Positions 1-58,498 of a stretch of DNA of 58,498 nucleotides are shown here, piece after piece. Source of the stretch: Clostridia bacterium (GTDB lineage Bacteria > Bacillota > Clostridia > Oscillospirales > RGIG577). Under the pieces are notes generated by a model. That model did no database searches. It saw only the letters and a list, made by a program, of their open reading frames with translations, and was not told the DNA's origin. Position numbers and translations under genes: made by a program. The stretch's first letter is position 1. Every line of letters starts with the position of its first letter. The stretch covers positions 108,755 to 167,252 of the forward strand of contig JAFWDJ010000022.1 in NCBI GenBank assembly GCA_017513095.1, given 5' to 3'.

Positions 1-449
1 CGCTTTTCGGCGGCACGCCCGTTTCAAAGCTCTTTATGAACGTAAGAGAGAAGCTGTCGCTATGTTATTACGTAAAATCTATCACCGACAAGCTAAAGGG
101 CGTTATGATCATAGCGGCGGGCATCGAAAACGAAAATCTCGACGTTACGCTTAAAGAGATAGAAGCGCAGCTTTCAGCCTTAAAGCGGGGCGAGATAACC
201 GAGGATGAGCTTACGGCCGCGCGCGCGGCGCTTCGCACGTCGATAAATTCAACGCTCGACTCGGGCGCGCAGACCGAGGATTATTATCTTACAAAGACGA
301 TAAACGGCGACACGTCGTCTCCGCTTGATCTTCTTTTGCGTCTTGACGCGGTGACGACCGACGAGATAATTGCGGCGGCAAATACGATAAAATACGATAC
401 GATATATTTCCTTAAGGGTACAGAGGGAGGCGCAGACGATGAGCAGTGA
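1..449 (+). CDS. M16-family peptidase, YmfF-like partner subunit (3' part only)
   Basis: The reading frame is already open at the left edge, so the true start lies outside the window; about 149 C-terminal codons are visible. The first residues (FGGTPVSKLF, then NVREKLSLCYY) match the C-terminal half of insulinase/pitrilysin-like M16 proteins of the Firmicutes YmfF type, where a 'SKLF.NVREK.SL.YY' stretch is typical. The HxxEH zinc site, if present, would be in the missing part. It overlaps the next M16 gene by 11 bases, so the two are probably translationally coupled and form a two-protein pair like YmfF/YmfH. The substrate is unknown. Family assignment is good; whether this subunit is catalytic cannot be judged here. 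Confidence 0.82.
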   Translation, partial: LFGGTPVSKLFMNVREKLSLCYYVKSITDKLKGVMIIAAGIENENLDVTLKEIEAQLSALKRGEITEDELTAARAALRTSINSTLDSGAQTEDYYLTKTINGDTSSPLDLLLRLDAVTTDEIIAAANTIKYDTIYFLKGTEGGADDEQ

Positions 450-1737
450 AACGAGGATAACGAAAAAGACGTATGAAACTCTCGGCGAAGAGCTCATACG
501 CATTGACCATAAAAGCGGACTTACCGCGCTTGTAGTCCCGAAGAGGGGCTTTTCAAAGATGTACGCCGTATTTGCTGCGAATTACGGCTCTGTTGACCGC
601 GAGTTCAAATCCGACGCGACCGACGGATTTGTCGTCGTGCCCGACGGCATAGCCCATTTTCTTGAGCATAAGCTCTTTGAGGGAAAGGACGGCAACGCCT
701 TTGAAAAGTACGCCGTAACGGGCGCGAGCGCGAACGCGTATACGAGCTTTGACAAGACGGCCTATCTTTTCTCCTGCACGGACAGATTCAAAGAGAATTT
801 GGAGATACTTCTCGATTTCGTGCAGTCGCCGTATTTTACGGATGAGAATGTTAAAAAGGAGCAGGGCATTATAGGTCAGGAGATACGCATGTACGACGAC
901 CACCCCGACTTTCGCGTGCTCAATAATCTTCTTAATCTTCTGTATCACGAGCATCCCGTGCGCGTCGATATCGCGGGCACCGTTGAGAGCATATCGCATA
1001 TCACGCCCGAAATACTTAACACCTGCTACGACACGTTCTACAATCTTTCCAATATGGTGCTCTGCATCGCGGGCGACGTTGATATAGACGAGGTGGTATC
1101 CGCGATGGACGAAAAGATAATAAAAAAGCCGTCCTCGCATATCGAAAGAAAGGCGATAAACGAGCCCGACACAGTCGCGGGCACCATGACTTCGCAGCCG
1201 CTCGAGGTCGCGATACCGAAATTTATGCTCGGCTTTAAGGATATATGCGGCGAATTTACGGGCAGGGCGGCACAGAAGAACGATTACCTGACAGAGATAC
1301 TTATGGAGATGACGGCGGGCGAGGACAGCGACCTTTACGGCGACCTGTTCGGAAGGGGCCTTATAAACAAGAACTTCGGCTTTGAGTATTACAGGGAGAG
1401 AAACTTCGCGCTCAGCATCTTTGAGGGCGAAAGCGAGGACCCCGCGGCCGTGCGCGACGCGATTTTTGAGAAGCTTGCGCTCCTTCGCGAGGATTTTGAC
1501 GAGGAAGCCTTTAATATCGCGAAAAAGAACGTATATTCGCGCATGATTTTTCAGTTTAATTCAACCGACAATATTGCAAACAGCCTGATTTCGTGTTATT
1601 TTAATGATATCGATATGTTTGAAGGCATAGAGATGATAAAGGCGATATCAAAGGAAGACGCGAAAGCGCGTCTTTTGAGTCATTTCAAAGAAGAGCTTGC
1701 AGCGCTGTCGGTGATATGTCCCGCAAACGACAAGTGA
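439..1737 (+). CDS. M16-family zinc metallopeptidase, YmfH-like
   Basis: A 432-residue protein with the inverted zinc motif HFLEH at residues 73-77, followed by the family stretch 'LFEGKDGN.F' and a downstream acidic helix near residue 150 (QGIIGQEI) that should supply the third zinc ligand. Length and layout fit one M16 half-clam subunit of the YmfH type, predicted to act on peptides or small proteins in the cytoplasm. The start ATG at 439 is preceded by GGGAGG at about nine bases and overlaps the end of the upstream M16 gene, so the pair is an operon. The next gene (lgt) follows after 21 bases. Catalytic competence is inferred from the intact motif; the substrate is not known. Confidence 0.88.
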   Translation: MSSETRITKKTYETLGEELIRIDHKSGLTALVVPKRGFSKMYAVFAANYGSVDREFKSDATDGFVVVPDGIAHFLEHKLFEGKDGNAFEKYAVTGASANAYTSFDKTAYLFSCTDRFKENLEILLDFVQSPYFTDENVKKEQGIIGQEIRMYDDHPDFRVLNNLLNLLYHEHPVRVDIAGTVESISHITPEILNTCYDTFYNLSNMVLCIAGDVDIDEVVSAMDEKIIKKPSSHIERKAINEPDTVAGTMTSQPLEVAIPKFMLGFKDICGEFTGRAAQKNDYLTEILMEMTAGEDSDLYGDLFGRGLINKNFGFEYYRERNFALSIFEGESEDPAAVRDAIFEKLALLREDFDEEAFNIAKKNVYSRMIFQFNSTDNIANSLISCYFNDIDMFEGIEMIKAISKEDAKARLLSHFKEELAALSVICPANDK

Positions 1738-1758
1738 TCCCGGGCGGAGGTAAATACA

Positions 1759-2610
1759 TTGACAGTAGATAATTCAATAGCGTTTCCGGGGCTGGGCATA
1801 AGCGTGGACCCGCAGAGAACGGCTTTCGAAATTTTTGGCTTTTCCGTATACTGGTACGGCGTCATCATTGGAATAGGCTTTATTTTGGGGCTTTTATACG
1901 CCCTTTCAAGAGTGCGTTACGAGAAGATAAAGGAGGACGATTTCCTTTTGATACTCATAATCTCTCTGCCCGTTTCCATTATCTGCGCCAGAGCCTATTA
2001 TGTGATTTTTTACAGTTCCCTATACTTTACAGACGGAAAATTTGATTTTATGCGCGCGATATCCATACGCGACGGCGGTCTTGCCATCTACGGCGGAGTT
2101 ATAGGCGCGTTTCTGTGCACGTTTATAATATGTAGGCTGAAAAAGATAAGCTTTCTTAAGGTGAGCGACTGCGTGGCAGTAAGCTTTCTTATAGGGCAGG
2201 GCATAGGCCGCTGGGGCAACTTCTTCAACAGAGAGGCCTACGGCGAGATTACGGCTCTGCCGTGGCGCATGGAGATATACGACATGGCCGCGCATATGCG
2301 CATATGCGTTCACCCCACGTTTCTCTATGAATCCGTATGGAACCTTTTGGGCGCGCTTCTCATTCACATATATTACAAGCGCAAAAAATTCAACGGCGAG
2401 ATACTTCTTATGTATGTCGCGTGGTACGGCTTCGGCCGCATGTTCATCGAGGGCTTAAGAACGGACAGCCTTTATCTTTTCGATTCGGGCATTCGTGTTT
2501 CGCAGGCGCTTGCGGCCGTTTCGTTCGCCGCGGCGGTAATTTTAATCATCATAGCAAGGATAAAAACAAAGAACAGGGAGAATTTATCAAATGGCAGCAA
2601 AAATAATTGA
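1759..2610 (+). CDS. lgt: Prolipoprotein diacylglyceryl transferase
   Basis: Lgt transfers the diacylglyceryl group from phosphatidylglycerol to the lipobox cysteine of prolipoproteins in the cytoplasmic membrane. The 283-residue protein has the family signature GRWGNFFNRE at residues 150-159, an N-terminal hydrophobic segment with the usual YWYG.I stretch, and several further membrane segments, matching the seven-TM fold. The start is TTG at 1759, chosen because GGAGG ends eight bases upstream and no in-frame ATG fits better. The last 20 bases overlap folD. Likely clients in this window are the two small lipoproteins at 29.3-30.3 kb. Confidence 0.95.
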   Translation: MTVDNSIAFPGLGISVDPQRTAFEIFGFSVYWYGVIIGIGFILGLLYALSRVRYEKIKEDDFLLILIISLPVSIICARAYYVIFYSSLYFTDGKFDFMRAISIRDGGLAIYGGVIGAFLCTFIICRLKKISFLKVSDCVAVSFLIGQGIGRWGNFFNREAYGEITALPWRMEIYDMAAHMRICVHPTFLYESVWNLLGALLIHIYYKRKKFNGEILLMYVAWYGFGRMFIEGLRTDSLYLFDSGIRVSQALAAVSFAAAVILIIIARIKTKNRENLSNGSKNN

Positions 2611-3451
2611 CGGAAAGGCACTTTCCAAAAAACTCAGAGAACAGATTAAAAAGGACGCCGAGGCACTTAAATCAAAGGGCATAAATCCCTCGCTGTCCGT
2701 AATAATCGTGGGCGAGGACCCCGCGTCGAAGACATACGTTAAGAACAAGCGTCTCGCCTGCGAGGAGGTCGGCATAAAATCCGACGTATACGAGCTTCCC
2801 GAGAGCACGACGTCCGAGGAGCTTTTATCGCTTGTCGAGAAGCTAAACGCCGACGAAAGCGTTCACGGCATACTCGTGCAGCTTCCGCTGCCCGGACACC
2901 TCGACGAAAAGGTCGTAATCGAGAATATCCGCATCGACAAGGACGTCGACGCCTTCCACCCGCAGAACGTGGGAAGGATAATGATAGGCGACTTTGACTT
3001 TCTGCCCTGCACTCCGGCCGGAGTCATGGAGATAATAGACGAGGCGGGCGTCGAGGTAAAGGGCAAGGAATGCGTAGTCGTCGGACGAAGCAACATCGTG
3101 GGAAAGCCGCAGGCCATGCTTCTTTTACACAGGCACGGCACCGTGACGATCTGCCACTCGCGCACGAAGGACTTAAAGGAAGTAACGCGCCGCGCGGAGA
3201 TACTCGTTGCGGCCGTGGGCAAGGCGAAGATGATAACGGCCGACATGGTGCGCCCCGGCGCGGTCGTCATTGACGTGGGCATGAACCGCGACGAGAACGG
3301 CAAGCTCTGCGGCGACGTTGACTTTGAGAACGTAAAAGAGGTGGCGTCCGTAATTACGCCCGTTCCGGGCGGCGTAGGCCCTCTTACGATAACCATGCTT
3401 TTAAAGAACACGATAAAGGCGGCAGAGTTAAGACTTAGCGGCAAAGCCTGA
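2591..3451 (+). CDS. folD: Bifunctional methylene-THF dehydrogenase / methenyl-THF cyclohydrolase
   Basis: FolD interconverts 5,10-methylene-, methenyl- and 10-formyl-tetrahydrofolate, supplying one-carbon units for purines and formyl-Met. The protein has 286 residues, the normal size. Visible motifs are the catalytic YxxxK (Tyr49...Lys53), the substrate stretch [12 protein letters not shown], the Rossmann segment GRSNIVGKP, and the closing [10 protein letters not shown] signature. The start overlaps lgt by 20 bases, with GGGAGA upstream. TrmFO, encoded in this window, uses methylene-THF that FolD can provide, although the genes are far apart. Confidence 0.96.
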
Positions 3452-3477
3452 CACGCCGTATGAAGGAAGGTGTTTGT

Positions 3478-4983
3478 GTGGCGGATACCGACATTTTAAG
3501 ACAGCTGGAGAAGAAAACGCTGGCCGAGCTTAAAGAGACGGCGCGCGCTCTTGGCATAAGAAGCGTGACCGCCTACCGAAAGGCGGAGCTTGCGCAGAAG
3601 ATATGCGAGCTTTTAGAGCAGAACGAAGCGGCGATAAAAGAAAGCGCCGCAAAGAACGGCGCGCGTGAGAATACCGAAACCGGGCGCACCGCGCCGCGAA
3701 GAGCCGGCACGAAGAGTGATGCGCCCGCCCCGGGAGGGGAAAGCGCGCCCGCAGGGCGCGAAATCTCGCCGCATAGCGCGCCGGAGGGCGAAAAAAGCGA
3801 GCCCGCACCGCCGGAGGAGCGCCCCGCGCCGCGGGACGAGGCAGCCGATACGCAGACGGCGGAGCAGGAGACGGGCGACAACCGGCGTGACGCGGGCGGC
3901 GTGCTCGATATACTTACGGACGGCTTCGGCTTCCTTCGCGGTCAGAATTTTCTGCCCGGCCCCGAGGACATCTACGTTTCGCCGACACAGATACGGCGGT
4001 TCAGACTGAGACAGGGCGACGAGCTCTGGGGCGTTGTAAGAAAGCCGCAGGAAGACAAGTTCGAGTCGATGATATACGTAAAGACGATAAACGGCGACAG
4101 ACCTGACGCCGTTATGCGCCGCCCCGTATTCGAGCGGCTTGAGGCGATATTCCCGAACGAGCGCCTCAGGCTTGAGACCGACAAATCTAATTACGCCATG
4201 CGTCTTACGGACCTCGTGGCCCCGATAGGCAAGGGACAGCGCGGAATGATAGTGGCGCAGCCAAAGACCGGCAAAACGACGCTCTTAAAGCAGGTGGCAA
4301 ACAGCATAAGCAAAAACAACCCCGAATGCATACTTATCGTGCTTCTCATAGACGAACGACCCGAGGAGGTCACCGATATGCGGCGCTCAACGAACGCGAG
4401 GGTGGTATACTCCACCTTCGACGAGGAGCCCGCGCATCATATTAAGGTTGCGGAAATGGTGCTCGAATACGCCATGAGGCAGGTGGAGCATAAGAAGGAC
4501 ATCGTAATTCTTCTCGACTCGATAACTCGCCTTGCGCGCGCGTATAATCTCGTCATGCCGCCCACGGGACGCACGCTTTCGGGCGGCCTAGACGCGGGCG
4601 CGCTCATGTTCCCGAAAAAATTCTTCGGCGCGGCGCGAAATATCGACGGCGGCGGCTCCCTTACAATACTTGCGACGGCTCTCGTTGAGACGGGCAGCCG
4701 CATGGACGATATAATCTTCGAGGAGTTCAAGGGCACGGGCAATATGGAGCTTTATCTCGACAGAAAGATGAGCGAGCGGCGCATATTCCCCGCGGTCGAC
4801 ATCAACCGTTCGGGCACGCGGCGCGAGGAGCTTCTGCTCTCAAAGCGCGAGCTTGACTTTCTCTGGTCATTAAGACGTTCGCTCGGCGGAAGCGGCACGG
4901 ACATATACGAGAAGCTCGTATCAAAGATAATCACGACGAATTCAAACGCCGAGCTTGTCGATATGCTTTTAAAGAACAGCTGA
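3478..4983 (+). CDS. rho: Transcription termination factor Rho, with a low-complexity insertion
   Basis: Hexameric RNA-dependent ATPase that terminates transcription. I place the start at GTG 3478 because AAGGAAGG lies seven bases upstream; the in-frame ATG at 3460 has no ribosome-binding site. Domains in order: a Rho_N (SAP-like) helix bundle (about residues 1-45), an Ala/Pro/Glu/Arg-rich disordered stretch (about 50-130), the cold-shock-like RNA-binding fold (GFGFLRG, then DIYVSP), and the RecA-like motor with Walker A PKTGKTT, Walker [11 protein letters not shown], and the late GTGNMEL segment. The disordered insert of about 80 residues is very GC-rich. Such inserts are known in Rho of several high-GC lineages. 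It is followed by a separate promoter for rplU. Confidence 0.95.
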
Positions 4984-5014
4984 AAAATTTTATCGTTTTC
5001 AAGGAAAAAAACCT

Positions 5015-5043
5015 TTGACAAGCCATTGTTTTAATGATATACT
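5015..5043 (+). promoter_or_regulatory. Sigma-A-type promoter for rplU-prp-rpmA
   Basis: TTGACA (5015-5020) and TATACT (5038-5043) are separated by exactly 17 bases, a near-consensus housekeeping promoter. It lies just after the rho stop codon and directs transcription into the ribosomal protein L21 leader. Confidence 0.85.
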
Positions 5044-5126
5044 ACCCTTTAGCCGCGTGTCTACGGTTTTTAAAGGTCATGCCCTGCCGTATACAGCGAG
5101 TTTTTAAGAAAGCGAGGTGCATCTTT
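5044..5126 (+). promoter_or_regulatory. 5' leader of rplU (candidate L21 leader RNA)
   Basis: About 75 transcribed bases separate the promoter from the rplU start. Firmicutes rplU messages commonly carry a structured L21 leader; the position fits. I did not confirm the consensus fold by eye, so this is a positional call. GAGGTG at 5114-5119 is the ribosome-binding site that favours the TTG start at 5127. Confidence 0.35.
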
Positions 5127-5438
5127 TTGTACGCTATAATCAAAACGGGCGGAAAACAGTATAAGGTGCAGGAAGGCGACACGATTTTTGTAGAAAAGCT
5201 TCCCGTAGAGGAAGGCGACACCTTTACGTTTGACGAGGTGCTTGCAGTAGGTACCGACGACGGCCTGAAGGTCGGCGCTCCCGTAGTGGACGGTGCTACC
5301 GTTGAGGCCAACGTTGCAAAGAACGGCAAGGGCAAAAAAATAATCATCTTCAAGTACAAGTCCAAAAAGGGTTACAGACGCAAGCAGGGTCACAGACAGC
5401 CTTATACCAAGGTTGAGATAACCAAGATCAATGCGTAA
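5127..5438 (+). CDS. rplU: 50S ribosomal protein L21
   Basis: A component of the large ribosomal subunit that binds 23S rRNA. The first residues ([13 protein letters not shown] after the initiator) are diagnostic. I start at TTG 5127: the frame runs open for 31 codons upstream, but those do not match L21, and GAGGTG sits seven bases before the TTG. This gives 103 residues, the normal length, ending in the conserved [10 protein letters not shown] region. It is first in the rplU-prp-rpmA operon, and the next gene begins three bases after its stop. Confidence 0.95.
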
Positions 5439-5441
5439 GTC

Positions 5442-5762
5442 ATGACTACCGTTAAATTATTCAAGGAAAATGGCAGAATTTGCGGATTTTCGGTAGCGGA
5501 TCACAGCGGCTACGACGAAGAGGGCGAGGACATAGTCTGCGCCGCAGTCTCTTCGGCGGTACAGTTCGCGGCCAACGGCATAACGGAGATCGCGGGCGCC
5601 GAGGCCGACGTTTCGGTGAACGAAAAGACCGCGGAAATAACGCTTAGAACGGATCCCTCAAACGAGGGCGCGCAGCTTTTGCTTGCCGCGTTCGCTCTCC
5701 ACATGGAGATCTTAAGCGAGGATTACAGTGAAAACATAATTTATCGTATTTTGGAGGTGTAG
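5442..5762 (+). CDS. prp: Ribosomal-processing cysteine protease Prp (YsxB family)
   Basis: Prp removes the N-terminal extension of the L27 precursor in Firmicutes before L27 can function in the ribosome. The 106-residue protein has the family signature HSGYDEEGEDIVCAAVS, which contains the catalytic His and Cys. It lies between rplU and rpmA as in most Firmicutes, and its substrate L27 is the next gene, with the expected cleavable leader. The start is only three bases after the rplU stop, so it is probably translationally coupled; no separate strong ribosome-binding site is seen. Confidence 0.93.
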   Translation: MTTVKLFKENGRICGFSVADHSGYDEEGEDIVCAAVSSAVQFAANGITEIAGAEADVSVNEKTAEITLRTDPSNEGAQLLLAAFALHMEILSEDYSENIIYRILEV

Positions 5763-5765
5763 GTA

Positions 5766-6050
5766 ATGTTAAAGATAAGCATACAGTTTTTTGCACATAA
5801 AAAGGGCGTTGGCTCTACGAAAAACGGCCGTGACAGCGAGTCCAAGCGTCTCGGCGCAAAGCGCGCCGACGGTCAGTTCGTGCTTGCGGGCAACATCCTC
5901 GTTCGCCAGAGAGGCACGAAGATCCATCCCGGAACGAACGTAGGAAAGGGCAGCGACGACACGCTTTTCGCTCTTATCGACGGCAAGGTAAAGTTCGAGA
6001 GAATGGGTAAAGACAGAAAAAAGGTTTCTGTTTACACGATCGAGCAGTAA
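5766..6050 (+). CDS. rpmA: 50S ribosomal protein L27, Prp-processed precursor
   Basis: L27 extends toward the peptidyl-transferase centre. The 94-residue precursor begins MLKISIQFF followed by AHKKG: the leader ending in FF is the Prp recognition segment and AHKKG is the mature N-terminus. The rest ([13 protein letters not shown], then [17 protein letters not shown]) is canonical L27. It starts after GGAGGTGTAGGTA, four bases downstream of prp. A strong terminator follows, ending the operon before obgE. Confidence 0.96.
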
Positions 6051-6064
6051 GCGAAAAAAAGACT

Positions 6065-6098
6065 AAAAAAATCTCGGACCGCGGTCTGAGATTTTTTT
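6065..6098 (+). terminator. Intrinsic terminator after rpmA
   Basis: An A-rich arm with ATCTCGGACC pairs with GGTCTGAGAT (one G-U pair) and is followed by seven T residues. The A/T-extended stem could work on both strands, but only the plus-strand operon ends here. Confidence 0.85.
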
Positions 6099-6125
6099 GT
6101 ATGTTCACATGAGAGGAGGACGCAT

Positions 6126-7403
6126 ATGTTTATAGACGTCGCGAAAATAACGATAAAGGCGGGCGACGGCGGACACGGCAAGGTGTCGTTCCACCGCGAG
6201 AAATACGTAAACGCCGGCGGGCCCGACGGCGGCGACGGCGGACAGGGCGGAAACGTTGTATTCGTCGTTGACCGCAATATGTCGACGCTTATGGACTTTA
6301 AATATAAGCGCAAATACTTTGCCGAGGACGGCCAGGCGGGCGGACAGAAGAAGTGCTTCGGCCGAAACGGCAGGGACCTTATAATAAAGGTGCCCGAAGG
6401 CACTTTGATTAAGGACGCCGAAACGGGCAGGCTCATATGGGACATGTCGTCCTCGGACGAGCCGTTTGTGGCCGCGAAAGGCGGACGCGGCGGCTGGGGC
6501 AACACTCACTTCGCAACTCCCACGCGCCAGACGCCGCGCTTTGCGAAGGCGGGACTGCCGGGACAGCGGCGCGAGGTCGTGCTTGAGCTAAAGCTCATAG
6601 CCGACGTGGGGCTTCTGGGCTTTCCGAACGTCGGAAAATCGACGTTTCTTTCCGTCGTATCGGCGGCGCGCCCGCAGATTGCGAATTATCACTTTACCAC
6701 GCTTACGCCGAATCTTGGCGTGGTGCGCATATCGGACGAGCTTTCCTTCGTCATGGCGGACATACCCGGACTTATCGAGGGCGCAAGCGAGGGCGTGGGA
6801 CTCGGTCACGACTTTTTAAGGCACGTCGACCGCTGCCGCCTGCTTATCCACATAGTGGACGTGTCGGGCAGCGAGGGACGCGACCCCGTGGAGGATTTTG
6901 AAACGATAAACCGCGAGCTTAAAAATTACAGCGAGGAGCTTTCGCGGCGGCCGCAGATAGTCGTGGGCAATAAGGTTGACATAATTACGGACGACAGTCT
7001 GCTTAAAAAATTTGAAAGCTACGTGCGCGAGCGCGGATACGAGTTTTATACTATGTCGGCGGCGACCGCGTCGGGCACGCGCGAGGTGATTAACGCCGCG
7101 GCCGAAATGCTCTCGAAGATACCGAAGCCCGAGCGCTTCGCGCCCGATTACTTCGAGCCCGAAAAGCCCATAGCCGAGGACCCGAACGACATCACGATAA
7201 CGCGCGAGGGCGACGCTTATGTCGTGGAGGGCGATTGGCTCTACGTGCTTCTTAACTCCGTCAATATGGACGACTACGAGAGCATGGCGTATTTCCAGCG
7301 CACACTGAGACGCACGGGCGTTATCGACAAGCTCACCGAGGCCGGCGTAAAAGACGGCGACACGGTCATCATGTACAATTTAGAGTTCGACTTTATGGAG
7401 TAA
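6126..7403 (+). CDS. obgE: Obg-family GTPase (ribosome assembly)
   Basis: A large GTPase associated with 50S subunit maturation and stress signalling. The 425-residue protein has the Gly-rich Obg fold (residues 1-158, with GGHGKVSFHREK and GGRGGWGN), G1 GFPNVGKST at 165-173, G3 DIPGLIEG, G4 NKVD, and a C-terminal OCT domain (about residues 345-425) as in Firmicutes ObgE. ATG 6126 is preceded by GAGGAGGA. It commonly follows rpmA in Firmicutes. Confidence 0.96.
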   Translation: MFIDVAKITIKAGDGGHGKVSFHREKYVNAGGPDGGDGGQGGNVVFVVDRNMSTLMDFKYKRKYFAEDGQAGGQKKCFGRNGRDLIIKVPEGTLIKDAETGRLIWDMSSSDEPFVAAKGGRGGWGNTHFATPTRQTPRFAKAGLPGQRREVVLELKLIADVGLLGFPNVGKSTFLSVVSAARPQIANYHFTTLTPNLGVVRISDELSFVMADIPGLIEGASEGVGLGHDFLRHVDRCRLLIHIVDVSGSEGRDPVEDFETINRELKNYSEELSRRPQIVVGNKVDIITDDSLLKKFESYVRERGYEFYTMSAATASGTREVINAAAEMLSKIPKPERFAPDYFEPEKPIAEDPNDITITREGDAYVVEGDWLYVLLNSVNMDDYESMAYFQRTLRRTGVIDKLTEAGVKDGDTVIMYNLEFDFME

Positions 7404-7446
7404 ACGGCGCTGGGTTATCAGCAACTTTAGACAGGTGGTGAAGACA

Positions 7447-7881
7447 GTGGTTAAACTTATAAATATAATGCCTTATAAAGAGATAAAAGGCGGCGAGGAA
7501 AGCATATATGACCACGTTGACGAAACCTTTGCCGTTCCTCAAAAAGTGATAGCGTATTTACAGACTACGCAGCCCCATGTTGTTTGTCTGGGCATGTATA
7601 AGCACCCTTTTAAAGAGATGGAACTTTCGGGTCCTTATTGGTATAACGACGGAGAATACTGTTGGGATCGTGATACGTGGAAATACGTTCTGAAGTATCA
7701 CGTTACGCTGCCGCAGGACTTTATCGACAAGGTCATGTCGGAAAAAGGGACGGCGTTTTTGGACAAATGTGCCGGGAGCGATAATTCATGGAGCAAGGTG
7801 ATCGGAGAGTTGAAAAAGAACCCCAATATGCTCTGTTATATGCCGGAAGACGCAGGGGATATTTCATTGGATGATTTTTAA
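7447..7881 (+). CDS. Hypothetical protein
   Basis: I do not recognise the family. The 144-residue protein (start GTG 7447, AGGTGG about eight bases upstream; an in-frame GTG lies at 7435) begins MVKLINIMPYKEIKGG. It is rich in aromatic residues (GPYWYNDGEYCWDRDTW), acidic overall, and has no signal peptide or membrane segment, so it is probably a cytoplasmic globular protein. It lies 43 bases after obgE and before the DUF3795 gene; both look like insertions between core genes. No function is proposed. Confidence 0.6.
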   Translation: MVKLINIMPYKEIKGGEESIYDHVDETFAVPQKVIAYLQTTQPHVVCLGMYKHPFKEMELSGPYWYNDGEYCWDRDTWKYVLKYHVTLPQDFIDKVMSEKGTAFLDKCAGSDNSWSKVIGELKKNPNMLCYMPEDAGDISLDDF

Positions 7882-7943
7882 AAACGGGAGAAAAGATGAA
7901 AATAAAATCCGGGAGCCGTATCCCGGCGTCGGGAGGAAATATT

Positions 7944-8276
7944 ATGAATAAAATGATCGCATACTGCGGGCTTGACTGCGAAAAATGCGACGCGTATATT
8001 GCAACTGTAAATGACGACCGCGCGCTTCGCGAAAAAACGGCGAAGCTGTGGGCAGAACTCAATAACGCGCCTATTCTGCCGGAGCATATAAACTGCGAGG
8101 GCTGCCGCACCGACGGCAAAAAGACCGTCTACTGCCAAAGCCTCTGCCCTATACGCCTGTGCGCCGTCGAAAAGGGTATAAAGACGTGCGGTGACTGCGC
8201 GTCCGTCCGCGGGTGCGAAAAGGCCGCGATAGTCATCTCGAACAACGAAGCTGCGCGAAAGAACCTGGGACTTTAA
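7944..8276 (+). CDS. Small Cys-rich protein, DUF3795-like
   Basis: A 110-residue protein starting at ATG 7944, seven bases after GGGAGG; the frame is open further upstream but has no better start. It opens with IAYCGLDCEKCDAYIA and continues with CEGCRTDG, CQSLCPIR and CGDCASVRGCEKA. This Cys spacing is typical of DUF3795 proteins, presumed to bind zinc or an iron-sulfur cluster; their biochemical role is not established. A strong terminator follows immediately. Confidence 0.72.
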   Translation: MNKMIAYCGLDCEKCDAYIATVNDDRALREKTAKLWAELNNAPILPEHINCEGCRTDGKKTVYCQSLCPIRLCAVEKGIKTCGDCASVRGCEKAAIVISNNEAARKNLGL

Positions 8277-8299
8277 GCGCGACGACCGGACTGTTATAT

Positions 8300-8337
8300 A
8301 AAAAGAGACGCGAGTACGCTTTCGCGTCTCTTTTTTT
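8300..8337 (+). terminator. Intrinsic terminator after the DUF3795 gene
   Basis: AAAGAGACGCG pairs with CGCGTCTCTTT around a ten-base loop and is followed by a run of T. It separates the upstream genes from the pyrG promoter. Confidence 0.88.
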
Positions 8338-8357
8338 CGGTTTGTGCGTAAATTTTA

Positions 8358-8386
8358 TTGACCTTTTTCGCGGTTTTGTATAAAAT
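8358..8386 (+). promoter_or_regulatory. Promoter for pyrG
   Basis: TTGACC (8358-8363) and TAAAAT (8381-8386) have 17-base spacing, between the preceding terminator and the pyrG ribosome-binding site. The transcribed leader would be about 35 bases. Confidence 0.7.
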
Positions 8387-8428
8387 AATTAAGTATGGAT
8401 TTAAGAATGAGCATAGGGGGATTTTCAT

Positions 8429-9994
8429 ATGCCTGTAAAGTATGTATTCGTAACGGGCGGCGTTGTTTCGGGACTCGGCAAGGGTATAACGGCCGCATCT
8501 CTGGGACGCTTACTCAAGGCGCGCGGCTATAAGGTGAGAAATCAGAAGTTCGACCCTTATCTTAACGTCGATCCGGCGACGATGAGCCCGTATCAGCACG
8601 GCGAGGTCTTTGTGACCGACGACGGCGCGGAGGGCGACCTTGACATAGGCCATTACGAGCGCTTCATCGACGAGAACCTGAACGTCGATTCCGATATAAC
8701 CACGGGAAAGATATATAAGAGCGTTATTCTAAAGGAGCGTCACGGCGACTACGGCGGACGCACCGTTCAGGTTATACCGCATATCACGAACGAGATAAAG
8801 GAATGCGTTCACCGCGTGGCGAAGGAGACTGACGCCGACTTCGTTATTACCGAGATCGGAGGCACGGTAGGCGACATAGAGGGACTGCCGTTCCTTGAGG
8901 CGATACGCCAGATAGGAAAGGACGTCGGCCGCTCGAACTGCATGTACATACACGTCGCGCTCGTTCCGTATATCTCGGGCTCGCGCGAGCTTAAAACGAA
9001 GCCCACGCAGCACAGCGCAAAGAAGTTACTCAGCATCGGCATACAGCCCGACGTTATCGTGTGCCGCTGCGAGAGCGAGCTTACGAAGGACGTAAGAGAA
9101 AAAATCGCGCTCTTTTGCAATATCGAGCCCGACTGCGTAATTTTAAACCCCACGGCCGACACGCTTTACGAGGTGCCGCTGCTTTTGGAGGCTGAGGGCC
9201 TTGCCGAGGTAGTGTTAAAGCGCCTCAATCTCCCGCCCACGAAGCCCGACCTTTCGGAATGGGCAAAAATGGTGGAGAAGATAAAGACGGCCAAAAAGTG
9301 CGTAAAGGTAGCCATCGCGGGCAAGTATAACGAGCTTCACGACGCGTGCCTTAGCGTTGCCGAGGCGCTGTTTCACGGCGGCATAGACAACGGCGTGAGC
9401 GTTGAGATTGAATGGGTGGCGTCCGAGGGACTTACCATAGAGAACGCGGCCGAAAAATTCGGCGGCTGCCAGGGCATTGTGATTCCCGGCGCGATAGGCG
9501 ACGGCGGCATCGACGGAAAGCTCGTGGCTCTGAGGTACGCCCGTGAGAACGACGTGCCGCTTTTTGCGCTGGGCGAGGGAATGCAGCTTGCCGTTATAGA
9601 GTTCGCGCGCAACGCGGCGGGCATACCCGACGCCGATTCCGTTGAATTTACGCCCGATACGAAATCGCCCCTTTACATAAAGGGCGACGGCATGAGGCTG
9701 GGCCTTTATTCGTGTATGCTTAACCCCGGCTCGAAGGCGTACGAGGCGTATTTCTCCAACCGCATTCAGGAGAGGCACCGCCATTTATACGAGCTCAACT
9801 TTGAATATAAGGACGCGCTGGAGAAGGCCGGACTCGTCTTTTCGGGACTCGCGCCCGACGGCAAGTACGCCGACATCGCGGAGCTTCCCGATAAGCGCTG
9901 GTATGTCGCGACGCAGTTCCATCCGGAATTCAAGTCTCGCCCGAACAGGCCGCACCCGCTTTTTAAAAGCTTCATAAAGGCCTGCTCGGAGTAA
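8429..9994 (+). CDS. pyrG: CTP synthase lacking the glutaminase nucleophile cysteine
   Basis: PyrG converts UTP to CTP with ATP, normally using ammonia released from glutamine by a C-terminal class I amidotransferase domain. The 521-residue protein has an intact synthetase domain ([17 protein letters not shown] at 10-26; [28 protein letters not shown]). In the amidotransferase domain the usual nucleophile elbow G-I-C-L-G-M-Q reads A-L-G-E-G-M-Q (380-386), so the Cys position is Gly382 (codon GGC, 9572-9574). The oxyanion strand, normally GGFG, is GAIG (354-357). The later His498/Glu500 (QFHPEF) and the RHRHLYE region remain. I infer an ammonia-dependent CTP synthase. The frame is intact around the site, so this is not a frameshift. 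Confidence 0.93.
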
Positions 9995-10004
9995 TAAATA
10001 AACT

Positions 10005-10038
10005 AAAAAATCCTGCATCGCTCGATGCAGGATTTTTT
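10005..10038 (+). terminator. Intrinsic terminator between pyrG and pncB
   Basis: AAAAAATCCTGCATC and GATGCAGGATTTTTT form a perfect stem around GCTC. The A/T flanks make it bidirectional, so it could also stop the convergent pncB transcript. Confidence 0.9.
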
Positions 10039-10089
10039 GCGCGGTTTTTAGCATTCTAAAAATATTTTTTTCGGCGGTCCGGCCCTTTT

Positions 10090-11553
10090 TTATAACACGA
10101 ACTTGTATTTTTCGATAAGCTCGTCCTTTACGTCCCAAAGCTTCTGAGACAGGTCGACGTAGTAGTTGTGCGGATTCTCGAAGCGCTTTACCTCGTCCCA
10201 CAGCTTCTCCACCTCGCTTTGGCAGTTTTCCTGTATCTCTTTAAGCGTGGGGCACTTGTAAACGAGCTTTCCCTTGTCGTATATGCGGTTTAAAAGCTCA
10301 ACGGCATAGAAGTTGTCGATAGTCTTGCGCTTCCAGGTTATAGCCGGGTCGAAGAGCTCATACGGCTTCGTATCGTCTATTACCTCGTCGTGAAGCGTCA
10401 CGACGTCGGCTATGGCCTTGTCGGTCTCGCGCTCGAAAAGGCGGTAGAGCTTTTTAAAGTGCGGCGTCGTTATCTTCGATACGTTTTCGGATATCTTTAT
10501 CTTCGGGATTATGTTCCCGTCGTCGTCCTCGGCGGCAACGAGCTTGTATACGCAGCCGAATACGGGGTCGCTCTTCGCGGTGATAAGGCGTTCGCCCACG
10601 CCGAAAGAGTCTATCTGCGCGCCCTGAAGCAGCATGTCGCGGATGACGTATTCGTCGAGCGAATTCGAAGCGACTATCTTGCAGTCGGAAAATCCCGCCT
10701 CGTCGAGCATACGGCGTGCGCGGCGCGAAAGGTAGGTAATATCGCCCGAGTCAAGTCGTATCGCAATGGGGCGGTTGCCGGAGGGCACGATCACCTCGTT
10801 GAATACCCTTATGGCGTTCGGTATGCCCGATTTGAGCACGTTATACGTATCGACGAGCAGTACGCAGCTCGACGGGTAGATCTTCGCGTATTCGTAGAAC
10901 GCCTCGTATTCCGAGTCGAAAAGCTGTACCCACGAATGGGCCATCGTGCCCGAGGCGGGTACGCCGTAGTCGCGGTCGATTATCGTATTCGAGCTGGAGG
11001 TGGCGCCTCCGATATACGCCGCACGCGTGCCGTAATTCGCGGCGTCGGTGCCCTGGGCGCGGCGCGCGCCGAATTCCATGACGGTGCGTCCCTGAGCCGC
11101 GCGCACGATGCGGTTCGTCTTCGTTGCGATAAGCGACTGATGATTCAGCGTAAGAAGTATCATCGTTTCAAGAAGCTGCGCCTCGATGACGTTGCCGCGC
11201 ACGGTGAGGATGGGCTCGCCGGGGAAAATAGGCGTTCCCTCGGGCACCGCCCATACGTCGCCGGTGAACCTGAAGTTTTCAAGATACTTTAAGAATTCCT
11301 CATCGAACATCTTTTTGCCGCGCAGATATTCAATATCTTCCTTTGTGAATTTCAGGTTGTTGATATATTCGATGACCTGCTCGAGACCGGCCATTATCGA
11401 AAAACCGCCGTTGTCGGGGTTCTTACGGAAGAATACGTCGAAATACGCCGTCTTGTTTCGCATCTTTCCCTGAAAGAATCCGTTGCTCATCGTAAACTCG
11501 TAAAAGTCGCTGAGCATGGACATATTGAGCCTGAGCCCGTTGGATTTTGCCAT
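10090..11553 (-). CDS. pncB: Nicotinate phosphoribosyltransferase
   Basis: PncB makes nicotinate mononucleotide from nicotinate and PRPP, the first Preiss-Handler step toward NAD. The 487-residue protein begins LNMSMLSDFYEFTM, as in this family, and has the conserved EFGARRAQG.DAA segment, GTMAHSWVQ with the likely catalytic His, and the phosphate-binding RLDSGDITYL. ATG is preceded by AGAAGGTG at six bases. It is transcribed convergently to pyrG. NadE, which would finish the route, is encoded at 53.8 kb. I did not find a clear promoter; AT-rich sequence with TATAAT lies just upstream. Confidence 0.93.
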   Translation of the reverse strand: MAKSNGLRLNMSMLSDFYEFTMSNGFFQGKMRNKTAYFDVFFRKNPDNGGFSIMAGLEQVIEYINNLKFTKEDIEYLRGKKMFDEEFLKYLENFRFTGDVWAVPEGTPIFPGEPILTVRGNVIEAQLLETMILLTLNHQSLIATKTNRIVRAAQGRTVMEFGARRAQGTDAANYGTRAAYIGGATSSSNTIIDRDYGVPASGTMAHSWVQLFDSEYEAFYEYAKIYPSSCVLLVDTYNVLKSGIPNAIRVFNEVIVPSGNRPIAIRLDSGDITYLSRRARRMLDEAGFSDCKIVASNSLDEYVIRDMLLQGAQIDSFGVGERLITAKSDPVFGCVYKLVAAEDDDGNIIPKIKISENVSKITTPHFKKLYRLFERETDKAIADVVTLHDEVIDDTKPYELFDPAITWKRKTIDNFYAVELLNRIYDKGKLVYKCPTLKEIQENCQSEVEKLWDEVKRFENPHNYYVDLSQKLWDVKDELIEKYKFVL

Positions 11554-11684
11554 TTATAACACCTTCTACTGTTGTGATTAAATTATAATATATCACAAAT
11601 TTATCATAATGGGAACAAAAACGGGCAAAAAATATGATAAAATATACGAAGATAAATTTTACGCGGCCGGTATAAAGAAAAAGC

Positions 11685-11713
11685 TTGACACATAAGAACG
11701 GCTGTGGTAATAT
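11685..11713 (+). promoter_or_regulatory. Promoter for infC-rpmI-rplT
   Basis: TTGACA (11685-11690), 17 bases, TAATAT (11708-11713). It is the only strong promoter in the 315-base gap between pncB and infC. Confidence 0.85.
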
Positions 11714-11838
11714 ATATCGGAACAAAGAAGACGGTGCGCCCGTCTCACCTTGGCGATTTCGTCGCCGGGTCAATACTTACGCGGCAAAGGTCTTGTATTT
11801 TTGCGTGTTTTAACGGGTGCGTCGCGCGCCCGTTTTTT
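11714..11838 (+). promoter_or_regulatory. infC leader with intrinsic attenuator (probable L20-type leader)
   Basis: The leader contains a hairpin GGCGA/TCGCC and ends in a terminator-like stem ACGGGTGCG/CGCGCCCGT (11813-11831), with six T residues directly before the infC ribosome-binding site. In Bacillus subtilis the infC-rpmI-rplT leader is an L20-controlled transcription attenuator, and the position and structure here fit that model. I see the terminator directly; the L20-binding fold is inferred. Confidence 0.7.
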
Positions 11839-11868
11839 GTTTAATATTTTTCGGTGAGGTGTTTAATT

Positions 11869-12378
11869 ATTAGCTTCAAGGAATTGATGATCAACGATGA
11901 GATAACCGATAAAGAGGTTCGTCTTATCGATGCCGACGGAAATCAGATGGGCATAATGGACATTAAAAAGGCCATGGAAGCTGCGGAAGAAAAGAATCTT
12001 GACTTAGTGAAGATCGCCCCGCAGGCCAATCCGCCTGTATGCCGTATCATGGATTACGGCAAGTACCGTTTTGAGCTTTCCAAAAAGGAAAAGGAGCAGC
12101 GCAAGAATCAGAAGGTGACGGAAGTAAAGGAAATCCGCCTGTCGCTTATGATCGACGTGCACGACTTCAATACGAAGGTAAAGCATGCGCAGAAGTTCAT
12201 ACAGAACGGCGACAAGGTAAAGGTATCCGTAAGATTTCGCGGCCGAGAGATGCAGCACCAGAGTCAGGGCGTAGACCTTTTGGACAGGTTCGCGTCGGCC
12301 ATGAGCGAGGTCGCTTCGGTCGATAAAAAGCCCAAGCTCGAAGGGCGCAGCATGGTCATGTTTTTGACGGCTAAATAA
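11869..12378 (+). CDS. infC: Translation initiation factor IF-3, predicted ATT start
   Basis: IF-3 binds the 30S subunit and proofreads the start codon. I place the start at ATT 11869: GAGGTG (11856-11861) is seven bases upstream, and the product (M-S-F-K-E-L-M-I-N-D-E-I) lines up with Bacillus IF-3 in length and sequence; another ATT is at 11866. AUU starts in infC are known and let IF-3 repress its own synthesis. A GTG at 11854 overlaps the ribosome-binding site and is rejected as start. The remaining 169 residues are typical (VRLIDADGNQMG; LVKIAPQANPPVCRIMDYGKY; EIRLS). Confidence 0.92.
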   Translation: MSFKELMINDEITDKEVRLIDADGNQMGIMDIKKAMEAAEEKNLDLVKIAPQANPPVCRIMDYGKYRFELSKKEKEQRKNQKVTEVKEIRLSLMIDVHDFNTKVKHAQKFIQNGDKVKVSVRFRGREMQHQSQGVDLLDRFASAMSEVASVDKKPKLEGRSMVMFLTAK

Positions 12379-12416
12379 TTTTTCATAAAACAATATTTTG
12401 CGGAGGGACATAGAGA

Positions 12417-12614
12417 ATGGCTAAAATAAAGACGCACAGCGGTGCAAAAAAGAGATTTTCCCTGACTAAGGGCGGCAAGGTTAAGCGTTCACAGGCTTAC
12501 AGAAGACATATTCTTACGAAGAAATCCACCAAGAGGAAGAGAGCTTTGAGAAAGGGCATATATGCGTCCGACGCTAATGCACCCACGATCAAGAAGCTTA
12601 TCCCCTATGCGTAA
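12417..12614 (+). CDS. rpmI: 50S ribosomal protein L35
   Basis: A 65-residue, strongly basic protein with the L35 signature ([12 protein letters not shown], then [19 protein letters not shown]) and the usual C-terminal KKLIPYA-type ending. Good ribosome-binding site GGAGGG. Second gene of the infC-rpmI-rplT operon. Confidence 0.96.
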
Positions 12615-12669
12615 GCTTTGGCTCAAGAGATAAAAACGAAATTCGATAATTCAGTAAGGAGATAGAAAA

Positions 12670-13023
12670 ATGGCAAGAGTTAAGGGTGGCTTAAGCACCA
12701 AGAAGAGAAGAAAGAGAGTATTAAAGCTCGCAAAGGGTTACAGAGGAGCGAAGAGCAAGCTTTACCGCACCGCCAACGAAGCGGTAATGAAGTCGCTTAC
12801 TTATGCATATATAGGCAGAAAGCAGAAGAAGAGAGATTTCAGACGTCTCTGGATCACGAGGATCTCGGCTGCCTGCAAGATGAACGATATCAACTATTCG
12901 AGATTTATGAACGGCTTAAAGAAGGCGGGCGTGGATATCAACAGAAAGATGCTTTCCGAGATAGCCATCTCCGACGCGGCTGCATTTTCGGCGCTCGTTG
13001 AAAAGGCAAAGGCTGCTCTTTAA
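12670..13023 (+). CDS. rplT: 50S ribosomal protein L20
   Basis: L20 is an early 50S assembly protein and, in Firmicutes, the autoregulator of this operon through the infC leader. The 117 residues begin MARVKGG and contain [28 protein letters not shown], which is canonical when read in pieces, followed by [12 protein letters not shown] and [19 protein letters not shown] lies upstream of the ATG. A terminator follows. Confidence 0.96.
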
Positions 13024-13051
13024 AAATAAAGCTTATCGACAAGCGATCTTT

Positions 13052-13088
13052 ATAATTATCCCTCGGCGCCGCCGGGGGATAATTATTT
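13052..13088 (+). terminator. Probable terminator after rplT
   Basis: ATAATTATCCC/GGGGATAATTAT with a GC-rich centre forms a long stem followed by a T-rich but interrupted tract. Confidence 0.65.
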
Positions 13089-13110
13089 ATTTATTGATTT
13101 AAAACGCCGC

Positions 13111-13140
13111 TTGCAATATCATAGTACTTGCAAGTATAAT
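13111..13140 (+). promoter_or_regulatory. Promoter for the SpoU methyltransferase-dprA genes
   Basis: TTGCAA (13111-13116), 18 bases, TATAAT (13135-13140), 23 bases before the ATG of the methyltransferase gene. Confidence 0.65.
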
Positions 13141-13163
13141 CAAAGAAAAGCGGAGCGCGGGAC

Positions 13164-13949
13164 ATGGAAACGATTGCGAGCAGGAAAAATCCCTATATAA
13201 AAGAGCTTTACGCCGTAAAGCGGGCAGGCAAAAAAAGCCCGCTTTGCTTAATCGAGGGGTATAAGCTCATTTGCGAGGCGCAAAAGAGCGGTGTCACGGT
13301 AAAATCGGTCCTCATATCCGACATGTACTGCGGCGAGGTCCCCTCGTTCGGCGCGGGAGCGGTGAGAATGATTAAAGTGAACGACGCGATAATCGACATG
13401 CTGTCGTCGGCGCGCGCGCCTCAGGGGATCATCGCCCTTATCGAAAAAAAGCCCGCGCATGATTTCGGCCTTCTCGGGCATACCCGCGGCACGTATATCG
13501 TGCTCGACGGCGTTGCCGATCCCGGGAACGTGGGCACGATAATACGCTCGGCCGAGGCGTTCGGCGCCGCGGGCGCGGTGATGTGCGGCGCCTGTGCCGA
13601 CGTATATAACGATAAGACGCTTCGCGCCACGATGGGAAGCGCGTTTCGCCTTCCGCTCTACTTCGCGGATGACACGGCCGACGCCGTAAGAAAACTTAAG
13701 AATGCGGGCGCGCGCGTATACGCGGCGGCCTTAAAAAAGGACGCGCGCCGTCTCGGGGATACGGATTTCCCCGGGTTTTCGGCCTTTGTCATCGGAAACG
13801 AGGCGCGCGGAATCCCGGAGACGGTCATAGGCGAATGCGACGACGCGATAATAATACCCATGAGCGGCGAAACGGAATCCTTAAACGCCGCCGTTTCGGC
13901 AAGCGTAATCCTTTGGGAAGCGGCGCGCCGCGCGAATAACGGAAAATAG
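13164..13949 (+). CDS. TrmH/SpoU-family RNA 2'-O-methyltransferase
   Basis: A 261-residue SPOUT-class SAM-dependent RNA ribose methyltransferase. An N-terminal substrate-binding domain (about residues 1-90; IASRKNPYIK..., CLIEGYKL) precedes the knotted catalytic domain with motif 1 DPGNVGTIIRSAEAFGA, motif 2 FVIGNEARGIP and motif 3 IIIPMSGETESLNAAVSASV. Such genes are often annotated as 23S rRNA methyltransferases near rplT in Firmicutes; the exact target nucleotide cannot be read from sequence. Its stop is 17 bases before the dprA start, so the two are probably co-transcribed. Confidence 0.9.
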   Translation: METIASRKNPYIKELYAVKRAGKKSPLCLIEGYKLICEAQKSGVTVKSVLISDMYCGEVPSFGAGAVRMIKVNDAIIDMLSSARAPQGIIALIEKKPAHDFGLLGHTRGTYIVLDGVADPGNVGTIIRSAEAFGAAGAVMCGACADVYNDKTLRATMGSAFRLPLYFADDTADAVRKLKNAGARVYAAALKKDARRLGDTDFPGFSAFVIGNEARGIPETVIGECDDAIIIPMSGETESLNAAVSASVILWEAARRANNGK

Positions 13950-13966
13950 TGACGGGGAGTATTTAT

Positions 13967-15181
13967 ATGGATAAGCTTGTATATCATTTGTGGCTTACTC
14001 TTCTTTTGGGCGTAAAAAGCATAGAGCTTGACCTGCTTTTAAATGCCTTCGGAAGCGCCGAGGAGGTCTACCGCAAAAAAAGAGGCGAGCTTCTTTCGCT
14101 GGGCGGCCTTAAAAGCGATACGGTGGAGCGCATTATAAAGAACAGGGACCTTGACGATGCGATGGACGAGCTTTACAGATGCAAAAAGCTCGGCGTAAAG
14201 ATAATACCGAGCTACAGTGAAAAATTCCCCGTGCGCCTTTTAAATATTTACTGCCCGCCTCACATATTATACGTTAAGGGCAATTTGGGGAATATAGACG
14301 AGGAGCTCTGCATCTCCGTCGTGGGCACGAGAAGCTGCTCGCGTTACGGCCTAGATTCGGCGCGCTTTTTCGGGCAGGGGCTTGCCGGCCTCGGCGTGAC
14401 CGTCGTTTCGGGCGGCGCGCGCGGCATCGACACCGCCGCATTAAAAGGCGCGCACCGCGCGTACGGCCGCACGATAGCCGTTATGGGCTGCGGCGTCGAC
14501 GTAGTATACCCGAGGGAGAACCGCGACTTTTTCAGAGCCATAGCCACCGACGGAGCCGTTATATCGGAGTTTCCGCTCGGCACTCCGCCCGCGGGAGCGA
14601 ACTTCCCGATAAGGAACCGCATCATAAGCGGTCTTTCGCAGGGCGTGCTCGTCGTTGAGGCGCCGAAAAAGAGCGGCGCGCTCATAACGGCGCGAAACGC
14701 GCTCGAACAGGGGCGCGACATCTTCGTCGTGCCTGGCGAGATCGCAAGCGAATACTGCGAGGGCTCGAACGAGCTCATAAAGGAGGGCGCGTACCTCGTT
14801 ACCGACGCGCGCGACATCGTGGGTCAGTACAGGTACTTCATACCCGTAATGCGCGACAATTTAAATCGCCGCCTGCGCGGGGAAGAATTCGCGGACGATG
14901 AAGAGACCGCGCCCGTCCCCAAAAAGGAGGTAAGCGTCTCGAAGGAAGAGGCGAAAAAGGCCGTCTTAAAAGAAGAAGAGCCCAAAAAAAGCGTAGACAC
15001 GGACAAATACGAGGGCGCAGAGAAGGAGGTCTTAACGCTTTTAATCGAGGGCGATATGACCGCGGACGAGATGCTCGCGCACGTGTCCGTTTCGTCGTCA
15101 GAGCTCAATACGGCGCTTATCACGCTTGAAATGGAAGGAATAATATTAAAAAAATTAGATAAACGGTATTCTATTATTTAA
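13967..15181 (+). CDS. dprA: DNA-processing protein DprA
   Basis: DprA loads RecA onto incoming single-stranded DNA during natural transformation. The start is ATG 13967 (GGGGAG seven bases upstream) rather than GTG 13949. The 404 residues contain a helix-hairpin-helix-like N-terminal region (SLGGLKSDTVERII), the Rossmann-type core (VVGTRSCSRYG; VSGGARGIDTAALKGA; MGCGVDVVYPREN; FPIRNRIISGLS; GALITARNALEQGRD; VPG), a highly charged linker (about 305-345), and a C-terminal winged-helix domain. It precedes topA, a common Firmicutes arrangement. Confidence 0.94.
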   Translation: MDKLVYHLWLTLLLGVKSIELDLLLNAFGSAEEVYRKKRGELLSLGGLKSDTVERIIKNRDLDDAMDELYRCKKLGVKIIPSYSEKFPVRLLNIYCPPHILYVKGNLGNIDEELCISVVGTRSCSRYGLDSARFFGQGLAGLGVTVVSGGARGIDTAALKGAHRAYGRTIAVMGCGVDVVYPRENRDFFRAIATDGAVISEFPLGTPPAGANFPIRNRIISGLSQGVLVVEAPKKSGALITARNALEQGRDIFVVPGEIASEYCEGSNELIKEGAYLVTDARDIVGQYRYFIPVMRDNLNRRLRGEEFADDEETAPVPKKEVSVSKEEAKKAVLKEEEPKKSVDTDKYEGAEKEVLTLLIEGDMTADEMLAHVSVSSSELNTALITLEMEGIILKKLDKRYSII

Positions 15182-15200
15182 AATCTTGTGATAGAATGAT

Positions 15201-15247
15201 AAGCGATTTGTAATCCCTCTTACAATTCATGGAAAGCAATCGCTTTT
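15201..15247 (+). other. Hairpin in the dprA-topA gap
   Basis: AAGCGATT pairs with AATCGCTT, enclosing an inner TTGTAA/TTACAA hairpin, and the outer arm runs into TTTTG. It could be the dprA terminator or a weak attenuator in front of topA; the T tract is short. Confidence 0.4.
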
Positions 15248-15275
15248 GATATACATCGGTGAAAGGAATGATACA

Positions 15276-17414
15276 ATGTCATATCTTGTCATTGTGGAGT
15301 CTCCCTCGAAGGCGCGCACGATAGGGCGCTATCTTGGGAGCAACTATACAATAGAGGCCTCGATGGGCCATCTTCGGGACCTGCCCAAAAGTCAGCTCGG
15401 AGTTGACGTACAGAACAACTTCGAGCCTAAATATATATCCATACGCGGAAAGGGCGCGCTTATTTCAAAGCTTAAGAAGGACGCGAAAAAGGCCGACAAG
15501 GTCTTTCTTGCGACCGACCCCGACCGCGAGGGCGAGGCAATATCGTGGCATCTCGCGCAGCTTCTGGGCCTTGACGAAAACGAGCCCATACGAGTCACGT
15601 TCAACGAAATAACGAAGGCGGCCGTAAGAAACGGCATAAAAAATCCGCGCGTCATAGATAAAAAGCTCGTGGACGCGCAGCAGGCGCGCCGCGTGCTCGA
15701 CAGGATAGTGGGCTATAAGATAAGCCCCGTGCTCTGGCGCACCGTGAAAAAGGGACTGAGCGCGGGACGCGTACAGTCGGTAGCGACGCGTCTCGTCGTC
15801 GACAGAGAAGAGGAGATAAACAACTTCGAGCCGAAGGAATACTGGAACATCGACGCGGACCTTTTGAGCCCCAGGCATAAAAAGACGTTTAACGCAAAGT
15901 ATTACGCGCCCGACGGCGAGAAAAAGCAGGAGACCGTGCGAGACAAGGCGCGCGCGGACGAAATCCTTAACGCTCTTTCGGGCGCCGATTACGTCGTAAA
16001 GAGCATAAAGCGCGGCGAGAAGCCGAAAAAGCCCTACGCGCCCTTTATAACGAGCACGCTTCAGCAGGAGGCCTCGTATAAGCTGGGCTTTCAGCCGAGA
16101 AAGACGATGTCCGTAGCTCAGGAGCTTTACGAGGGCGTGACAGTTCCCGGTCACGGCTCCGTCGGTCTTATCACGTATATGAGAACGGACTCCCTGAGAA
16201 TTTCCGACGAGGCGAGAGAGGCCGCTAAAAAGCTCATAATATCGCGCTACGGCGAGCAGTATTACCCGTCGCAGCCGCGCATTTACAAGGCAAAGTCGGG
16301 CGCGCAGGACGCGCACGAGGCGATACGCCCCACTTACGTCGATTTAACGCCCGAGGAGCTTAAAAACAGCCTTACAAAGGACCACTACAAGCTTTATAAG
16401 CTCATCTGGGAGCGCTTTGTGGCAAGTCAGATGGCAAACGCCGTATATTCCGTGACTAACGCCGACATAGAGGCTAACGGATATATCTTCAAGGCCTCGG
16501 GAAGCTCGATACTCTTCCCGGGATATACCGCCGTATACGTCGATACGATGGATACCGACGCGCAGGCTGCCGCGAAGGGCAAGCGTCATAAGACGCTGCC
16601 GGAGATAAACGAGGGCGACGTATTAAAGTGCGAGACGCTTCATTCGGAGCAGCTTTTCACGCAGCCGCCCCCGCGCTACAACGAAGCCACGCTTATAAAG
16701 ACGCTTGAGGAAAACGGCATAGGCCGCCCCAGCACGTACGCGCCCACGGTCACGACGATATTGGCGCGCGGCTACGTCGTGCGCGACAAAAAGATGCTCG
16801 TGCCCACGCAGCTCGGTGAGCTTACGACGAAAATAATGAAGGAGAACTTCGATGATATAGTTGACGTATCGTTCACTGCCAACATGGAAAGCAAGCTTGA
16901 CGAGGTGGAGGAGGGCGCGCGTTCGTGGACGAGCGTGCTTTCGGAATTCTACGGCGGCTTTGACGAATCCTTAAAGGAGGCCGAAAAGAAGCTTGGTGAT
17001 TTAAGCCTTAAGATACCCGACGAAGTAAGCGACGTAACGTGCGAGCTCTGCGGCAGGAAGATGGTATACAAAATGGGCAGCCACGGACGCTTTCTTGCAT
17101 GCCCCGGATTCCCTCAGTGCCGCAACACGAAGTCCATCGTTGAGAAGATAGGCGTAAAATGCCCAGTTTGCGGCGGCGATATAATAAAGAGAAGGTCAAA
17201 GACGAATAAAATCTTTTACGCCTGTGAAAATCAGGACTGCAATTTCATGCAGTGGGACGAGCCGACAGGCGAGGCGTGCCCCAAATGCGGCGGGATGATA
17301 CTTAAAAAGACGCGCTGGGGCAAGAAGCTTTACTGCATGAACGAGGACTGCGATTACGAGAGGAGCCCGGATGGTGCAAGCAAGAGTAATAGGAGCGGGA
17401 CTGGCCGGAAGTGA
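15276..17414 (+). CDS. topA: DNA topoisomerase I
   Basis: A type IA topoisomerase that relaxes negative supercoils. The start is ATG 15276 (AAAGGA eight bases upstream). The 712-residue protein has the TOPRIM domain (VIVESPSKA at the N-terminus; [13 protein letters not shown]), the active-site region LITYMRTDS with the catalytic Tyr, IGRPSTYA, and three C-terminal four-Cys zinc ribbons ([24 protein letters not shown]). Its last 44 bases overlap the start of trmFO in another frame. Confidence 0.95.
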
Positions 17415-18681
17415 GGCGGCGTGGCAGCTTGCGCGCCGCGGCGTTCGCGTCGAGCTTATAGAGCAAAAGCCCATGCACTTTTCGCCCGCGCATAAAAGCG
17501 CGGCCTTTGCGGAGCTCGTATGCTCAAATTCGCTCCGCGCCGACACGCTTGAAAACGCCGTGGGCCTTTTAAAGCATGAGATGCGCGCGCTTTCGTCGCT
17601 TATCATCATGTGCGCGGACGAGAACCGCGTGCCCGCGGGAGGAGCGCTCGCGGTCGATCGCGAGGGCTTTGAAAGAAGCGTGACCGAGCGCATAAAGGCC
17701 GAGCCGAATATCACGGTCATAACCGACAGGGTCACGCACATCGAAGGCGATATTCCCACGATCGTCGCGACGGGGCCGCTTACCGACGACGAGCTTTTTT
17801 CGGATATTGAAAAGAAGGTGGGGCAGGGAAGCCTTCACTTTTTCGACGCGGCCGCGCCGATAGTTGAGTTTGACACGATAGACATGAACAGGGCCTTCCT
17901 TGCGTCGCGCTACGGACGCGGCACGCCCGACTACATAAACTGCCCGATGACGAAGGACGAGTACGACGCGTTCTACGACGCGCTTGTAACGGCCGAATGC
18001 GCCGAGCTTCACGATTTTGAGAACGGCCGCGTGTTCGAGGGCTGTATGCCCGTAGAGGTAATGGCGGCTCGCGGCCGCGATACGCTGCTCTTCGGCCCCT
18101 TAAAGCCCGTGGGGCTTACAGATCCGCGCACGGGAAAGCTTCCGTACGCCGTTGTGCAGCTTAGGCGCGACAACGCGGCGGGCACGCTTTACAACATCGT
18201 GGGCTTTCAGACGCATCTTAAATTCCCCGAGCAAAAGCGCGTGTTCTCCATGATACCCGGCCTTGAGAACGCCGCATTCTCGCGTTACGGCGTAATGCAC
18301 CGCAATACGTTCATAGATTCGCCGCGCATACTTGACAAATCTTATCGTATGAAGCATGATAAAAATATATGGTTCGCGGGTCAGATAACGGGCGTCGAGG
18401 GGTACGTTGAGTCCGCGTCGAGCGGGCTTTTGTGCGGCATAAACCTTGCGCGCGTGCTTTCGGGGAAAGAACCGCTCGATTTTACGCGCGACACGGCGAT
18501 AGGCGCGCTTTCTCACTATATAAGCGACGAGAGCGTTTCAAACTTTCAGCCGATGAATGTAAACTTCGGGATAATGTCGCCGCTCGGATATAAGGTAAAG
18601 CCTAAAAGGGAGAAGAACCGCAAACTCTCCGAGCGCGCGCTTTTAAAAATAGAGGAGCTTAAAACAGAGCTCCGGGTTTAA
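17371..18681 (+). CDS. trmFO: Methylenetetrahydrofolate-tRNA (uracil-54-C5) methyltransferase
   Basis: TrmFO makes ribothymidine 54 in tRNA using methylene-THF and FADH2, the route used by many Firmicutes instead of SAM-dependent TrmA. The 436 residues start with the FAD-binding [17 protein letters not shown], then [19 protein letters not shown], and the C-terminal [24 protein letters not shown] 17371 is preceded by GAGAGGAG and lies inside the 3' end of topA, so expression is probably coupled. The topA-trmFO order is usual in Firmicutes. Confidence 0.95.
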
Positions 18682-18696
18682 GGCAGGTGTATACAT

Positions 18697-19704
18697 ATGA
18701 ACATAATCATAGACGCATTCGGCGGCGATCTCGGTCCCCGCGCGGCGATAGACGGCGCGCTGATGGCGATGAGGGAGAGAAGCGATATAAGCGTTACGCT
18801 TTCGGGCGACGAGGAAAAATTAAAAGCCGAGCTTACGGCCGCGGGTGCGCTTGACAAATTTTCGATACTTCATGCGCCGACGGTCGTGGACGGTCACGAC
18901 GATCCCACGTCGGCAGTAAAGGCCAAGGCCGATTCGTCGATGATGAAGGGCCTTCGGGCGCTTTCCGAGGGCAAGGGCGACGCTTTTATAAGCGCCGGCA
19001 ATACGGGCGCTCTCTTTTCGGGCGGCACGCTTATAGTTAAGCGTCTGCCGGGCGTAAAGCGCGGCGCGCTCGCGCCTCTGCTCCCCGGCAAGGACGGCTT
19101 TTTCATGCTCATAGACGCGGGCGCGAACATCGTATGCACTCCGCAGATGCTTTTGCAGTTCGGCGTTATGGGCAGCGTATATATGCGCATGGTTAAGGGC
19201 ATAAAGGACCCGAAGGTAGGTCTTCTCAACGTCGGCTCCGAGGATACGAAGGGCACCGAGCTTCAGCTTGAGGCGTATAAGCTCTTAAAGGCGGCCGACA
19301 TAAACTTTATCGGAAACATTGAGGGACGCGACGTGCCTTATACGGGCGCGGACGTTGTCGTTACAGACGGCTTTACGGGCAACGTGACGCTGAAGCTTTA
19401 CGAGGGTCTTGCAAAGGTGCTCATGGGCAGCGTAAAGGACGCTCTCATGTCGGGCACGAAGGCCAAGCTCGGCGCGATGATGGCTAAGGACTCGCTTTCT
19501 GACTTAAAGAAGCGCTACGATTACAAGGAGGTCGGCGGAACGGCCTTTTTAGGGCTAAAAAGGCCGGTGTTCAAAACGCACGGCTCGTCCGACGCGCGCA
19601 CTTTTTACAGTACAATTATAAACGTAAGCGACTATGTTAAGGCCGACGTGACGAACGAAATTAAAAAGGGCATAGAGGCCACAGCCTCCGCAGACGAGGA
19701 ATAG
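18697..19704 (+). CDS. plsX: Phosphate acyltransferase PlsX
   Basis: PlsX converts acyl-ACP to acyl-phosphate for PlsY in phosphatidic acid synthesis. The 335 residues begin IIIDAFGGDLGP and contain FISAGNTGALFSGGTLIVKRLPG, GANIVCTP, LLNVGSEDTKGTEL, NIEGRD and VTDGFTGNV. The ribosome-binding site AGGCAGGTG is well placed. acpP, which often follows plsX in Firmicutes, is absent here; a terminator and then rnc come next. Confidence 0.95.
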   Translation: MNIIIDAFGGDLGPRAAIDGALMAMRERSDISVTLSGDEEKLKAELTAAGALDKFSILHAPTVVDGHDDPTSAVKAKADSSMMKGLRALSEGKGDAFISAGNTGALFSGGTLIVKRLPGVKRGALAPLLPGKDGFFMLIDAGANIVCTPQMLLQFGVMGSVYMRMVKGIKDPKVGLLNVGSEDTKGTELQLEAYKLLKAADINFIGNIEGRDVPYTGADVVVTDGFTGNVTLKLYEGLAKVLMGSVKDALMSGTKAKLGAMMAKDSLSDLKKRYDYKEVGGTAFLGLKRPVFKTHGSSDARTFYSTIINVSDYVKADVTNEIKKGIEATASADEE

Positions 19705-19708
19705 AAAT

Positions 19709-19748
19709 AAAAAAGCCCGCTTTTATGCGCGCATGAGGGCGGGCTTTA
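19709..19748 (+). terminator. Intrinsic terminator after plsX
   Basis: AAAAAGCCCGC and GCGGGCTTT form the stem around an 18-base loop, followed by AAAA rather than T on this strand; the A/T flanks allow function in either direction. Confidence 0.6.
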
Positions 19749-19784
19749 AAACAATATTACGGTCAGGCACAATAAAATAAAGTT

Positions 19785-19812
19785 TTGACGCCAAAAAAGC
19801 AGGCCGTATCAA
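19785..19812 (+). promoter_or_regulatory. Possible promoter for rnc, overlapping a hairpin
   Basis: TTGACG (19785-19790), 16 bases, TATCAA (19807-19812). A stem GGCCGTATCAAA/TTTGATATGGTC (19802-19846) followed by T-rich sequence covers the same bases, so either a promoter or a read-through terminator is present. I cannot decide which. Confidence 0.3.
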
Positions 19813-19882
19813 AGAACGCGGGTATCTCTCGATTTTTGATATGGTCTTATTTTTTCGTAAAAAGCAAAAAACGGGAGGAAAT

Positions 19883-20584
19883 ATGGACAAACGGGAAGAG
19901 AAGCTTTGTGAAAAAATAGGATACGAATTTCACGACATATCGATACTCGAAAACGCGCTGACTCACAGCTCATATGCGAACGAGAACCATACGAAGCACG
20001 GACGCTCGAACGAGCGGCTCGAGTTTTTGGGCGACAGCGTTTTAAGCATCATGGTATCGGAATATCTCTACAAGCATTATTACAATATGCCCGAGGGCGA
20101 GCTTACGAAGATTCGCTCGAACGTCGTTTGCGAGCGTTCGCTCTATGAGCGCGCAAAGGAAATAGATTTGGGCGGATTTTTATACCTCGGCCGCGGCGAG
20201 GAGTCGACGAACGGCCGAAGCCGCATGTCGATTTTAGCCGACGCGTACGAGGCGCTTATGGGCGCCGTTTATCTTGACGGCGGCTTTTTGGCGATACGCC
20301 ACGTATTCATGCCGCGCTTCGTTGAGCCGATAAAGCGCGCGGCGGCGGGAAAGTCGTTAAAGGATTACAAGACGATGCTTCAGGAGATAGTGCAGAAGAA
20401 CAAGGAAGAGGTTTTAAGCTACGAGCTTAAGAGCGAGAGCGGCCCCGACCACTTAAAGGTGTTCGAGGTCGACGTAATGCTCAACAACAACGTATTCGCC
20501 TCGGGCAGGGGACGAAGCAAAAAGGAGGCGCAGCAGGACGCCGCGCGCCTCGCGCTCGTGCTCATGGGAGAGATAAAGCCGTGA
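19883..20584 (+). CDS. rnc: Ribonuclease III
   Basis: Double-strand-specific endoribonuclease for rRNA and mRNA processing. The start is ATG 19883 (GGGAGGA four bases upstream); the frame is open further up without a better start. The 233 residues contain the catalytic signature ERLEFLGDSVL, LADAYEALMGAVYLDGG with the second acidic cluster, and a C-terminal dsRNA-binding domain (DYKTMLQEIVQ; KKEAQQDAARLAL). It overlaps the radical-SAM gene by four bases. Confidence 0.95.
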   Translation: MDKREEKLCEKIGYEFHDISILENALTHSSYANENHTKHGRSNERLEFLGDSVLSIMVSEYLYKHYYNMPEGELTKIRSNVVCERSLYERAKEIDLGGFLYLGRGEESTNGRSRMSILADAYEALMGAVYLDGGFLAIRHVFMPRFVEPIKRAAAGKSLKDYKTMLQEIVQKNKEEVLSYELKSESGPDHLKVFEVDVMLNNNVFASGRGRSKKEAQQDAARLALVLMGEIKP

Positions 20585-21600
20585 ACGGCCGCAGGCGCAC
20601 GATAAACATACCGATATTCGTGCCTCATTTGGGCTGCCCGAACGACTGCGTTTTCTGCGACCAGCATAAGATAACGATGAACGCGTACGTGCCGAACGGC
20701 GCGCGCGTGCGCGGGCTTATCGAAGAGACGCTCTCGTACGCGGAGCCGATGAGAGAGCGCGTACATATCGAGGCCGCCTTTTTCGGCGGAAGCTTTACCG
20801 CGATAGACAAAGACCTTCGCAGGGAGCTTCTTTCGGCCGCGCACGAATACCGTGACGTGTTAGACGGCATACGCCTTTCAACGCGCCCCGACGCGATAGA
20901 CAACGCGATACTTTCGGAGCTTGAAGCCTTCGGCGTCACTGCCGTGGAGCTCGGCGCGCAGTCGATGAGCGACCGCGTGCTCGCGCTTTCAAACAGAGGC
21001 CATACGGCGGACGATACGCGCCGCGCGGCCCGCCTTATAAAGGAGCGCGGATTTTCTTTGGGCCTTCAGATGATGACGGGCCTTGTGGGCGACGACCGCG
21101 AAACGAGCCTTTATACGGCGCGCGAGCTTATCGCGCTTTCGCCCGATACGGTGAGGATATATCCGTGCGTGGTGCTTCAGGGCACCGCGCTTTGGGACAT
21201 GGCGAAAAGCGGCGAATATGCGCCGCAGACCGTCGACGAGGCGGTGAGCATCTGCGCCGAAATAATACCGATGTTCGCGCGCGCGGGCATAACGATTCTT
21301 CGTGTGGGGCTTATGGAAAACGAGATACTCTCAAAGGGCGAGGTCATGGGCGCGTACCATCCGTCGCTCGGCGAGCTTTGCTACTCCGAGGTGTTCTATA
21401 ACGCCGCGTGCGCGGCGATAGAGCGCGAGGGCGCGCCGAAGCGCGTGGAGATACACGTTCCGAGTCGCGCCGCGTCGAAGATGACGGGACACAAACGCCG
21501 GAATATAGAGAGGCTGAAATCGCGCTTTTCGCTTGAGTATATAAAGGTGAAAGAGGACGCGGGGCTCGAAGGCTTCGAGGTGAAAATAAGGCGGGTATAG
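20581..21600 (+). CDS. Radical-SAM protein, Elp3/YhcC-like
   Basis: A 339-residue radical-SAM enzyme with the cluster motif CPNDCVFC near residue 19, preceded by IFVPHLGC, followed by FFGGSFTAI and STRPD. It resembles the Elp3/MiaB/NifB-like radical-SAM proteins that sit next to rnc in many Clostridia, where smc and ftsY often follow; neither is present here. The GTG start at 20581 overlaps the rnc stop (GTGA), so translation is coupled. The substrate is unknown; an RNA- or protein-modifying role is only a guess from the family. Confidence 0.85.
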   Translation: MNGRRRTINIPIFVPHLGCPNDCVFCDQHKITMNAYVPNGARVRGLIEETLSYAEPMRERVHIEAAFFGGSFTAIDKDLRRELLSAAHEYRDVLDGIRLSTRPDAIDNAILSELEAFGVTAVELGAQSMSDRVLALSNRGHTADDTRRAARLIKERGFSLGLQMMTGLVGDDRETSLYTARELIALSPDTVRIYPCVVLQGTALWDMAKSGEYAPQTVDEAVSICAEIIPMFARAGITILRVGLMENEILSKGEVMGAYHPSLGELCYSEVFYNAACAAIEREGAPKRVEIHVPSRAASKMTGHKRRNIERLKSRFSLEYIKVKEDAGLEGFEVKIRRV

Positions 21601-21610
21601 AGGAAGTAAG

Positions 21611-21856
21611 GTGAGGCATGTGGTATACTGCAGCTTAATATCCGTTGAGGGGACGAAATTGACGTATGCTCTCGGCGGCTACGTCACCGATATGACGGGG
21701 GAGCTTGTTGTGGATTATAAAGAAGGTACGTATGAAGTAACAAGAAAACCAATGCGCTCCCTGGCTCGGAATCGCCATATAGAAACTATGCTCAGAAAAC
21801 ATCACGCGGAGTTTCAAAAAGGCATTTTCCCCGAAAAAATGTCATATGAAATCTAA
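21611..21856 (+). CDS. Small hypothetical protein
   Basis: An 81-residue frame beginning at GTG 21611 after GAGGAAG, with no family I recognise. It is basic (DYKEGTYEVTRKPMRSLARNRH), with no membrane segment. It follows the radical-SAM gene by ten bases and may be the end of that operon. The codon mix is less GC-rich than in the neighbours. The call rests on position and a plausible ribosome-binding site, so it is tentative. Confidence 0.45.
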   Translation: MRHVVYCSLISVEGTKLTYALGGYVTDMTGELVVDYKEGTYEVTRKPMRSLARNRHIETMLRKHHAEFQKGIFPEKMSYEI

Positions 21857-21924
21857 TGAAACAGTAACCGCGAACCTAAAGAAATTACATCATGTTTTCG
21901 CTCTTTGAAATGGAGGACATGTTC

Positions 21925-22110
21925 ATGGCAGACGTGTTAGATAAAGATCTGTATATTTTGCTTCGGAGAGGCGATGAGGTTCAATGCCCGAACTGCAAGG
22001 AAGGCAAAATAGTACCATATAACACGACTTGCGATAAAGCACATGGCTTTTATTGCGATAGGGAATGTGGCTTTTTTATAATTTATGACCCCATTCTTGA
22101 CATTGAGTGA
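21925..22110 (+). CDS. Small Cys-rich (zinc-ribbon-like) hypothetical protein
   Basis: A 61-residue protein starting at ATG 21925 with GGAGG eight bases upstream. It contains CPNCKEGK and later CDKAHGFYCDREC, so a treble-clef or zinc-ribbon metal site is likely. It ends in a hydrophobic-aromatic tail (FFIIYDPILDIE). Function unknown. It stands alone between a hypothetical gene and a hairpin that probably terminates it. Confidence 0.6.
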   Translation: MADVLDKDLYILLRRGDEVQCPNCKEGKIVPYNTTCDKAHGFYCDRECGFFIIYDPILDIE

Positions 22111-22181
22111 CAACAAAAAAGGGCCGCGGCGGATTTCTGCCGCGCGCCGCGCCGAAGATGAGGGACATATGCTTAAACAGA

Positions 22182-22215
22182 CGAAAAGGGCAGAAGCGGT
22201 CAAGCTTGTGCCCTT
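22182..22215. terminator. Hairpin between convergent genes
   Basis: AAAAGGGCA/TGCCCTTTT, with an inner AAGC/GCTT, is T-rich on both sides and lies between the convergent zinc-ribbon and hicB-like genes, so it can serve both strands. Confidence 0.65.
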
Positions 22216-22233
22216 TTAAAGTGTTACAAAACG

Positions 22234-22623
22234 TTAATTGATTTGAAGCCGTTCCTTCAGCGCGTCCTGAAGCACGCGGGAGAAGTTTAAGCCCGCTTTC
22301 TCGGCCATATCGTTAAGATAGCTGGGAAGAGTCACGTTCTTGCGGACGGTGCGCATATCGACGGCTCTGCGGTAAGCGTCGAAATCCACCAATACGAACG
22401 TGGCGATCTCGCCTTCGGCGCACTTGGGAAGCGTTTTTGACGGCGCGGGGATTTCCTGCCCCATATCCTGCTTCGTTATGCCGCAGAGAGAGATGGCGTC
22501 GGCGGCCATGGAAAGCGCGTCGGCGATATCTTTGCCCTCGGTATTTATATCCATGTCGGGGACGTAGACTATAAAACCGGGCTCATCGGGCGTCAGAATA
22601 ACGGGGTACGCGGCCTTTCTCAT
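22234..22623 (-). CDS. HicB-like antitoxin without an adjacent HicA
   Basis: A 129-residue protein with an N-terminal HicB/UPF0150-like fold (YPVILTPDEPGFIVYVPDMDINTEGKD in pieces, then IADALSMAADAISL) and a C-terminal ribbon-helix-helix-like segment (VTLPSYLNDMAEKAGLNFSRVLQDALKERL). HicB normally neutralises the HicA mRNA interferase and represses its operon. No HicA-like frame is visible on either side: sodA lies immediately upstream and a hairpin downstream. Its ATG begins one base after the sodA stop codon, so it appears to be translated with sodA. Confidence 0.82.
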   Translation of the reverse strand: MRKAAYPVILTPDEPGFIVYVPDMDINTEGKDIADALSMAADAISLCGITKQDMGQEIPAPSKTLPKCAEGEIATFVLVDFDAYRRAVDMRTVRKNVTLPSYLNDMAEKAGLNFSRVLQDALKERLQIN

Positions 22624-22624
22624 A

Positions 22625-23242
22625 TTATTTCACAACTCTCTCGTAATTCTTTTCAACGAGCGACCAGTCGATGACTTCAAAGAGCGTCTTAATATATTCG
22701 CCCCTCAAATTCTTGAATTTAAGGTAGTACGCGTGCTCCCATACGTCTATCGCGAGTATCGGAACGAAGCCCGTGCCCTCGATTATCGGGTTGTCCTGAT
22801 TGGGGCTTGCCGAAGCCATGAGCTTGCCTTCTTTATTGACGGAGAGCCATGACCAGCCCGAGCCGAACTGACCCGCCGCAAGCGCGGTAAGCTTTTCCTT
22901 TAAGGCGTCGAGGCTTCCGAATTCGGCCTCGATCTTCTTTAAAAGCTCGCCCTTCGGGGATTTTGCGGCATTCGGGGAAATGGTGGAGAAGTAGAGGTTG
23001 TGGTTATAATAGCCGCCGCCGTTGTTGCGGAGCGCCTTTCTTAAAGCCGGGTCCTCCACCTTGTCAAGCGAGGCGAGAAGCGCCTCGATATCCATATCGG
23101 CAACGCCCGCCTTTGCCGCGGCGTCGTTAAAATTCTTCGTATAGGCCGCATGATGCTTGCCGTGGTGCGTTTCCATCGTCAGCGTGTCGATGTGCGGCTC
23201 AAGCGCGTTGTGGGGGAAGGGAAGCTCGAACTGTTTAAACAT
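22625..23242 (-). CDS. sodA: Superoxide dismutase (Fe/Mn type)
   Basis: Dismutates superoxide to oxygen and hydrogen peroxide. The 205 residues carry the expected metal-ligand regions: METHHGKHHAAY (first His), YYNHNLYF (second His), and DVWEHAYYLKF (Asp and His). Iron versus manganese preference cannot be fixed from these motifs alone. The start is well supported by GGAGATG upstream. It sits in a minus-strand run DivIVA-like, fumarase-beta-like, GNAT, sodA, hicB-like. Confidence 0.95.
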   Translation of the reverse strand: MFKQFELPFPHNALEPHIDTLTMETHHGKHHAAYTKNFNDAAAKAGVADMDIEALLASLDKVEDPALRKALRNNGGGYYNHNLYFSTISPNAAKSPKGELLKKIEAEFGSLDALKEKLTALAAGQFGSGWSWLSVNKEGKLMASASPNQDNPIIEGTGFVPILAIDVWEHAYYLKFKNLRGEYIKTLFEVIDWSLVEKNYERVVK

Positions 23243-23260
23243 ATTTACATCTCCTTTTAT

Positions 23261-23812
23261 TCAATATCCGTATAATTTGTCAAATTCCTCGCGCGTCATA
23301 GAATAGCATACGTGATCGCGCGGTATGCCGTCCGAGAGCGCGAACGCCTTGCGGAGCGTGCCCTCGTACGTAAAGCCGCATTTTTCCACCACGCGCCCCG
23401 AACGCACGTTCTCGGGGTAGTGGTATATCGAGAGCATATCGACGTTCCACACGTTGAAGGCGTAGCGGATAACGGCCTTTGCCGCCTCGGTGGCAAGACC
23501 GCGCCCCCAGAATTTCTCCGAGAGCGAATAGCCAAGCATCCGCGAACGTATGTTCTGCCGCTTTTCGTCGGGATGAAGGCCTATCGTGCCGATGACGCGG
23601 TTCGAAGCCTTGTCAACGACGGCCCAGACGTTCTGGTTCTCAATGAACGACCTTACGGCGTTCTTTGAGTCGCGCTTCGTCTTATGCGGCTCCCAGCCGG
23701 CGTTAGGGCCGACGTTGGGACTTTGCGAATACTCGAATATATCGTCCGCGTCCGATTTTTCGAACGGGCGCAGAAGAAGGCGCGGCGTTTCAATTTCATA
23801 AAGTATATACAT
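23261..23812 (-). CDS. GNAT acetyltransferase, RimJ/RimL-like
   Basis: A 183-residue GCN5-type N-acetyltransferase of the ribosomal-protein-alanine type. Evidence: ETPRLLLRPFEKSDADDIFEY at the start (typical of the family when read in pieces), IGLHPDE, and the acetyl-CoA loop FWGRGLATEAAKAV. I start at Met 23812 because MYILYEIETPRL aligns with family N-termini; an upstream Met at 23845 would overlap the previous gene. No clear ribosome-binding site. The substrate cannot be predicted. Confidence 0.85.
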   Translation of the reverse strand: MYILYEIETPRLLLRPFEKSDADDIFEYSQSPNVGPNAGWEPHKTKRDSKNAVRSFIENQNVWAVVDKASNRVIGTIGLHPDEKRQNIRSRMLGYSLSEKFWGRGLATEAAKAVIRYAFNVWNVDMLSIYHYPENVRSGRVVEKCGFTYEGTLRKAFALSDGIPRDHVCYSMTREEFDKLYGY

Positions 23813-23825
23813 AGGCAAAAATGGG

Positions 23826-24395
23826 TCAGCGGGACAGAATCTCACGGTATTTTTCGCGGCCGGTCTTATATATATTGCCGCCGTGCGCGTCTATCGCGAC
23901 TATCGCGGGAAAATCCTCGACGTACAGCCGCTTTACCGACTCGCAGCCGAGATCGTCGAAGGCTATCACCTCGCACGAGCGCACGCACTTTGAAAGCAGC
24001 GCGCCCGCGCCGCCCGTCGCGATAAAGTAGACGGCGCCGTATTTTTCTATGGCGGCGCATACGTCCTCCCTGCGGTCGCCCTTTCCTATCATCCCCGAAA
24101 GGCCTAAGGAAAGAAACCGCTCGGAATACGGGTCCATGCGCCCCGACGTTGTGGGGCCCAAAGAGCCGATAATCTGACCGGGACGCTCGGGCGTCGGCCC
24201 CGCGTAATATATCACCGCGCCGCGAAGGTCGAACGGGAGCGCCTGCCCCTCGTCAAGCATTGCGGTAAGCCGCTTGTGCGCGGCGTCGCGCGCCGTATAA
24301 ATCGTGCCCGTAAGACTTACGCTGTCGCCGGCCGAAAGCGTCTGCGCGCATTCGCGCAAATTTGAAAGCTCGATTCTTTTTACTTCTTCGTTCAA
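23826..24395 (-). CDS. Class I fumarate hydratase / tartrate dehydratase beta subunit, unpaired
   Basis: A 189-residue protein resembling the C-terminal beta domain of Fe-S hydro-lyases: SLTGTIYTARDAAHKRL, YYAGPTP, GSLGPTTSGRMDPY and ATGGAGALLSKCV are characteristic. These work with an alpha subunit that holds the 4Fe-4S cluster; no alpha gene lies in this window, so it must be elsewhere or absent. The start is TTG 24395, with GGAGG at the stop codon of the upstream gene eight bases away; upstream Met codons lack a ribosome-binding site. Confidence 0.88.
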   Translation of the reverse strand: MNEEVKRIELSNLRECAQTLSAGDSVSLTGTIYTARDAAHKRLTAMLDEGQALPFDLRGAVIYYAGPTPERPGQIIGSLGPTTSGRMDPYSERFLSLGLSGMIGKGDRREDVCAAIEKYGAVYFIATGGAGALLSKCVRSCEVIAFDDLGCESVKRLYVEDFPAIVAIDAHGGNIYKTGREKYREILSR

Positions 24396-24399
24396 GGCC

Positions 24400-25182
24400 T
24401 TAACCTCCGAATTCGCCGTCCCTCGGCGCAATTCCGGACGCCATATCGTCGAGAGCGCTCTTTGCGCCCGAAACGGCGGACGTAATGCGCTCGAACTCCG
24501 ATACGATATTGTCGGCCGAATATTTCAGGCGGCTCTGCTCGGACGCAACCTTCGATACGTATTCGTCGCACATCATGCGAACGCCCGATATGTATTCGTT
24601 CGTTTTATCCACTATTTCACGCCGTTTGTTTTCAGCGTCCGTCATTATCGCGTCGGCCTCTGTCCTTGCGTCCGTCATTATCTTGTCGGCCTCGCTTATT
24701 GCATCCGTCATTATCGTGTCGGCCTCGTTCTGCGCGCGCATGAGCACAGAGCCGATGTTCTGCTTCTGAAGCCTGTATTCGTTAAGCTCCGCGCCCGATT
24801 CCTCGAGACTTTGCTTTAAGCGCTCGTTTTCGGCGGAAGCCTCGTCGAGCGAGTGGCGAAGCTGCGCCGCTTCGTTTGAAAGCTCGTTGAAGCGCATTTC
24901 CTCTTCCTCAAGGCGCGCCTTTAATACCTCGGGGTCCTCGCCCACAACGGCCGGACGGCCGCCCTCAAGCTCGCTTATGCGATAGCTCATGTCCTTTTCC
25001 TTCTCCAAAAGCGCCTCGTAAAGACGGTTTTTGTCATCGAGCTGCGCGCTTAAAGCCGCTATCTGCTCCTTTAATGACTCACACTCTGCTTCGTGGCTGC
25101 TTATGAGCGATTCAATATACGTCATTACGTCCTGCTTGTTAAAGCCCATCATGGCAGAGCCGAATTGTACGTCGGGTTCCAT
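24400..25182 (-). CDS. DivIVA-like coiled-coil protein
   Basis: A 260-residue protein. Residues 10-30 (MMGFNKQDVMTYIESLI) resemble the membrane-curvature-binding N-terminus of DivIVA/GpsB proteins. The remainder is almost continuous coiled coil, with three tandem copies of an eleven-residue pattern built on EAD.IMTDA (about residues 150-185). It is probably a cytoplasmic scaffold near the division or polar membrane; the partner is unknown. The ribosome-binding site GGAGG precedes ATG 25182. It is first in a minus-strand run that includes fumarase-beta, GNAT and sodA. Confidence 0.72.
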   Translation of the reverse strand: MEPDVQFGSAMMGFNKQDVMTYIESLISSHEAECESLKEQIAALSAQLDDKNRLYEALLEKEKDMSYRISELEGGRPAVVGEDPEVLKARLEEEEMRFNELSNEAAQLRHSLDEASAENERLKQSLEESGAELNEYRLQKQNIGSVLMRAQNEADTIMTDAISEADKIMTDARTEADAIMTDAENKRREIVDKTNEYISGVRMMCDEYVSKVASEQSRLKYSADNIVSEFERITSAVSGAKSALDDMASGIAPRDGEFGG

Positions 25183-25217
25183 ATCGACGCCTCCTTATCC
25201 AAGTTTTATATTCGTTT

Positions 25218-25257
25218 AAAAAAGCACGCCTTTCTCTTAAAAGATGCAAGGCGTGCC
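25218..25257 (-). terminator. Intrinsic terminator after trxA
   Basis: On the minus strand GCACGCCTT and AAGGCGTGC form the stem, followed by six T residues. It separates trxA from the DivIVA-like gene. Confidence 0.88.
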
Positions 25258-25261
25258 CTGT

Positions 25262-25594
25262 TTAACCTATTACGGAATCAGCCGCGAGGCTGAGCTCCGG
25301 ATATCTTCTCACGCCGACGAGCTTGTCCACTATCTCTCCGTCCTTGAACAAAATGAGCGTGGGGATGCTCATTACCATATATTCGGCCGCAAGCGACGGC
25401 TCATCGTCTACGTTTACCTTGCACACCTTGAGTCTGCCGGCGTAATTCTCGGCCAGCTTATCGACCTCGGGAGCGATCATTTTGCAGGGGCCGCACCACG
25501 ACGCCCAGAAATCCACGAGCACCGGCGTTGCGGAATTGATTACCTGCTCGTCAAAAGCGTCCGCGGTCAGGTTTATTATTTTCTCCGACGACAT
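25262..25594 (-). CDS. trxA: Thioredoxin
   Basis: A 110-residue cytoplasmic disulfide reductant with the active site WASWCGPCKM (Cys pair in WCGPC), the cis-Pro segment SIPTLILFKDGE, and normal length. ATG is preceded by AGGAGG. It has its own promoter and terminator, so it is monocistronic. No thioredoxin reductase is nearby. Confidence 0.96.
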   Translation of the reverse strand: MSSEKIINLTADAFDEQVINSATPVLVDFWASWCGPCKMIAPEVDKLAENYAGRLKVCKVNVDDEPSLAAEYMVMSIPTLILFKDGEIVDKLVGVRRYPELSLAADSVIG

Positions 25595-25675
25595 ATTTGA
25601 CCTCCTGTGTTTTAATATTCGGGCATTATATTTATGCCTGTCTCATAGTTTTTAATACAGATTCTTTCCATCTAA

Positions 25676-25704
25676 ATTATATCAAACACCGTAAAAAAAT
25701 ACAA
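25676..25704 (-). promoter_or_regulatory. Promoter for trxA
   Basis: On the minus strand TTGTAT, 17 bases, TATAAT, about 80 bases before the trxA start. Confidence 0.65.
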
Positions 25705-25753
25705 CCGGATTTTAAGGCACGCCGAAAAAGTATTTTTTAAGCGCGCTGACTTA

Positions 25754-25782
25754 TTGAAATAAGGCTTATTTTGTTTTATAAT
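25754..25782 (+). promoter_or_regulatory. Promoter for the SPFH / zinc-ribbon / TPM operon
   Basis: TTGAAA (25754-25759), 17 bases, TATAAT (25777-25782). The ribosome-binding site GGGAGG and ATG 25815 follow closely, giving a leader of roughly 25 bases. Confidence 0.8.
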
Positions 25783-25814
25783 ATAATAAAATAAAATAAG
25801 CGGGAGGATGTAAA

Positions 25815-27086
25815 ATGGGTATTATAAAAGCAGCAATGGACGCCGTAGGCGGAACTTTGGCGGATTCTTGGCTTGAGGTAATAGAAGCCGACAATATGAG
25901 CGACACGACGGTATTCACAAGCGGCGTGAGCGTTCGCAAGGACGGAAAACGCAACTCGAACACTCGCGCGAACGCCGATACGATATCGAACGGCTCAAAA
26001 ATACACGTGTATCCCAATCAGTTCATGCTTCTTGTCGAGGGCGGCAAGGTAATTGACTTCACGGCTGAAGAGGGCTACTACACGGTAAACAATTCGACCC
26101 AGCCTTCGCTTTTTACGGGTGACCTGGGCGGCAGCATAAAGGAAGCCTTCGAGCGCATCAAGTTCGGCGGCGTGCCTTCGACCTCGCAGAAGGTGTTCTT
26201 TATCAATATGCAGGAGATAAAGGGCATAAAATTCGGTACGAGAAATCCTGTAAACTATTTCGACAATTTCTATAACGCAGAGCTTTTCCTGCGCGCGCAC
26301 GGCACTTATTCTTTGAAGATAGTTAATCCGCTCACGTTTTACGCTGAGGCTATTCCGAAGAACGCAAAGCGCGTTGACATAAGCGATATTAACGAGCAGT
26401 ACCGCGACGAGTTCTTGGAGGCGCTTCAGACCTCGCTCAATCAGATGTCGGTCGACGGCGTGAGAATATCGTACGTTTCCTCCAAGGGACGCGAGCTTTC
26501 GAAGTACATGGCCGACACGCTCGACGACGAGTGGAACCGCATGCGCGGCATGGAGGTGCAGTCGGTAGGTATAGCAAGCATATCCTACGACGAGGACTCG
26601 CAGAAGCTCATAAACTTGAGAAACAAGGGCGCTATGCTTTCGGACGCAACGATAAGAGAGGGCTACGTTCAGGGCTCCGTTGCATCGGGCATAGAAGCGG
26701 CAGGCTCGAATACCGCGGGCGCGGCTACGGGCTTTATGGGCGTTGGCCTCGGCATGAACGCGGCCGGCGCAATGGGCGCGGCTTCGAATACTAACCTTGA
26801 GCAGATGCGTATGCAGCAGCAGGCTCAGACGCGTGCGCCGCAGGCTCCTGCGGGCTGGACGTGTGAATGCGGCGCCGTAAATACCGGCAAGTTCTGCTCC
26901 GAATGCGGGAAGCCGATGCCTGCTCCAAAGGCCGAATGGGTATGCGAATGCGGCACGAAGAACACGGGCAAATTCTGCTCCGAGTGCGGAAAGCCGATGC
27001 CTGTTGCCTCGAAGTGCCCCAAATGCGGCGCAGAAGTGAACGCCGGCGCAAAATTCTGCCCCGAATGCGGAGAAAAGCTTTCATAA
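25815..27086 (+). CDS. SPFH (band-7-like) protein with C-terminal zinc ribbons, YdjI-like
   Basis: A 423-residue protein of the bacterial SPFH family often annotated as virion-core-like. The SPFH region spans about residues 25-300 (KIHVYPNQFMLLVEGGKVID; KVFFINMQEIKG; GIASISYDEDS), followed by a Gly/Ala/Met-rich linker and three zinc-ribbon modules: CECGAVNTGKFCSECGKP, CECGTKNTGKFCSECGKP and CPKCGAEV..KFCPECG. In Bacillus subtilis a comparable trio (ydjG zinc-ribbon, ydjH TPM, ydjI SPFH) accompanies pspA; no pspA is here. A membrane-associated scaffold role is inferred. Confidence 0.85.
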   Translation: MGIIKAAMDAVGGTLADSWLEVIEADNMSDTTVFTSGVSVRKDGKRNSNTRANADTISNGSKIHVYPNQFMLLVEGGKVIDFTAEEGYYTVNNSTQPSLFTGDLGGSIKEAFERIKFGGVPSTSQKVFFINMQEIKGIKFGTRNPVNYFDNFYNAELFLRAHGTYSLKIVNPLTFYAEAIPKNAKRVDISDINEQYRDEFLEALQTSLNQMSVDGVRISYVSSKGRELSKYMADTLDDEWNRMRGMEVQSVGIASISYDEDSQKLINLRNKGAMLSDATIREGYVQGSVASGIEAAGSNTAGAATGFMGVGLGMNAAGAMGAASNTNLEQMRMQQQAQTRAPQAPAGWTCECGAVNTGKFCSECGKPMPAPKAEWVCECGTKNTGKFCSECGKPMPVASKCPKCGAEVNAGAKFCPECGEKLS

Positions 27087-27107
27087 CAGTCGGCAAGGAG
27101 TGTTACT

Positions 27108-28184
27108 ATGGCTGTATTTACATATAAATGTCCGAACTGCGACGGCGGCCTTGAGTTTAACGCTGAGAAACAGAAATTTGTATGCGAGTACTGCACCAGC
27201 GAGTTTACGATGGAGGAGCTCAAAGCTCACTTTGACGAGGAGGAGTTAGCACAGCAGGCGGAGGCCGACGCGAAGGCCGAGCGTGAGCATGAGCACGCGC
27301 ACGCCGACGACGGCGATATGCTCATGTACAACTGCCCCTCGTGCGGCGCCGAGATCGTGACCGACGCGACGACGGCGGCCTCGTTCTGCTACTACTGCCA
27401 CAATCCCGTCGTGCTTTCGGGAAGGCTTGCGGGCGAATACAGGCCCGACCTCGTTATTCCGTTTACGATAGAACGCAAGGAGGCCGAGAGCCGCTTCCTT
27501 GAATGGATAAAGACGAAGAAGCTTGCTCCGAGCGATTTTTACGGCGAGGAGAACATCGAAAAGATGTCGGGGGTTTATTTCCCGTTCTTCGTAGTATCCG
27601 AAAAGATAGACGGCCGGCTTGAGGCCGAGGCGCACAATGTGCGCACCTGGGTGAGCGGAAGCACGGAGCATACGGAGAGAAGCATATACCGCGTTGTGCG
27701 CGACGGTGCTATAATCTTAAAGAACATAACGAAGAACGCGCTCAACAAGGACGAAAAGGTGCTCGTTGACAACGTGCTGCCGTTCGACATGAAAAAATCG
27801 CAGCCGTTTTCCATGGCGTATCTGTCGGGCTTCTTTGCGGAGAAGCGGAACCTTGAGATAGATTATTTCAAGGAGGAGATAAAGGCCGAAACGATGCAGT
27901 ATACGGAAGACGTGCTGCGCGATACGCTCGACCGTTACGACGAGCTTCACGCCGTCCACGTTGAAACGCACGTCAAGGGCAGAAAGAACCAGTACGCGCT
28001 CATGCCCGTATGGGTACTTACGTATACAGGCAAGGACAAGATTCACTATTACGCGATGAACGGTCAGACGGGCAAGATATGCGGCGACGTGCCGATATCA
28101 ATGCAGAAGCTTCTGATTCGGTTCGCGTGCGTGGCCGCTCCTATATTTGCGGTACTCTGCATATTGGGAGGGCTGCTGTTATGA
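27108..28184 (+). CDS. Zinc-ribbon membrane-anchored protein, YdjG-like
   Basis: A 358-residue protein with two N-terminal zinc-binding units (YKCPNCDGG...FVCEYC and YNCPSCGAE...FCYYCHNP), a long soluble middle domain starting LVIPFTIERKEAE, and one or more hydrophobic segments at the C-terminus (IRFACVAAPIFAVLCILGG). The start follows AGGAG. It overlaps the TPM gene by four bases (ATGA). The trio probably forms one membrane-associated assembly; the biochemical role is unknown. Confidence 0.78.
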   Translation: MAVFTYKCPNCDGGLEFNAEKQKFVCEYCTSEFTMEELKAHFDEEELAQQAEADAKAEREHEHAHADDGDMLMYNCPSCGAEIVTDATTAASFCYYCHNPVVLSGRLAGEYRPDLVIPFTIERKEAESRFLEWIKTKKLAPSDFYGEENIEKMSGVYFPFFVVSEKIDGRLEAEAHNVRTWVSGSTEHTERSIYRVVRDGAIILKNITKNALNKDEKVLVDNVLPFDMKKSQPFSMAYLSGFFAEKRNLEIDYFKEEIKAETMQYTEDVLRDTLDRYDELHAVHVETHVKGRKNQYALMPVWVLTYTGKDKIHYYAMNGQTGKICGDVPISMQKLLIRFACVAAPIFAVLCILGGLLL

Positions 28185-29047
28185 TTAGATCGGGATTTAA
28201 GAAGGCGGCCGCGGCCGTGCTCGTTATGCTTATCGTCGTTTTGGCGTTTGGCGTGACTGCGGGCGCGTCGGGCGATTACGAGAGCGTATACGACTACGCC
28301 GGAGTTTTTTCGGATTATGAGCAGGCCGAGCTTCAGAGCCATATAGAGCAGGCGGAGAAAGCCACGGGCTTTGATATAAGCGTGCTCACGATATACGACG
28401 CGGACGGAAAATCGACGAGAGGTTACGGCGCGGATTTCTACGAGGCGAACAATCTCGGCCGCGGCGTCGATAAGACGGGCGTTATGTATATATTCGACTT
28501 CGACAACGGCGAGATGTACATACTCACGAAAAGCAAGGCGCTCAATTATCTGACCGACGGACGCATAAACGATATGCTCGACGCGGCGTACGTTTACGCC
28601 GGAGAGAAGGATTACTACAACGCGACTCTGTCTTTAATAGCCGACACGGAGTATTACTACGAGCAGGGCGAGCCCGAGGATCTTATGTATTACGACGAGG
28701 ACACGGGCGAGTATTCGCGTCCGAAGCAGGGGCTTACGCCCATGTACGTCGTGATTTTCTTGGCGATAGCCGTTGTCGTTGGCCTTATCGTATGCGCGGC
28801 TTCGCGCCGCGGATATACCGTTGCGACGCAGAAGTATTATTATGACTACAAGGCAAATTCGTCGCTCAATTTAAACGTCAGGGAAGACAGGCACATTGAT
28901 ACGAGAAGATCGACGCGCCGCATCCCGCGCGCGTCGGGCGGCGGAGGCGGCGGACGAAGCGGCGGCTTCCGCGGAGGCGGCTCGACGAGCACAACGTTCC
29001 ATTCGTCGAGCGGCGGCTCCTTCGGCGGCGGCGGAAGGAAGCTGTAA
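28181..29047 (+). CDS. TPM-domain membrane protein, YdjH-like
   Basis: A 288-residue protein. An N-terminal signal/anchor (AAAAVLVMLIVVLAFGVTAGA) precedes an extracytoplasmic TPM (YgcG-type) domain (YDYAGVFSDYEQAELQ; GFDISVLTIYDADG), a transmembrane helix near residues 190-212 (MYVVIFLAIAVVVGLIVC), and a Gly/Ser/Arg-rich cytoplasmic tail ending GGSFGGGGRKL. ATG 28181 overlaps the stop of the zinc-ribbon gene, with GGGAGG nine bases upstream. Low-complexity Gly-rich tails are common in this family. Confidence 0.85.
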   Translation: MIRSGFKKAAAAVLVMLIVVLAFGVTAGASGDYESVYDYAGVFSDYEQAELQSHIEQAEKATGFDISVLTIYDADGKSTRGYGADFYEANNLGRGVDKTGVMYIFDFDNGEMYILTKSKALNYLTDGRINDMLDAAYVYAGEKDYYNATLSLIADTEYYYEQGEPEDLMYYDEDTGEYSRPKQGLTPMYVVIFLAIAVVVGLIVCAASRRGYTVATQKYYYDYKANSSLNLNVREDRHIDTRRSTRRIPRASGGGGGGRSGGFRGGGSTSTTFHSSSGGSFGGGGRKL

Positions 29048-29124
29048 GCGCGGCTTTTGCCGCATAGCCGCGGCGAAATCAAAGTATAATAAGACCGGGC
29101 GGCAAATCCGCCGCCCGCACATAT

Positions 29125-29201
29125 GTGCCCGTAGCTCAGTTGGATAGAGCGTTGGACTCCGACTCCAAAGGCCGTGCGTTCAAGTCGCATCGGGCATACC
29201 A
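29125..29201 (+). tRNA. tRNA-Arg (anticodon CCG)
   Basis: A full cloverleaf can be drawn: acceptor GTGCCCG/CGGGCAT (first pair G-U), D-arm GCTC...GAGC, anticodon stem TTGGA/TCCAA with loop CTCCGAC (T33, anticodon CCG, reading CGG), variable loop AGGCC, T-arm GTGCG/CGCAT with loop TTCAAGT, discriminator A, and encoded CCA (29199-29201). A GC-rich hairpin GGGCGGC/GCCGCCC lies at 29097-29116 just before it. It borders an AT-richer accessory patch. Confidence 0.95.
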
Positions 29202-29206
29202 TAGTA

Positions 29207-29236
29207 CAGCCGCCCCATGTGGGGCGGCTGTATTTG
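29207..29236 (+). terminator. Terminator after tRNA-Arg
   Basis: ACAGCCGCCCC and GGGGCGGCTGT form a perfect 11-bp stem around ATGT, followed by ATTTG. Strong stem, weak T tract. Confidence 0.75.
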
Positions 29237-29252
29237 TCTGCAAGGTCGTCAA

Positions 29253-29813
29253 TTATTTATATTCTGCAACTATATTAACCATAGTTGCGCCTGACTGAGC
29301 CGTGGACTCGGAATACGTAATATCCCAATTATTCAACGTTATGTTTCCTTTTATATATAACAAATGCGCTGTTGCGAGAAGTTCTTCTTCACTTAGTGAG
29401 TCTTCGTTTAGAAGTTTCAACAGGTTAACAGTTTCATTAAAGAGCATTACTGTATAATAAACTCGTAAATCAAAATCAGGGTTTGCAAGGTCAAATCCTT
29501 CCACTTTATTAAATTGTGTAATATAATCAGTCATTTTGTCGATATCCTTAAGAGCTTCAGTATCGGCAAAGGACAATATGTCAATGGAAGAGACTTTTTG
29601 ATTATTATCTGTTTTAATCAATGCGGCGCGCCAACTACTGTCATCAGGTATAACATACTCGCCGTCTTGTTGACCTTGCTGAAGCTTCTCAGAAAAGAGC
29701 TCTTCCATATCATTAATATCGATGTTGCTTGATTTACTTGTCCCGTTTGTGCCGCAAGAGCACAAGGTTACGGCTATAATAATCGCTAAAACAATACTGA
29801 TTATTCTTTTCAT
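29253..29813 (-). CDS. Putative lipoprotein, AT-rich gene
   Basis: A 186-residue protein with a lipoprotein signal: two basic residues, a hydrophobic stretch, then the lipobox LCSC, so the acylated Cys is probably residue 20. The mature part is hydrophilic and acidic with no recognised domain (SSNIDINDMEELF; YITQFNKVEGFDL). ATG follows AGGAGG. Its base composition is clearly more AT-rich than the core genes, suggesting recent acquisition. It is the last gene of a minus-strand run with a second lipoprotein and a DNA-binding protein. Confidence 0.75.
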   Translation of the reverse strand: MKRIISIVLAIIIAVTLCSCGTNGTSKSSNIDINDMEELFSEKLQQGQQDGEYVIPDDSSWRAALIKTDNNQKVSSIDILSFADTEALKDIDKMTDYITQFNKVEGFDLANPDFDLRVYYTVMLFNETVNLLKLLNEDSLSEEELLATAHLLYIKGNITLNNWDITYSESTAQSGATMVNIVAEYK

Positions 29814-29879
29814 TTTTTCCTCCTGTTATATGAAAATTTAGTAGCATAATGTTTATTGAAATGCAAAAAGAGGCTTATT

Positions 29880-30317
29880 TTAGTTATTTGACAGCATTTC
29901 TATCGTGCAATAATTGTTTTTAAAATTATTGTACATGCGTACAGTAAAATTGAACCTGAACTCATTGCGATTTTTGGAATATGGATTTGCCGCCCGTCCA
30001 TACTTATCATAAAAACTGCCATTGCCATATACAAAATAGTCGCCATTACTTTGTTTCTCTATTTTTGTAATACTATAACGCGTAGCGCCGGGATCAAGGT
30101 CTTTGTTATTGCCACTTGCATTGGCTATATCTAAAATTTCCAGATATAAAGCGCTTACAGCTAATTGTTCTATATCTGCCTCGGAAACTTCCGAGCTTGA
30201 ATTGCGCGAATAATTATTTGACGAACTTGACCCCGTTCCCGACCCCGAGCTTCCGCTGCATGCGGCCAGAGCCGTCATCATAATGACTGCCAATAAAATA
30301 GCTATTATTTTCTTCAT
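29880..30317 (-). CDS. Putative lipoprotein, AT-rich gene
   Basis: A 145-residue protein with a lipoprotein signal (KKIIAILLAVIMM...) and lipobox LAAC (Cys about residue 20), followed by a Ser/Gly/Asn-rich linker and a small domain (YSITKIEKQSNGDYFVYGNGSFYDKYGR) of the kind seen in beta-rich secreted modules. Function unknown. Its ATG overlaps the stop of the upstream DNA-binding gene (ATGA), so the two are translated together. Confidence 0.75.
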   Translation of the reverse strand: MKKIIAILLAVIMMTALAACSGSSGSGTGSSSSNNYSRNSSSEVSEADIEQLAVSALYLEILDIANASGNNKDLDPGATRYSITKIEKQSNGDYFVYGNGSFYDKYGRAANPYSKNRNEFRFNFTVRMYNNFKNNYCTIEMLSNN

Positions 30318-30499
30318 TTCTTATCCCCCTTATTCTTTATAGGTCGCGGACATTTTGCATCTTTCGGTATGTGCCATGGGCTTCCGCGCGCGTCCTGTGA
30401 AGCGCCTTCTATAAGCCCAGCGCGGCACCATTTGGATATGGCGCTCTGCGAATAGCCCCATTTGTCGGAGGCTTCTTTTGTTCCCATGGTATCAGCCAT
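30314..30499 (-). CDS. Excisionase-like helix-turn-helix protein
   Basis: A 61-residue protein starting at ATG 30499 (GGAGGATAATT upstream). TKEASDKWGYSQSAISKWCRAGLI is a MerR/excisionase-like winged-helix motif, and the tail (GSPWHIPKDAKCPRP) matches the wing of small DNA-binding proteins often found in mobile elements. It overlaps a lipoprotein gene by four bases and is divergent from the XRE regulator. Whether it is an excisionase or a local regulator cannot be told; no integrase is in the window. Confidence 0.7.
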   Translation of the reverse strand: MADTMGTKEASDKWGYSQSAISKWCRAGLIEGASQDARGSPWHIPKDAKCPRPIKNKGDKK

Positions 30500-30547
30500 A
30501 ATTATCCTCCTTCCTCTTGATTTATCCCATAATATCACAAAACATAA

Positions 30548-30618
30548 ACTAATGCAATATGTTTTTAATATAATATTAGTTGATGTTAGATGCGCGAAGT
30601 ATCACCCATACTATTAGT
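30548..30618. promoter_or_regulatory. Candidate operators between the divergent DNA-binding genes
   Basis: The 133-base divergent gap holds ACTAAT at 30548-30553 and ATTAGT at 30575-30580 (inverted relative to each other), plus ATTAGT again at 30613-30618, with a TATAAT-like box between the first two. Such repeats could be XRE operator half-sites. Short motifs in AT-rich sequence can arise by chance, so confidence is low. Confidence 0.3.
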
Positions 30619-30632
30619 AGAGGTGATAGCAT

Positions 30633-30932
30633 ATGTATATGCGGATAAGAAAAGCAAGAGAGGATATGGGATATACAAGAGAGCAATTCGCGGAAAAGCT
30701 GGGAGTCAGCGTTTCGTATCTCGCGGAGCTTGAGCGGGGACGAACGGGGATATCGGTCAAGCTTCTCATTAAAGTATGCAATGTTCTGGGACTTTCTGCA
30801 GATTATATACTATTTGGCGCAGAGCGTGACAGTGACGCATTGATGCTTGACAAAATCCACCGCATTGACGATAAATATATGCCGCTTTTCGAAAAAGTTA
30901 TCACAGAGCTTTTAGCGATAAGTGAAAAATGA
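30633..30932 (+). CDS. XRE-family transcriptional regulator
   Basis: A 99-residue Cro/CI-type repressor: residues 5-60 form the helix-turn-helix (RKAREDMGYTREQFAEKLGVS; YLAELERGRTGIS; LIKVCNVLGLSADYIL), followed by a short tail that may dimerise. ATG follows AGAGGTGATAGC. It is divergent from the excisionase-like gene. It may control the lipoprotein genes. Confidence 0.88.
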   Translation: MYMRIRKAREDMGYTREQFAEKLGVSVSYLAELERGRTGISVKLLIKVCNVLGLSADYILFGAERDSDALMLDKIHRIDDKYMPLFEKVITELLAISEK

Positions 30933-30944
30933 GTACGATGCGTT

Positions 30945-30979
30945 AAAACACCGCGCCCGAACAATGGATGCGGTGTTTT
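30945..30979 (+). terminator. Terminator after the XRE gene
   Basis: AAAACACCGC/GCGGTGTTTT, 10 bp with a 15-base loop, ending in T residues on the plus strand. Confidence 0.8.
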
Positions 30980-31056
30980 CATAGAGGCCGACAGATAAGC
31001 AGAAGCTCCGGTGATGCCGTAAAGATGAACGACAAATACAACCGTCTTCATATACA

Positions 31057-31092
31057 AATAAAGCGCACGCAATTCCTTGCGTGCGCTTTATT
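31057..31092. terminator. Bidirectional terminator before the SLH gene
   Basis: AATAAAGCGCACGCAA and TTGCGTGCGCTTTATT are a perfect 16-bp inverted repeat around TTCC, lying between convergent genes, and can terminate the minus-strand SLH gene. Confidence 0.85.
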
Positions 31093-31116
31093 ATTCTAAG
31101 TTCGCGCCGACGCAGC

Positions 31117-32280
31117 TCAGCCCGCGCCGCCCTCTTCGGGATAGTTGGTGAAATCGTAGATATACATGCCGTTCGAGACGGTGACCATATGACCGTCCAT
31201 CATGCTCAGCTGCGGCTTCCAATCAAGAACGCGGCCTTTATTGTCTACAATAACGACCTGTGCGTCGGGGAAGTTGTCCACCCAGTTGCAGCAGAGCAGA
31301 ATGGGCGCGCCGGTATCGCTCTTGTAGAGCACTTCGCCCGTCTGTCCGACCCAGCCGTTCGATTCGTCCATGATCCACTTGTTTACCGTGACCGAGGCGA
31401 AGCGGTCGGTGGGGATTATGAGATAGAGCTCACGGCCTCCGCCGGTCTGAACTATCTGACTTGCGGGCATATCCTTAAGAAACTCAAAATCATCCGTAAG
31501 GCCGGAGTCAACAAGGACCTGACGCCAGTAGTCCGTGTCGCTGATCATATCATTCTGCCCGCGCTGGTCGCCAAAGGTGCCGATAAGCACCGCGCCGCAG
31601 AGTACGTCCTCGTCCACAAGCACCTGACGCTGCATGATGGTCGGATCCCATTCGCTGCCCCACAGAGCCTGTTTGTAGACAAGCGCCCTGTAGAGGTAGG
31701 TGACGGTGAGCGCCCTTGAGCAGGGCTCGTTTATGTCGAAGGTGTCTTCAAAGCCCGCAAGCAGCCCCTGATACTCGGCCCAGCTCACAGCGCCGCTGTA
31801 CCAGCCGTCCGGAAAACGCATCGAGACGGGGCTTGGAGCGCCGGGCTCCGGTGCGCCCATCGAGCGCCAGAGGAAGGTGATGATATGAGCGCATGAGCAT
31901 GTCTGCTCGGGGGAGAAGGTGGAGGCGGTCGTACCGTTTGTAATGCCCTGTTCCACCGCCCAGAGTACCGGATTGTAGAAGTAGTCGCTCTCCTTTACGT
32001 CAGTAAAGGGGTTCGTTTTGGTAATTGGCTCCGGCTTGCCCATGGCCCGCCAGAGGAAGGTAACTACCTGACCGCGGGTGCAGATGGTGTAGGGTGAGAA
32101 TTTGCCGCCGCCGACGCCCTGAGTGATATCGCCGCCCACGGCCCAGAGCACCGGATTATAGAAGTAGTCGCTCTCACTTACATCCGAGAAGGGAGAGGCA
32201 TAATCCTCAGCCATCGCAGGGACGCAGAGCGAGAGCATAAAAATGGCTGCGAGAACTACAGATAAAAGCTTTCTTTTCAT
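31117..32280 (-). CDS. Secreted S-layer-homology protein with unknown C-terminal domain
   Basis: A 387-residue exported protein: a Sec signal peptide (KRKLLSVVLAAIFMLSLCVPAMA), then three SLH repeats (about 30-80, 90-145, 150-205), recognised by FSDVSESDYFYNPVLWAV, FTDVKESDYFYNPVLWAVEQGIT and a divergent YSGAVSWAEYQGLLAG. SLH domains anchor proteins to pyruvylated cell-wall polymers. The C-terminal 180 residues match no family I recognise. ATG follows AAAGGAG, with a clear promoter upstream. Confidence 0.88.
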   Translation of the reverse strand: MKRKLLSVVLAAIFMLSLCVPAMAEDYASPFSDVSESDYFYNPVLWAVGGDITQGVGGGKFSPYTICTRGQVVTFLWRAMGKPEPITKTNPFTDVKESDYFYNPVLWAVEQGITNGTTASTFSPEQTCSCAHIITFLWRSMGAPEPGAPSPVSMRFPDGWYSGAVSWAEYQGLLAGFEDTFDINEPCSRALTVTYLYRALVYKQALWGSEWDPTIMQRQVLVDEDVLCGAVLIGTFGDQRGQNDMISDTDYWRQVLVDSGLTDDFEFLKDMPASQIVQTGGGRELYLIIPTDRFASVTVNKWIMDESNGWVGQTGEVLYKSDTGAPILLCCNWVDNFPDAQVVIVDNKGRVLDWKPQLSMMDGHMVTVSNGMYIYDFTNYPEEGGAG

Positions 32281-32333
32281 GGTCTTTGTCTCCTTTCATG
32301 TTTCTTTGCGGTTTGCCTTTGTCTGCTCCCTTT

Positions 32334-32362
32334 ATTATACTCCTTCGATAAGCGCCGCGCAA
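32334..32362 (-). promoter_or_regulatory. Promoter for the SLH gene
   Basis: On the minus strand TTGCGC, 17 bases, TATAAT, about 55 bases before the ATG. Confidence 0.55.
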
Positions 32363-32418
32363 GGTCGAAGGCAGGTAATCGGGGATATTTCGTGCCAAAG
32401 GCAAAATACCTGCTGATT

Positions 32419-33324
32419 TTATGACCCGCGTGCGGGCGGAATCGCGTTAAGCCATGCGACGATCTTCGTCATTACCTCCACGCTCTCGGGAAGCGACGGA
32501 TTAAGGGACGGAAACGCATGGACGAGGTGCTTGCCCTCGGGGTAATAGATAAGCTCGCAGGGGTGATTCGCGTCCTTTAGCGCCTGCGCGAAGCGCAGCG
32601 TGTATTTCCTGAGAAAATCGCCGCGGCTGCTCGTAAGAAGCACGGGCGGCAGATTTGACACGACTTCCGGATGCCCGGGGTTCATCCGTTCGAGAAAGCC
32701 CGCCTCTTTTCGGCGGTCGCCGTAGAGGTCCTTGCGATACGCCATGCCGAGAAAGTCACGGCGCGTCGTATAAAACATCCCGCTCAAGCCCACGTACGCG
32801 GCGGGCTCAAGGCGCGGACGGGTAATGCCGAACATTCCGCAAAGCGCGTCGGACCGCGTCACCGCCGTGGCGTAGACCGAAAGATACGCACCGGCGCTCT
32901 CGCCTATTATAAATACGCGGTTGGGATCGCCGCCGTACTCCTTCAGAGCGTCGTGCGCGAAGTCGAAACCGGCGCATACGTCCGCGATCATTTCACAGGC
33001 GTTTGCCTCGTCAATGAGTCGGTACTCGACGGAGATGACGAGAAAGCCCCTCTCGGAAAGCCTTTGACAGAAGGAGCGGTCGATTTTTCTTGTGCCGACA
33101 AACAGCCCGCCGCCGTGGATAACGACAGCCGTCGGAAGCGGCCGAAGCGCGGGATCGGCGGGACGGTAGATATCTGCGGCAAGCGGCGCACCGCCCTCGC
33201 CCGTATACGGAACGTCCGGGTATTCCTCCATGTCGGGCGGCGTCTCGCGCGCGTTCTCCGAGCGCACAAAAGAGGGCTCGTGCTTCGCGGCGGACGCTTT
33301 GAGATGCCTGAGAATGAGGTTCAT
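32419..33324 (-). CDS. Alpha/beta hydrolase, HSL/esterase-like
   Basis: A 301-residue cytoplasmic alpha/beta-hydrolase. HGGG forms the oxyanion hole in the order seen in hormone-sensitive-lipase-type carboxylesterases; GESAG is the nucleophile elbow with the catalytic Ser; TSSRGDFL likely holds the acid; GKHLVHAF holds the His. No signal peptide. The ribosome-binding site is weak. It is flanked by a 12-bp hairpin terminator that belongs to the upstream ligase gene. Confidence 0.88.
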   Translation of the reverse strand: MNLILRHLKASAAKHEPSFVRSENARETPPDMEEYPDVPYTGEGGAPLAADIYRPADPALRPLPTAVVIHGGGLFVGTRKIDRSFCQRLSERGFLVISVEYRLIDEANACEMIADVCAGFDFAHDALKEYGGDPNRVFIIGESAGAYLSVYATAVTRSDALCGMFGITRPRLEPAAYVGLSGMFYTTRRDFLGMAYRKDLYGDRRKEAGFLERMNPGHPEVVSNLPPVLLTSSRGDFLRKYTLRFAQALKDANHPCELIYYPEGKHLVHAFPSLNPSLPESVEVMTKIVAWLNAIPPARGS

Positions 33325-33380
33325 AATCTGATGTCACCCCGTTTCAAAAGTGGTTTGCGTTATATGTATTACTGTGTTTT

Positions 33381-33408
33381 GCGGGCGCTCCGAAAACGGA
33401 GCGCCCGC
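33381..33408 (-). terminator. Strong hairpin after the AMP-ligase gene
   Basis: GCGGGCGCTCCG/CGGAGCGCCCGC is a perfect 12-bp stem with a four-base loop, about 50 bases downstream of the ligase stop on the minus strand. It lacks a good T tract on that strand. Confidence 0.6.
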
Positions 33409-33455
33409 AGCTTTTATTTCAAGGAATGATTATATTTTATGTTGCACCGAATGGC

Positions 33456-36400
33456 TTAGTCCATGTATGCCAGATCGCCGGAAGCGGCGTTAAACAGCCT
33501 TGCGAGAAGGTCCAGTACGGTGCCCGCAATCGGAGGCTGTGCCTGCTGCGCGTCACCCTCTGCCTGCGGCTGTGCGAACGGCATCATCGGGGGAGCGAAG
33601 GGGAACCACTGAGGCTGCTGCGCCTGAAGCTGCGTCAGCTGATTCTGAAGCTGAGCCTGCATCTGTGCGGCCTGATTCTGCATGTAAACGGCCTGACTCT
33701 GCATCATCTGCTGAAGCTGAGCCTGCATCTGTGCGGCCTGACTTTGAATCTGAACGGCCTGATTCTGCATATAAATAGCCTGACTCTGCATCTCGGCCTG
33801 AAGCTGCTTCTGAAGCTGGGCCTGAAGCTGAGCCGCCTGTGCCTGCCACTGAGCCGCCTGCTTCTGAAGCTGATCCTGAAGCTGCGACGACTGATCTTTA
33901 AGCTGTACGAACGGAACCTGCCAGATTACCGGGGACAGATACTGCATGAACTGTGTGAACATGCGCGTTATATCCTCATACGTTAAAGGCGGCATACCGT
34001 TCTTATCGGGATCCTGCGACTGGCAGGGAATAATGCTCCAAAGCAAATCAAAAACCTCCTTTAAATCTATGCCGGCCTGCGAAAATACGCCCTGTGAAAA
34101 TGCCACCTGCGAAGAAGGACCGAAAGACTTTCCGGAGGACTTCTTCGTCGCATTCTTTTGAAGCGGATACATTGCGGCCAGTGCTTTTTTAAACTTATCT
34201 TCTATTTCGTCCGGTACGCCGGTGAGCGTTACGAGACGAAGGTCCGCGAGCTCAAGGCGAACGTCGACAAGACGTCCCTGTACGCGGATCGGCGTTACGA
34301 CATAGCACGTTCCCTTGTTCTCGCCCTTGAGGATGCGGTGTACGTCCACCTTTCCCGTTGCGGTGTAGGGAATGTCCTCCGTGATAACACACTGACCGGG
34401 AAGATTGGTATCCTTAATCTTGCCGTCTCGGATGAATACGTTGTACAGAGCCTGTCTTACGGTGTTGAGGCTCTGAAGCTGATCGCCTATGGTCTTTACA
34501 TAGAGCACGGGGAACGAGTCGTGCAGTATCTTGTCGTAGCTCGGAGCAAGCGCGCATGACTCTATGCCGGGCTGAGCGGATACGGCGGTCTCAACAAGGC
34601 CGGCGTCGAAGCGTATGCCCTCGTTGTTTACGAAATACTTATTCATGCGGCCTACGTAGGCAAGCGTGCCGTCCTCATTGACCTTTACCATGTCGTAAGT
34701 GTTGAGATACTGTTCGCCGTCTATCTTTTCGAGCTTGAAGAATACCTTCGAGCCTATCTTTCCGCAGCTTACCGAGGGAGATGCGATAAAGAGCACGCCC
34801 GTGCGCGGACCGTCCTTTAAGTCATAGTATTTCTTCTCGTCCTCGTCGTATATTTTTACCTTGACGCCGGACAGCGGACGGCCTATCGAGTCGTCGTCGC
34901 GCGAGGGGTCGGAAACGATGCACGCCGCGCCCGCCTCGGAGATGCCGTAGCCGTTTATGGTACGTGTCTTAGCGCCGCATTTCTTTATGAACTCGTCGTA
35001 GCGCTTTTTCGTTTCGGCGGAGTAATACGCGCCGCCGACGAATACAAAGGCGAACGCCGACAGATCGGGCTGCGGCAGTGAAAGCATCATCTTCTCCATC
35101 GTCCACGTGTTGCCGAAGTAGATGCTTACGCCGTAATATTCAAGCGCCTGCGAAAAGCGGGGATTTAAGTCGCCCAGCGGAATGGTCACGAGCTTTCCGC
35201 CGAAGGAAAGCGGCAGGTGAACCATGTCGACAAGTCCGTACGAGTACGACAGATCGAACGAAAGACAAGATACCGACTTACCGCGAAGCTGTGCGAAGCG
35301 CTTGTCGCGCAAAAGCCTTGCGACCGACTCGTTAAAGCCGCGGTCGGACAGCGGTATGGGCTTATGTACGCCGCTCGTCGTGCCGGAGGAGTGGATGATG
35401 ACCGCGGTGTCGTCGTTCTTGCCGCTGCCGTATGCTATGGGAGTCGCTTCGTATTTCTTAAGAAGCTCTTCCATGAACAAAACATCGAAGCGGCGCTTTA
35501 AGCGAAGGTAATTCACCGCGTTCAAGAAGTCGTAGCCCTGCGGCGCGAACGGATCGCCCGAGGGAGTCTGATACACGATTATATTGCGAAGGCCGAGTCT
35601 TTTCTTCGACTCAAGCACGCGCTCCATCACGCTCGGCTGTACCCACTGAGCGCAGAGAACGGCGTCCGTGATGCCTTCCTTTTTGATAAGATTTTCCCAC
35701 AGCTCCTCGTCGAGAAGATCGCCGAAATTGGCAACGGAAACGGAAACGCCCAGCATGTTAAGAGCGTAGATCATGAACACGGCTTTCGCGTCCGGAGTCG
35801 TTATAAGAACGACGCGGCTGCGCCTTTTTTCCGTGATGTTCAGAGCGGAGAATACCTCCGCGTAGCGCTCCCACATACGGAACATCTGACGGTATGTGAA
35901 CTCTCTTTTTCCCTGTACTATTGCCACCGCGTTGAGCTGCGCTTCCGTCTGGGAATTGAGCTCCTTTATGAACTGCCAGCTCTTCTGCTCGATTATCTCG
36001 CCGCTCTCGATACGGGCGGTCAGGGGATCAGCGGGCTCCGGATTATTCGGTGCTGTTTTTGCGGTCGGCGCCTTTGCGGTGCGCGCCGCCGGTTTGCTTG
36101 CCGGCTTTGCCGCTGCCTTTGCTGCAGCGGGTTTTGCCGCTTTCGCCGGTGCGGGTTTTGCCGCTTTCGCCGGTGCGGGTTTTGCCGCTTTTGCTGCCGC
36201 AGGCTTCGCCGCTTTCGCCGCCGCGGGCTTCGCCGCTTTTGCCGGTGCGGGTTTTGCCGCTTTTGCTGCCGCGGGCTTCGCCGCTTTCGCCGCCGCGGGC
36301 GCTTCGGGCGCTGCCGCCGCGGGCGCTTCGGGCACTGCCGCTGCGGGCGTTTCAGGCTCTGACGCCGCGGGCGTTTCGGGCACTGCGGCCGCGATTTCTT

Positions 36401-36479
36401 CGGTCTTTTCGGCTGCAGTATCGACGGCATCCGAGACCGTTTGCTCGTTTACCTGATTGGTGTTTTGCTCGTCGCTCAT
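33456..36479 (-). CDS. AMP-dependent ligase with Lys/Ala/Pro-rich N-tail and Gln-rich C-tail
   Basis: A 1007-residue protein started at ATG 36479 (AGGCAGG seven bases upstream); the frame is open ten codons further without a ribosome-binding site. Order: acidic Ala/Pro segment (about 20-62), a tail of some ten KAAKPA-type units (about 63-135), an ANL-superfamily adenylation domain (about 150-735) with the phosphate loop HSSGTTSG, GYGISEAG and YTATGKV near its end, a linker with a hydrophobic helix region, then about 110 Gln/Ala-rich residues with repeats such as QSQA.YMQNQA, and a short tail. The adenylation domain should activate a carboxylate; the substrate is unknown. The tails resemble histone-H1-like and phasin-like regions in composition only. 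Confidence 0.85.
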   Translation of the reverse strand: MSDEQNTNQVNEQTVSDAVDTAAEKTEEIAAAVPETPAASEPETPAAAVPEAPAAAAPEAPAAAKAAKPAAAKAAKPAPAKAAKPAAAKAAKPAAAKAAKPAPAKAAKPAPAKAAKPAAAKAAAKPASKPAARTAKAPTAKTAPNNPEPADPLTARIESGEIIEQKSWQFIKELNSQTEAQLNAVAIVQGKREFTYRQMFRMWERYAEVFSALNITEKRRSRVVLITTPDAKAVFMIYALNMLGVSVSVANFGDLLDEELWENLIKKEGITDAVLCAQWVQPSVMERVLESKKRLGLRNIIVYQTPSGDPFAPQGYDFLNAVNYLRLKRRFDVLFMEELLKKYEATPIAYGSGKNDDTAVIIHSSGTTSGVHKPIPLSDRGFNESVARLLRDKRFAQLRGKSVSCLSFDLSYSYGLVDMVHLPLSFGGKLVTIPLGDLNPRFSQALEYYGVSIYFGNTWTMEKMMLSLPQPDLSAFAFVFVGGAYYSAETKKRYDEFIKKCGAKTRTINGYGISEAGAACIVSDPSRDDDSIGRPLSGVKVKIYDEDEKKYYDLKDGPRTGVLFIASPSVSCGKIGSKVFFKLEKIDGEQYLNTYDMVKVNEDGTLAYVGRMNKYFVNNEGIRFDAGLVETAVSAQPGIESCALAPSYDKILHDSFPVLYVKTIGDQLQSLNTVRQALYNVFIRDGKIKDTNLPGQCVITEDIPYTATGKVDVHRILKGENKGTCYVVTPIRVQGRLVDVRLELADLRLVTLTGVPDEIEDKFKKALAAMYPLQKNATKKSSGKSFGPSSQVAFSQGVFSQAGIDLKEVFDLLWSIIPCQSQDPDKNGMPPLTYEDITRMFTQFMQYLSPVIWQVPFVQLKDQSSQLQDQLQKQAAQWQAQAAQLQAQLQKQLQAEMQSQAIYMQNQAVQIQSQAAQMQAQLQQMMQSQAVYMQNQAAQMQAQLQNQLTQLQAQQPQWFPFAPPMMPFAQPQAEGDAQQAQPPIAGTVLDLLARLFNAASGDLAYMD

Positions 36480-36539
36480 ACTGTAACCTGCCTTTCTTGT
36501 TATGATCATTTAGGGAATAATTTTTGTAACTGCCGAAGG

Positions 36540-36567
36540 AAAAAATTCAGTCGTCTGTCCGACTTAA
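36540..36567 (-). terminator. Attenuator-like terminator in the AMP-ligase leader
   Basis: On the minus strand AGTCG/CGACT (with flanking TTA/GAA) closes a GACAGA loop and runs into six T residues, about 60 bases before the ligase start and about 100 bases after the predicted promoter. A further hairpin CCGTCTT/AAGACGG lies upstream (36615-36642). The arrangement suggests transcription attenuation. Confidence 0.55.
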
Positions 36568-36665
36568 CATTGTACGAAAAACGGCAGTGAACAATCCTTT
36601 GCTGAAGTCGATCGCCGTCTTGTGAACACCATACAAAGACGGTGACAAAACTACGTTCTCATTCG

Positions 36666-36695
36666 ATTACATTGTAAAAATATTTGTGGAGTCAA
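36666..36695 (-). promoter_or_regulatory. Promoter for the AMP-ligase gene
   Basis: On the minus strand TTGACT, 18 bases, TGTAAT. This gives a leader of about 180 bases containing two hairpins. The rest of the 382-base gap holds only these elements and the glnN terminator. Confidence 0.6.
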
Positions 36696-36783
36696 TATAT
36701 CACCCGCGAAAAACGACAAGTTTAAAAAAAACATACCCGAAAAAATGAGATTGCAAGACGGCAAAAGCAGAGAGGCGCAAAGA

Positions 36784-36812
36784 CGCCCCGTCCCGAAAAA
36801 CGGGGCGGGGCG
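36784..36812 (-). terminator. Hairpin after glnN
   Basis: On the minus strand CGCCCCGCCCCG and CGGGACGGGGCG pair (one mismatch) around TTTTT, about 50 bases after the glnN stop. Strong stem, interrupted T tract. Confidence 0.6.
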
Positions 36813-36861
36813 CATTGCAGAAAGAGTATTAAAATAAGAATGAAAGCGTCTTTAATTTGCC

Positions 36862-38949
36862 TTACACTACGCTGTAAAGAAGCTTCGAATATGCCGGGTA
36901 GGGCCACTCGCTTTCCGGCATCATGCTCTCAAGCTCGTCGGACACGGTGCGAAGCTCGAGCATCGCGTTGAATATCGTGTCGTGATGATACCTTGCGCAG
37001 TCGAGAGCCTCGCTTACGTCCTTCGCATTTATAACGGCATCCTCGAGACTCGTAAGCTTATTGTAGAGGCACGACGAGAGCGCCGAAAGCTTCGTTACGA
37101 GCTTTGCCTCGAGCGCGGATTCAACGCCGATTTCCTTCTTCGTCTTAACGAGCTGTGAGAGCTTTGCCTCGTAGCCGAGTACCGACGGAAGGACGGACTT
37201 CTTTATCATGTCTATCATCGTCAGCGCTTCGATATGTATGGTCTTCGTGTAATTTTCAAGATAGATTTCATAGCGCGATTCGAGCTCCGTGCGGCTTAAA
37301 ACGTGATGGCGCTCGAAGAGCGAAACGTTCTTTTCGTCGAGCATGCACGGCAGAGCCTCGGGCGTCGATTTTAAGTTAAGAAGTCCGCGGCGCTCGGCCT
37401 CTTCTATCCATTCGTCGGAGTAGTTGTTGCCGTTGAACACGATGCGCTTGTGCGCCGAAAGCGTGCGGCGGATAAGGTCGTGTACATCCTTTGAAAGGTC
37501 CGTGCTTCCTTCAAGCTCGTCGGCGAACTGACCGAGCACTTCTGCCGCTATCGTATTGAGCACGATATTGGGACCCGATACCGAAAGTGCGGAGCCGGGC
37601 ATACGGAACTCGAACTTGTTGCCGGTGAACGCGAACGGGGAGGTGCGGTTTCTGTCGGTCGTGTCCTTCTGGAAGTGGGGCAGCACCTGTGCGCCCGTTT
37701 CCATGTTTATATGCTTTGCGGAGCTGTAGCCGGTGCCCTTTTCGATGGAATCGAGAATGGCCGAAAGCTCGTCGCCAAGGAACATTGACACGATGGCCGG
37801 AGGCGCCTCGTTCGCGCCGAGACGGTGATCGTTTCCGGCAGAGGCAACGGTTATGCGAAGCAGATCCTGATATTCGTCCACGGCCTTTATGACGGCGGTG
37901 AGGAAAAGTAAAAACTGCGCGTTCTTCTCGGGCTCGGCGCCGGGCTCCAAAAGGTTTTTGCCCGTATCGGTCGATATCGACCAGTTGTTGTGCTTGCCCG
38001 AGCCGTTTACGCCCGCGAACGGCTTCTCGTGGAGCAGACATGCCATGTCGTGCTTGTCTGCGATGCGCTTCATAAGCTCCATCGTGAGCTGGTTGTGGTC
38101 GGTCGCAATATTCGTTTCGCTGTATATGGGCGCAAGCTCGTGCTGCGCGGGAGCGACCTCGTTATGCTTCGTCTTTGCGAGCACGCCGAGCTTCCACAGC
38201 TCGCGGTCGAGCTCCTTCATGTATTCGGAAACTCTCGGCTTTATGGCGCCGAAGTAATGATCCTCCATCTCCTGTCCCTTGGGCGGGCGCGCGCCGATAA
38301 GCGTTCTTCCGCAGAAGATCAGGTCGGGGCGCTGAAGGAACGCCTTCTTGTCAACGAGGAAGTATTCCTGCTCGGGGCCGACCGTTGTAATGACGCGCTT
38401 TACGTCCTCGTTTCCGAAAAGCTTGAGTATGCGCATTGCCTGGCGGTCGAGCGCCTCCATCGAACGAAGCAGCGGAGTCTTCTTGTCGAGAGCCTCGCCC
38501 GAATATGCGCAGAACGCCGTGGGTATGCAGAGCGTGTTGTCCTTTATGAACGCATAGGAGGTGGGGTCCCACGCGGTATAGCCGCGCGCCTCGAACGTAG
38601 CTCTGAGTCCGCCGGACGGGAAGCTCGAGGCGTCGGGCTCGCCCTTAACGAGCTCCTTGCCTGAGAATTCCATTATAACGGAGCCGTGACCGTCGGGGGC
38701 TATGAAGCTGTCATGCTTTTCCGCCGTTATGCCGGTCATCGGCTGGAACCAGTGCGTAAAGTGCGTTGCGCCCTTTTCAATGGCCCAGTCCTTCATCGCG
38801 CTCGCAACTACCATTGCAACATCCTTTTCAAGGTGCCGTCCGCTTTCTATCGTCTTTTTAAGCGCCTTGTAGGTGTCCTTGGGAAGACGCGAGCGCATTA
38901 CGTTATCGTTAAATACCATACTTCCGAAAATTTCGGGAATGCCGTTCAT
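36862..38949 (-). CDS. glnN: Type III glutamine synthetase
   Basis: GSIII makes glutamine from glutamate, ammonia and ATP as a large dodecamer. The 695-residue length is typical of GSIII and much longer than GSI (about 440). Key regions: [18 protein letters not shown] (GSIII signature), [37 protein letters not shown] with the ATP/metal site, and [20 protein letters not shown] is preceded by AAAGGAG. It lies 40 bases downstream of asnA in one minus-strand operon controlled by the shared leader. Confidence 0.96.
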
Positions 38950-38989
38950 TTTAATTTCTCCTTTCCCATAAATGCCATCATCGTTTCGT

Positions 38990-39997
38990 CTATAACAGCT
39001 CTATGCCCGCTTCGGCGCATTCGCTTAACGTCTTGTCGTCCCATATAGATACCTGTACCTCGCCTATATGCGCCTTCTCCAAAAGCAGCATACAGAGCCT
39101 CGACTGGCCTATGCCGCCGCCCATCGTAAGAGGAAGCGTGCCGTCCAAAAGAAGCTTATGGAACATAAGAGCACGGCGCTCGTTGTGTCCCGATTTTTCA
39201 AGCTGATACGAAAGCGAATCCGCGTCGACGCGGATGCCCATGCTCGATACCTCGAACGCGCAGCCCAGCGTGTCGTTCCAGAATATGATGTCGCCGTTTA
39301 AATGCCAGTCGTCATAGTCGGGCGCGCGTCCGTCGTGGGAGCGTCCGTCCGCCAGCGTGTCGCCTATGTGCATAACGAACGTCGTCTTGTGCTCGCGCAC
39401 GTATGCCTCCTCGCGCTGCTTCGGAGTCTTGTCGGGATACATTTCGCAAAGCTGCTCGGAGGTAACGAACGAAACGTCGCGCGAAAGCGTAGTCGTAAGC
39501 GCGGGGAAGAAGTCGTTTATGCGGTCCTTCGTGTCGCATATCGCGTTCACTATCTTTTGAACCGTTTCCTTAAGGTGCTCCTCATTGCGCGAACGCTTGT
39601 CTATTATAACCTCCCAGTCCCACTGATCGACGTAGATCGAATGAAGGTTGTCCATGTCCTCGTCGCGGCGTATCGCGTTCATGTCGGCGTAGAGGCCCTC
39701 GCCCACGGAAAAGCCGTACTTGTAGAGCGCCATGCGCTTCCACTTCGCAAGCGAGTGGACTACCGCGCCCACGGTACCCGTTTCCTTTATGTCAAAGCTT
39801 ACAGCCCTCTCAACGCCGTTTAAGTCGTCGTTTAAGCCCGTGCCGGGATCGACGAACAGCGGGGCGGATACGCGCGAAAGGTTCAAAGCGCGCCGCAGAT
39901 TGTCCTCAAAGGCCCTCTTCGTAAGGCCAATAGCCTTTTGCGTGTCGTAAATAGACAGCTTCTTCTTATAGCTTTTCGGTTTAATAAGCTTGCTCAT
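38990..39997 (-). CDS. asnA: Aspartate-ammonia ligase (asparagine synthetase A)
   Basis: AsnA makes asparagine from aspartate, ammonia and ATP, without glutamine. I start at ATG 39997 (GAGGTGACC upstream); the frame is open for 19 more codons that include the leader. The 335 residues are the usual length, with [25 protein letters not shown] (typical, seen in pieces), [11 protein letters not shown], the class-II-synthetase-like core YVDQWDWE, and [10 protein letters not shown] at the ATP site. First gene of asnA-glnN, divergent from the glutamate synthase run. Confidence 0.96.
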
Positions 39998-40026
39998 ATC
40001 GGTCACCTCGTTTTTCTGATTAAAAC

Positions 40027-40072
40027 AAAAAAACGCCGTGCGTGGCAGTGCCACACACAGCGCCTTTGCTGT
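40027..40072 (-). promoter_or_regulatory. asnA leader: AAAGGC-loop hairpin overlapping a terminator
   Basis: Right at the predicted 5' end of the transcript, ACAGC-AAAGGC-GCTGT forms a 5-bp stem with a six-base loop (A at 1, G at 4), at 40072-40057. Its 3' arm is reused by a 13-bp terminator stem CGCTGTGTGTGGC/GCCACGCACGGCG (40062-40034) followed by seven T residues. The two folds exclude each other. The hexaloop fits the ANTAR-protein RNA rule (A1, G4); a clear second hexaloop hairpin is not seen. Confidence 0.72.
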
Positions 40073-40082
40073 TTACGCTGAC

Positions 40083-40112
40083 ATTGTAGCACGGCCGATT
40101 TTCGTTTGTCAA
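40083..40112 (-). promoter_or_regulatory. Promoter for asnA-glnN
   Basis: On the minus strand TTGACA, 18 bases, TACAAT. The predicted start of transcription is about four bases before the AAAGGC hairpin. Confidence 0.85.
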
Positions 40113-40188
40113 CACTTTTTTCGAAAAAATTTTCACCCCCCTTATTCGGCGTCCGCCGCGCCGATTATACAAAATTCTCAAAAACCCC

Positions 40189-40217
40189 TTGACTTTATCC
40201 GCTTTCGGGTATATACT
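40189..40217 (+). promoter_or_regulatory. Promoter for the glutamate synthase-dapL run
   Basis: TTGACT (40189-40194), 17 bases, TATACT (40212-40217). The predicted transcription start near 40224 is about two bases before the AAAGGC hairpin, the same geometry as the divergent asnA promoter. Confidence 0.87.
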
Positions 40218-40225
40218 GACTACAC

Positions 40226-40286
40226 AATGAACAAAGGCGTTCATTCGAGCACACAGAGTATGTGTGTTCGGGTGAGCGCCTTTTTT
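40226..40286 (+). promoter_or_regulatory. Glutamate synthase leader: AAAGGC-loop hairpin overlapping a terminator
   Basis: AATGAAC-AAAGGC-GTTCATT (40226-40245) is a perfect 7-bp hairpin with the same hexaloop as the asnA leader. Its loop and 3' arm form the 5' arm of a terminator, AAAGGCGTTCA (40233-40243) pairing with TGAGCGCCTTT (40273-40283), followed by T residues. An inner hairpin GAGCACACA/TGTGTGTTC sits between them with a loop of about five bases. Antiterminator and terminator are mutually exclusive, as in ANTAR-controlled leaders. Confidence 0.75.
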
Positions 40287-40325
40287 CTTGTTTTCAGGAT
40301 TTTACGACTTCGGAGGTGCAAAAAA

Positions 40326-41432
40326 ATGAACGATACGGTAATAGAAGGCCAAGTGCGCATTCCTTCCGGGTGCGCCATTTCGGGCATTTTCTCAAGATCG
40401 GGAAAGAGATTTTCGGGCGAGAGCATAATCCGCTCGATAGAAGTAATGCACGACCGCTCGAACGGTCTGGGCGGCGGCTTTGCGGGCTACGGGATATATC
40501 CCGAGTACAAGGATTATTACGCCTTTCATATATTTTATGACACCCTGAAAGCGAAACGCGACTGCGAGGAGTTTTTGGAGCGTCACTTCGATATTATAAA
40601 CCTTTCAAAAATACCCACTACAAAAGTTAAGGAGATAACGAACGAGCCGCTCATCTGGCGCTACTTCGTTCTGCCGCTTCCCACGAAGCTTTCGGAAAGC
40701 CAGCTTACCGAGGAGGAGTTCGTCGTAAAGTCGGTCTTCCGCATAAATACCGATATAGAAGGCGCGTACATCTTCTCGTCGGGCAAGAATATGGGCGTTT
40801 TCAAGGCCGTGGGCTTTCCCGAGGACGTAGGACGCTTTTACCGCCTCGACGAATACGAGGGCTACTGCTTTACGGCGCACGGACGTTACCCCACGAATAC
40901 GCCCGGCTGGTGGGGCGGCGCGCATCCGTTCGCGCTTCTCGATTATTCGATAGTACATAACGGCGAAATTTCGTCCTACGACGCGAACCGCCGCGCGATA
41001 GAGATGTACGGCTACAAATGCACGCTTCAGACGGATACCGAGGTAATAACGTACATATTCGACTACCTTCACAGGAAGGTGGGGCTTACGCTCGGGGAGA
41101 TCGCGTCCGTCGTGGCCGCGCCCTTCTGGCAGACGATAGGTCAGATGGACGCGCCCGAAAGGGAGCGCCACGAATACTTAAGAAACATGTTCGCCTCGCA
41201 GCTCATAACTGGTCCGTTCTCGATACTCGTGGGCTTTTCCGGCGGACTTATGGCGTTAAACGACAGGCTGAAGCTTCGCTCGATGGTCGTGGGCCAGAAG
41301 GACGACATGGTATATATGGCAAGCGAGGAGTCGGCGATAAGAATAATAGAGCCCGACCTCGATTGGATACGCTCACCGCGCGGCGGCGAGGCGGTCATCG
41401 TAACTCTTGACAAGAACGCATCGGAGGTGTGA
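40326..41432 (+). CDS. Glutamate synthase, class II amidotransferase subunit (split archaeal-type)
   Basis: Releases ammonia from glutamine for the FMN subunit. I start at ATG 40326 (GGAGGTG upstream), not at the longer open frame. In the 368-residue product the nucleophile is probably Cys16 in IPSGCAISGIFS, exposed after removal of a 15-residue propeptide as in GltB. FTAHGRYPTNTPGWWGGAHPF and VHNGEISSYDANRR (in pieces) are the typical glutaminase loops. It is the first of five consecutive genes that together make up what is one large subunit plus a reductase in bacterial GltB/GltD. Confidence 0.92.
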   Translation: MNDTVIEGQVRIPSGCAISGIFSRSGKRFSGESIIRSIEVMHDRSNGLGGGFAGYGIYPEYKDYYAFHIFYDTLKAKRDCEEFLERHFDIINLSKIPTTKVKEITNEPLIWRYFVLPLPTKLSESQLTEEEFVVKSVFRINTDIEGAYIFSSGKNMGVFKAVGFPEDVGRFYRLDEYEGYCFTAHGRYPTNTPGWWGGAHPFALLDYSIVHNGEISSYDANRRAIEMYGYKCTLQTDTEVITYIFDYLHRKVGLTLGEIASVVAAPFWQTIGQMDAPERERHEYLRNMFASQLITGPFSILVGFSGGLMALNDRLKLRSMVVGQKDDMVYMASEESAIRIIEPDLDWIRSPRGGEAVIVTLDKNASEV

Positions 41433-41435
41433 GAA

Positions 41436-42941
41436 ATGGCTATTGAATTCATGTACCCCGAATACGAGGTCTTAAGAGACCCCGACAGATGCATAAGATG
41501 CCGCGTGTGCGAGCGTCAGTGCGCAAACGAAGTGCATACGTATCTGCCCGAAAAGGACAGGATGATATCGGACGATCTAAAGTGCGTCAACTGCCACCGC
41601 TGCGCAACGCTCTGCCCCACGCGCGCAATAAAGATAGTAAAGTCTCCGCATACGTTCAAGGAGAACGCGAACTGGGGACAAAAGGAGATAACGGAAATAT
41701 ACAAGCAGGCGTCGAGCGGCGGCGTGCTGCTTTCGAGCATGGGCAATCCCGAGAAGTATCCCGTATACTTCGACAAGATGCTGCTTAACGCGTCTCAGGT
41801 CACGAATCCTTCGATTGACCCGCTTCGCGAGCCTATGGAAACGCGCGTATTTTTGGGCGGCAAGACCCACGAGATAAAGCGCGACGAAAACGGCAGGCTC
41901 ATTCCGATAAAGAGAGTGAAGCTCGAGCTTTCGATGCCCGTAATGTTCTCGGCCATGAGCTACGGCTCGATAAGCTATAACGCGCACGAGTCGCTCGCGC
42001 GCGCCGCACGCGAGCTCGGAATATTCTACAACACCGGCGAGGGCGGCCTTCACGAGGACTTCTACCAATACGGAAGCAATACGATAGTACAGGTTGCGTC
42101 GGGACGATTCGGCGTTCATAAAAAGTACCTCGACACGGCGGCCGCAATAGAGATAAAGATAGGCCAGGGCGCAAAGCCCGGCATAGGCGGCCATCTGCCG
42201 GGCGAAAAGATAGTGGGCGACGTTTCGCGCACGCGCATGGTGCCCGAGGGCGCCGACGCGATATCGCCCGCGCCGCACCACGACATATATTCGATAGAAG
42301 ACCTGCGGCAGCTCGTATATTCGCTCAAGGAGGCGACGAATTACACGAAGCCCGTATTCGTAAAGATAGCCGCCGTTCACAACATCGCGGCCATTGCAAG
42401 CGGTATCGCGAGAAGCGGCGCTGACGTTATAGCGATAGACGGCTTCAGAGGCGGCACGGGCGCGGCTCCGACAAGGATACGCGACAACGTGGGCATACCG
42501 ATAGAGCTTGCGCTTGCGTCGGTAGATACGCGGCTTAGGGAAGAGGGCATACGCGACCGCGTGTCGCTCGTCGTTGCGGGCAGCATAAGAAGCAGCGCGG
42601 ACGTATTCAAGGCCGTGGCATTAGGCGCGGACGCCTGCTACATCGGTACGGCGGCGCTTCTCGCACTTGGGTGCCACTTATGCCGCACGTGTCAGACAGG
42701 CAGGTGTAACTGGGGCATTGCAACGCAGCGTCCCGACCTTGTGAAGCGCTTAAATCCCGATCTCGGTTATCAGCGGCTCGTAAACCTTCTCACCGCGTGG
42801 AACCACGAGATAAAGGAGCTTATGGGCGGCATGGGCATAAACTCGATAGAGAGCTTAAAGGGCAACAGGCTTATGCTCAGAGGCGTGGGCCTTACACAAA
42901 AAGAGCTTGACATTTTAGGAATAAAGCATGCGGGAGAATAG
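41436..42941 (+). CDS. Glutamate synthase, FMN-binding subunit with N-terminal ferredoxin domain
   Basis: A 501-residue protein. Two 4Fe-4S motifs at the N-terminus (CIRCRVCERQC and CVNCHRCATLCP) precede the FMN barrel (FSAMSYGSIS; GEGGLHED; GQGAKPGIGGHLPGEK in pieces; AIDGFRGGTGAAP), and the 3Fe-4S-type cysteines follow in GCHLCRTCQTGRCNWG. This is the archaeal-type GltB core that combines 2-oxoglutarate with ammonia to give glutamate, with electrons entering through the ferredoxin clusters. It begins three bases after the amidotransferase stop. Confidence 0.94.
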   Translation: MAIEFMYPEYEVLRDPDRCIRCRVCERQCANEVHTYLPEKDRMISDDLKCVNCHRCATLCPTRAIKIVKSPHTFKENANWGQKEITEIYKQASSGGVLLSSMGNPEKYPVYFDKMLLNASQVTNPSIDPLREPMETRVFLGGKTHEIKRDENGRLIPIKRVKLELSMPVMFSAMSYGSISYNAHESLARAARELGIFYNTGEGGLHEDFYQYGSNTIVQVASGRFGVHKKYLDTAAAIEIKIGQGAKPGIGGHLPGEKIVGDVSRTRMVPEGADAISPAPHHDIYSIEDLRQLVYSLKEATNYTKPVFVKIAAVHNIAAIASGIARSGADVIAIDGFRGGTGAAPTRIRDNVGIPIELALASVDTRLREEGIRDRVSLVVAGSIRSSADVFKAVALGADACYIGTAALLALGCHLCRTCQTGRCNWGIATQRPDLVKRLNPDLGYQRLVNLLTAWNHEIKELMGGMGINSIESLKGNRLMLRGVGLTQKELDILGIKHAGE

Positions 42942-42953
42942 GGGTGTTGGTTT

Positions 42954-43382
42954 ATGAAGAGAGTATACGTAAACGAAAAATGGTGCCTCGGCTGCCACCT
43001 GTGCGAATACAACTGCGCGTTCTCAAACTCGGGCGGCAGGGATATGGCCACCACGCTTATGGGTGTTAATATCCGGCCCAATATAAGAGTTGAAGAGGGC
43101 GAGGGAGTGTGCTACGCCGTATCGTGCCGCCACTGCGAGGATCCGCTGTGCGTCAAGGGCTGCATAGGCGGCGCGCTCTCGATTGAGGACGGCGTTATCG
43201 AGATAGATAAAAGCAAATGCATACACTGCTACACCTGCATTGTCATGTGTCCCTACGGGGCGGTAATGCCGTCCGAGGACGGCGCCGTGCAGAAGTGCGA
43301 GCTTTGCGTAAAGACGAAGAAGGGCACGCCCGCCTGCGTTGCGGGATGTCCCAACGGCGCGATAGTATTTGAAGAGAGGTGA
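42954..43382 (+). CDS. 4Fe-4S polyferredoxin subunit
   Basis: A 142-residue electron carrier with cysteine groups CLGCHLCEYNC, CRHCEDPLCVKGC, CIHCYTCIVMCPYGAV and CELC...CVAGCPNG, consistent with up to four 4Fe-4S clusters, as in HycB/DmsB-type ferredoxins. It sits between the FMN and FAD subunits and probably passes electrons between them. GGTG lies upstream of the ATG; the downstream reductase starts seven bases after its stop. Confidence 0.9.
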   Translation: MKRVYVNEKWCLGCHLCEYNCAFSNSGGRDMATTLMGVNIRPNIRVEEGEGVCYAVSCRHCEDPLCVKGCIGGALSIEDGVIEIDKSKCIHCYTCIVMCPYGAVMPSEDGAVQKCELCVKTKKGTPACVAGCPNGAIVFEER

Positions 43383-43389
43383 GCCGAAG

Positions 43390-44619
43390 GTGAAATACGT
43401 AATAATAGGAAACGGCCCTGCGGCCATCGGCGCGATAGAGGGAATAAGAAAGAAGGACAAAAAGGGCGCCATCACGCTCATATCGAAGGAGCCGCATCAC
43501 ACGTATTCGCGGCCTCTCATATCGTATCTCCTTTTGGGAAAGACCGACGAGGAGAGGATGAAATACCGCCCCGACGGCTTTTATAAGGACAACGGCGTCG
43601 ACGTCATGCTCGGCGTGACGGCAGAAAGCATTGACCCCGTCCGCCAGACGGTAAAGACGGACAAGGGAAAGGTGCCCTACGACAGGCTTCTTATTGCGGC
43701 GGGCTCGCGCCCGTTCATACCGCCGATGAAGGGCTTTGACGCCGTCGAAAAGAAGTATTCGTTCATGACGCTCGACGATGCGAAGGCCTTATCCGAAGCG
43801 CTTACGCCCGAAACGAGGGTGTTAATCATCGGCGCGGGTCTTATAGGCTTAAAGTGCGCCGAGGGCATATCGGGGCTCTGCGGTCACATCGCGGTGGTGG
43901 ACCTTGCCGACAGGATACTTTCGAGCATCTTAGACCGGGAAGCGGCCGCGGTCGTTGAAAAGTCATTACGAGAGCACGGCATGGAGTTTTACCTTTCCGA
44001 CAGCGTGGAGGAGTTTAAGGGCGGCCGCGCGCGATTAAAGAGCGGCAAAACGATAGAGTTCGACGTACTCGTCACGGCAGTCGGCGTAAAGGCGAATATA
44101 AGCCTTGTAAAGGACGCGGGCGGCGCGTGCGAGCGCGGCATAATCGTAAACGACCACATGGAAACGACGGTAACGAACGTCTACGCCGCGGGCGACTGCG
44201 CGCAGGGCACGGACTGTGTCACCGGCCAGAGCCGCATACTTGCGCTCATGCCCAACGCCTATATGCAGGGCGAATGCGCGGGACGCAACATGGCGGGCGA
44301 GCCCGGAGCGTTCGATCGCGCGATGGCGCAGAACGCGATAGGCTTTTTCGGGCTTCATATGGTCACGGCGGGTGCATACGAGGGCGAGGTATACTTCGAG
44401 CGCGGCGAGGGGCTTTATAAAAAGCTCTTTTACAGGGACGACAGGCTTATGGGATATATAATCATCGGAGACATACGGCGCGCGGGCATCTACACCGCGA
44501 TGATACGCGACCGCACGCCGCTTTCGGGCATAGATTTCGAGCTTATATGTAAGGACCCGTCTTTACTCCCCTTCGGGAAGAAGAGACGCGCCGAAATGCT
44601 TGGAGGTGTAAAGAATTGA
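43390..44619 (+). CDS. FAD-dependent NAD(P)H oxidoreductase subunit
   Basis: A 409-residue pyridine-nucleotide-disulfide-type flavoprotein. The start is GTG 43390 (GAGAGGTGAG upstream), giving KYVIIGNGPAAIGAIEG, the N-terminal FAD-binding fold. VLIIGAGLIGLKCAEG is the NAD(P)H-binding fold, and VYAAGDCAQG is the second FAD motif. It lacks the redox-active Cys pair of disulfide reductases. It should feed NAD(P)H electrons to the polyferredoxin and FMN subunit, like GltD. Confidence 0.9.
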   Translation: MKYVIIGNGPAAIGAIEGIRKKDKKGAITLISKEPHHTYSRPLISYLLLGKTDEERMKYRPDGFYKDNGVDVMLGVTAESIDPVRQTVKTDKGKVPYDRLLIAAGSRPFIPPMKGFDAVEKKYSFMTLDDAKALSEALTPETRVLIIGAGLIGLKCAEGISGLCGHIAVVDLADRILSSILDREAAAVVEKSLREHGMEFYLSDSVEEFKGGRARLKSGKTIEFDVLVTAVGVKANISLVKDAGGACERGIIVNDHMETTVTNVYAAGDCAQGTDCVTGQSRILALMPNAYMQGECAGRNMAGEPGAFDRAMAQNAIGFFGLHMVTAGAYEGEVYFERGEGLYKKLFYRDDRLMGYIIIGDIRRAGIYTAMIRDRTPLSGIDFELICKDPSLLPFGKKRRAEMLGGVKN

Positions 44620-45344
44620 AGACGATAAACGCGGACAGAATGCACTTTAAAACGCTTAACGACACGGTACGCGAAGCGGCCGCATCCGAAAAGAATATAA
44701 CGATAGACAACTGCATGGGACAGCGCTACATCGCGGCGGGACTTTCCAATACGACGATAAAAATAAACGGCACTCCCGGAAACGCCCTCGGAGCTTACTT
44801 AAACGGAGCCGGCATAGAGGTATACGGAAACGTTCAGGACGCCGTGGGCGACACGATGAACGACGGAAGGATAACCGTTTTCGGCTCGGCGGGAGATGCT
44901 TTGGGATACGCGATGCGCGGCGGCAGGATATACGTAAAGGGCAACGCGGGATACCGAACCGGCATACACATGAAGGAATACCGAGACAAGGTGCCCGTGA
45001 TAGTTTTGGGCGGCTCGGCAGGCTCGTTTTTGGGCGAATACATGGCGGGCGGCGTAATAATAGTTTTGGGACTTGACACAAATGTTCCCATTGTGGGAAA
45101 CTTTACGGGGACGGGTATGCACGGCGGAAAGATATTCTTACGAACGGACACGCTGCCGAAAAATCTTCCTGAGCAGGTCTCGGCGCACGACGCCGAAAAG
45201 GAGGACATGGACGAGGCTTACGAGATTCTAAAGGAGTATACGGAGATATTCTCCATGGACCTAAAGGCCGTAATGTCCGCTCACTACTACGTTTTAAAGC
45301 CGAACGCCAAGAACCCGTATAAACGAATGTATACCCCAAATTAG
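44616..45344 (+). CDS. Glutamate synthase GXGXG-domain subunit
   Basis: A 242-residue right-handed beta-helix protein corresponding to the C-terminal GXGXG domain of GltB: the repeating pattern NALGAYLNGAG, DAVGDTMNDGR, DALGYAMRGGR, RTGIHM, SFLGEYMAGG and GNFTGTGMHGG is diagnostic. The start is TTG 44616, overlapping the previous stop (TTGA), with GGAGGTG seven bases upstream. It completes the split glutamate synthase. Confidence 0.93.
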   Translation: MKTINADRMHFKTLNDTVREAAASEKNITIDNCMGQRYIAAGLSNTTIKINGTPGNALGAYLNGAGIEVYGNVQDAVGDTMNDGRITVFGSAGDALGYAMRGGRIYVKGNAGYRTGIHMKEYRDKVPVIVLGGSAGSFLGEYMAGGVIIVLGLDTNVPIVGNFTGTGMHGGKIFLRTDTLPKNLPEQVSAHDAEKEDMDEAYEILKEYTEIFSMDLKAVMSAHYYVLKPNAKNPYKRMYTPN

Positions 45345-45355
45345 GAGGAGCATAA

Positions 45356-46627
45356 ATGAAATACGCGAAGCAGGAAGTCAAAGACTTTATTTCGGAAAAC
45401 GACGTAAAATTCATACGCCTTGCGTTTTGCGACGTTTTCGGTATGCAGAAGAATGTTTCAATAGTGTCGAGCTCGTTTGATCACGCCGCCGACTGCGGCA
45501 TATCGTTCGACGCGTCGGCCGCAGGCGCGCTGTCGAGGGACGATTTAAACGACCTTATCTTAAAGCCCGACCTTTCCACGCTGTCGGTGCTTCCGTGGCG
45601 GCCGTCGCAGGGACGCGTTGTAAGGCTTTTCTGCGATATTGAGAAGCCGGGCAAAACGCCGTTCGAATGCGATACGCGCGCCCTTCTCAAGCGCACGGAG
45701 GAGAGGCTAATGAATGCGGGATATAAGGCGCAGATAGGCACGAACTGCGAGTTTTATCTCTTTAAAACGGACGAGAACGGCGACCCCACGAAGGAGCCGC
45801 ACGATTTCGGCGGCTATCTCGATATGCAGCCGCTCGACAGGGCGGAGAACGTGCGCCGCGAGATATGCTTTACGCTTGAGGAGATGGGCATCTCGCCCCA
45901 GTCGTCGCACCACGAGGCGGGACCGGGACAAAACGAGATAGACTTTAAATACGCCTCTCCGATAGAGGCGGCGGACAACTTCATAACGTTCAAGTATGTT
46001 GTAAAATCCATCGCGGCAAGAAACGGGCTTTACGCCTCGTTCATGCCGAAGCCGTTCCCCGAAAAGAACGGAAACGGGCTTCATATAAACATCTCGCTTA
46101 CGAAGTGCGGCGAAAACATTTTCGACAAAAAGAGCCGCTTTTACGGCGAGGCGCGCTCCTTTATCGCGGGAGTGCTCGCGCGCGCGAAGGAAATAACCGC
46201 CGTATTAAACCCCACGACGAACAGCTACGACCGCTTCGGCCGCTTTGCGGCGCCGAGCGTTGTATCGTGGTCGTGCGATGACAGAAAAAGTATGCTCCGC
46301 CTGCCTTCCCAGGCGGGAGAGACGAGAATGGAGCTTCGTTCTCCCGATTCGGCTACGAATCCGTATCTTGCGTTCGCGCTCGTGCTTTCGGCGGGCCTTT
46401 ACGGCATCGAAAACGGACTCGAGCTTGACGAAAGCATATCCGAGCCGCTTCCGAGAAGCTTAAAGGAAGCGCTTGATATAATGAAAAAGAGCGAATTTTC
46501 AAAAAGTGTGCTTGGAGACGATATTTTTGAGAGCTTTATCATAGGAAAATCCCGCGAGGTGGAGGCGTTCGAGGTTTCGACGAACAGGGAAGCCTTTTGC
46601 GACAGAATGTATTTTGTCCGCATTTAG
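45356..46627 (+). CDS. glnA: Glutamine synthetase, type I
   Basis: A 423-residue GSI. Landmarks are FIRLAFCDVFG near the N-terminus, TNCEFYLF, HHEAGPGQNEIDF (Glu and His ligands), NGNGLHINIS, NPTTNSYDR and RMELRSPDSATNPYLAF. GGAGGAG precedes the ATG. With the upstream synthase it forms a complete GS-GOGAT cycle. A second, type III enzyme is encoded by glnN; the presence of both suggests division of labour by ammonia level, which is inference. Confidence 0.95.
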   Translation: MKYAKQEVKDFISENDVKFIRLAFCDVFGMQKNVSIVSSSFDHAADCGISFDASAAGALSRDDLNDLILKPDLSTLSVLPWRPSQGRVVRLFCDIEKPGKTPFECDTRALLKRTEERLMNAGYKAQIGTNCEFYLFKTDENGDPTKEPHDFGGYLDMQPLDRAENVRREICFTLEEMGISPQSSHHEAGPGQNEIDFKYASPIEAADNFITFKYVVKSIAARNGLYASFMPKPFPEKNGNGLHINISLTKCGENIFDKKSRFYGEARSFIAGVLARAKEITAVLNPTTNSYDRFGRFAAPSVVSWSCDDRKSMLRLPSQAGETRMELRSPDSATNPYLAFALVLSAGLYGIENGLELDESISEPLPRSLKEALDIMKKSEFSKSVLGDDIFESFIIGKSREVEAFEVSTNREAFCDRMYFVRI

Positions 46628-46661
46628 GACGGTAAAAATCGGCGTTTGAAGGGGGGAGCGT

Positions 46662-47231
46662 ATGGACAGCGTTCTTATAGTGTCGTCAAACGATAAAGCG
46701 GCCGAGCTTCTTACACCAATGCTTATACAGAACGGGATCGAAAGTATAATGACCGTAAAAACGGCGGGCGAGGCGCGCCGCATAACGATAGAGCGCGAAT
46801 TTGACCTGTGCATAATCAACGCTCCGCTGTCCGACGAAACGGGCGAGCAGTTAAGCCGCAACATAGCGCAGGACGGCGAAAGCCAGGTGATACTTTTAGT
46901 GCGCGCGGAGCTTGCGGAGGACGTTGCGAACGCCGTCGAGGGAGAGGGTGTGCTCGTCGTTGGAAAACCTATCCAGCGCGCCGTTATGGGAAGCGTACTG
47001 AGGCTTGCGAGGGCGTCTTTTAACAGAATTTCCGCGCTTCGTACAAAAAATAAGGCGCTGCTGCGCAAAATAGAGGACATAAGACTGATTGACAGAGCCA
47101 AGTGTATCCTGATAGAATATTTAAGGATGAGTGAGACCGAAGCGCATCATTACATCGAAAAACAGGCGATGGATATGAGGCAGACAAAGCGCGAGGTCGC
47201 GCTCGACATTCTTAAAACTTATGAGGAGTGA
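46662..47231 (+). CDS. ANTAR-domain regulator with degenerate receiver domain
   Basis: A 189-residue protein: a response-regulator-like fold (1-118) and an ANTAR RNA-binding domain (about 125-187; IEDIRLIDRAKCILIEYLRM, then ETEAHHYIEKQAMDMRQTKREVA in pieces). The receiver lacks the N-terminal acidic pair (VSSND instead of the usual DD) and has Asn53 (DLCIINAPL) at the phospho-acceptor position; only Lys102 (GKP) remains. It is therefore unlikely to be phosphorylated normally. ANTAR proteins promote antitermination by binding leader hairpins with A1/G4 hexaloops; such hairpins stand before this operon and before asnA. GGGGGGAG upstream. Confidence 0.9.
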   Translation: MDSVLIVSSNDKAAELLTPMLIQNGIESIMTVKTAGEARRITIEREFDLCIINAPLSDETGEQLSRNIAQDGESQVILLVRAELAEDVANAVEGEGVLVVGKPIQRAVMGSVLRLARASFNRISALRTKNKALLRKIEDIRLIDRAKCILIEYLRMSETEAHHYIEKQAMDMRQTKREVALDILKTYEE

Positions 47232-47236
47232 TTTTT

Positions 47237-48667
47237 GTGGATAATATGTGTAAGCTGCATGAGGAATGCGCAGTATTCGGTGTAAGCACAAAAGAGCTTC
47301 AGGAAGCGGCCGGTATTACTTACAACGGACTTTTGGCCCTGCAGCACAGAGGTCAGGAGGGAGCGGGCATAGCCGTGCTCTCCGGAAACAAGATAATTTA
47401 TCAGAAGAACGCGGGCCTTGTAGCCGAGGTATTCTCTAATCAGGCGGTATCGAAGCTGCCGAAGAGCCGCGTAGCCGTGGGACACTGCCGTTACTCGACG
47501 ACGGGCACGTCGTCCAATGCGAACATTCAGCCCTTCGTTACGGAATACTTAACGGGGCGCATCGCGACTGTGCACAACGGCAATCTCGTGAACGCGAAGA
47601 TTCTGCGTCAGACGCTTGAGGAGCGCGGCGTAAGATTTACCGCGACGAGCGACTCCGAGGTAATATCCTCTCTCGTGGCCTACGAGACGATAAGAGAGGG
47701 CAACGACGTTATAAAGGGCGTAAAGAACGCGGGCAATATCCTTTCGGGCGCGTTTTCCGTCTGCATCCTTTCAGGCGACGGAAAGCTTATCGCGATGCGC
47801 GATCCGTGGGGCTTCAGACCGCTGTGCATAGGCAGAAATGAATGGGGCCTTGCAGTGGCAAGCGAGACGTGCGGCCTTGACGCGCAGGATTTTGAGTTCA
47901 TACGCGACGTTGAGCCCGGCGAGATAATAGTAATAGAAAACGGTGAGATAACTCATACCGATACGATAAAGACAGACCAAAAGAGCAGCTTATGCATCTT
48001 TGAATACGTATACTTCGCGCGTCCCGACTCCGTAGTGGACGAGCTCTCGGTATACGAGGCGCGCTTCAATATGGGCAGAACGCTGGCGCGCGAACATCCC
48101 GTGGAGGCCGACGTAGTCTGCGGCGTACCCGACAGCGGCCTTGAGGCTGCGGCGGGCTTTGCGGCCGAGAGCGGCATACCGCTTGCGTCGGGCTTCGTAA
48201 AGAACAGATATATGGGCAGAAGCTTCATCTTCCCGACCCAGGCGCAGCGCGAAAAGGCCGTAAGGCTTAAGTTAAATCCGCTTGCGATAAACGTAAAGGA
48301 CAAGCGCGTGGTGCTCGTAGACGACTCCATCGTGCGCGGCACGACGTGCGCGCGCATTATAAAGAGCCTGCGCGACGCCGGCGCAAAGGAGATACATTTC
48401 CGCGTATCCTCGCCTCCGTTCAGACACACCTGCCACTTCGGCACCGACGTTGACTCGGAGGACAAGCTCATCGCAAATCAGATGAGCATTGAGGAGATAA
48501 GAAAGAAGATTGACGCCGATTCGCTTGGTTATATAAGCCTCGGCGGCATGAAGAAGGCATGCTCGGGCTGCAAGCTCGATTTCTGCGTGGGCTGCTTTAC
48601 GGGCTTTTATAACGTGGGCTTTGAAAATCTCGGAATAAACAAGCAGGAGCTTGAGGAGACGGAATAA
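47237..48667 (+). CDS. purF: Amidophosphoribosyltransferase
   Basis: The first step of purine synthesis, making phosphoribosylamine from PRPP and glutamine. I start at GTG 47237 (GAGGAG eight bases upstream), so the nucleophile is Cys11 in HEECAVFG after a short propeptide. AVGHCRYSTTGTS, VHNGNLVN and the PRPP loop VVLVDDSIVRGTT are canonical. The C-terminal Cys residues (KKACSGCKLDFCVGC) match the 4Fe-4S type of Bacillus PurF. It overlaps the ANTAR gene region closely; the rest of the pur pathway is not in this window. Confidence 0.95.
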   Translation: MDNMCKLHEECAVFGVSTKELQEAAGITYNGLLALQHRGQEGAGIAVLSGNKIIYQKNAGLVAEVFSNQAVSKLPKSRVAVGHCRYSTTGTSSNANIQPFVTEYLTGRIATVHNGNLVNAKILRQTLEERGVRFTATSDSEVISSLVAYETIREGNDVIKGVKNAGNILSGAFSVCILSGDGKLIAMRDPWGFRPLCIGRNEWGLAVASETCGLDAQDFEFIRDVEPGEIIVIENGEITHTDTIKTDQKSSLCIFEYVYFARPDSVVDELSVYEARFNMGRTLAREHPVEADVVCGVPDSGLEAAAGFAAESGIPLASGFVKNRYMGRSFIFPTQAQREKAVRLKLNPLAINVKDKRVVLVDDSIVRGTTCARIIKSLRDAGAKEIHFRVSSPPFRHTCHFGTDVDSEDKLIANQMSIEEIRKKIDADSLGYISLGGMKKACSGCKLDFCVGCFTGFYNVGFENLGINKQELEETE

Positions 48668-48670
48668 GAT

Positions 48671-49756
48671 ATGAAAAAAGCGTATCTTGTATTGGAAAAC
48701 GGGTGTGTCTTTGAAGGCACACCCTTCGGCAAAGAGGCGGACGTTACGGCCGAGGTGGTATTCACCACGGGCATGACGGGCTACCTTGAAACACTTACCG
48801 ACAAAAGCTATCACGGGCAGATAGTTGTTCAGACCTTCCCGCTTATCGGGAATTACGGCGTGATCCCCGCGGATTTCGAGGGCGAAGTTATCGCGCCGAG
48901 CGCTTATATCGTGAAAGAATGGTGCGAGGAGCCGTCTAACTTCCGTTCGGAGGGCGACCTTGGCACCTTTTTTAAAGAGCGCGGCGTCGTGGGGCTTTCG
49001 GGCATAGACACGCGCACGCTCGTTACGATGATACGCGAGAGCGGCGTTATGAACGGCATGATAACGTCCGACCCCGCGCGCGCCGACATGGAAAAGATAC
49101 GTGCGTACAGGGTCGAAAAATCGGTAGAGAGCGTATCGACGGCAGAGCCGTACGAGCTAAAGGCCGAAAACGCGCGCTTCAGAGTCGGGCTTTTCGACTT
49201 CGGCTTAAAGCGAAACATCGCGCGCTCGCTTAACGCGCGCGGCTGCGACGTTTTCATTCTGCCGTATGACACGAAGCCCGAAACGGTAAAGGATTTGGCC
49301 CTCGACGGCATAATGCTCTCGAACGGCCCCGGCGACCCGGCGGACAACACGGGCGTTATAAGCAATTTAAAGGAGATATCGTCGCTTCGCATACCCACGT
49401 TCGGCATCTGCCTCGGGCATCAGCTTCTGGCGCTTTCGCACGGGTTTAAGACCGAGAAGTTAAAATACGGTCACAGAGGCGCAAATCAGCCCGCGAAGGA
49501 CTTAACGACGGGCAAGGTTTACATAACAAGCCAAAACCACGGCTACGCCGTTGTGTCGGATTCGATAGACCCCGCCGTTGCGTCAGAGCTTTTCATAAAC
49601 GCGAACGACGGCACATGCGAGGGCATAGAGTATAAGACAGAGCCCGCCTTTTCGGTGCAGTTCCATCCGGAGGCGTGCGCGGGCCCGCGCGATACGGAGT
49701 TTCTGTTCGACAGATTTGTAGGGCTCATGGAGGTGAATAAAAATGCCTCTCGATAA
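48671..49756 (+). CDS. carA: Carbamoyl-phosphate synthase small subunit
   Basis: The glutaminase subunit that supplies ammonia to CarB for pyrimidine and arginine synthesis. The 361 residues contain the N-terminal domain (LENGCVFEG.PFG; EVVFTTGMTGYLE; QTFPLIGNYG in pieces) and a class I amidotransferase with intact GICLGHQLLA (nucleophile Cys) and QFHPEA (His and Glu). It starts three bases after purF and overlaps carB by 14 bases. Unlike PyrG here, it keeps the catalytic Cys. Confidence 0.96.
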   Translation: MKKAYLVLENGCVFEGTPFGKEADVTAEVVFTTGMTGYLETLTDKSYHGQIVVQTFPLIGNYGVIPADFEGEVIAPSAYIVKEWCEEPSNFRSEGDLGTFFKERGVVGLSGIDTRTLVTMIRESGVMNGMITSDPARADMEKIRAYRVEKSVESVSTAEPYELKAENARFRVGLFDFGLKRNIARSLNARGCDVFILPYDTKPETVKDLALDGIMLSNGPGDPADNTGVISNLKEISSLRIPTFGICLGHQLLALSHGFKTEKLKYGHRGANQPAKDLTTGKVYITSQNHGYAVVSDSIDPAVASELFINANDGTCEGIEYKTEPAFSVQFHPEACAGPRDTEFLFDRFVGLMEVNKNASR

Positions 49757-52700
49757 ATCCATAAAAAAGGTATTGATGATAGGCTCCGGCCCCATAGTTA
49801 TAGGTCAGGCGGCGGAGTTCGACTACGCCGGTACCCAGGCGCTTCGTGCGCTCAGAGAGGACGGCATCGAGATCGTGCTCGTAAACTCCAACCCCGCAAC
49901 GATAATGACCGACAAGGCCATGGCTGACAGGGTGTATATAGAGCCGCTCACGCTCACGACTGTAAAGCGCATAATCATGAAGGAAAAGCCCGACTCCATC
50001 CTTTCGGGACTCGGAGGTCAGACGGGCCTTACGCTCTGCATGCAGCTTGCGAAGGAGGGCTTTTTAGAGGCACACGGCGTAAAGCTTCTGGGCGCGTCGC
50101 CGGAAACGATTGACCGCGCCGAGGACCGCCAGCTCTTTAAGGACACAATGGAGGCGATAGGTCAGCCGCTCATCCCATCGGAGGTCGTATCCTCCGCATC
50201 GGCGGCGCTGAAATTCGCGCAGAGCATTGGATACCCCGTTATCGTCCGCCCCGCATTTACCTTAGGCGGAAGCGGCGGCGGCATAGCGCACGACGAAACG
50301 CAGCTTTTCGACATAGCCTCGACGGGACTTGAGGTATCCCCGATACATCAGATACTCGTTGAAAAGTGCATCTCAGGCTGGAAGGAGATAGAGTTCGAGG
50401 TAATGCGCGACTCGAAGGGCAACGTGATAACCGTCTGCTCCATGGAGAACTTCGACCCCGTGGGCATCCATACGGGCGACTCCATCGTCATAGCTCCGGC
50501 CGTGACGCTTTCGGATAAGGAGTATCAGATGCTCAGGAGCGCGGCGCTTAAAATAATCGACGCGCTCGGCGTCGAGGGCGGCTGCAACTGCCAGTTCGCG
50601 CTCCATCCTACGAGCTTTGAATACGCCGTAATAGAGGTAAATCCGCGCGTTTCGCGTTCGTCGGCGCTCGCGTCGAAGGCTACGGGCTACCCAATAGCAA
50701 AAGTCGCGACGAAGATAGCCATAGGATACACGCTCGACGAGATAAAGAACGCCGTGACCGGAAAGACGTATGCGGCCTTCGAGCCCGCGCTCGACTACGT
50801 GGCCGTAAAATTCCCCAAGTGGCCGTTCGACAAATTCGTCTACGCGAAGCGCGAGCTCGGCACGCAGATGAAGGCCACGGGCGAGGTAATGTCCATCGCC
50901 GACAGCTTTGAGGCGGCGATAATGAAGGCCGTGCGCGGCGCGGAAATATCGCTCGACACCTTAAATCTCGACACGATGACGAAGCTCTCCGACGAGGAGC
51001 TCGTATCGCTTATGCGCGACGCGACGGACGAACGCCTTTTCGCCGTATTCGAGGCGTTAAAGCGCGGGTACACGCCCGAGGAGATACACCGCGTCACGAT
51101 GATAGACAACTGGTTCTTATATAAGCTCTTAAAGCTCTGCCGCTTTGAAAAAGAGATAGCAGGCGGCGTGAGCCGGGAGCAGTATATCCGCGGAAAGCGG
51201 CTCGGCTATACCGACGCCGCGATGAGGCGCATATCGGGCGCCGACTTTAAGTACGAGCTTTCGCCCACCTACCGCATGGTCGACACGTGCGCGGGCGAGT
51301 TTGCGGCAGAGACGCCGTACTTTTATCAGACGTTCGACACTCCCGCATCGGGCGGAAAGAACGAAGCGGGCGAGTTCTTAAAGAGCGACGAAAAGAAAAA
51401 AGTGCTCGTATTGGGCTCCGGCCCGATAAGAATAGGCCAGGGCATAGAGTTCGACTACGCCTCGGTACACTGCGTTCATACGCTGAAGGCGCTCGGCTAC
51501 GAGGTGATAATAATAAACAACAACCCCGAAACGGTATCGACTGACTTCGATACGGCAGACAAGCTCTTTTTCGAGCCGCTCTGCCCCGAGGACGTTATGC
51601 ACATAATAAACCTTGTAAAGCCTGTGGGCGTCATAGTGGCCTTCGGCGGCGGCACGGCGATAAAGCTCACGAAGACGCTTGCCGAGAACAACGTGCCGAT
51701 AATCGGCTCGTCCGCCGATACCGTCGATATGGCTGAGGACAGAGAGCGCTTCGACGAGCTTCTTGAGCGCCTGTCGATAAAGCGTCCGCGCGGCCATACC
51801 GTAATGACGACCGAGGAGGCTCTCGCGGCCGCGGCGGACCTCGGCTACCCCGTTCTCATGCGCCCGTCTTACGTTCTGGGCGGCCAGAACATGATCATAG
51901 CCTTCGGCGACCGCGACATCGAGGAATACATGGAGATAATCCTTCGCCACAACGAGGACAATCCCGTGCTCATCGACAAGTATTTAAGCGGCATCGAGAT
52001 AGAGGTCGACGCGATATGCGACGGCGAGGACATACTGATCCCCGGCATAATGGAGCACGTCGAGCGCACGGGCATACATTCGGGCGACTCGATAGCCGTT
52101 TATCCGCCGCCGTCGATAGACGACGCGACGGCCGAAAAGGTCTTAAAGATCACGCGCGGCCTCTGCAGCGGACTTAACGTACTCGGCCTTGCGAACATTC
52201 AGTACATAGTCGCGCCCGACGACATCTACGTCATAGAGGTAAATCCGCGCGCCTCGCGCACGGTGCCGTACTTAAGCAAGGTGACGGGCGTGCCGATGTG
52301 CGACCTTGCGGTAAAAACATCGCTCGGCATGAAGCTTCGCGATCTTGGCTTCGGCTCGGGCATATATAAAATATCGCCGTTTACGGCGGTAAAGGTGCCG
52401 GTATTCTCGTTTGAGAAGCTTACCGACGTTGATACGCAGCTCGGCCCCGAGATGAAATCGACGGGCGAGGTATTGGGCATAGGCAAGAACTTAAAGGAAG
52501 CGCTTTACAAGGGACTCGTTGCGGCGGGCTACCCGATGAAGAAGGCGGGCGGCGTATTCATAACGGTGCGCACGTCGGACAAGCTTGAAATAGTCGACGT
52601 GGCGGAAAAATTCGCCGACATGGGCTTCGAGCTTTACGCGACCGAGGGCACGGCGAAGGTGCTTTCGCGCGCAGGCTTCTCGGTCACCGCCGTTCAGAAG

Positions 52701-53792
52701 ATACACGAGCGGCGCGACGAGAACACGATGACGCTAATCGAGAGCGGGAAGATAAATTACATCATCTCGACCTCGGCGAAGGGCAGAAATCCGCAGCTCG
52801 ACAGCGTAAAGATAAGACGGCGCGCAAGTCAGCTGCGCATTCCGTGCCTTACGTCCATCGACACGGCCAACGCCGTGGCCGAAAGCCTTATGAGCCGATA
52901 CAGCGAAATAAATACCGAGCTTATAGACATAAACAATATGAGGAGCGAGAAAATGAGGCTTGATTTCATAAAAATGCACGGCGCGGGCAACGACTACATC
53001 TATATCGACTGCTTTGAAAGAACGATAGAGTCGCCCGAATCGCTTTCCGTGCTGCTTTCCGACCGCCATTTCGGCATAGGCGGCGACGGCATCGTGCTCA
53101 TCTGCCCGTCCGAAGTCGCGGACGCGCGTATGCGCATGTTCAACCTCGACGGCAGCGAGGGCGAGATGTGCGGCAACGCCATCCGCTGCGTTGCGAAGTA
53201 TCTTTACGATACGAGGCGCGTTTATAAGAGCGAGATGACTATTGAGACGCTTGCGGGCATCAAGAAGATAAGGGTAATAACGCAGAACGACCGCGTTATG
53301 AAGGCCGTCGTTGACATGGGACGCGCCGAGCTTTCGCCCGAAAAGATACCCGTTCTTTTGGAGGGCGAGAGCGTCATAGGCCGCCACGTTATAATCGGCG
53401 GCACGCCGTACGACATCACCTGCGTTTCGATGGGCAATCCGCACTGCGTCGTATTCGTTGACGACGTGGAGGGACTCAATCTTGAAAAGATCGGCCCGAA
53501 ATTCGAGTACGACACGCTCTTCCCGGAGCGCGTGAACACCGAATTTATCCAGATAGCGGGCGACAACGTGCTTAAAATGCGCGTATGGGAGCGCGGCAGC
53601 GGCGAAACGCTCGCCTGCGGCACCGGCGCGTGCGCGGCGGCTGTCGCAGCCGTTTTGAACGGCCACTGCGACAAGGGACGCGACATAAGAGTGATACTTT
53701 TGGGCGGCGAGCTCCATATCCGCTATACCGACGAAGCCGTGTACATGACGGGCGACGCGAAAAAAGTATTCGAGGGCACGACGGAGATATAA
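49743..53792 (+). CDS. carB-dapF: Carbamoyl-phosphate synthase large subunit fused in frame to diaminopimelate epimerase
   Basis: One open frame of 1349 codons. Residues 1-1070 are a full-length CarB (the E. coli protein is 1073): two ATP-grasp halves (LMIGSGPIVIGQAAEFDYAG and VLGSGPIRIGQGIEFDYAS at their starts) and the MGS-like allosteric domain (GGVFITVRTSDK...). Residues 1071-1349 are a full-length DapF, beginning MRLDFIKMHGAGNDY and keeping both catalytic cysteines (EMCGNAIR and LACGTGACA). There is no stop codon between them. An internal GGAG-type ribosome-binding site and ATG at 52953 remain at the joint, so free DapF could also be made. Starts after GGAGGTG. Confidence 0.93.
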   Translation: MPLDKSIKKVLMIGSGPIVIGQAAEFDYAGTQALRALREDGIEIVLVNSNPATIMTDKAMADRVYIEPLTLTTVKRIIMKEKPDSILSGLGGQTGLTLCMQLAKEGFLEAHGVKLLGASPETIDRAEDRQLFKDTMEAIGQPLIPSEVVSSASAALKFAQSIGYPVIVRPAFTLGGSGGGIAHDETQLFDIASTGLEVSPIHQILVEKCISGWKEIEFEVMRDSKGNVITVCSMENFDPVGIHTGDSIVIAPAVTLSDKEYQMLRSAALKIIDALGVEGGCNCQFALHPTSFEYAVIEVNPRVSRSSALASKATGYPIAKVATKIAIGYTLDEIKNAVTGKTYAAFEPALDYVAVKFPKWPFDKFVYAKRELGTQMKATGEVMSIADSFEAAIMKAVRGAEISLDTLNLDTMTKLSDEELVSLMRDATDERLFAVFEALKRGYTPEEIHRVTMIDNWFLYKLLKLCRFEKEIAGGVSREQYIRGKRLGYTDAAMRRISGADFKYELSPTYRMVDTCAGEFAAETPYFYQTFDTPASGGKNEAGEFLKSDEKKKVLVLGSGPIRIGQGIEFDYASVHCVHTLKALGYEVIIINNNPETVSTDFDTADKLFFEPLCPEDVMHIINLVKPVGVIVAFGGGTAIKLTKTLAENNVPIIGSSADTVDMAEDRERFDELLERLSIKRPRGHTVMTTEEALAAAADLGYPVLMRPSYVLGGQNMIIAFGDRDIEEYMEIILRHNEDNPVLIDKYLSGIEIEVDAICDGEDILIPGIMEHVERTGIHSGDSIAVYPPPSIDDATAEKVLKITRGLCSGLNVLGLANIQYIVAPDDIYVIEVNPRASRTVPYLSKVTGVPMCDLAVKTSLGMKLRDLGFGSGIYKISPFTAVKVPVFSFEKLTDVDTQLGPEMKSTGEVLGIGKNLKEALYKGLVAAGYPMKKAGGVFITVRTSDKLEIVDVAEKFADMGFELYATEGTAKVLSRAGFSVTAVQKIHERRDENTMTLIESGKINYIISTSAKGRNPQLDSVKIRRRASQLRIPCLTSIDTANAVAESLMSRYSEINTELIDINNMRSEKMRLDFIKMHGAGNDYIYIDCFERTIESPESLSVLLSDRHFGIGGDGIVLICPSEVADARMRMFNLDGSEGEMCGNAIRCVAKYLYDTRRVYKSEMTIETLAGIKKIRVITQNDRVMKAVVDMGRAELSPEKIPVLLEGESVIGRHVIIGGTPYDITCVSMGNPHCVVFVDDVEGLNLEKIGPKFEYDTLFPERVNTEFIQIAGDNVLKMRVWERGSGETLACGTGACAAAVAAVLNGHCDKGRDIRVILLGGELHIRYTDEAVYMTGDAKKVFEGTTEI
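52941..52955 (+). promoter_or_regulatory. dapF: Internal ribosome-binding site and dapF start inside carB-dapF
   Basis: AGGAG (52941-52945) lies seven bases before an in-frame ATG (52953-52955) exactly where a stand-alone DapF would begin. It suggests that the fusion arose by loss of the carB stop codon next to a formerly separate dapF, and that internal initiation may still occur. Confidence 0.7.
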
Positions 53793-53816
53793 AAAATAAA
53801 CATAAGGAGGCGCACC

Positions 53817-54557
53817 ATGCGCGACTATAAGGCTGAGCTTGAAAACCGCATACAGTTCGTCCGCGACCTTTTAAAGAAAACGGGCGCGAAGGGCATAATA
53901 TTCGGCAACTCCGGAGGAAAGGATTCGGCGCTCGTGGGCATAATCTGCAAGATGGCCTGCGAGAACACCGTAGGCATAATAATGCCGTGCGCATCGAAGC
54001 AGAATTACGGCAGCGATACAGACGACGCGAACGCCGTTGCAGAGAAGTTCGGCATCGAGAACCGCACCGTCGACTTAACGGCGGCGCGCGAGGAGATAAT
54101 AAAGAGCGCGTCGAAGGTAAGCACGCTCACGCCCGAGGCGATATCGAATATCGCGCCGCGCCTTCGCATGGCCACGCTCTACGCGATAGGCCAGTCGGAG
54201 GGAAGACTCGTTGCCGGAACGGGCAACAGAAGCGAGGCGTACATGGGCTACTTTACGAAGTGGGGCGACGGCGCGCACGACTTCAACGTGATATTCGATT
54301 TGACGGCGACCGAGGTGTTCGAATTCTTACGCTGCCTTGAGGCTCCGCTTTCGATAATCGAAAAGGCGCCCTCGGCGGGACTCTACGACGGCCAGACCGA
54401 CGAGAAGGACATGGGCGTGACCTACGCGGCGATAGATAAGTTCATAACGACGGGCGAGGCAAACGACGAGGACCGCGCCACGATAGAGCGCTATCACAAG
54501 AGGAGCCTTCATAAGCTCGAGCCCATCGTTCGCTACGGGGGTATCGACAAGCCGTGA
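53817..54557 (+). CDS. nadE: NAD synthase, ammonia-dependent type
   Basis: Amidates nicotinate adenine dinucleotide to NAD. At 246 residues it lacks the N-terminal glutaminase (nitrilase) domain found in glutamine-dependent NadE, so it should use free ammonia. The PP-loop is FGNSGGKDSAL; further landmarks are IGQSEGRLVAGTGNRSEAYMGYFTKWGDGAHDFN (seen in pieces). ATG follows AAGGAGG, 24 bases after carB-dapF. It sits between dapF and dapL, which is unusual for the DAP pathway. Confidence 0.94.
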   Translation: MRDYKAELENRIQFVRDLLKKTGAKGIIFGNSGGKDSALVGIICKMACENTVGIIMPCASKQNYGSDTDDANAVAEKFGIENRTVDLTAAREEIIKSASKVSTLTPEAISNIAPRLRMATLYAIGQSEGRLVAGTGNRSEAYMGYFTKWGDGAHDFNVIFDLTATEVFEFLRCLEAPLSIIEKAPSAGLYDGQTDEKDMGVTYAAIDKFITTGEANDEDRATIERYHKRSLHKLEPIVRYGGIDKP

Positions 54558-55732
54558 AGATTAACGAGAACTATAAGAACCTAAAGGAAAGCTATCTCTT
54601 TTCCGATATAGCAAGGAAGGTAAACGATTATAAGGCCAAAAATCCCGACGCGGACGTGATCAGGCTGGGCATCGGCGACGTGACGCTGCCGCTTTGCAAA
54701 AGCGCGGTGGACGCCATGGTGAAAGCTTCGCTTGAAATGGGCAAAAAGGAGACGTTCCGCGGCTACGGCGACGAGCAGGGCTACGCCTTTTTAAGAGAGG
54801 CGATAGCGGGCTATTACAAAAAGCGCGGCGTAGAGCTTGACCTGTCCGAAATTTTCATCTCGGACGGTGCGAAAAGCGACCTCGGCAATATGCTCGATCT
54901 CTTCGGCGCGGACAATACGGCGCTCATCCCCGATCCCGTATATCCCGTATACGTCGATACGAACGTCATGGCGGGGCGAAGCATCTCTTTTCTTAACGCC
55001 AACGCCGAAAATGCGTTTTTGCCGCTGCCGGACGAAAACACGCGCGGCGATATCGTTTACATCTGCTCCCCGAACAACCCGACGGGCGCCGTATATACGC
55101 GCGGCGGCCTTAAAAAATGGGTCGACTGGGCAAACGCCTGCGACGCGGTAATACTTTTCGACGCGGCGTACGAGGCTTTCATCGGAGACGACAGCCTGCC
55201 GCATTCGATTTACGAGATAGAGGGCGCGCGCACCTGCGCAATAGAGGTGTGCTCACTTTCAAAAACGGCGGGCTTTACGGGCACGCGCTGCGGATATACC
55301 GTAGTACCGGAAACTCTCGTGCGCGGCGGCCGGTCTTTAAGGAAAATGTGGCTAAGACGCCAGACCACGAAGTTCAACGGCGTGCCGTATATCGTTCAGC
55401 GCGGCGCGGAGGCGGTGTTCACCGAAGCGGGACTTCACGAGATAAAGGAGAACATCGCGTATTATAAGGAGAACGCGCGCATAATCGCAGACGCGCTGTC
55501 GCGCGCGGACGTTCGGTTCTCGGGCGGCGTTCACTCGCCGTATATCTGGCTTAAATGCCCCGAGGGCATGACCTCGTGGGAATACTTCGACTTTCTTTTA
55601 AAGCGGGCGAACGTCGTGGGCACTCCCGGCGCGGGCTTCGGAAAAAACGGCGAAGGTTATCTTAGGCTCACCGCCTTCGGCGACCGCGGCAATGTAAAGG
55701 AGGCCGTAAACCGCATAATGAAGCTTAAATAA
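54554..55732 (+). CDS. dapL: LL-diaminopimelate aminotransferase
   Basis: DapL makes LL-DAP from tetrahydrodipicolinate and glutamate in one step; DapF then gives meso-DAP for peptidoglycan and lysine. The 392-residue PLP fold-type I protein has IRLGIGDVTLPL, FRGYGDEQGYAFLREAIAGYY (in pieces), PDPVYPVYVDTN, CSPNNPTGA, and the PLP-lysine segment CSLSKTAGFTGTRCGY. The GTG start overlaps the nadE stop (GTGA). It uses glutamate, the product of the upstream synthase. A terminator follows, ending the plus-strand run. Confidence 0.95.
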   Translation: MKINENYKNLKESYLFSDIARKVNDYKAKNPDADVIRLGIGDVTLPLCKSAVDAMVKASLEMGKKETFRGYGDEQGYAFLREAIAGYYKKRGVELDLSEIFISDGAKSDLGNMLDLFGADNTALIPDPVYPVYVDTNVMAGRSISFLNANAENAFLPLPDENTRGDIVYICSPNNPTGAVYTRGGLKKWVDWANACDAVILFDAAYEAFIGDDSLPHSIYEIEGARTCAIEVCSLSKTAGFTGTRCGYTVVPETLVRGGRSLRKMWLRRQTTKFNGVPYIVQRGAEAVFTEAGLHEIKENIAYYKENARIIADALSRADVRFSGGVHSPYIWLKCPEGMTSWEYFDFLLKRANVVGTPGAGFGKNGEGYLRLTAFGDRGNVKEAVNRIMKLK

Positions 55733-55740
55733 TATCGCTT

Positions 55741-55769
55741 AAAAAAAGAGGGCTTGCCCCTCTTTTTTT
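55741..55769 (+). terminator. Terminator at the end of the glutamate synthase-dapL run
   Basis: AAGAGGG/CCCTCTT stem flanked by A7 and T7. It is the first convincing terminator after the leader at 40.2 kb, supporting a single long transcript. Confidence 0.87.
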
Positions 55770-55883
55770 AATGCCCCCGAAACCGATATAAATACGTTTT
55801 TTCCTCCCGATATTGCATCGCCGCCGTTTTGTGATACACTTATATTGGAATGTTGTATACAAACGGGCTTTGCGGCCTCAAAA

Positions 55884-56005
55884 CCTCCCTCATTGGGGGA
55901 GGCGGCGGCGCCATCGGCGCCGACGGAGGGAGCTTCCGCGCCTCTGCCCGAAGCCTTCCCCCTCGGGGAAAGGTGTCACGGCGCAAGCCGTGACGGATGA
56001 GGGGT
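55884..56005. repeat. Palindromic intergenic repeat (REP/MITE-like)
   Basis: Non-coding, about 120 bases, bounded by CCTCCCTCAT and ATGAGGGG-type ends that are inverted copies. Inside are several nested hairpins: CCTCCC/GGGGAGG, GGCGCC-ATC-GGCGCC, CCTTCCCC/GGGGAAAGG, and GTCACGGC-GCAA-GCCGTGAC. Only one copy is in this window. The sequence style matches short palindromic repeats scattered through many Clostridia genomes. The remaining parts of this 350-base gap show a T-rich stretch and the terminator only. Confidence 0.7.
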
Positions 56006-56082
56006 CGCGCCGCGGGGCGCGGCATAATACAAAATCACTTGCGAATACAGACAAATACTCTTTTAAACAAGGGGGAAATCAT

Positions 56083-58498
56083 ATGAAAAAGAAAGCTTTA
56101 AGTCTCATTGTGGCGCTGTGCATGGTGCTTACCATGCTGCCCGTCGTGGGTCTGGCGAGCGGCGACACGACCGCCGAGGCTTACCCCGTTGAGGGCGGCA
56201 ATATCTATTACACGGTATCGGGCGACGAAATAACGATCGTAGGCGCCGACCCTGCAGTCACGGCGGCGGTCATTCCCGAAGAAATAGACGGCGCCTGGGT
56301 CGTGGATATAGCCCCTTCGGCGTTTACGGGCAACACGTCGCTTCGGCACGTAACGATACCCGGGACCATATCGTATTTGGAAGAAGAGGCGTTTAGGGGC
56401 TGCACGTCTCTTGTGTCGGCCTCGCTCATGCAAGGTGTGTATTCCATAGGCAAAAACGCGTTTTATGGCTGCATGTCGCTTTATACCCTCGCGCTGCCGT
56501 CAACCCTTGCGTACGTATACCAGGATGCGACCGATAACTGCGGCAGCCTTTCTTGCGTCTACTACGAAGGATCTTCCGATGATTGGTCAGATATATATAT
56601 AGAGGGCATCACCGTAGGCAACAGAAAACTGAACTCGGCACAGAAGGTATACGGGTGCAGAAGCAGCGCCGTTACGGGCGGAAACATATATTATAAGGTG
56701 GACTCAGGCTCCGCAAACGTGGTAGGCGCGGACGCGGGGATAACTGCGCTTAATATCCCCGGCGCCATAAATAATTATCCTGTCGCGATAAATTTGGCGG
56801 CGTTCTCCAACTTTATTACTATGGAGTCGGTCGTGATAGGCGAGGGAGTTACATCCATAGGCGGCTCGGCTTTTTCGTACTGCACGTCTCTTAAAACGGT
56901 CACGCTGCCTTTGAGCCTTGACAGCATAGGCACAAATGCGTTCTATAACTGCATCGGGTTATCGACCGTTTATTACGCCGGCGACGCGTCGGATTGGGCG
57001 CAGATGACGATAGACGGCAGTAACACCGATCTTACAGACGCGAACATAATTAACATGAAAGGCGTGACCTCTACCTGCAACGTCGAAGGAGGCAGGATAT
57101 ACTTTAACAAAACGACCGGCACGATCGTCGACGCCGACAATACCGTAACGGCGGCGGATATACCGGCAAAGATAGATGATGTGACGGTCACAGCGATAGG
57201 CAAAAAAGCCTTCGAGTACTGCAGTGTGCTTAAGACGGTCACGATACCCGAAGGTGTGACGCTGATAGACGAGAGCGCTTTTTTGGGATGCAGCTCCCTT
57301 GCCTCGGCGGCGATCCCCGAATACGTGACCCGGATAGGCGGGGCCGCATTTTTGGGCTGCGAGGCGCTTAAAACGGTCACGCTGCCTTTGAACCTTACGA
57401 GCATAGGCACAAATGCGTTCTATGGCTGCGCCGGGTTATCGACCGTTTATTACACCGGAAGCGAATCGAATTGGACCGCGCTGCTTAATAATATAGGCGA
57501 CGGCAACAACGCGCTGACAGGCGCACAGATAACTTACGATTTCGACCCGACGAGCGTCCCCTGCGCGGTTACGAACGGCAATATCTACTTTAATATGATT
57601 ACCGGCAAGATCGTCGGCGCGGACAATAGCATAACGGCGGCCGAGATACCCGCCGAGATAAACGGCACGCCTGTTGCGTCGATAGGCGGCGACGTGTTCA
57701 GGGGATGCTACTCTCTTGAGTCGATCTCGCTGCCTTCAGGCATTGTGGCCATTGAGGGCATTGAAGACGGAGCGTTCGAATCCTGCAAATCACTTAAATC
57801 GATAACCGTTGATCCGGCGAATACGTCTTATGCGTCCGACGGCGGAGTATTGTTCAATAAAAATATGACTGCGCTTGTCTTATATCCGGCGGCCAAGCGG
57901 GATTCGTCATACACCGTGCCGGATACCGTTACGTCGATAGGCGCCTACGCGTTCGCGGGCAGCAATAATCTTGACTCGATCACGATCTCTGAGAACGTGG
58001 CGCTCATAGGCTGGAAGGCGTTCGACAGATGCCGGCATCTTGCGTCGATAACCGTTGATCCGGAGAATGCGGCGTACTCATCCGAGGACGGAGTATTGTT
58101 TGATAAGTTAAAGACCAAGCTTATCAGGTATCCGAATGGTAAGACCGATACGGCGTACACAGTACCGGATACCGTTACGGCGATAGGCAGCAATGCGTTC
58201 GAGGGAAGCTGGGGTCTTGCGTCGGTGACCGTTCCCGAAGGCGTTCTGACGATAGGCAACAATGCCTTCGCCGGCTGCGGCAATCTTGTACAGATCTCGC
58301 TCCCCGCAAGCCTTACGTCGATAGGCGACGCGGCGTTCAACGGCTGCTACGCTCTTGAAACCGTACATTACGGCGGCACCGCGGATGAGTGGAGCGCACT
58401 GCTTGAAAATGTGGGCCACTCCAACGACGCGCTCACCGGTGCGGATGTATACTGCTTTGACCCGACGAGCGTCCCCTGCGCGGTTACGAACGGCAATA
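56083..58498 (+). CDS. Secreted BspA-type leucine-rich-repeat protein (5' part)
   Basis: An open frame from ATG 56083 (AGGGGG upstream) to the window edge, about 805 codons with no stop. A Sec signal peptide (KKKALSLIVALCMVLTMLPVVGLA) is followed by many LRR_5/BspA repeats of the form 'VTSIG..AF.GC.SL.SV.IP' and recurring larger blocks, e.g. GTNAFY.C.GLSTVYY (twice) and PTSVPCAVTNGNIYF. BspA-like proteins are surface-associated and often bind host or other ligands; this one's role is unknown. Any anchor would be beyond the window. Confidence 0.9.
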   Translation, partial: MKKKALSLIVALCMVLTMLPVVGLASGDTTAEAYPVEGGNIYYTVSGDEITIVGADPAVTAAVIPEEIDGAWVVDIAPSAFTGNTSLRHVTIPGTISYLEEEAFRGCTSLVSASLMQGVYSIGKNAFYGCMSLYTLALPSTLAYVYQDATDNCGSLSCVYYEGSSDDWSDIYIEGITVGNRKLNSAQKVYGCRSSAVTGGNIYYKVDSGSANVVGADAGITALNIPGAINNYPVAINLAAFSNFITMESVVIGEGVTSIGGSAFSYCTSLKTVTLPLSLDSIGTNAFYNCIGLSTVYYAGDASDWAQMTIDGSNTDLTDANIINMKGVTSTCNVEGGRIYFNKTTGTIVDADNTVTAADIPAKIDDVTVTAIGKKAFEYCSVLKTVTIPEGVTLIDESAFLGCSSLASAAIPEYVTRIGGAAFLGCEALKTVTLPLNLTSIGTNAFYGCAGLSTVYYTGSESNWTALLNNIGDGNNALTGAQITYDFDPTSVPCAVTNGNIYFNMITGKIVGADNSITAAEIPAEINGTPVASIGGDVFRGCYSLESISLPSGIVAIEGIEDGAFESCKSLKSITVDPANTSYASDGGVLFNKNMTALVLYPAAKRDSSYTVPDTVTSIGAYAFAGSNNLDSITISENVALIGWKAFDRCRHLASITVDPENAAYSSEDGVLFDKLKTKLIRYPNGKTDTAYTVPDTVTAIGSNAFEGSWGLASVTVPEGVLTIGNNAFAGCGNLVQISLPASLTSIGDAAFNGCYALETVHYGGTADEWSALLENVGHSNDALTGADVYCFDPTSVPCAVTNGN

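Follow-up and report, generated by a model that had tools for sequence, protein, structure and literature searches.

The ANTAR targets at eutP, eutG, eutS and eutA of E. faecalis, nasF of Klebsiella and amiE of Pseudomonas have two hexaloops (PMC3369931). The mechanism of ANTAR antitermination is unsettled. The genetics of eutP demands two hairpins, both being required for antitermination in vivo (PMC3369931), whereas in the EutV–RNA structure a dimer can hold only a single hexaloop at any one time (PMC8934654); the latter study asks whether single-hexaloop targets exist. By SPR, EutV binds single and dual RNAs about equally well, with micromolar affinity, and in the model of Walshe et al. P1 is needed only as a recruiter. 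NasR binds a single hairpin only at ~12 μM (PMC7496416). The EutV structure thus implies that a single hairpin is physically enough for binding (PMC8934654); as eutP needs two hairpins and NasR is weak on one, a switch with only one hairpin requires something more. One-hairpin targets would be missed by published searches, in which two hairpins were a requirement. ANTAR control of clostridial GS-GOGAT was suggested earlier (PMC4676874, which cites work on nitR).

The window, the whole 58-kb stretch of DNA analysed here (58,498 nt), contains asnA-GSIII on the minus strand, divergent from glt-glnA-ANTAR-purF-carAB on the plus strand. We consider it very probable that the glt leader attenuates transcription under protein control, has only one ANTAR hexaloop and is read by the ANTAR protein encoded in the same operon; this function is inferred, without binding or transcription data. 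A consensus scan places the σ70-type promoter of the operon (TTGACT-17-TATACT) at 40189-40217 (plus strand), with +1 predicted near 40224. The putative antiterminator, recognised from the sequence, covariation and a loop-agnostic scan, is a single ANTAR-type hexaloop hairpin at 40226-40245 (plus strand; AATGAAC-AAAGGC-GTTCATT). The 7-bp stem is perfect and the hexaloop AAAGGC has A1 at 40233 and G4 at 40236. The hairpin begins at about +3, ~2 nt past the transcription start, which is predicted and not mapped. The intrinsic terminator (40233-40286, plus strand; sequence and covariation) pairs 40233-40255 with 40261-40283 around a loop at 40256-40260 and has its U-tract at 40281-40286. The loop and 3′ arm of the hairpin, AAAGGCGTTCATTC (40233-40246), pair over 14 bp with GGGTGAGCGCCTTT (40270-40283), and this outer part runs unbroken into an inner hairpin with the five-base loop GAGTA, giving a helix of 23 pairs, 19 of them Watson–Crick. 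The TTTTTT of the U-tract overlaps the last three paired bases. Since the hairpin loop and 3′ arm serve as the 5′ arm of the terminator, with 40233-40245 common to both, the two structures exclude each other. In isolation the energies are −5.2 kcal/mol for the antiterminator and −35.9 kcal/mol for the terminator; the latter is far more stable and is thus the expected default. An earlier note on this DNA had claimed a perfect 7-bp hairpin with an A1/G4 hexaloop about two bases from the predicted start, its mutual exclusion with a terminator and an inner hairpin with a five-base loop, all of which these positions bear out. The terminator it described overlaps as claimed, but was given as 11 bp; the helix is 23 bp, of which 14 bp lie outside the inner hairpin. 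No further A1/G4 hexaloop hairpin of at least 3 bp is found in the glt leader. Within the window, an A1/G4 hexaloop hairpin overlapping a terminator occurs at exactly two sites, glt and the divergent asnA, compared with 0.05 per dinucleotide-shuffled window.

All genes of the glt operon lie on the plus strand. The first (40326-41432; Pfam PF00310) encodes the subunit of glutamate synthase with a glutamine amidotransferase (GATase_2) domain. The remaining glutamate synthase genes (41436-45344; Pfam for the Glu_synthase and GXGXG subunits, otherwise ORFs; gaps of at most 12 nt) are those of the FMN/Glu_synthase subunit (41436-42941, Pfam), a ferredoxin-like protein (42954-43382, ORF), the FAD oxidoreductase (43369-44619, ORF) and the GXGXG subunit (44616-45344, Pfam). 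glnA, encoding type I glutamine synthetase (45356-46627; PF00120/PF03951), is directly 5′ of the ANTAR gene. purF, carA and carB-dapF (47228-53792; ORFs with gaps of at most 3 nt or overlaps) apparently belong to the same transcription unit as glt. carB and dapF share one uninterrupted frame of 1349 aa (49743-53792, plus strand), in which ~1070 aa of CarB are followed directly by DapF-like sequence from MRLDFIKMHG, possibly a natural fusion. Another genome of the order (G019) has dapF with its own single-hexaloop leader (L177).

The asnA leader repeats the glt design with another stem. On the minus strand, a promoter scan gives TTGACA-18-TACAAT at 40083-40112, followed by a single hexaloop hairpin (40057-40072; acagc-AAAGGC-gctgt, from the sequence) whose loop and 3′ arm are common with an 18-bp terminator (40029-40067). 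It contains no second A1/G4 hexaloop hairpin. The asnA hairpin is the same in the genus and in two further genomes. Located 3′ of the leader are asnA, encoding aspartate–ammonia ligase, and a GSIII-type glutamine synthetase gene (36862-39997, minus strand; PF03590, PF12437). A second asnA, 61% identical, is located elsewhere in the genome (G000:C31:119047-120045); it has no model match and apparently no leader. On the same strand of the window, an ORF of 1017 aa (33456-36509) apparently encodes an AMP-binding enzyme, judging from its translation, with a repetitive Ala/Lys/Pro-rich N-terminus and a repetitive Gln/Met-rich C-terminus.

The proposed reader of the hairpin, for which there are no binding data, is a pseudo-receiver ANTAR regulator of 189 aa (46662-47231, plus strand). 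It matches PF03861 with 58 bits (cut-off 27.3) and is the only ANTAR protein encoded in the genome, its gene being located within the glt operon beside glnA. The protein consists of a receiver-like domain and an ANTAR domain. The AlphaFold model (pLDDT 95) has the receiver fold, and its best match in the PDB is RNA-bound EutV (6ww6 chain B), then Rv1626 and AmiR. We aligned 55 ANTAR proteins with two reference proteins. The phospho-acceptor Asp is replaced by Asn53 in the window protein and by Asn in 45 of the 55; it is kept in four, including that of L089, which has a single-hexaloop leader. The first acidic residue of the receiver pocket is replaced by Ser, Thr or Ala. The equivalents of the EutV contacts M172, K149, A148 and E160 are invariant, and the positions of K143 and K147 are Arg or Lys. 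The position of Y164 is His in 54/55, as in AmiR. Arg142 of EutV, which contacts G4, corresponds to Ile or Leu, and Arg168 to Glu; the loss of Arg142 is a point against the ANTAR reading.

Upstream regions of related glt operons were fetched by protein, so that their selection was blind to the RNA. A first pass found the hexaloop–terminator switch in 64 of the 96 regions. In a loop-agnostic scan of the relatives, which accepted any loop of 3–9 bases, a hexaloop was present in 45 of 53 switches, with A1/G4 in 42 of these 45; the A1/G4 rule is therefore no product of the filter. A set of 75 leaders was gathered mostly via the glt protein (mostly glt, plus asnA, amt and others; the doubtful automatic calls L006, L008, L056 and L062 were left out of the pair counts). 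All 75 retain the C-G closing pair and the three stem pairs next to it, partly as a selection criterion, in stems of several kinds (GAAC/GTTC, GAGC/GTTC, CAGC/GCTG, GGAC/GTCC, AAGC/GCTT and AAAC/GTTT). The 3′ arm of the terminator, as the third partner, changes along with these stem variants. For 29 aligned leaders, the antiterminator pairing holds in 97.2% of cells (84.3% when shuffled) and the terminator pairing in 95.7% (78.8% when shuffled), values reached in 0 of 500 shuffles in either case; slid controls were far lower. The shuffle counts are optimistic owing to the kinship of the sequences, a problem that affects neither the slid controls nor the changes seen inside a single genome. Order-wide, the C-G closing pair is present in 97/97 leaders and the stems covary, so that structure is kept rather than sequence. 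Matches to GARCAAWGRYGTTC at nine further loci (L175, L176, L179, L180, L182, L186, L188, L189 and L191) were rejected, having no promoter or terminator; they are apparently chance matches in coding sequence. Five related glt leaders (L067, L072, L079, L080 and L088) carry, besides the hairpin-proximal promoter, another good one ~50 nt further upstream, TTGACA-18-TATTAT in all except L080, where the spacer is 17 nt.

A first search of the genome with a loose AAAGGC pattern was uninformative, and a covariance model of the leader was used instead. It found five strong sites, upstream of glt, asnA, amt, a C26 glutamine amidotransferase gene and a gene for a protein with a PPDK_N domain. Each leader has one hexaloop and a σ70 −10 box 7–10 nt upstream. 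That of amt, the ammonium transporter gene, measures ~43 nt through the end of the U-tract; that of the fifth gene (L224, G000:C44:27721-27782) precedes a protein in which the PPDK_N domain is located in the C-terminal part and the N-terminal half is unassigned. In relatives, the same leader is found before amt, glnA, gltA, carA and the genes for CTP synthase, DapF, an adenylosuccinate lyase-like protein and an Lrp-like regulator (names read from translations). A phylum pattern with the exact promoter was too strict (2/398 genomes), and breadth was measured with the covariance model, which matches 122 of 394 genomes and 73 of 168 genera of the order. In another genus, two model matches (L271 and L293, G720:C6:480474-480773) on opposite strands, ~150 bp apart, resemble the divergent glt/asnA arrangement of the window. 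A single dimer bridging the divergent glt and asnA transcripts was considered and rejected, since most leaders stand alone.

The glt leader might be an ordinary dual-hexaloop ANTAR leader with a P1 that is hidden, has degenerated in its loop or stem, or is formed by the inner terminator helix. Antitermination targets that have been studied by experiment do carry P1 and P2 (PMC3369931), and both hexaloops are present in one relative (L060:7785-8000; tgaac-AAAGAT-gttca, a 9-nt linker, then tgaac-AAAGGC-gttca). However, the geometry leaves no room for P1: in 87 of 97 distinct order-wide leaders the hairpin starts 5–12 nt after the −10 box. The −10 region is part of the covariance model, which could bias it towards such promoter-proximal sites; for glt leaders fetched without regard to the promoter, the −10 box is 5–12 nt upstream in 48/64, compared with 5% in shuffles. 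In the 97 leaders, second A1/G4 hexaloops do not exceed the chance level, with 2 seen and 2.4 expected from shuffles at the 4-bp threshold and 4 seen and 5.7 expected with 3-bp stems. A pattern for the tandem consensus, which covers the commonest stems only, matched 0/394 genomes. Neither the glt nor the asnA leader of the window has a P1, and among relatives the inner terminator helix differs greatly in both length and sequence, which speaks against it as a substitute. We regard a hidden P1 as improbable. L060 is the only dual-hexaloop glt leader seen; its P1 is located at the predicted +1 and its ANTAR protein is of the same type (57% identical), and therefore P1 was gained or lost within one family and cannot be ruled out for every member. 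As P1 was tested for and is absent, the glt leader is classed as a single-hexaloop variant, outside the dual-hexaloop family.

A real attenuator need not be read by an ANTAR protein, and another RNA-binding protein, a small ligand or effects of the start site and NTPs could act on it. Binding data are lacking, and leaders are present in genomes in which no ANTAR protein was found (G007, and the asnA leader of G017). Against such a reader, the loop in the loop-agnostic scan has the features of an ANTAR target (A1, G4 and a closing C-G pair). Of 78 genomes, the leader is present in 34 of 53 with and 2 of 25 without an ANTAR gene (odds ratio 21, p = 2e-6, kinship uncorrected). One of the two exceptions, G056, is model-positive, yet no hexaloop switch is recognisable on inspection (L331); the other, G007, has a convincing leader in a genome that is 90% complete. 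At many loci of relatives the ANTAR gene is located inside or beside the glt operon, and a search of Rfam gave no relevant family and no riboswitch match. We give a non-ANTAR reader little credence. Stem-loops at the 5′ terminus can protect mRNA, and the hairpin, being at the extreme 5′ end, could be merely a stabilising element in front of a constitutive attenuator. Stabilisation alone would not account for a hexaloop fixed at A1/G4, for the C-G closing pair or for the conservation of a 3′ arm that is shared with the terminator; moreover, the leader hairpins are weak (−0.2 to −5.4 kcal/mol). We consider this explanation barely tenable. The ANTAR reading of the leader is thus well supported by comparison of sequences, while binding and antitermination remain inferred. 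The earlier note had proposed this reading, with only one clear hexaloop, and named loss of the hexaloop or of the overlap in relatives as grounds for refutation. Both are kept in the 75 and the 97 leaders, and no second hexaloop appears above chance. The covariation check it suggested revealed compensatory changes in antiterminator and terminator, and the sole ANTAR gene in the same operon and the co-occurrence point the same way.

For the preferred ANTAR switch, we propose the following mechanism. Without help the terminator would win, and RNA polymerase would halt ~63 nt downstream of the start. Under nitrogen shortage, a pseudo-receiver ANTAR dimer would grip the A1/G4 hexaloop as it emerges and hold the hairpin, and the polymerase would read into glt-glnA-ANTAR-purF-carAB. 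Readthrough would increase the amounts of glutamate synthase and glutamine synthetase as well as that of the ANTAR protein, which closes a positive feedback loop. The other four leaders with a single hexaloop, those of asnA, amt, the C26 amidotransferase gene and the PPDK_N-domain gene, would be targets of this protein too. No upstream recruitment hairpin (P1) would be used, and the time for binding would be short (~43 nt in the amt leader). A pseudo-receiver dimer that is constitutively available, and whose own operon amplifies it, could dispense with P1, although this is an inference. Since the receiver no longer has a phospho-acceptor, the ANTAR protein probably receives its signal by protein–protein contact. 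The neighbouring glutamine synthetase (GlnA) is a first candidate for the partner, but this is a guess based on gene adjacency only.

Beyond the window, we think it likely that antitermination by ANTAR proteins with a single hexaloop at the first transcribed bases is clade-wide; the dual-hexaloop rule would then not be general, P1 would be dispensable, and a pseudo-receiver dimer would act on one hairpin within ~43–63 nt of RNA. No description of a single promoter-proximal hexaloop of such breadth was found in the searchable literature, from which subscription journals are largely missing, and a prior description is not excluded. A natural, widespread one-hairpin switch, with a regulon of five operons and one ANTAR protein, is a clean system for studying the roles of P1 and of dimerisation, and the dual leader L060 is a natural comparison for P1. 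The one-hairpin leaders also supply very short protein-controlled attenuators. They also point to a regulator of core nitrogen assimilation in dozens of Clostridia-type genera, most of them uncultured, although these include the cultured species Herbinix hemicellulosilytica, Acetivibrio mesophilus and Thermoclostridium caenicola.

LicT/BglG with the RAT hairpin resembles the glt leader in that one protein-stabilised hairpin overlaps a terminator (PMC3369936), but protein and RNA recognition are unrelated, RAT being a bulged stem of ~29 nt without a hexaloop. For nitR of C. acetobutylicum and Clo1313_2030 of C. thermocellum, PMC4676874 describes an ANTAR gene in the GS-GOGAT cluster, as in the window, and a proposed antiterminator of ammonia-assimilation genes, again as in the window. 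NitR-type regulation is probably the same physiological system; within the accessible literature, however, neither a single promoter-proximal hexaloop as its RNA target nor its regulon across genera has been defined. AmiR-type proteins share with the window protein a receiver-like domain without the phospho-acceptor Asp, a long coiled-coil helix, an ANTAR domain and His at the position of EutV Tyr164. Unlike AmiR, the window protein has no AmiC-like neighbour; its gene adjoins, and is probably co-transcribed with, those of glutamine synthetase and glutamate synthase, and it would control several operons via a target with one hexaloop, whereas the amiE leader has two (PMC3369931). The leaders of known ANTAR targets have, like the glt leader, a short stem, an A1/G4 hexaloop, a C-G closing pair and a hairpin that overlaps the 5′ arm of an intrinsic terminator, and they control nitrogen genes. 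They have two hexaloops, whereas the new leaders have one, located at about +1 to +5 without an upstream P1 or linker, and that of amt measures only ~43 nt in all.
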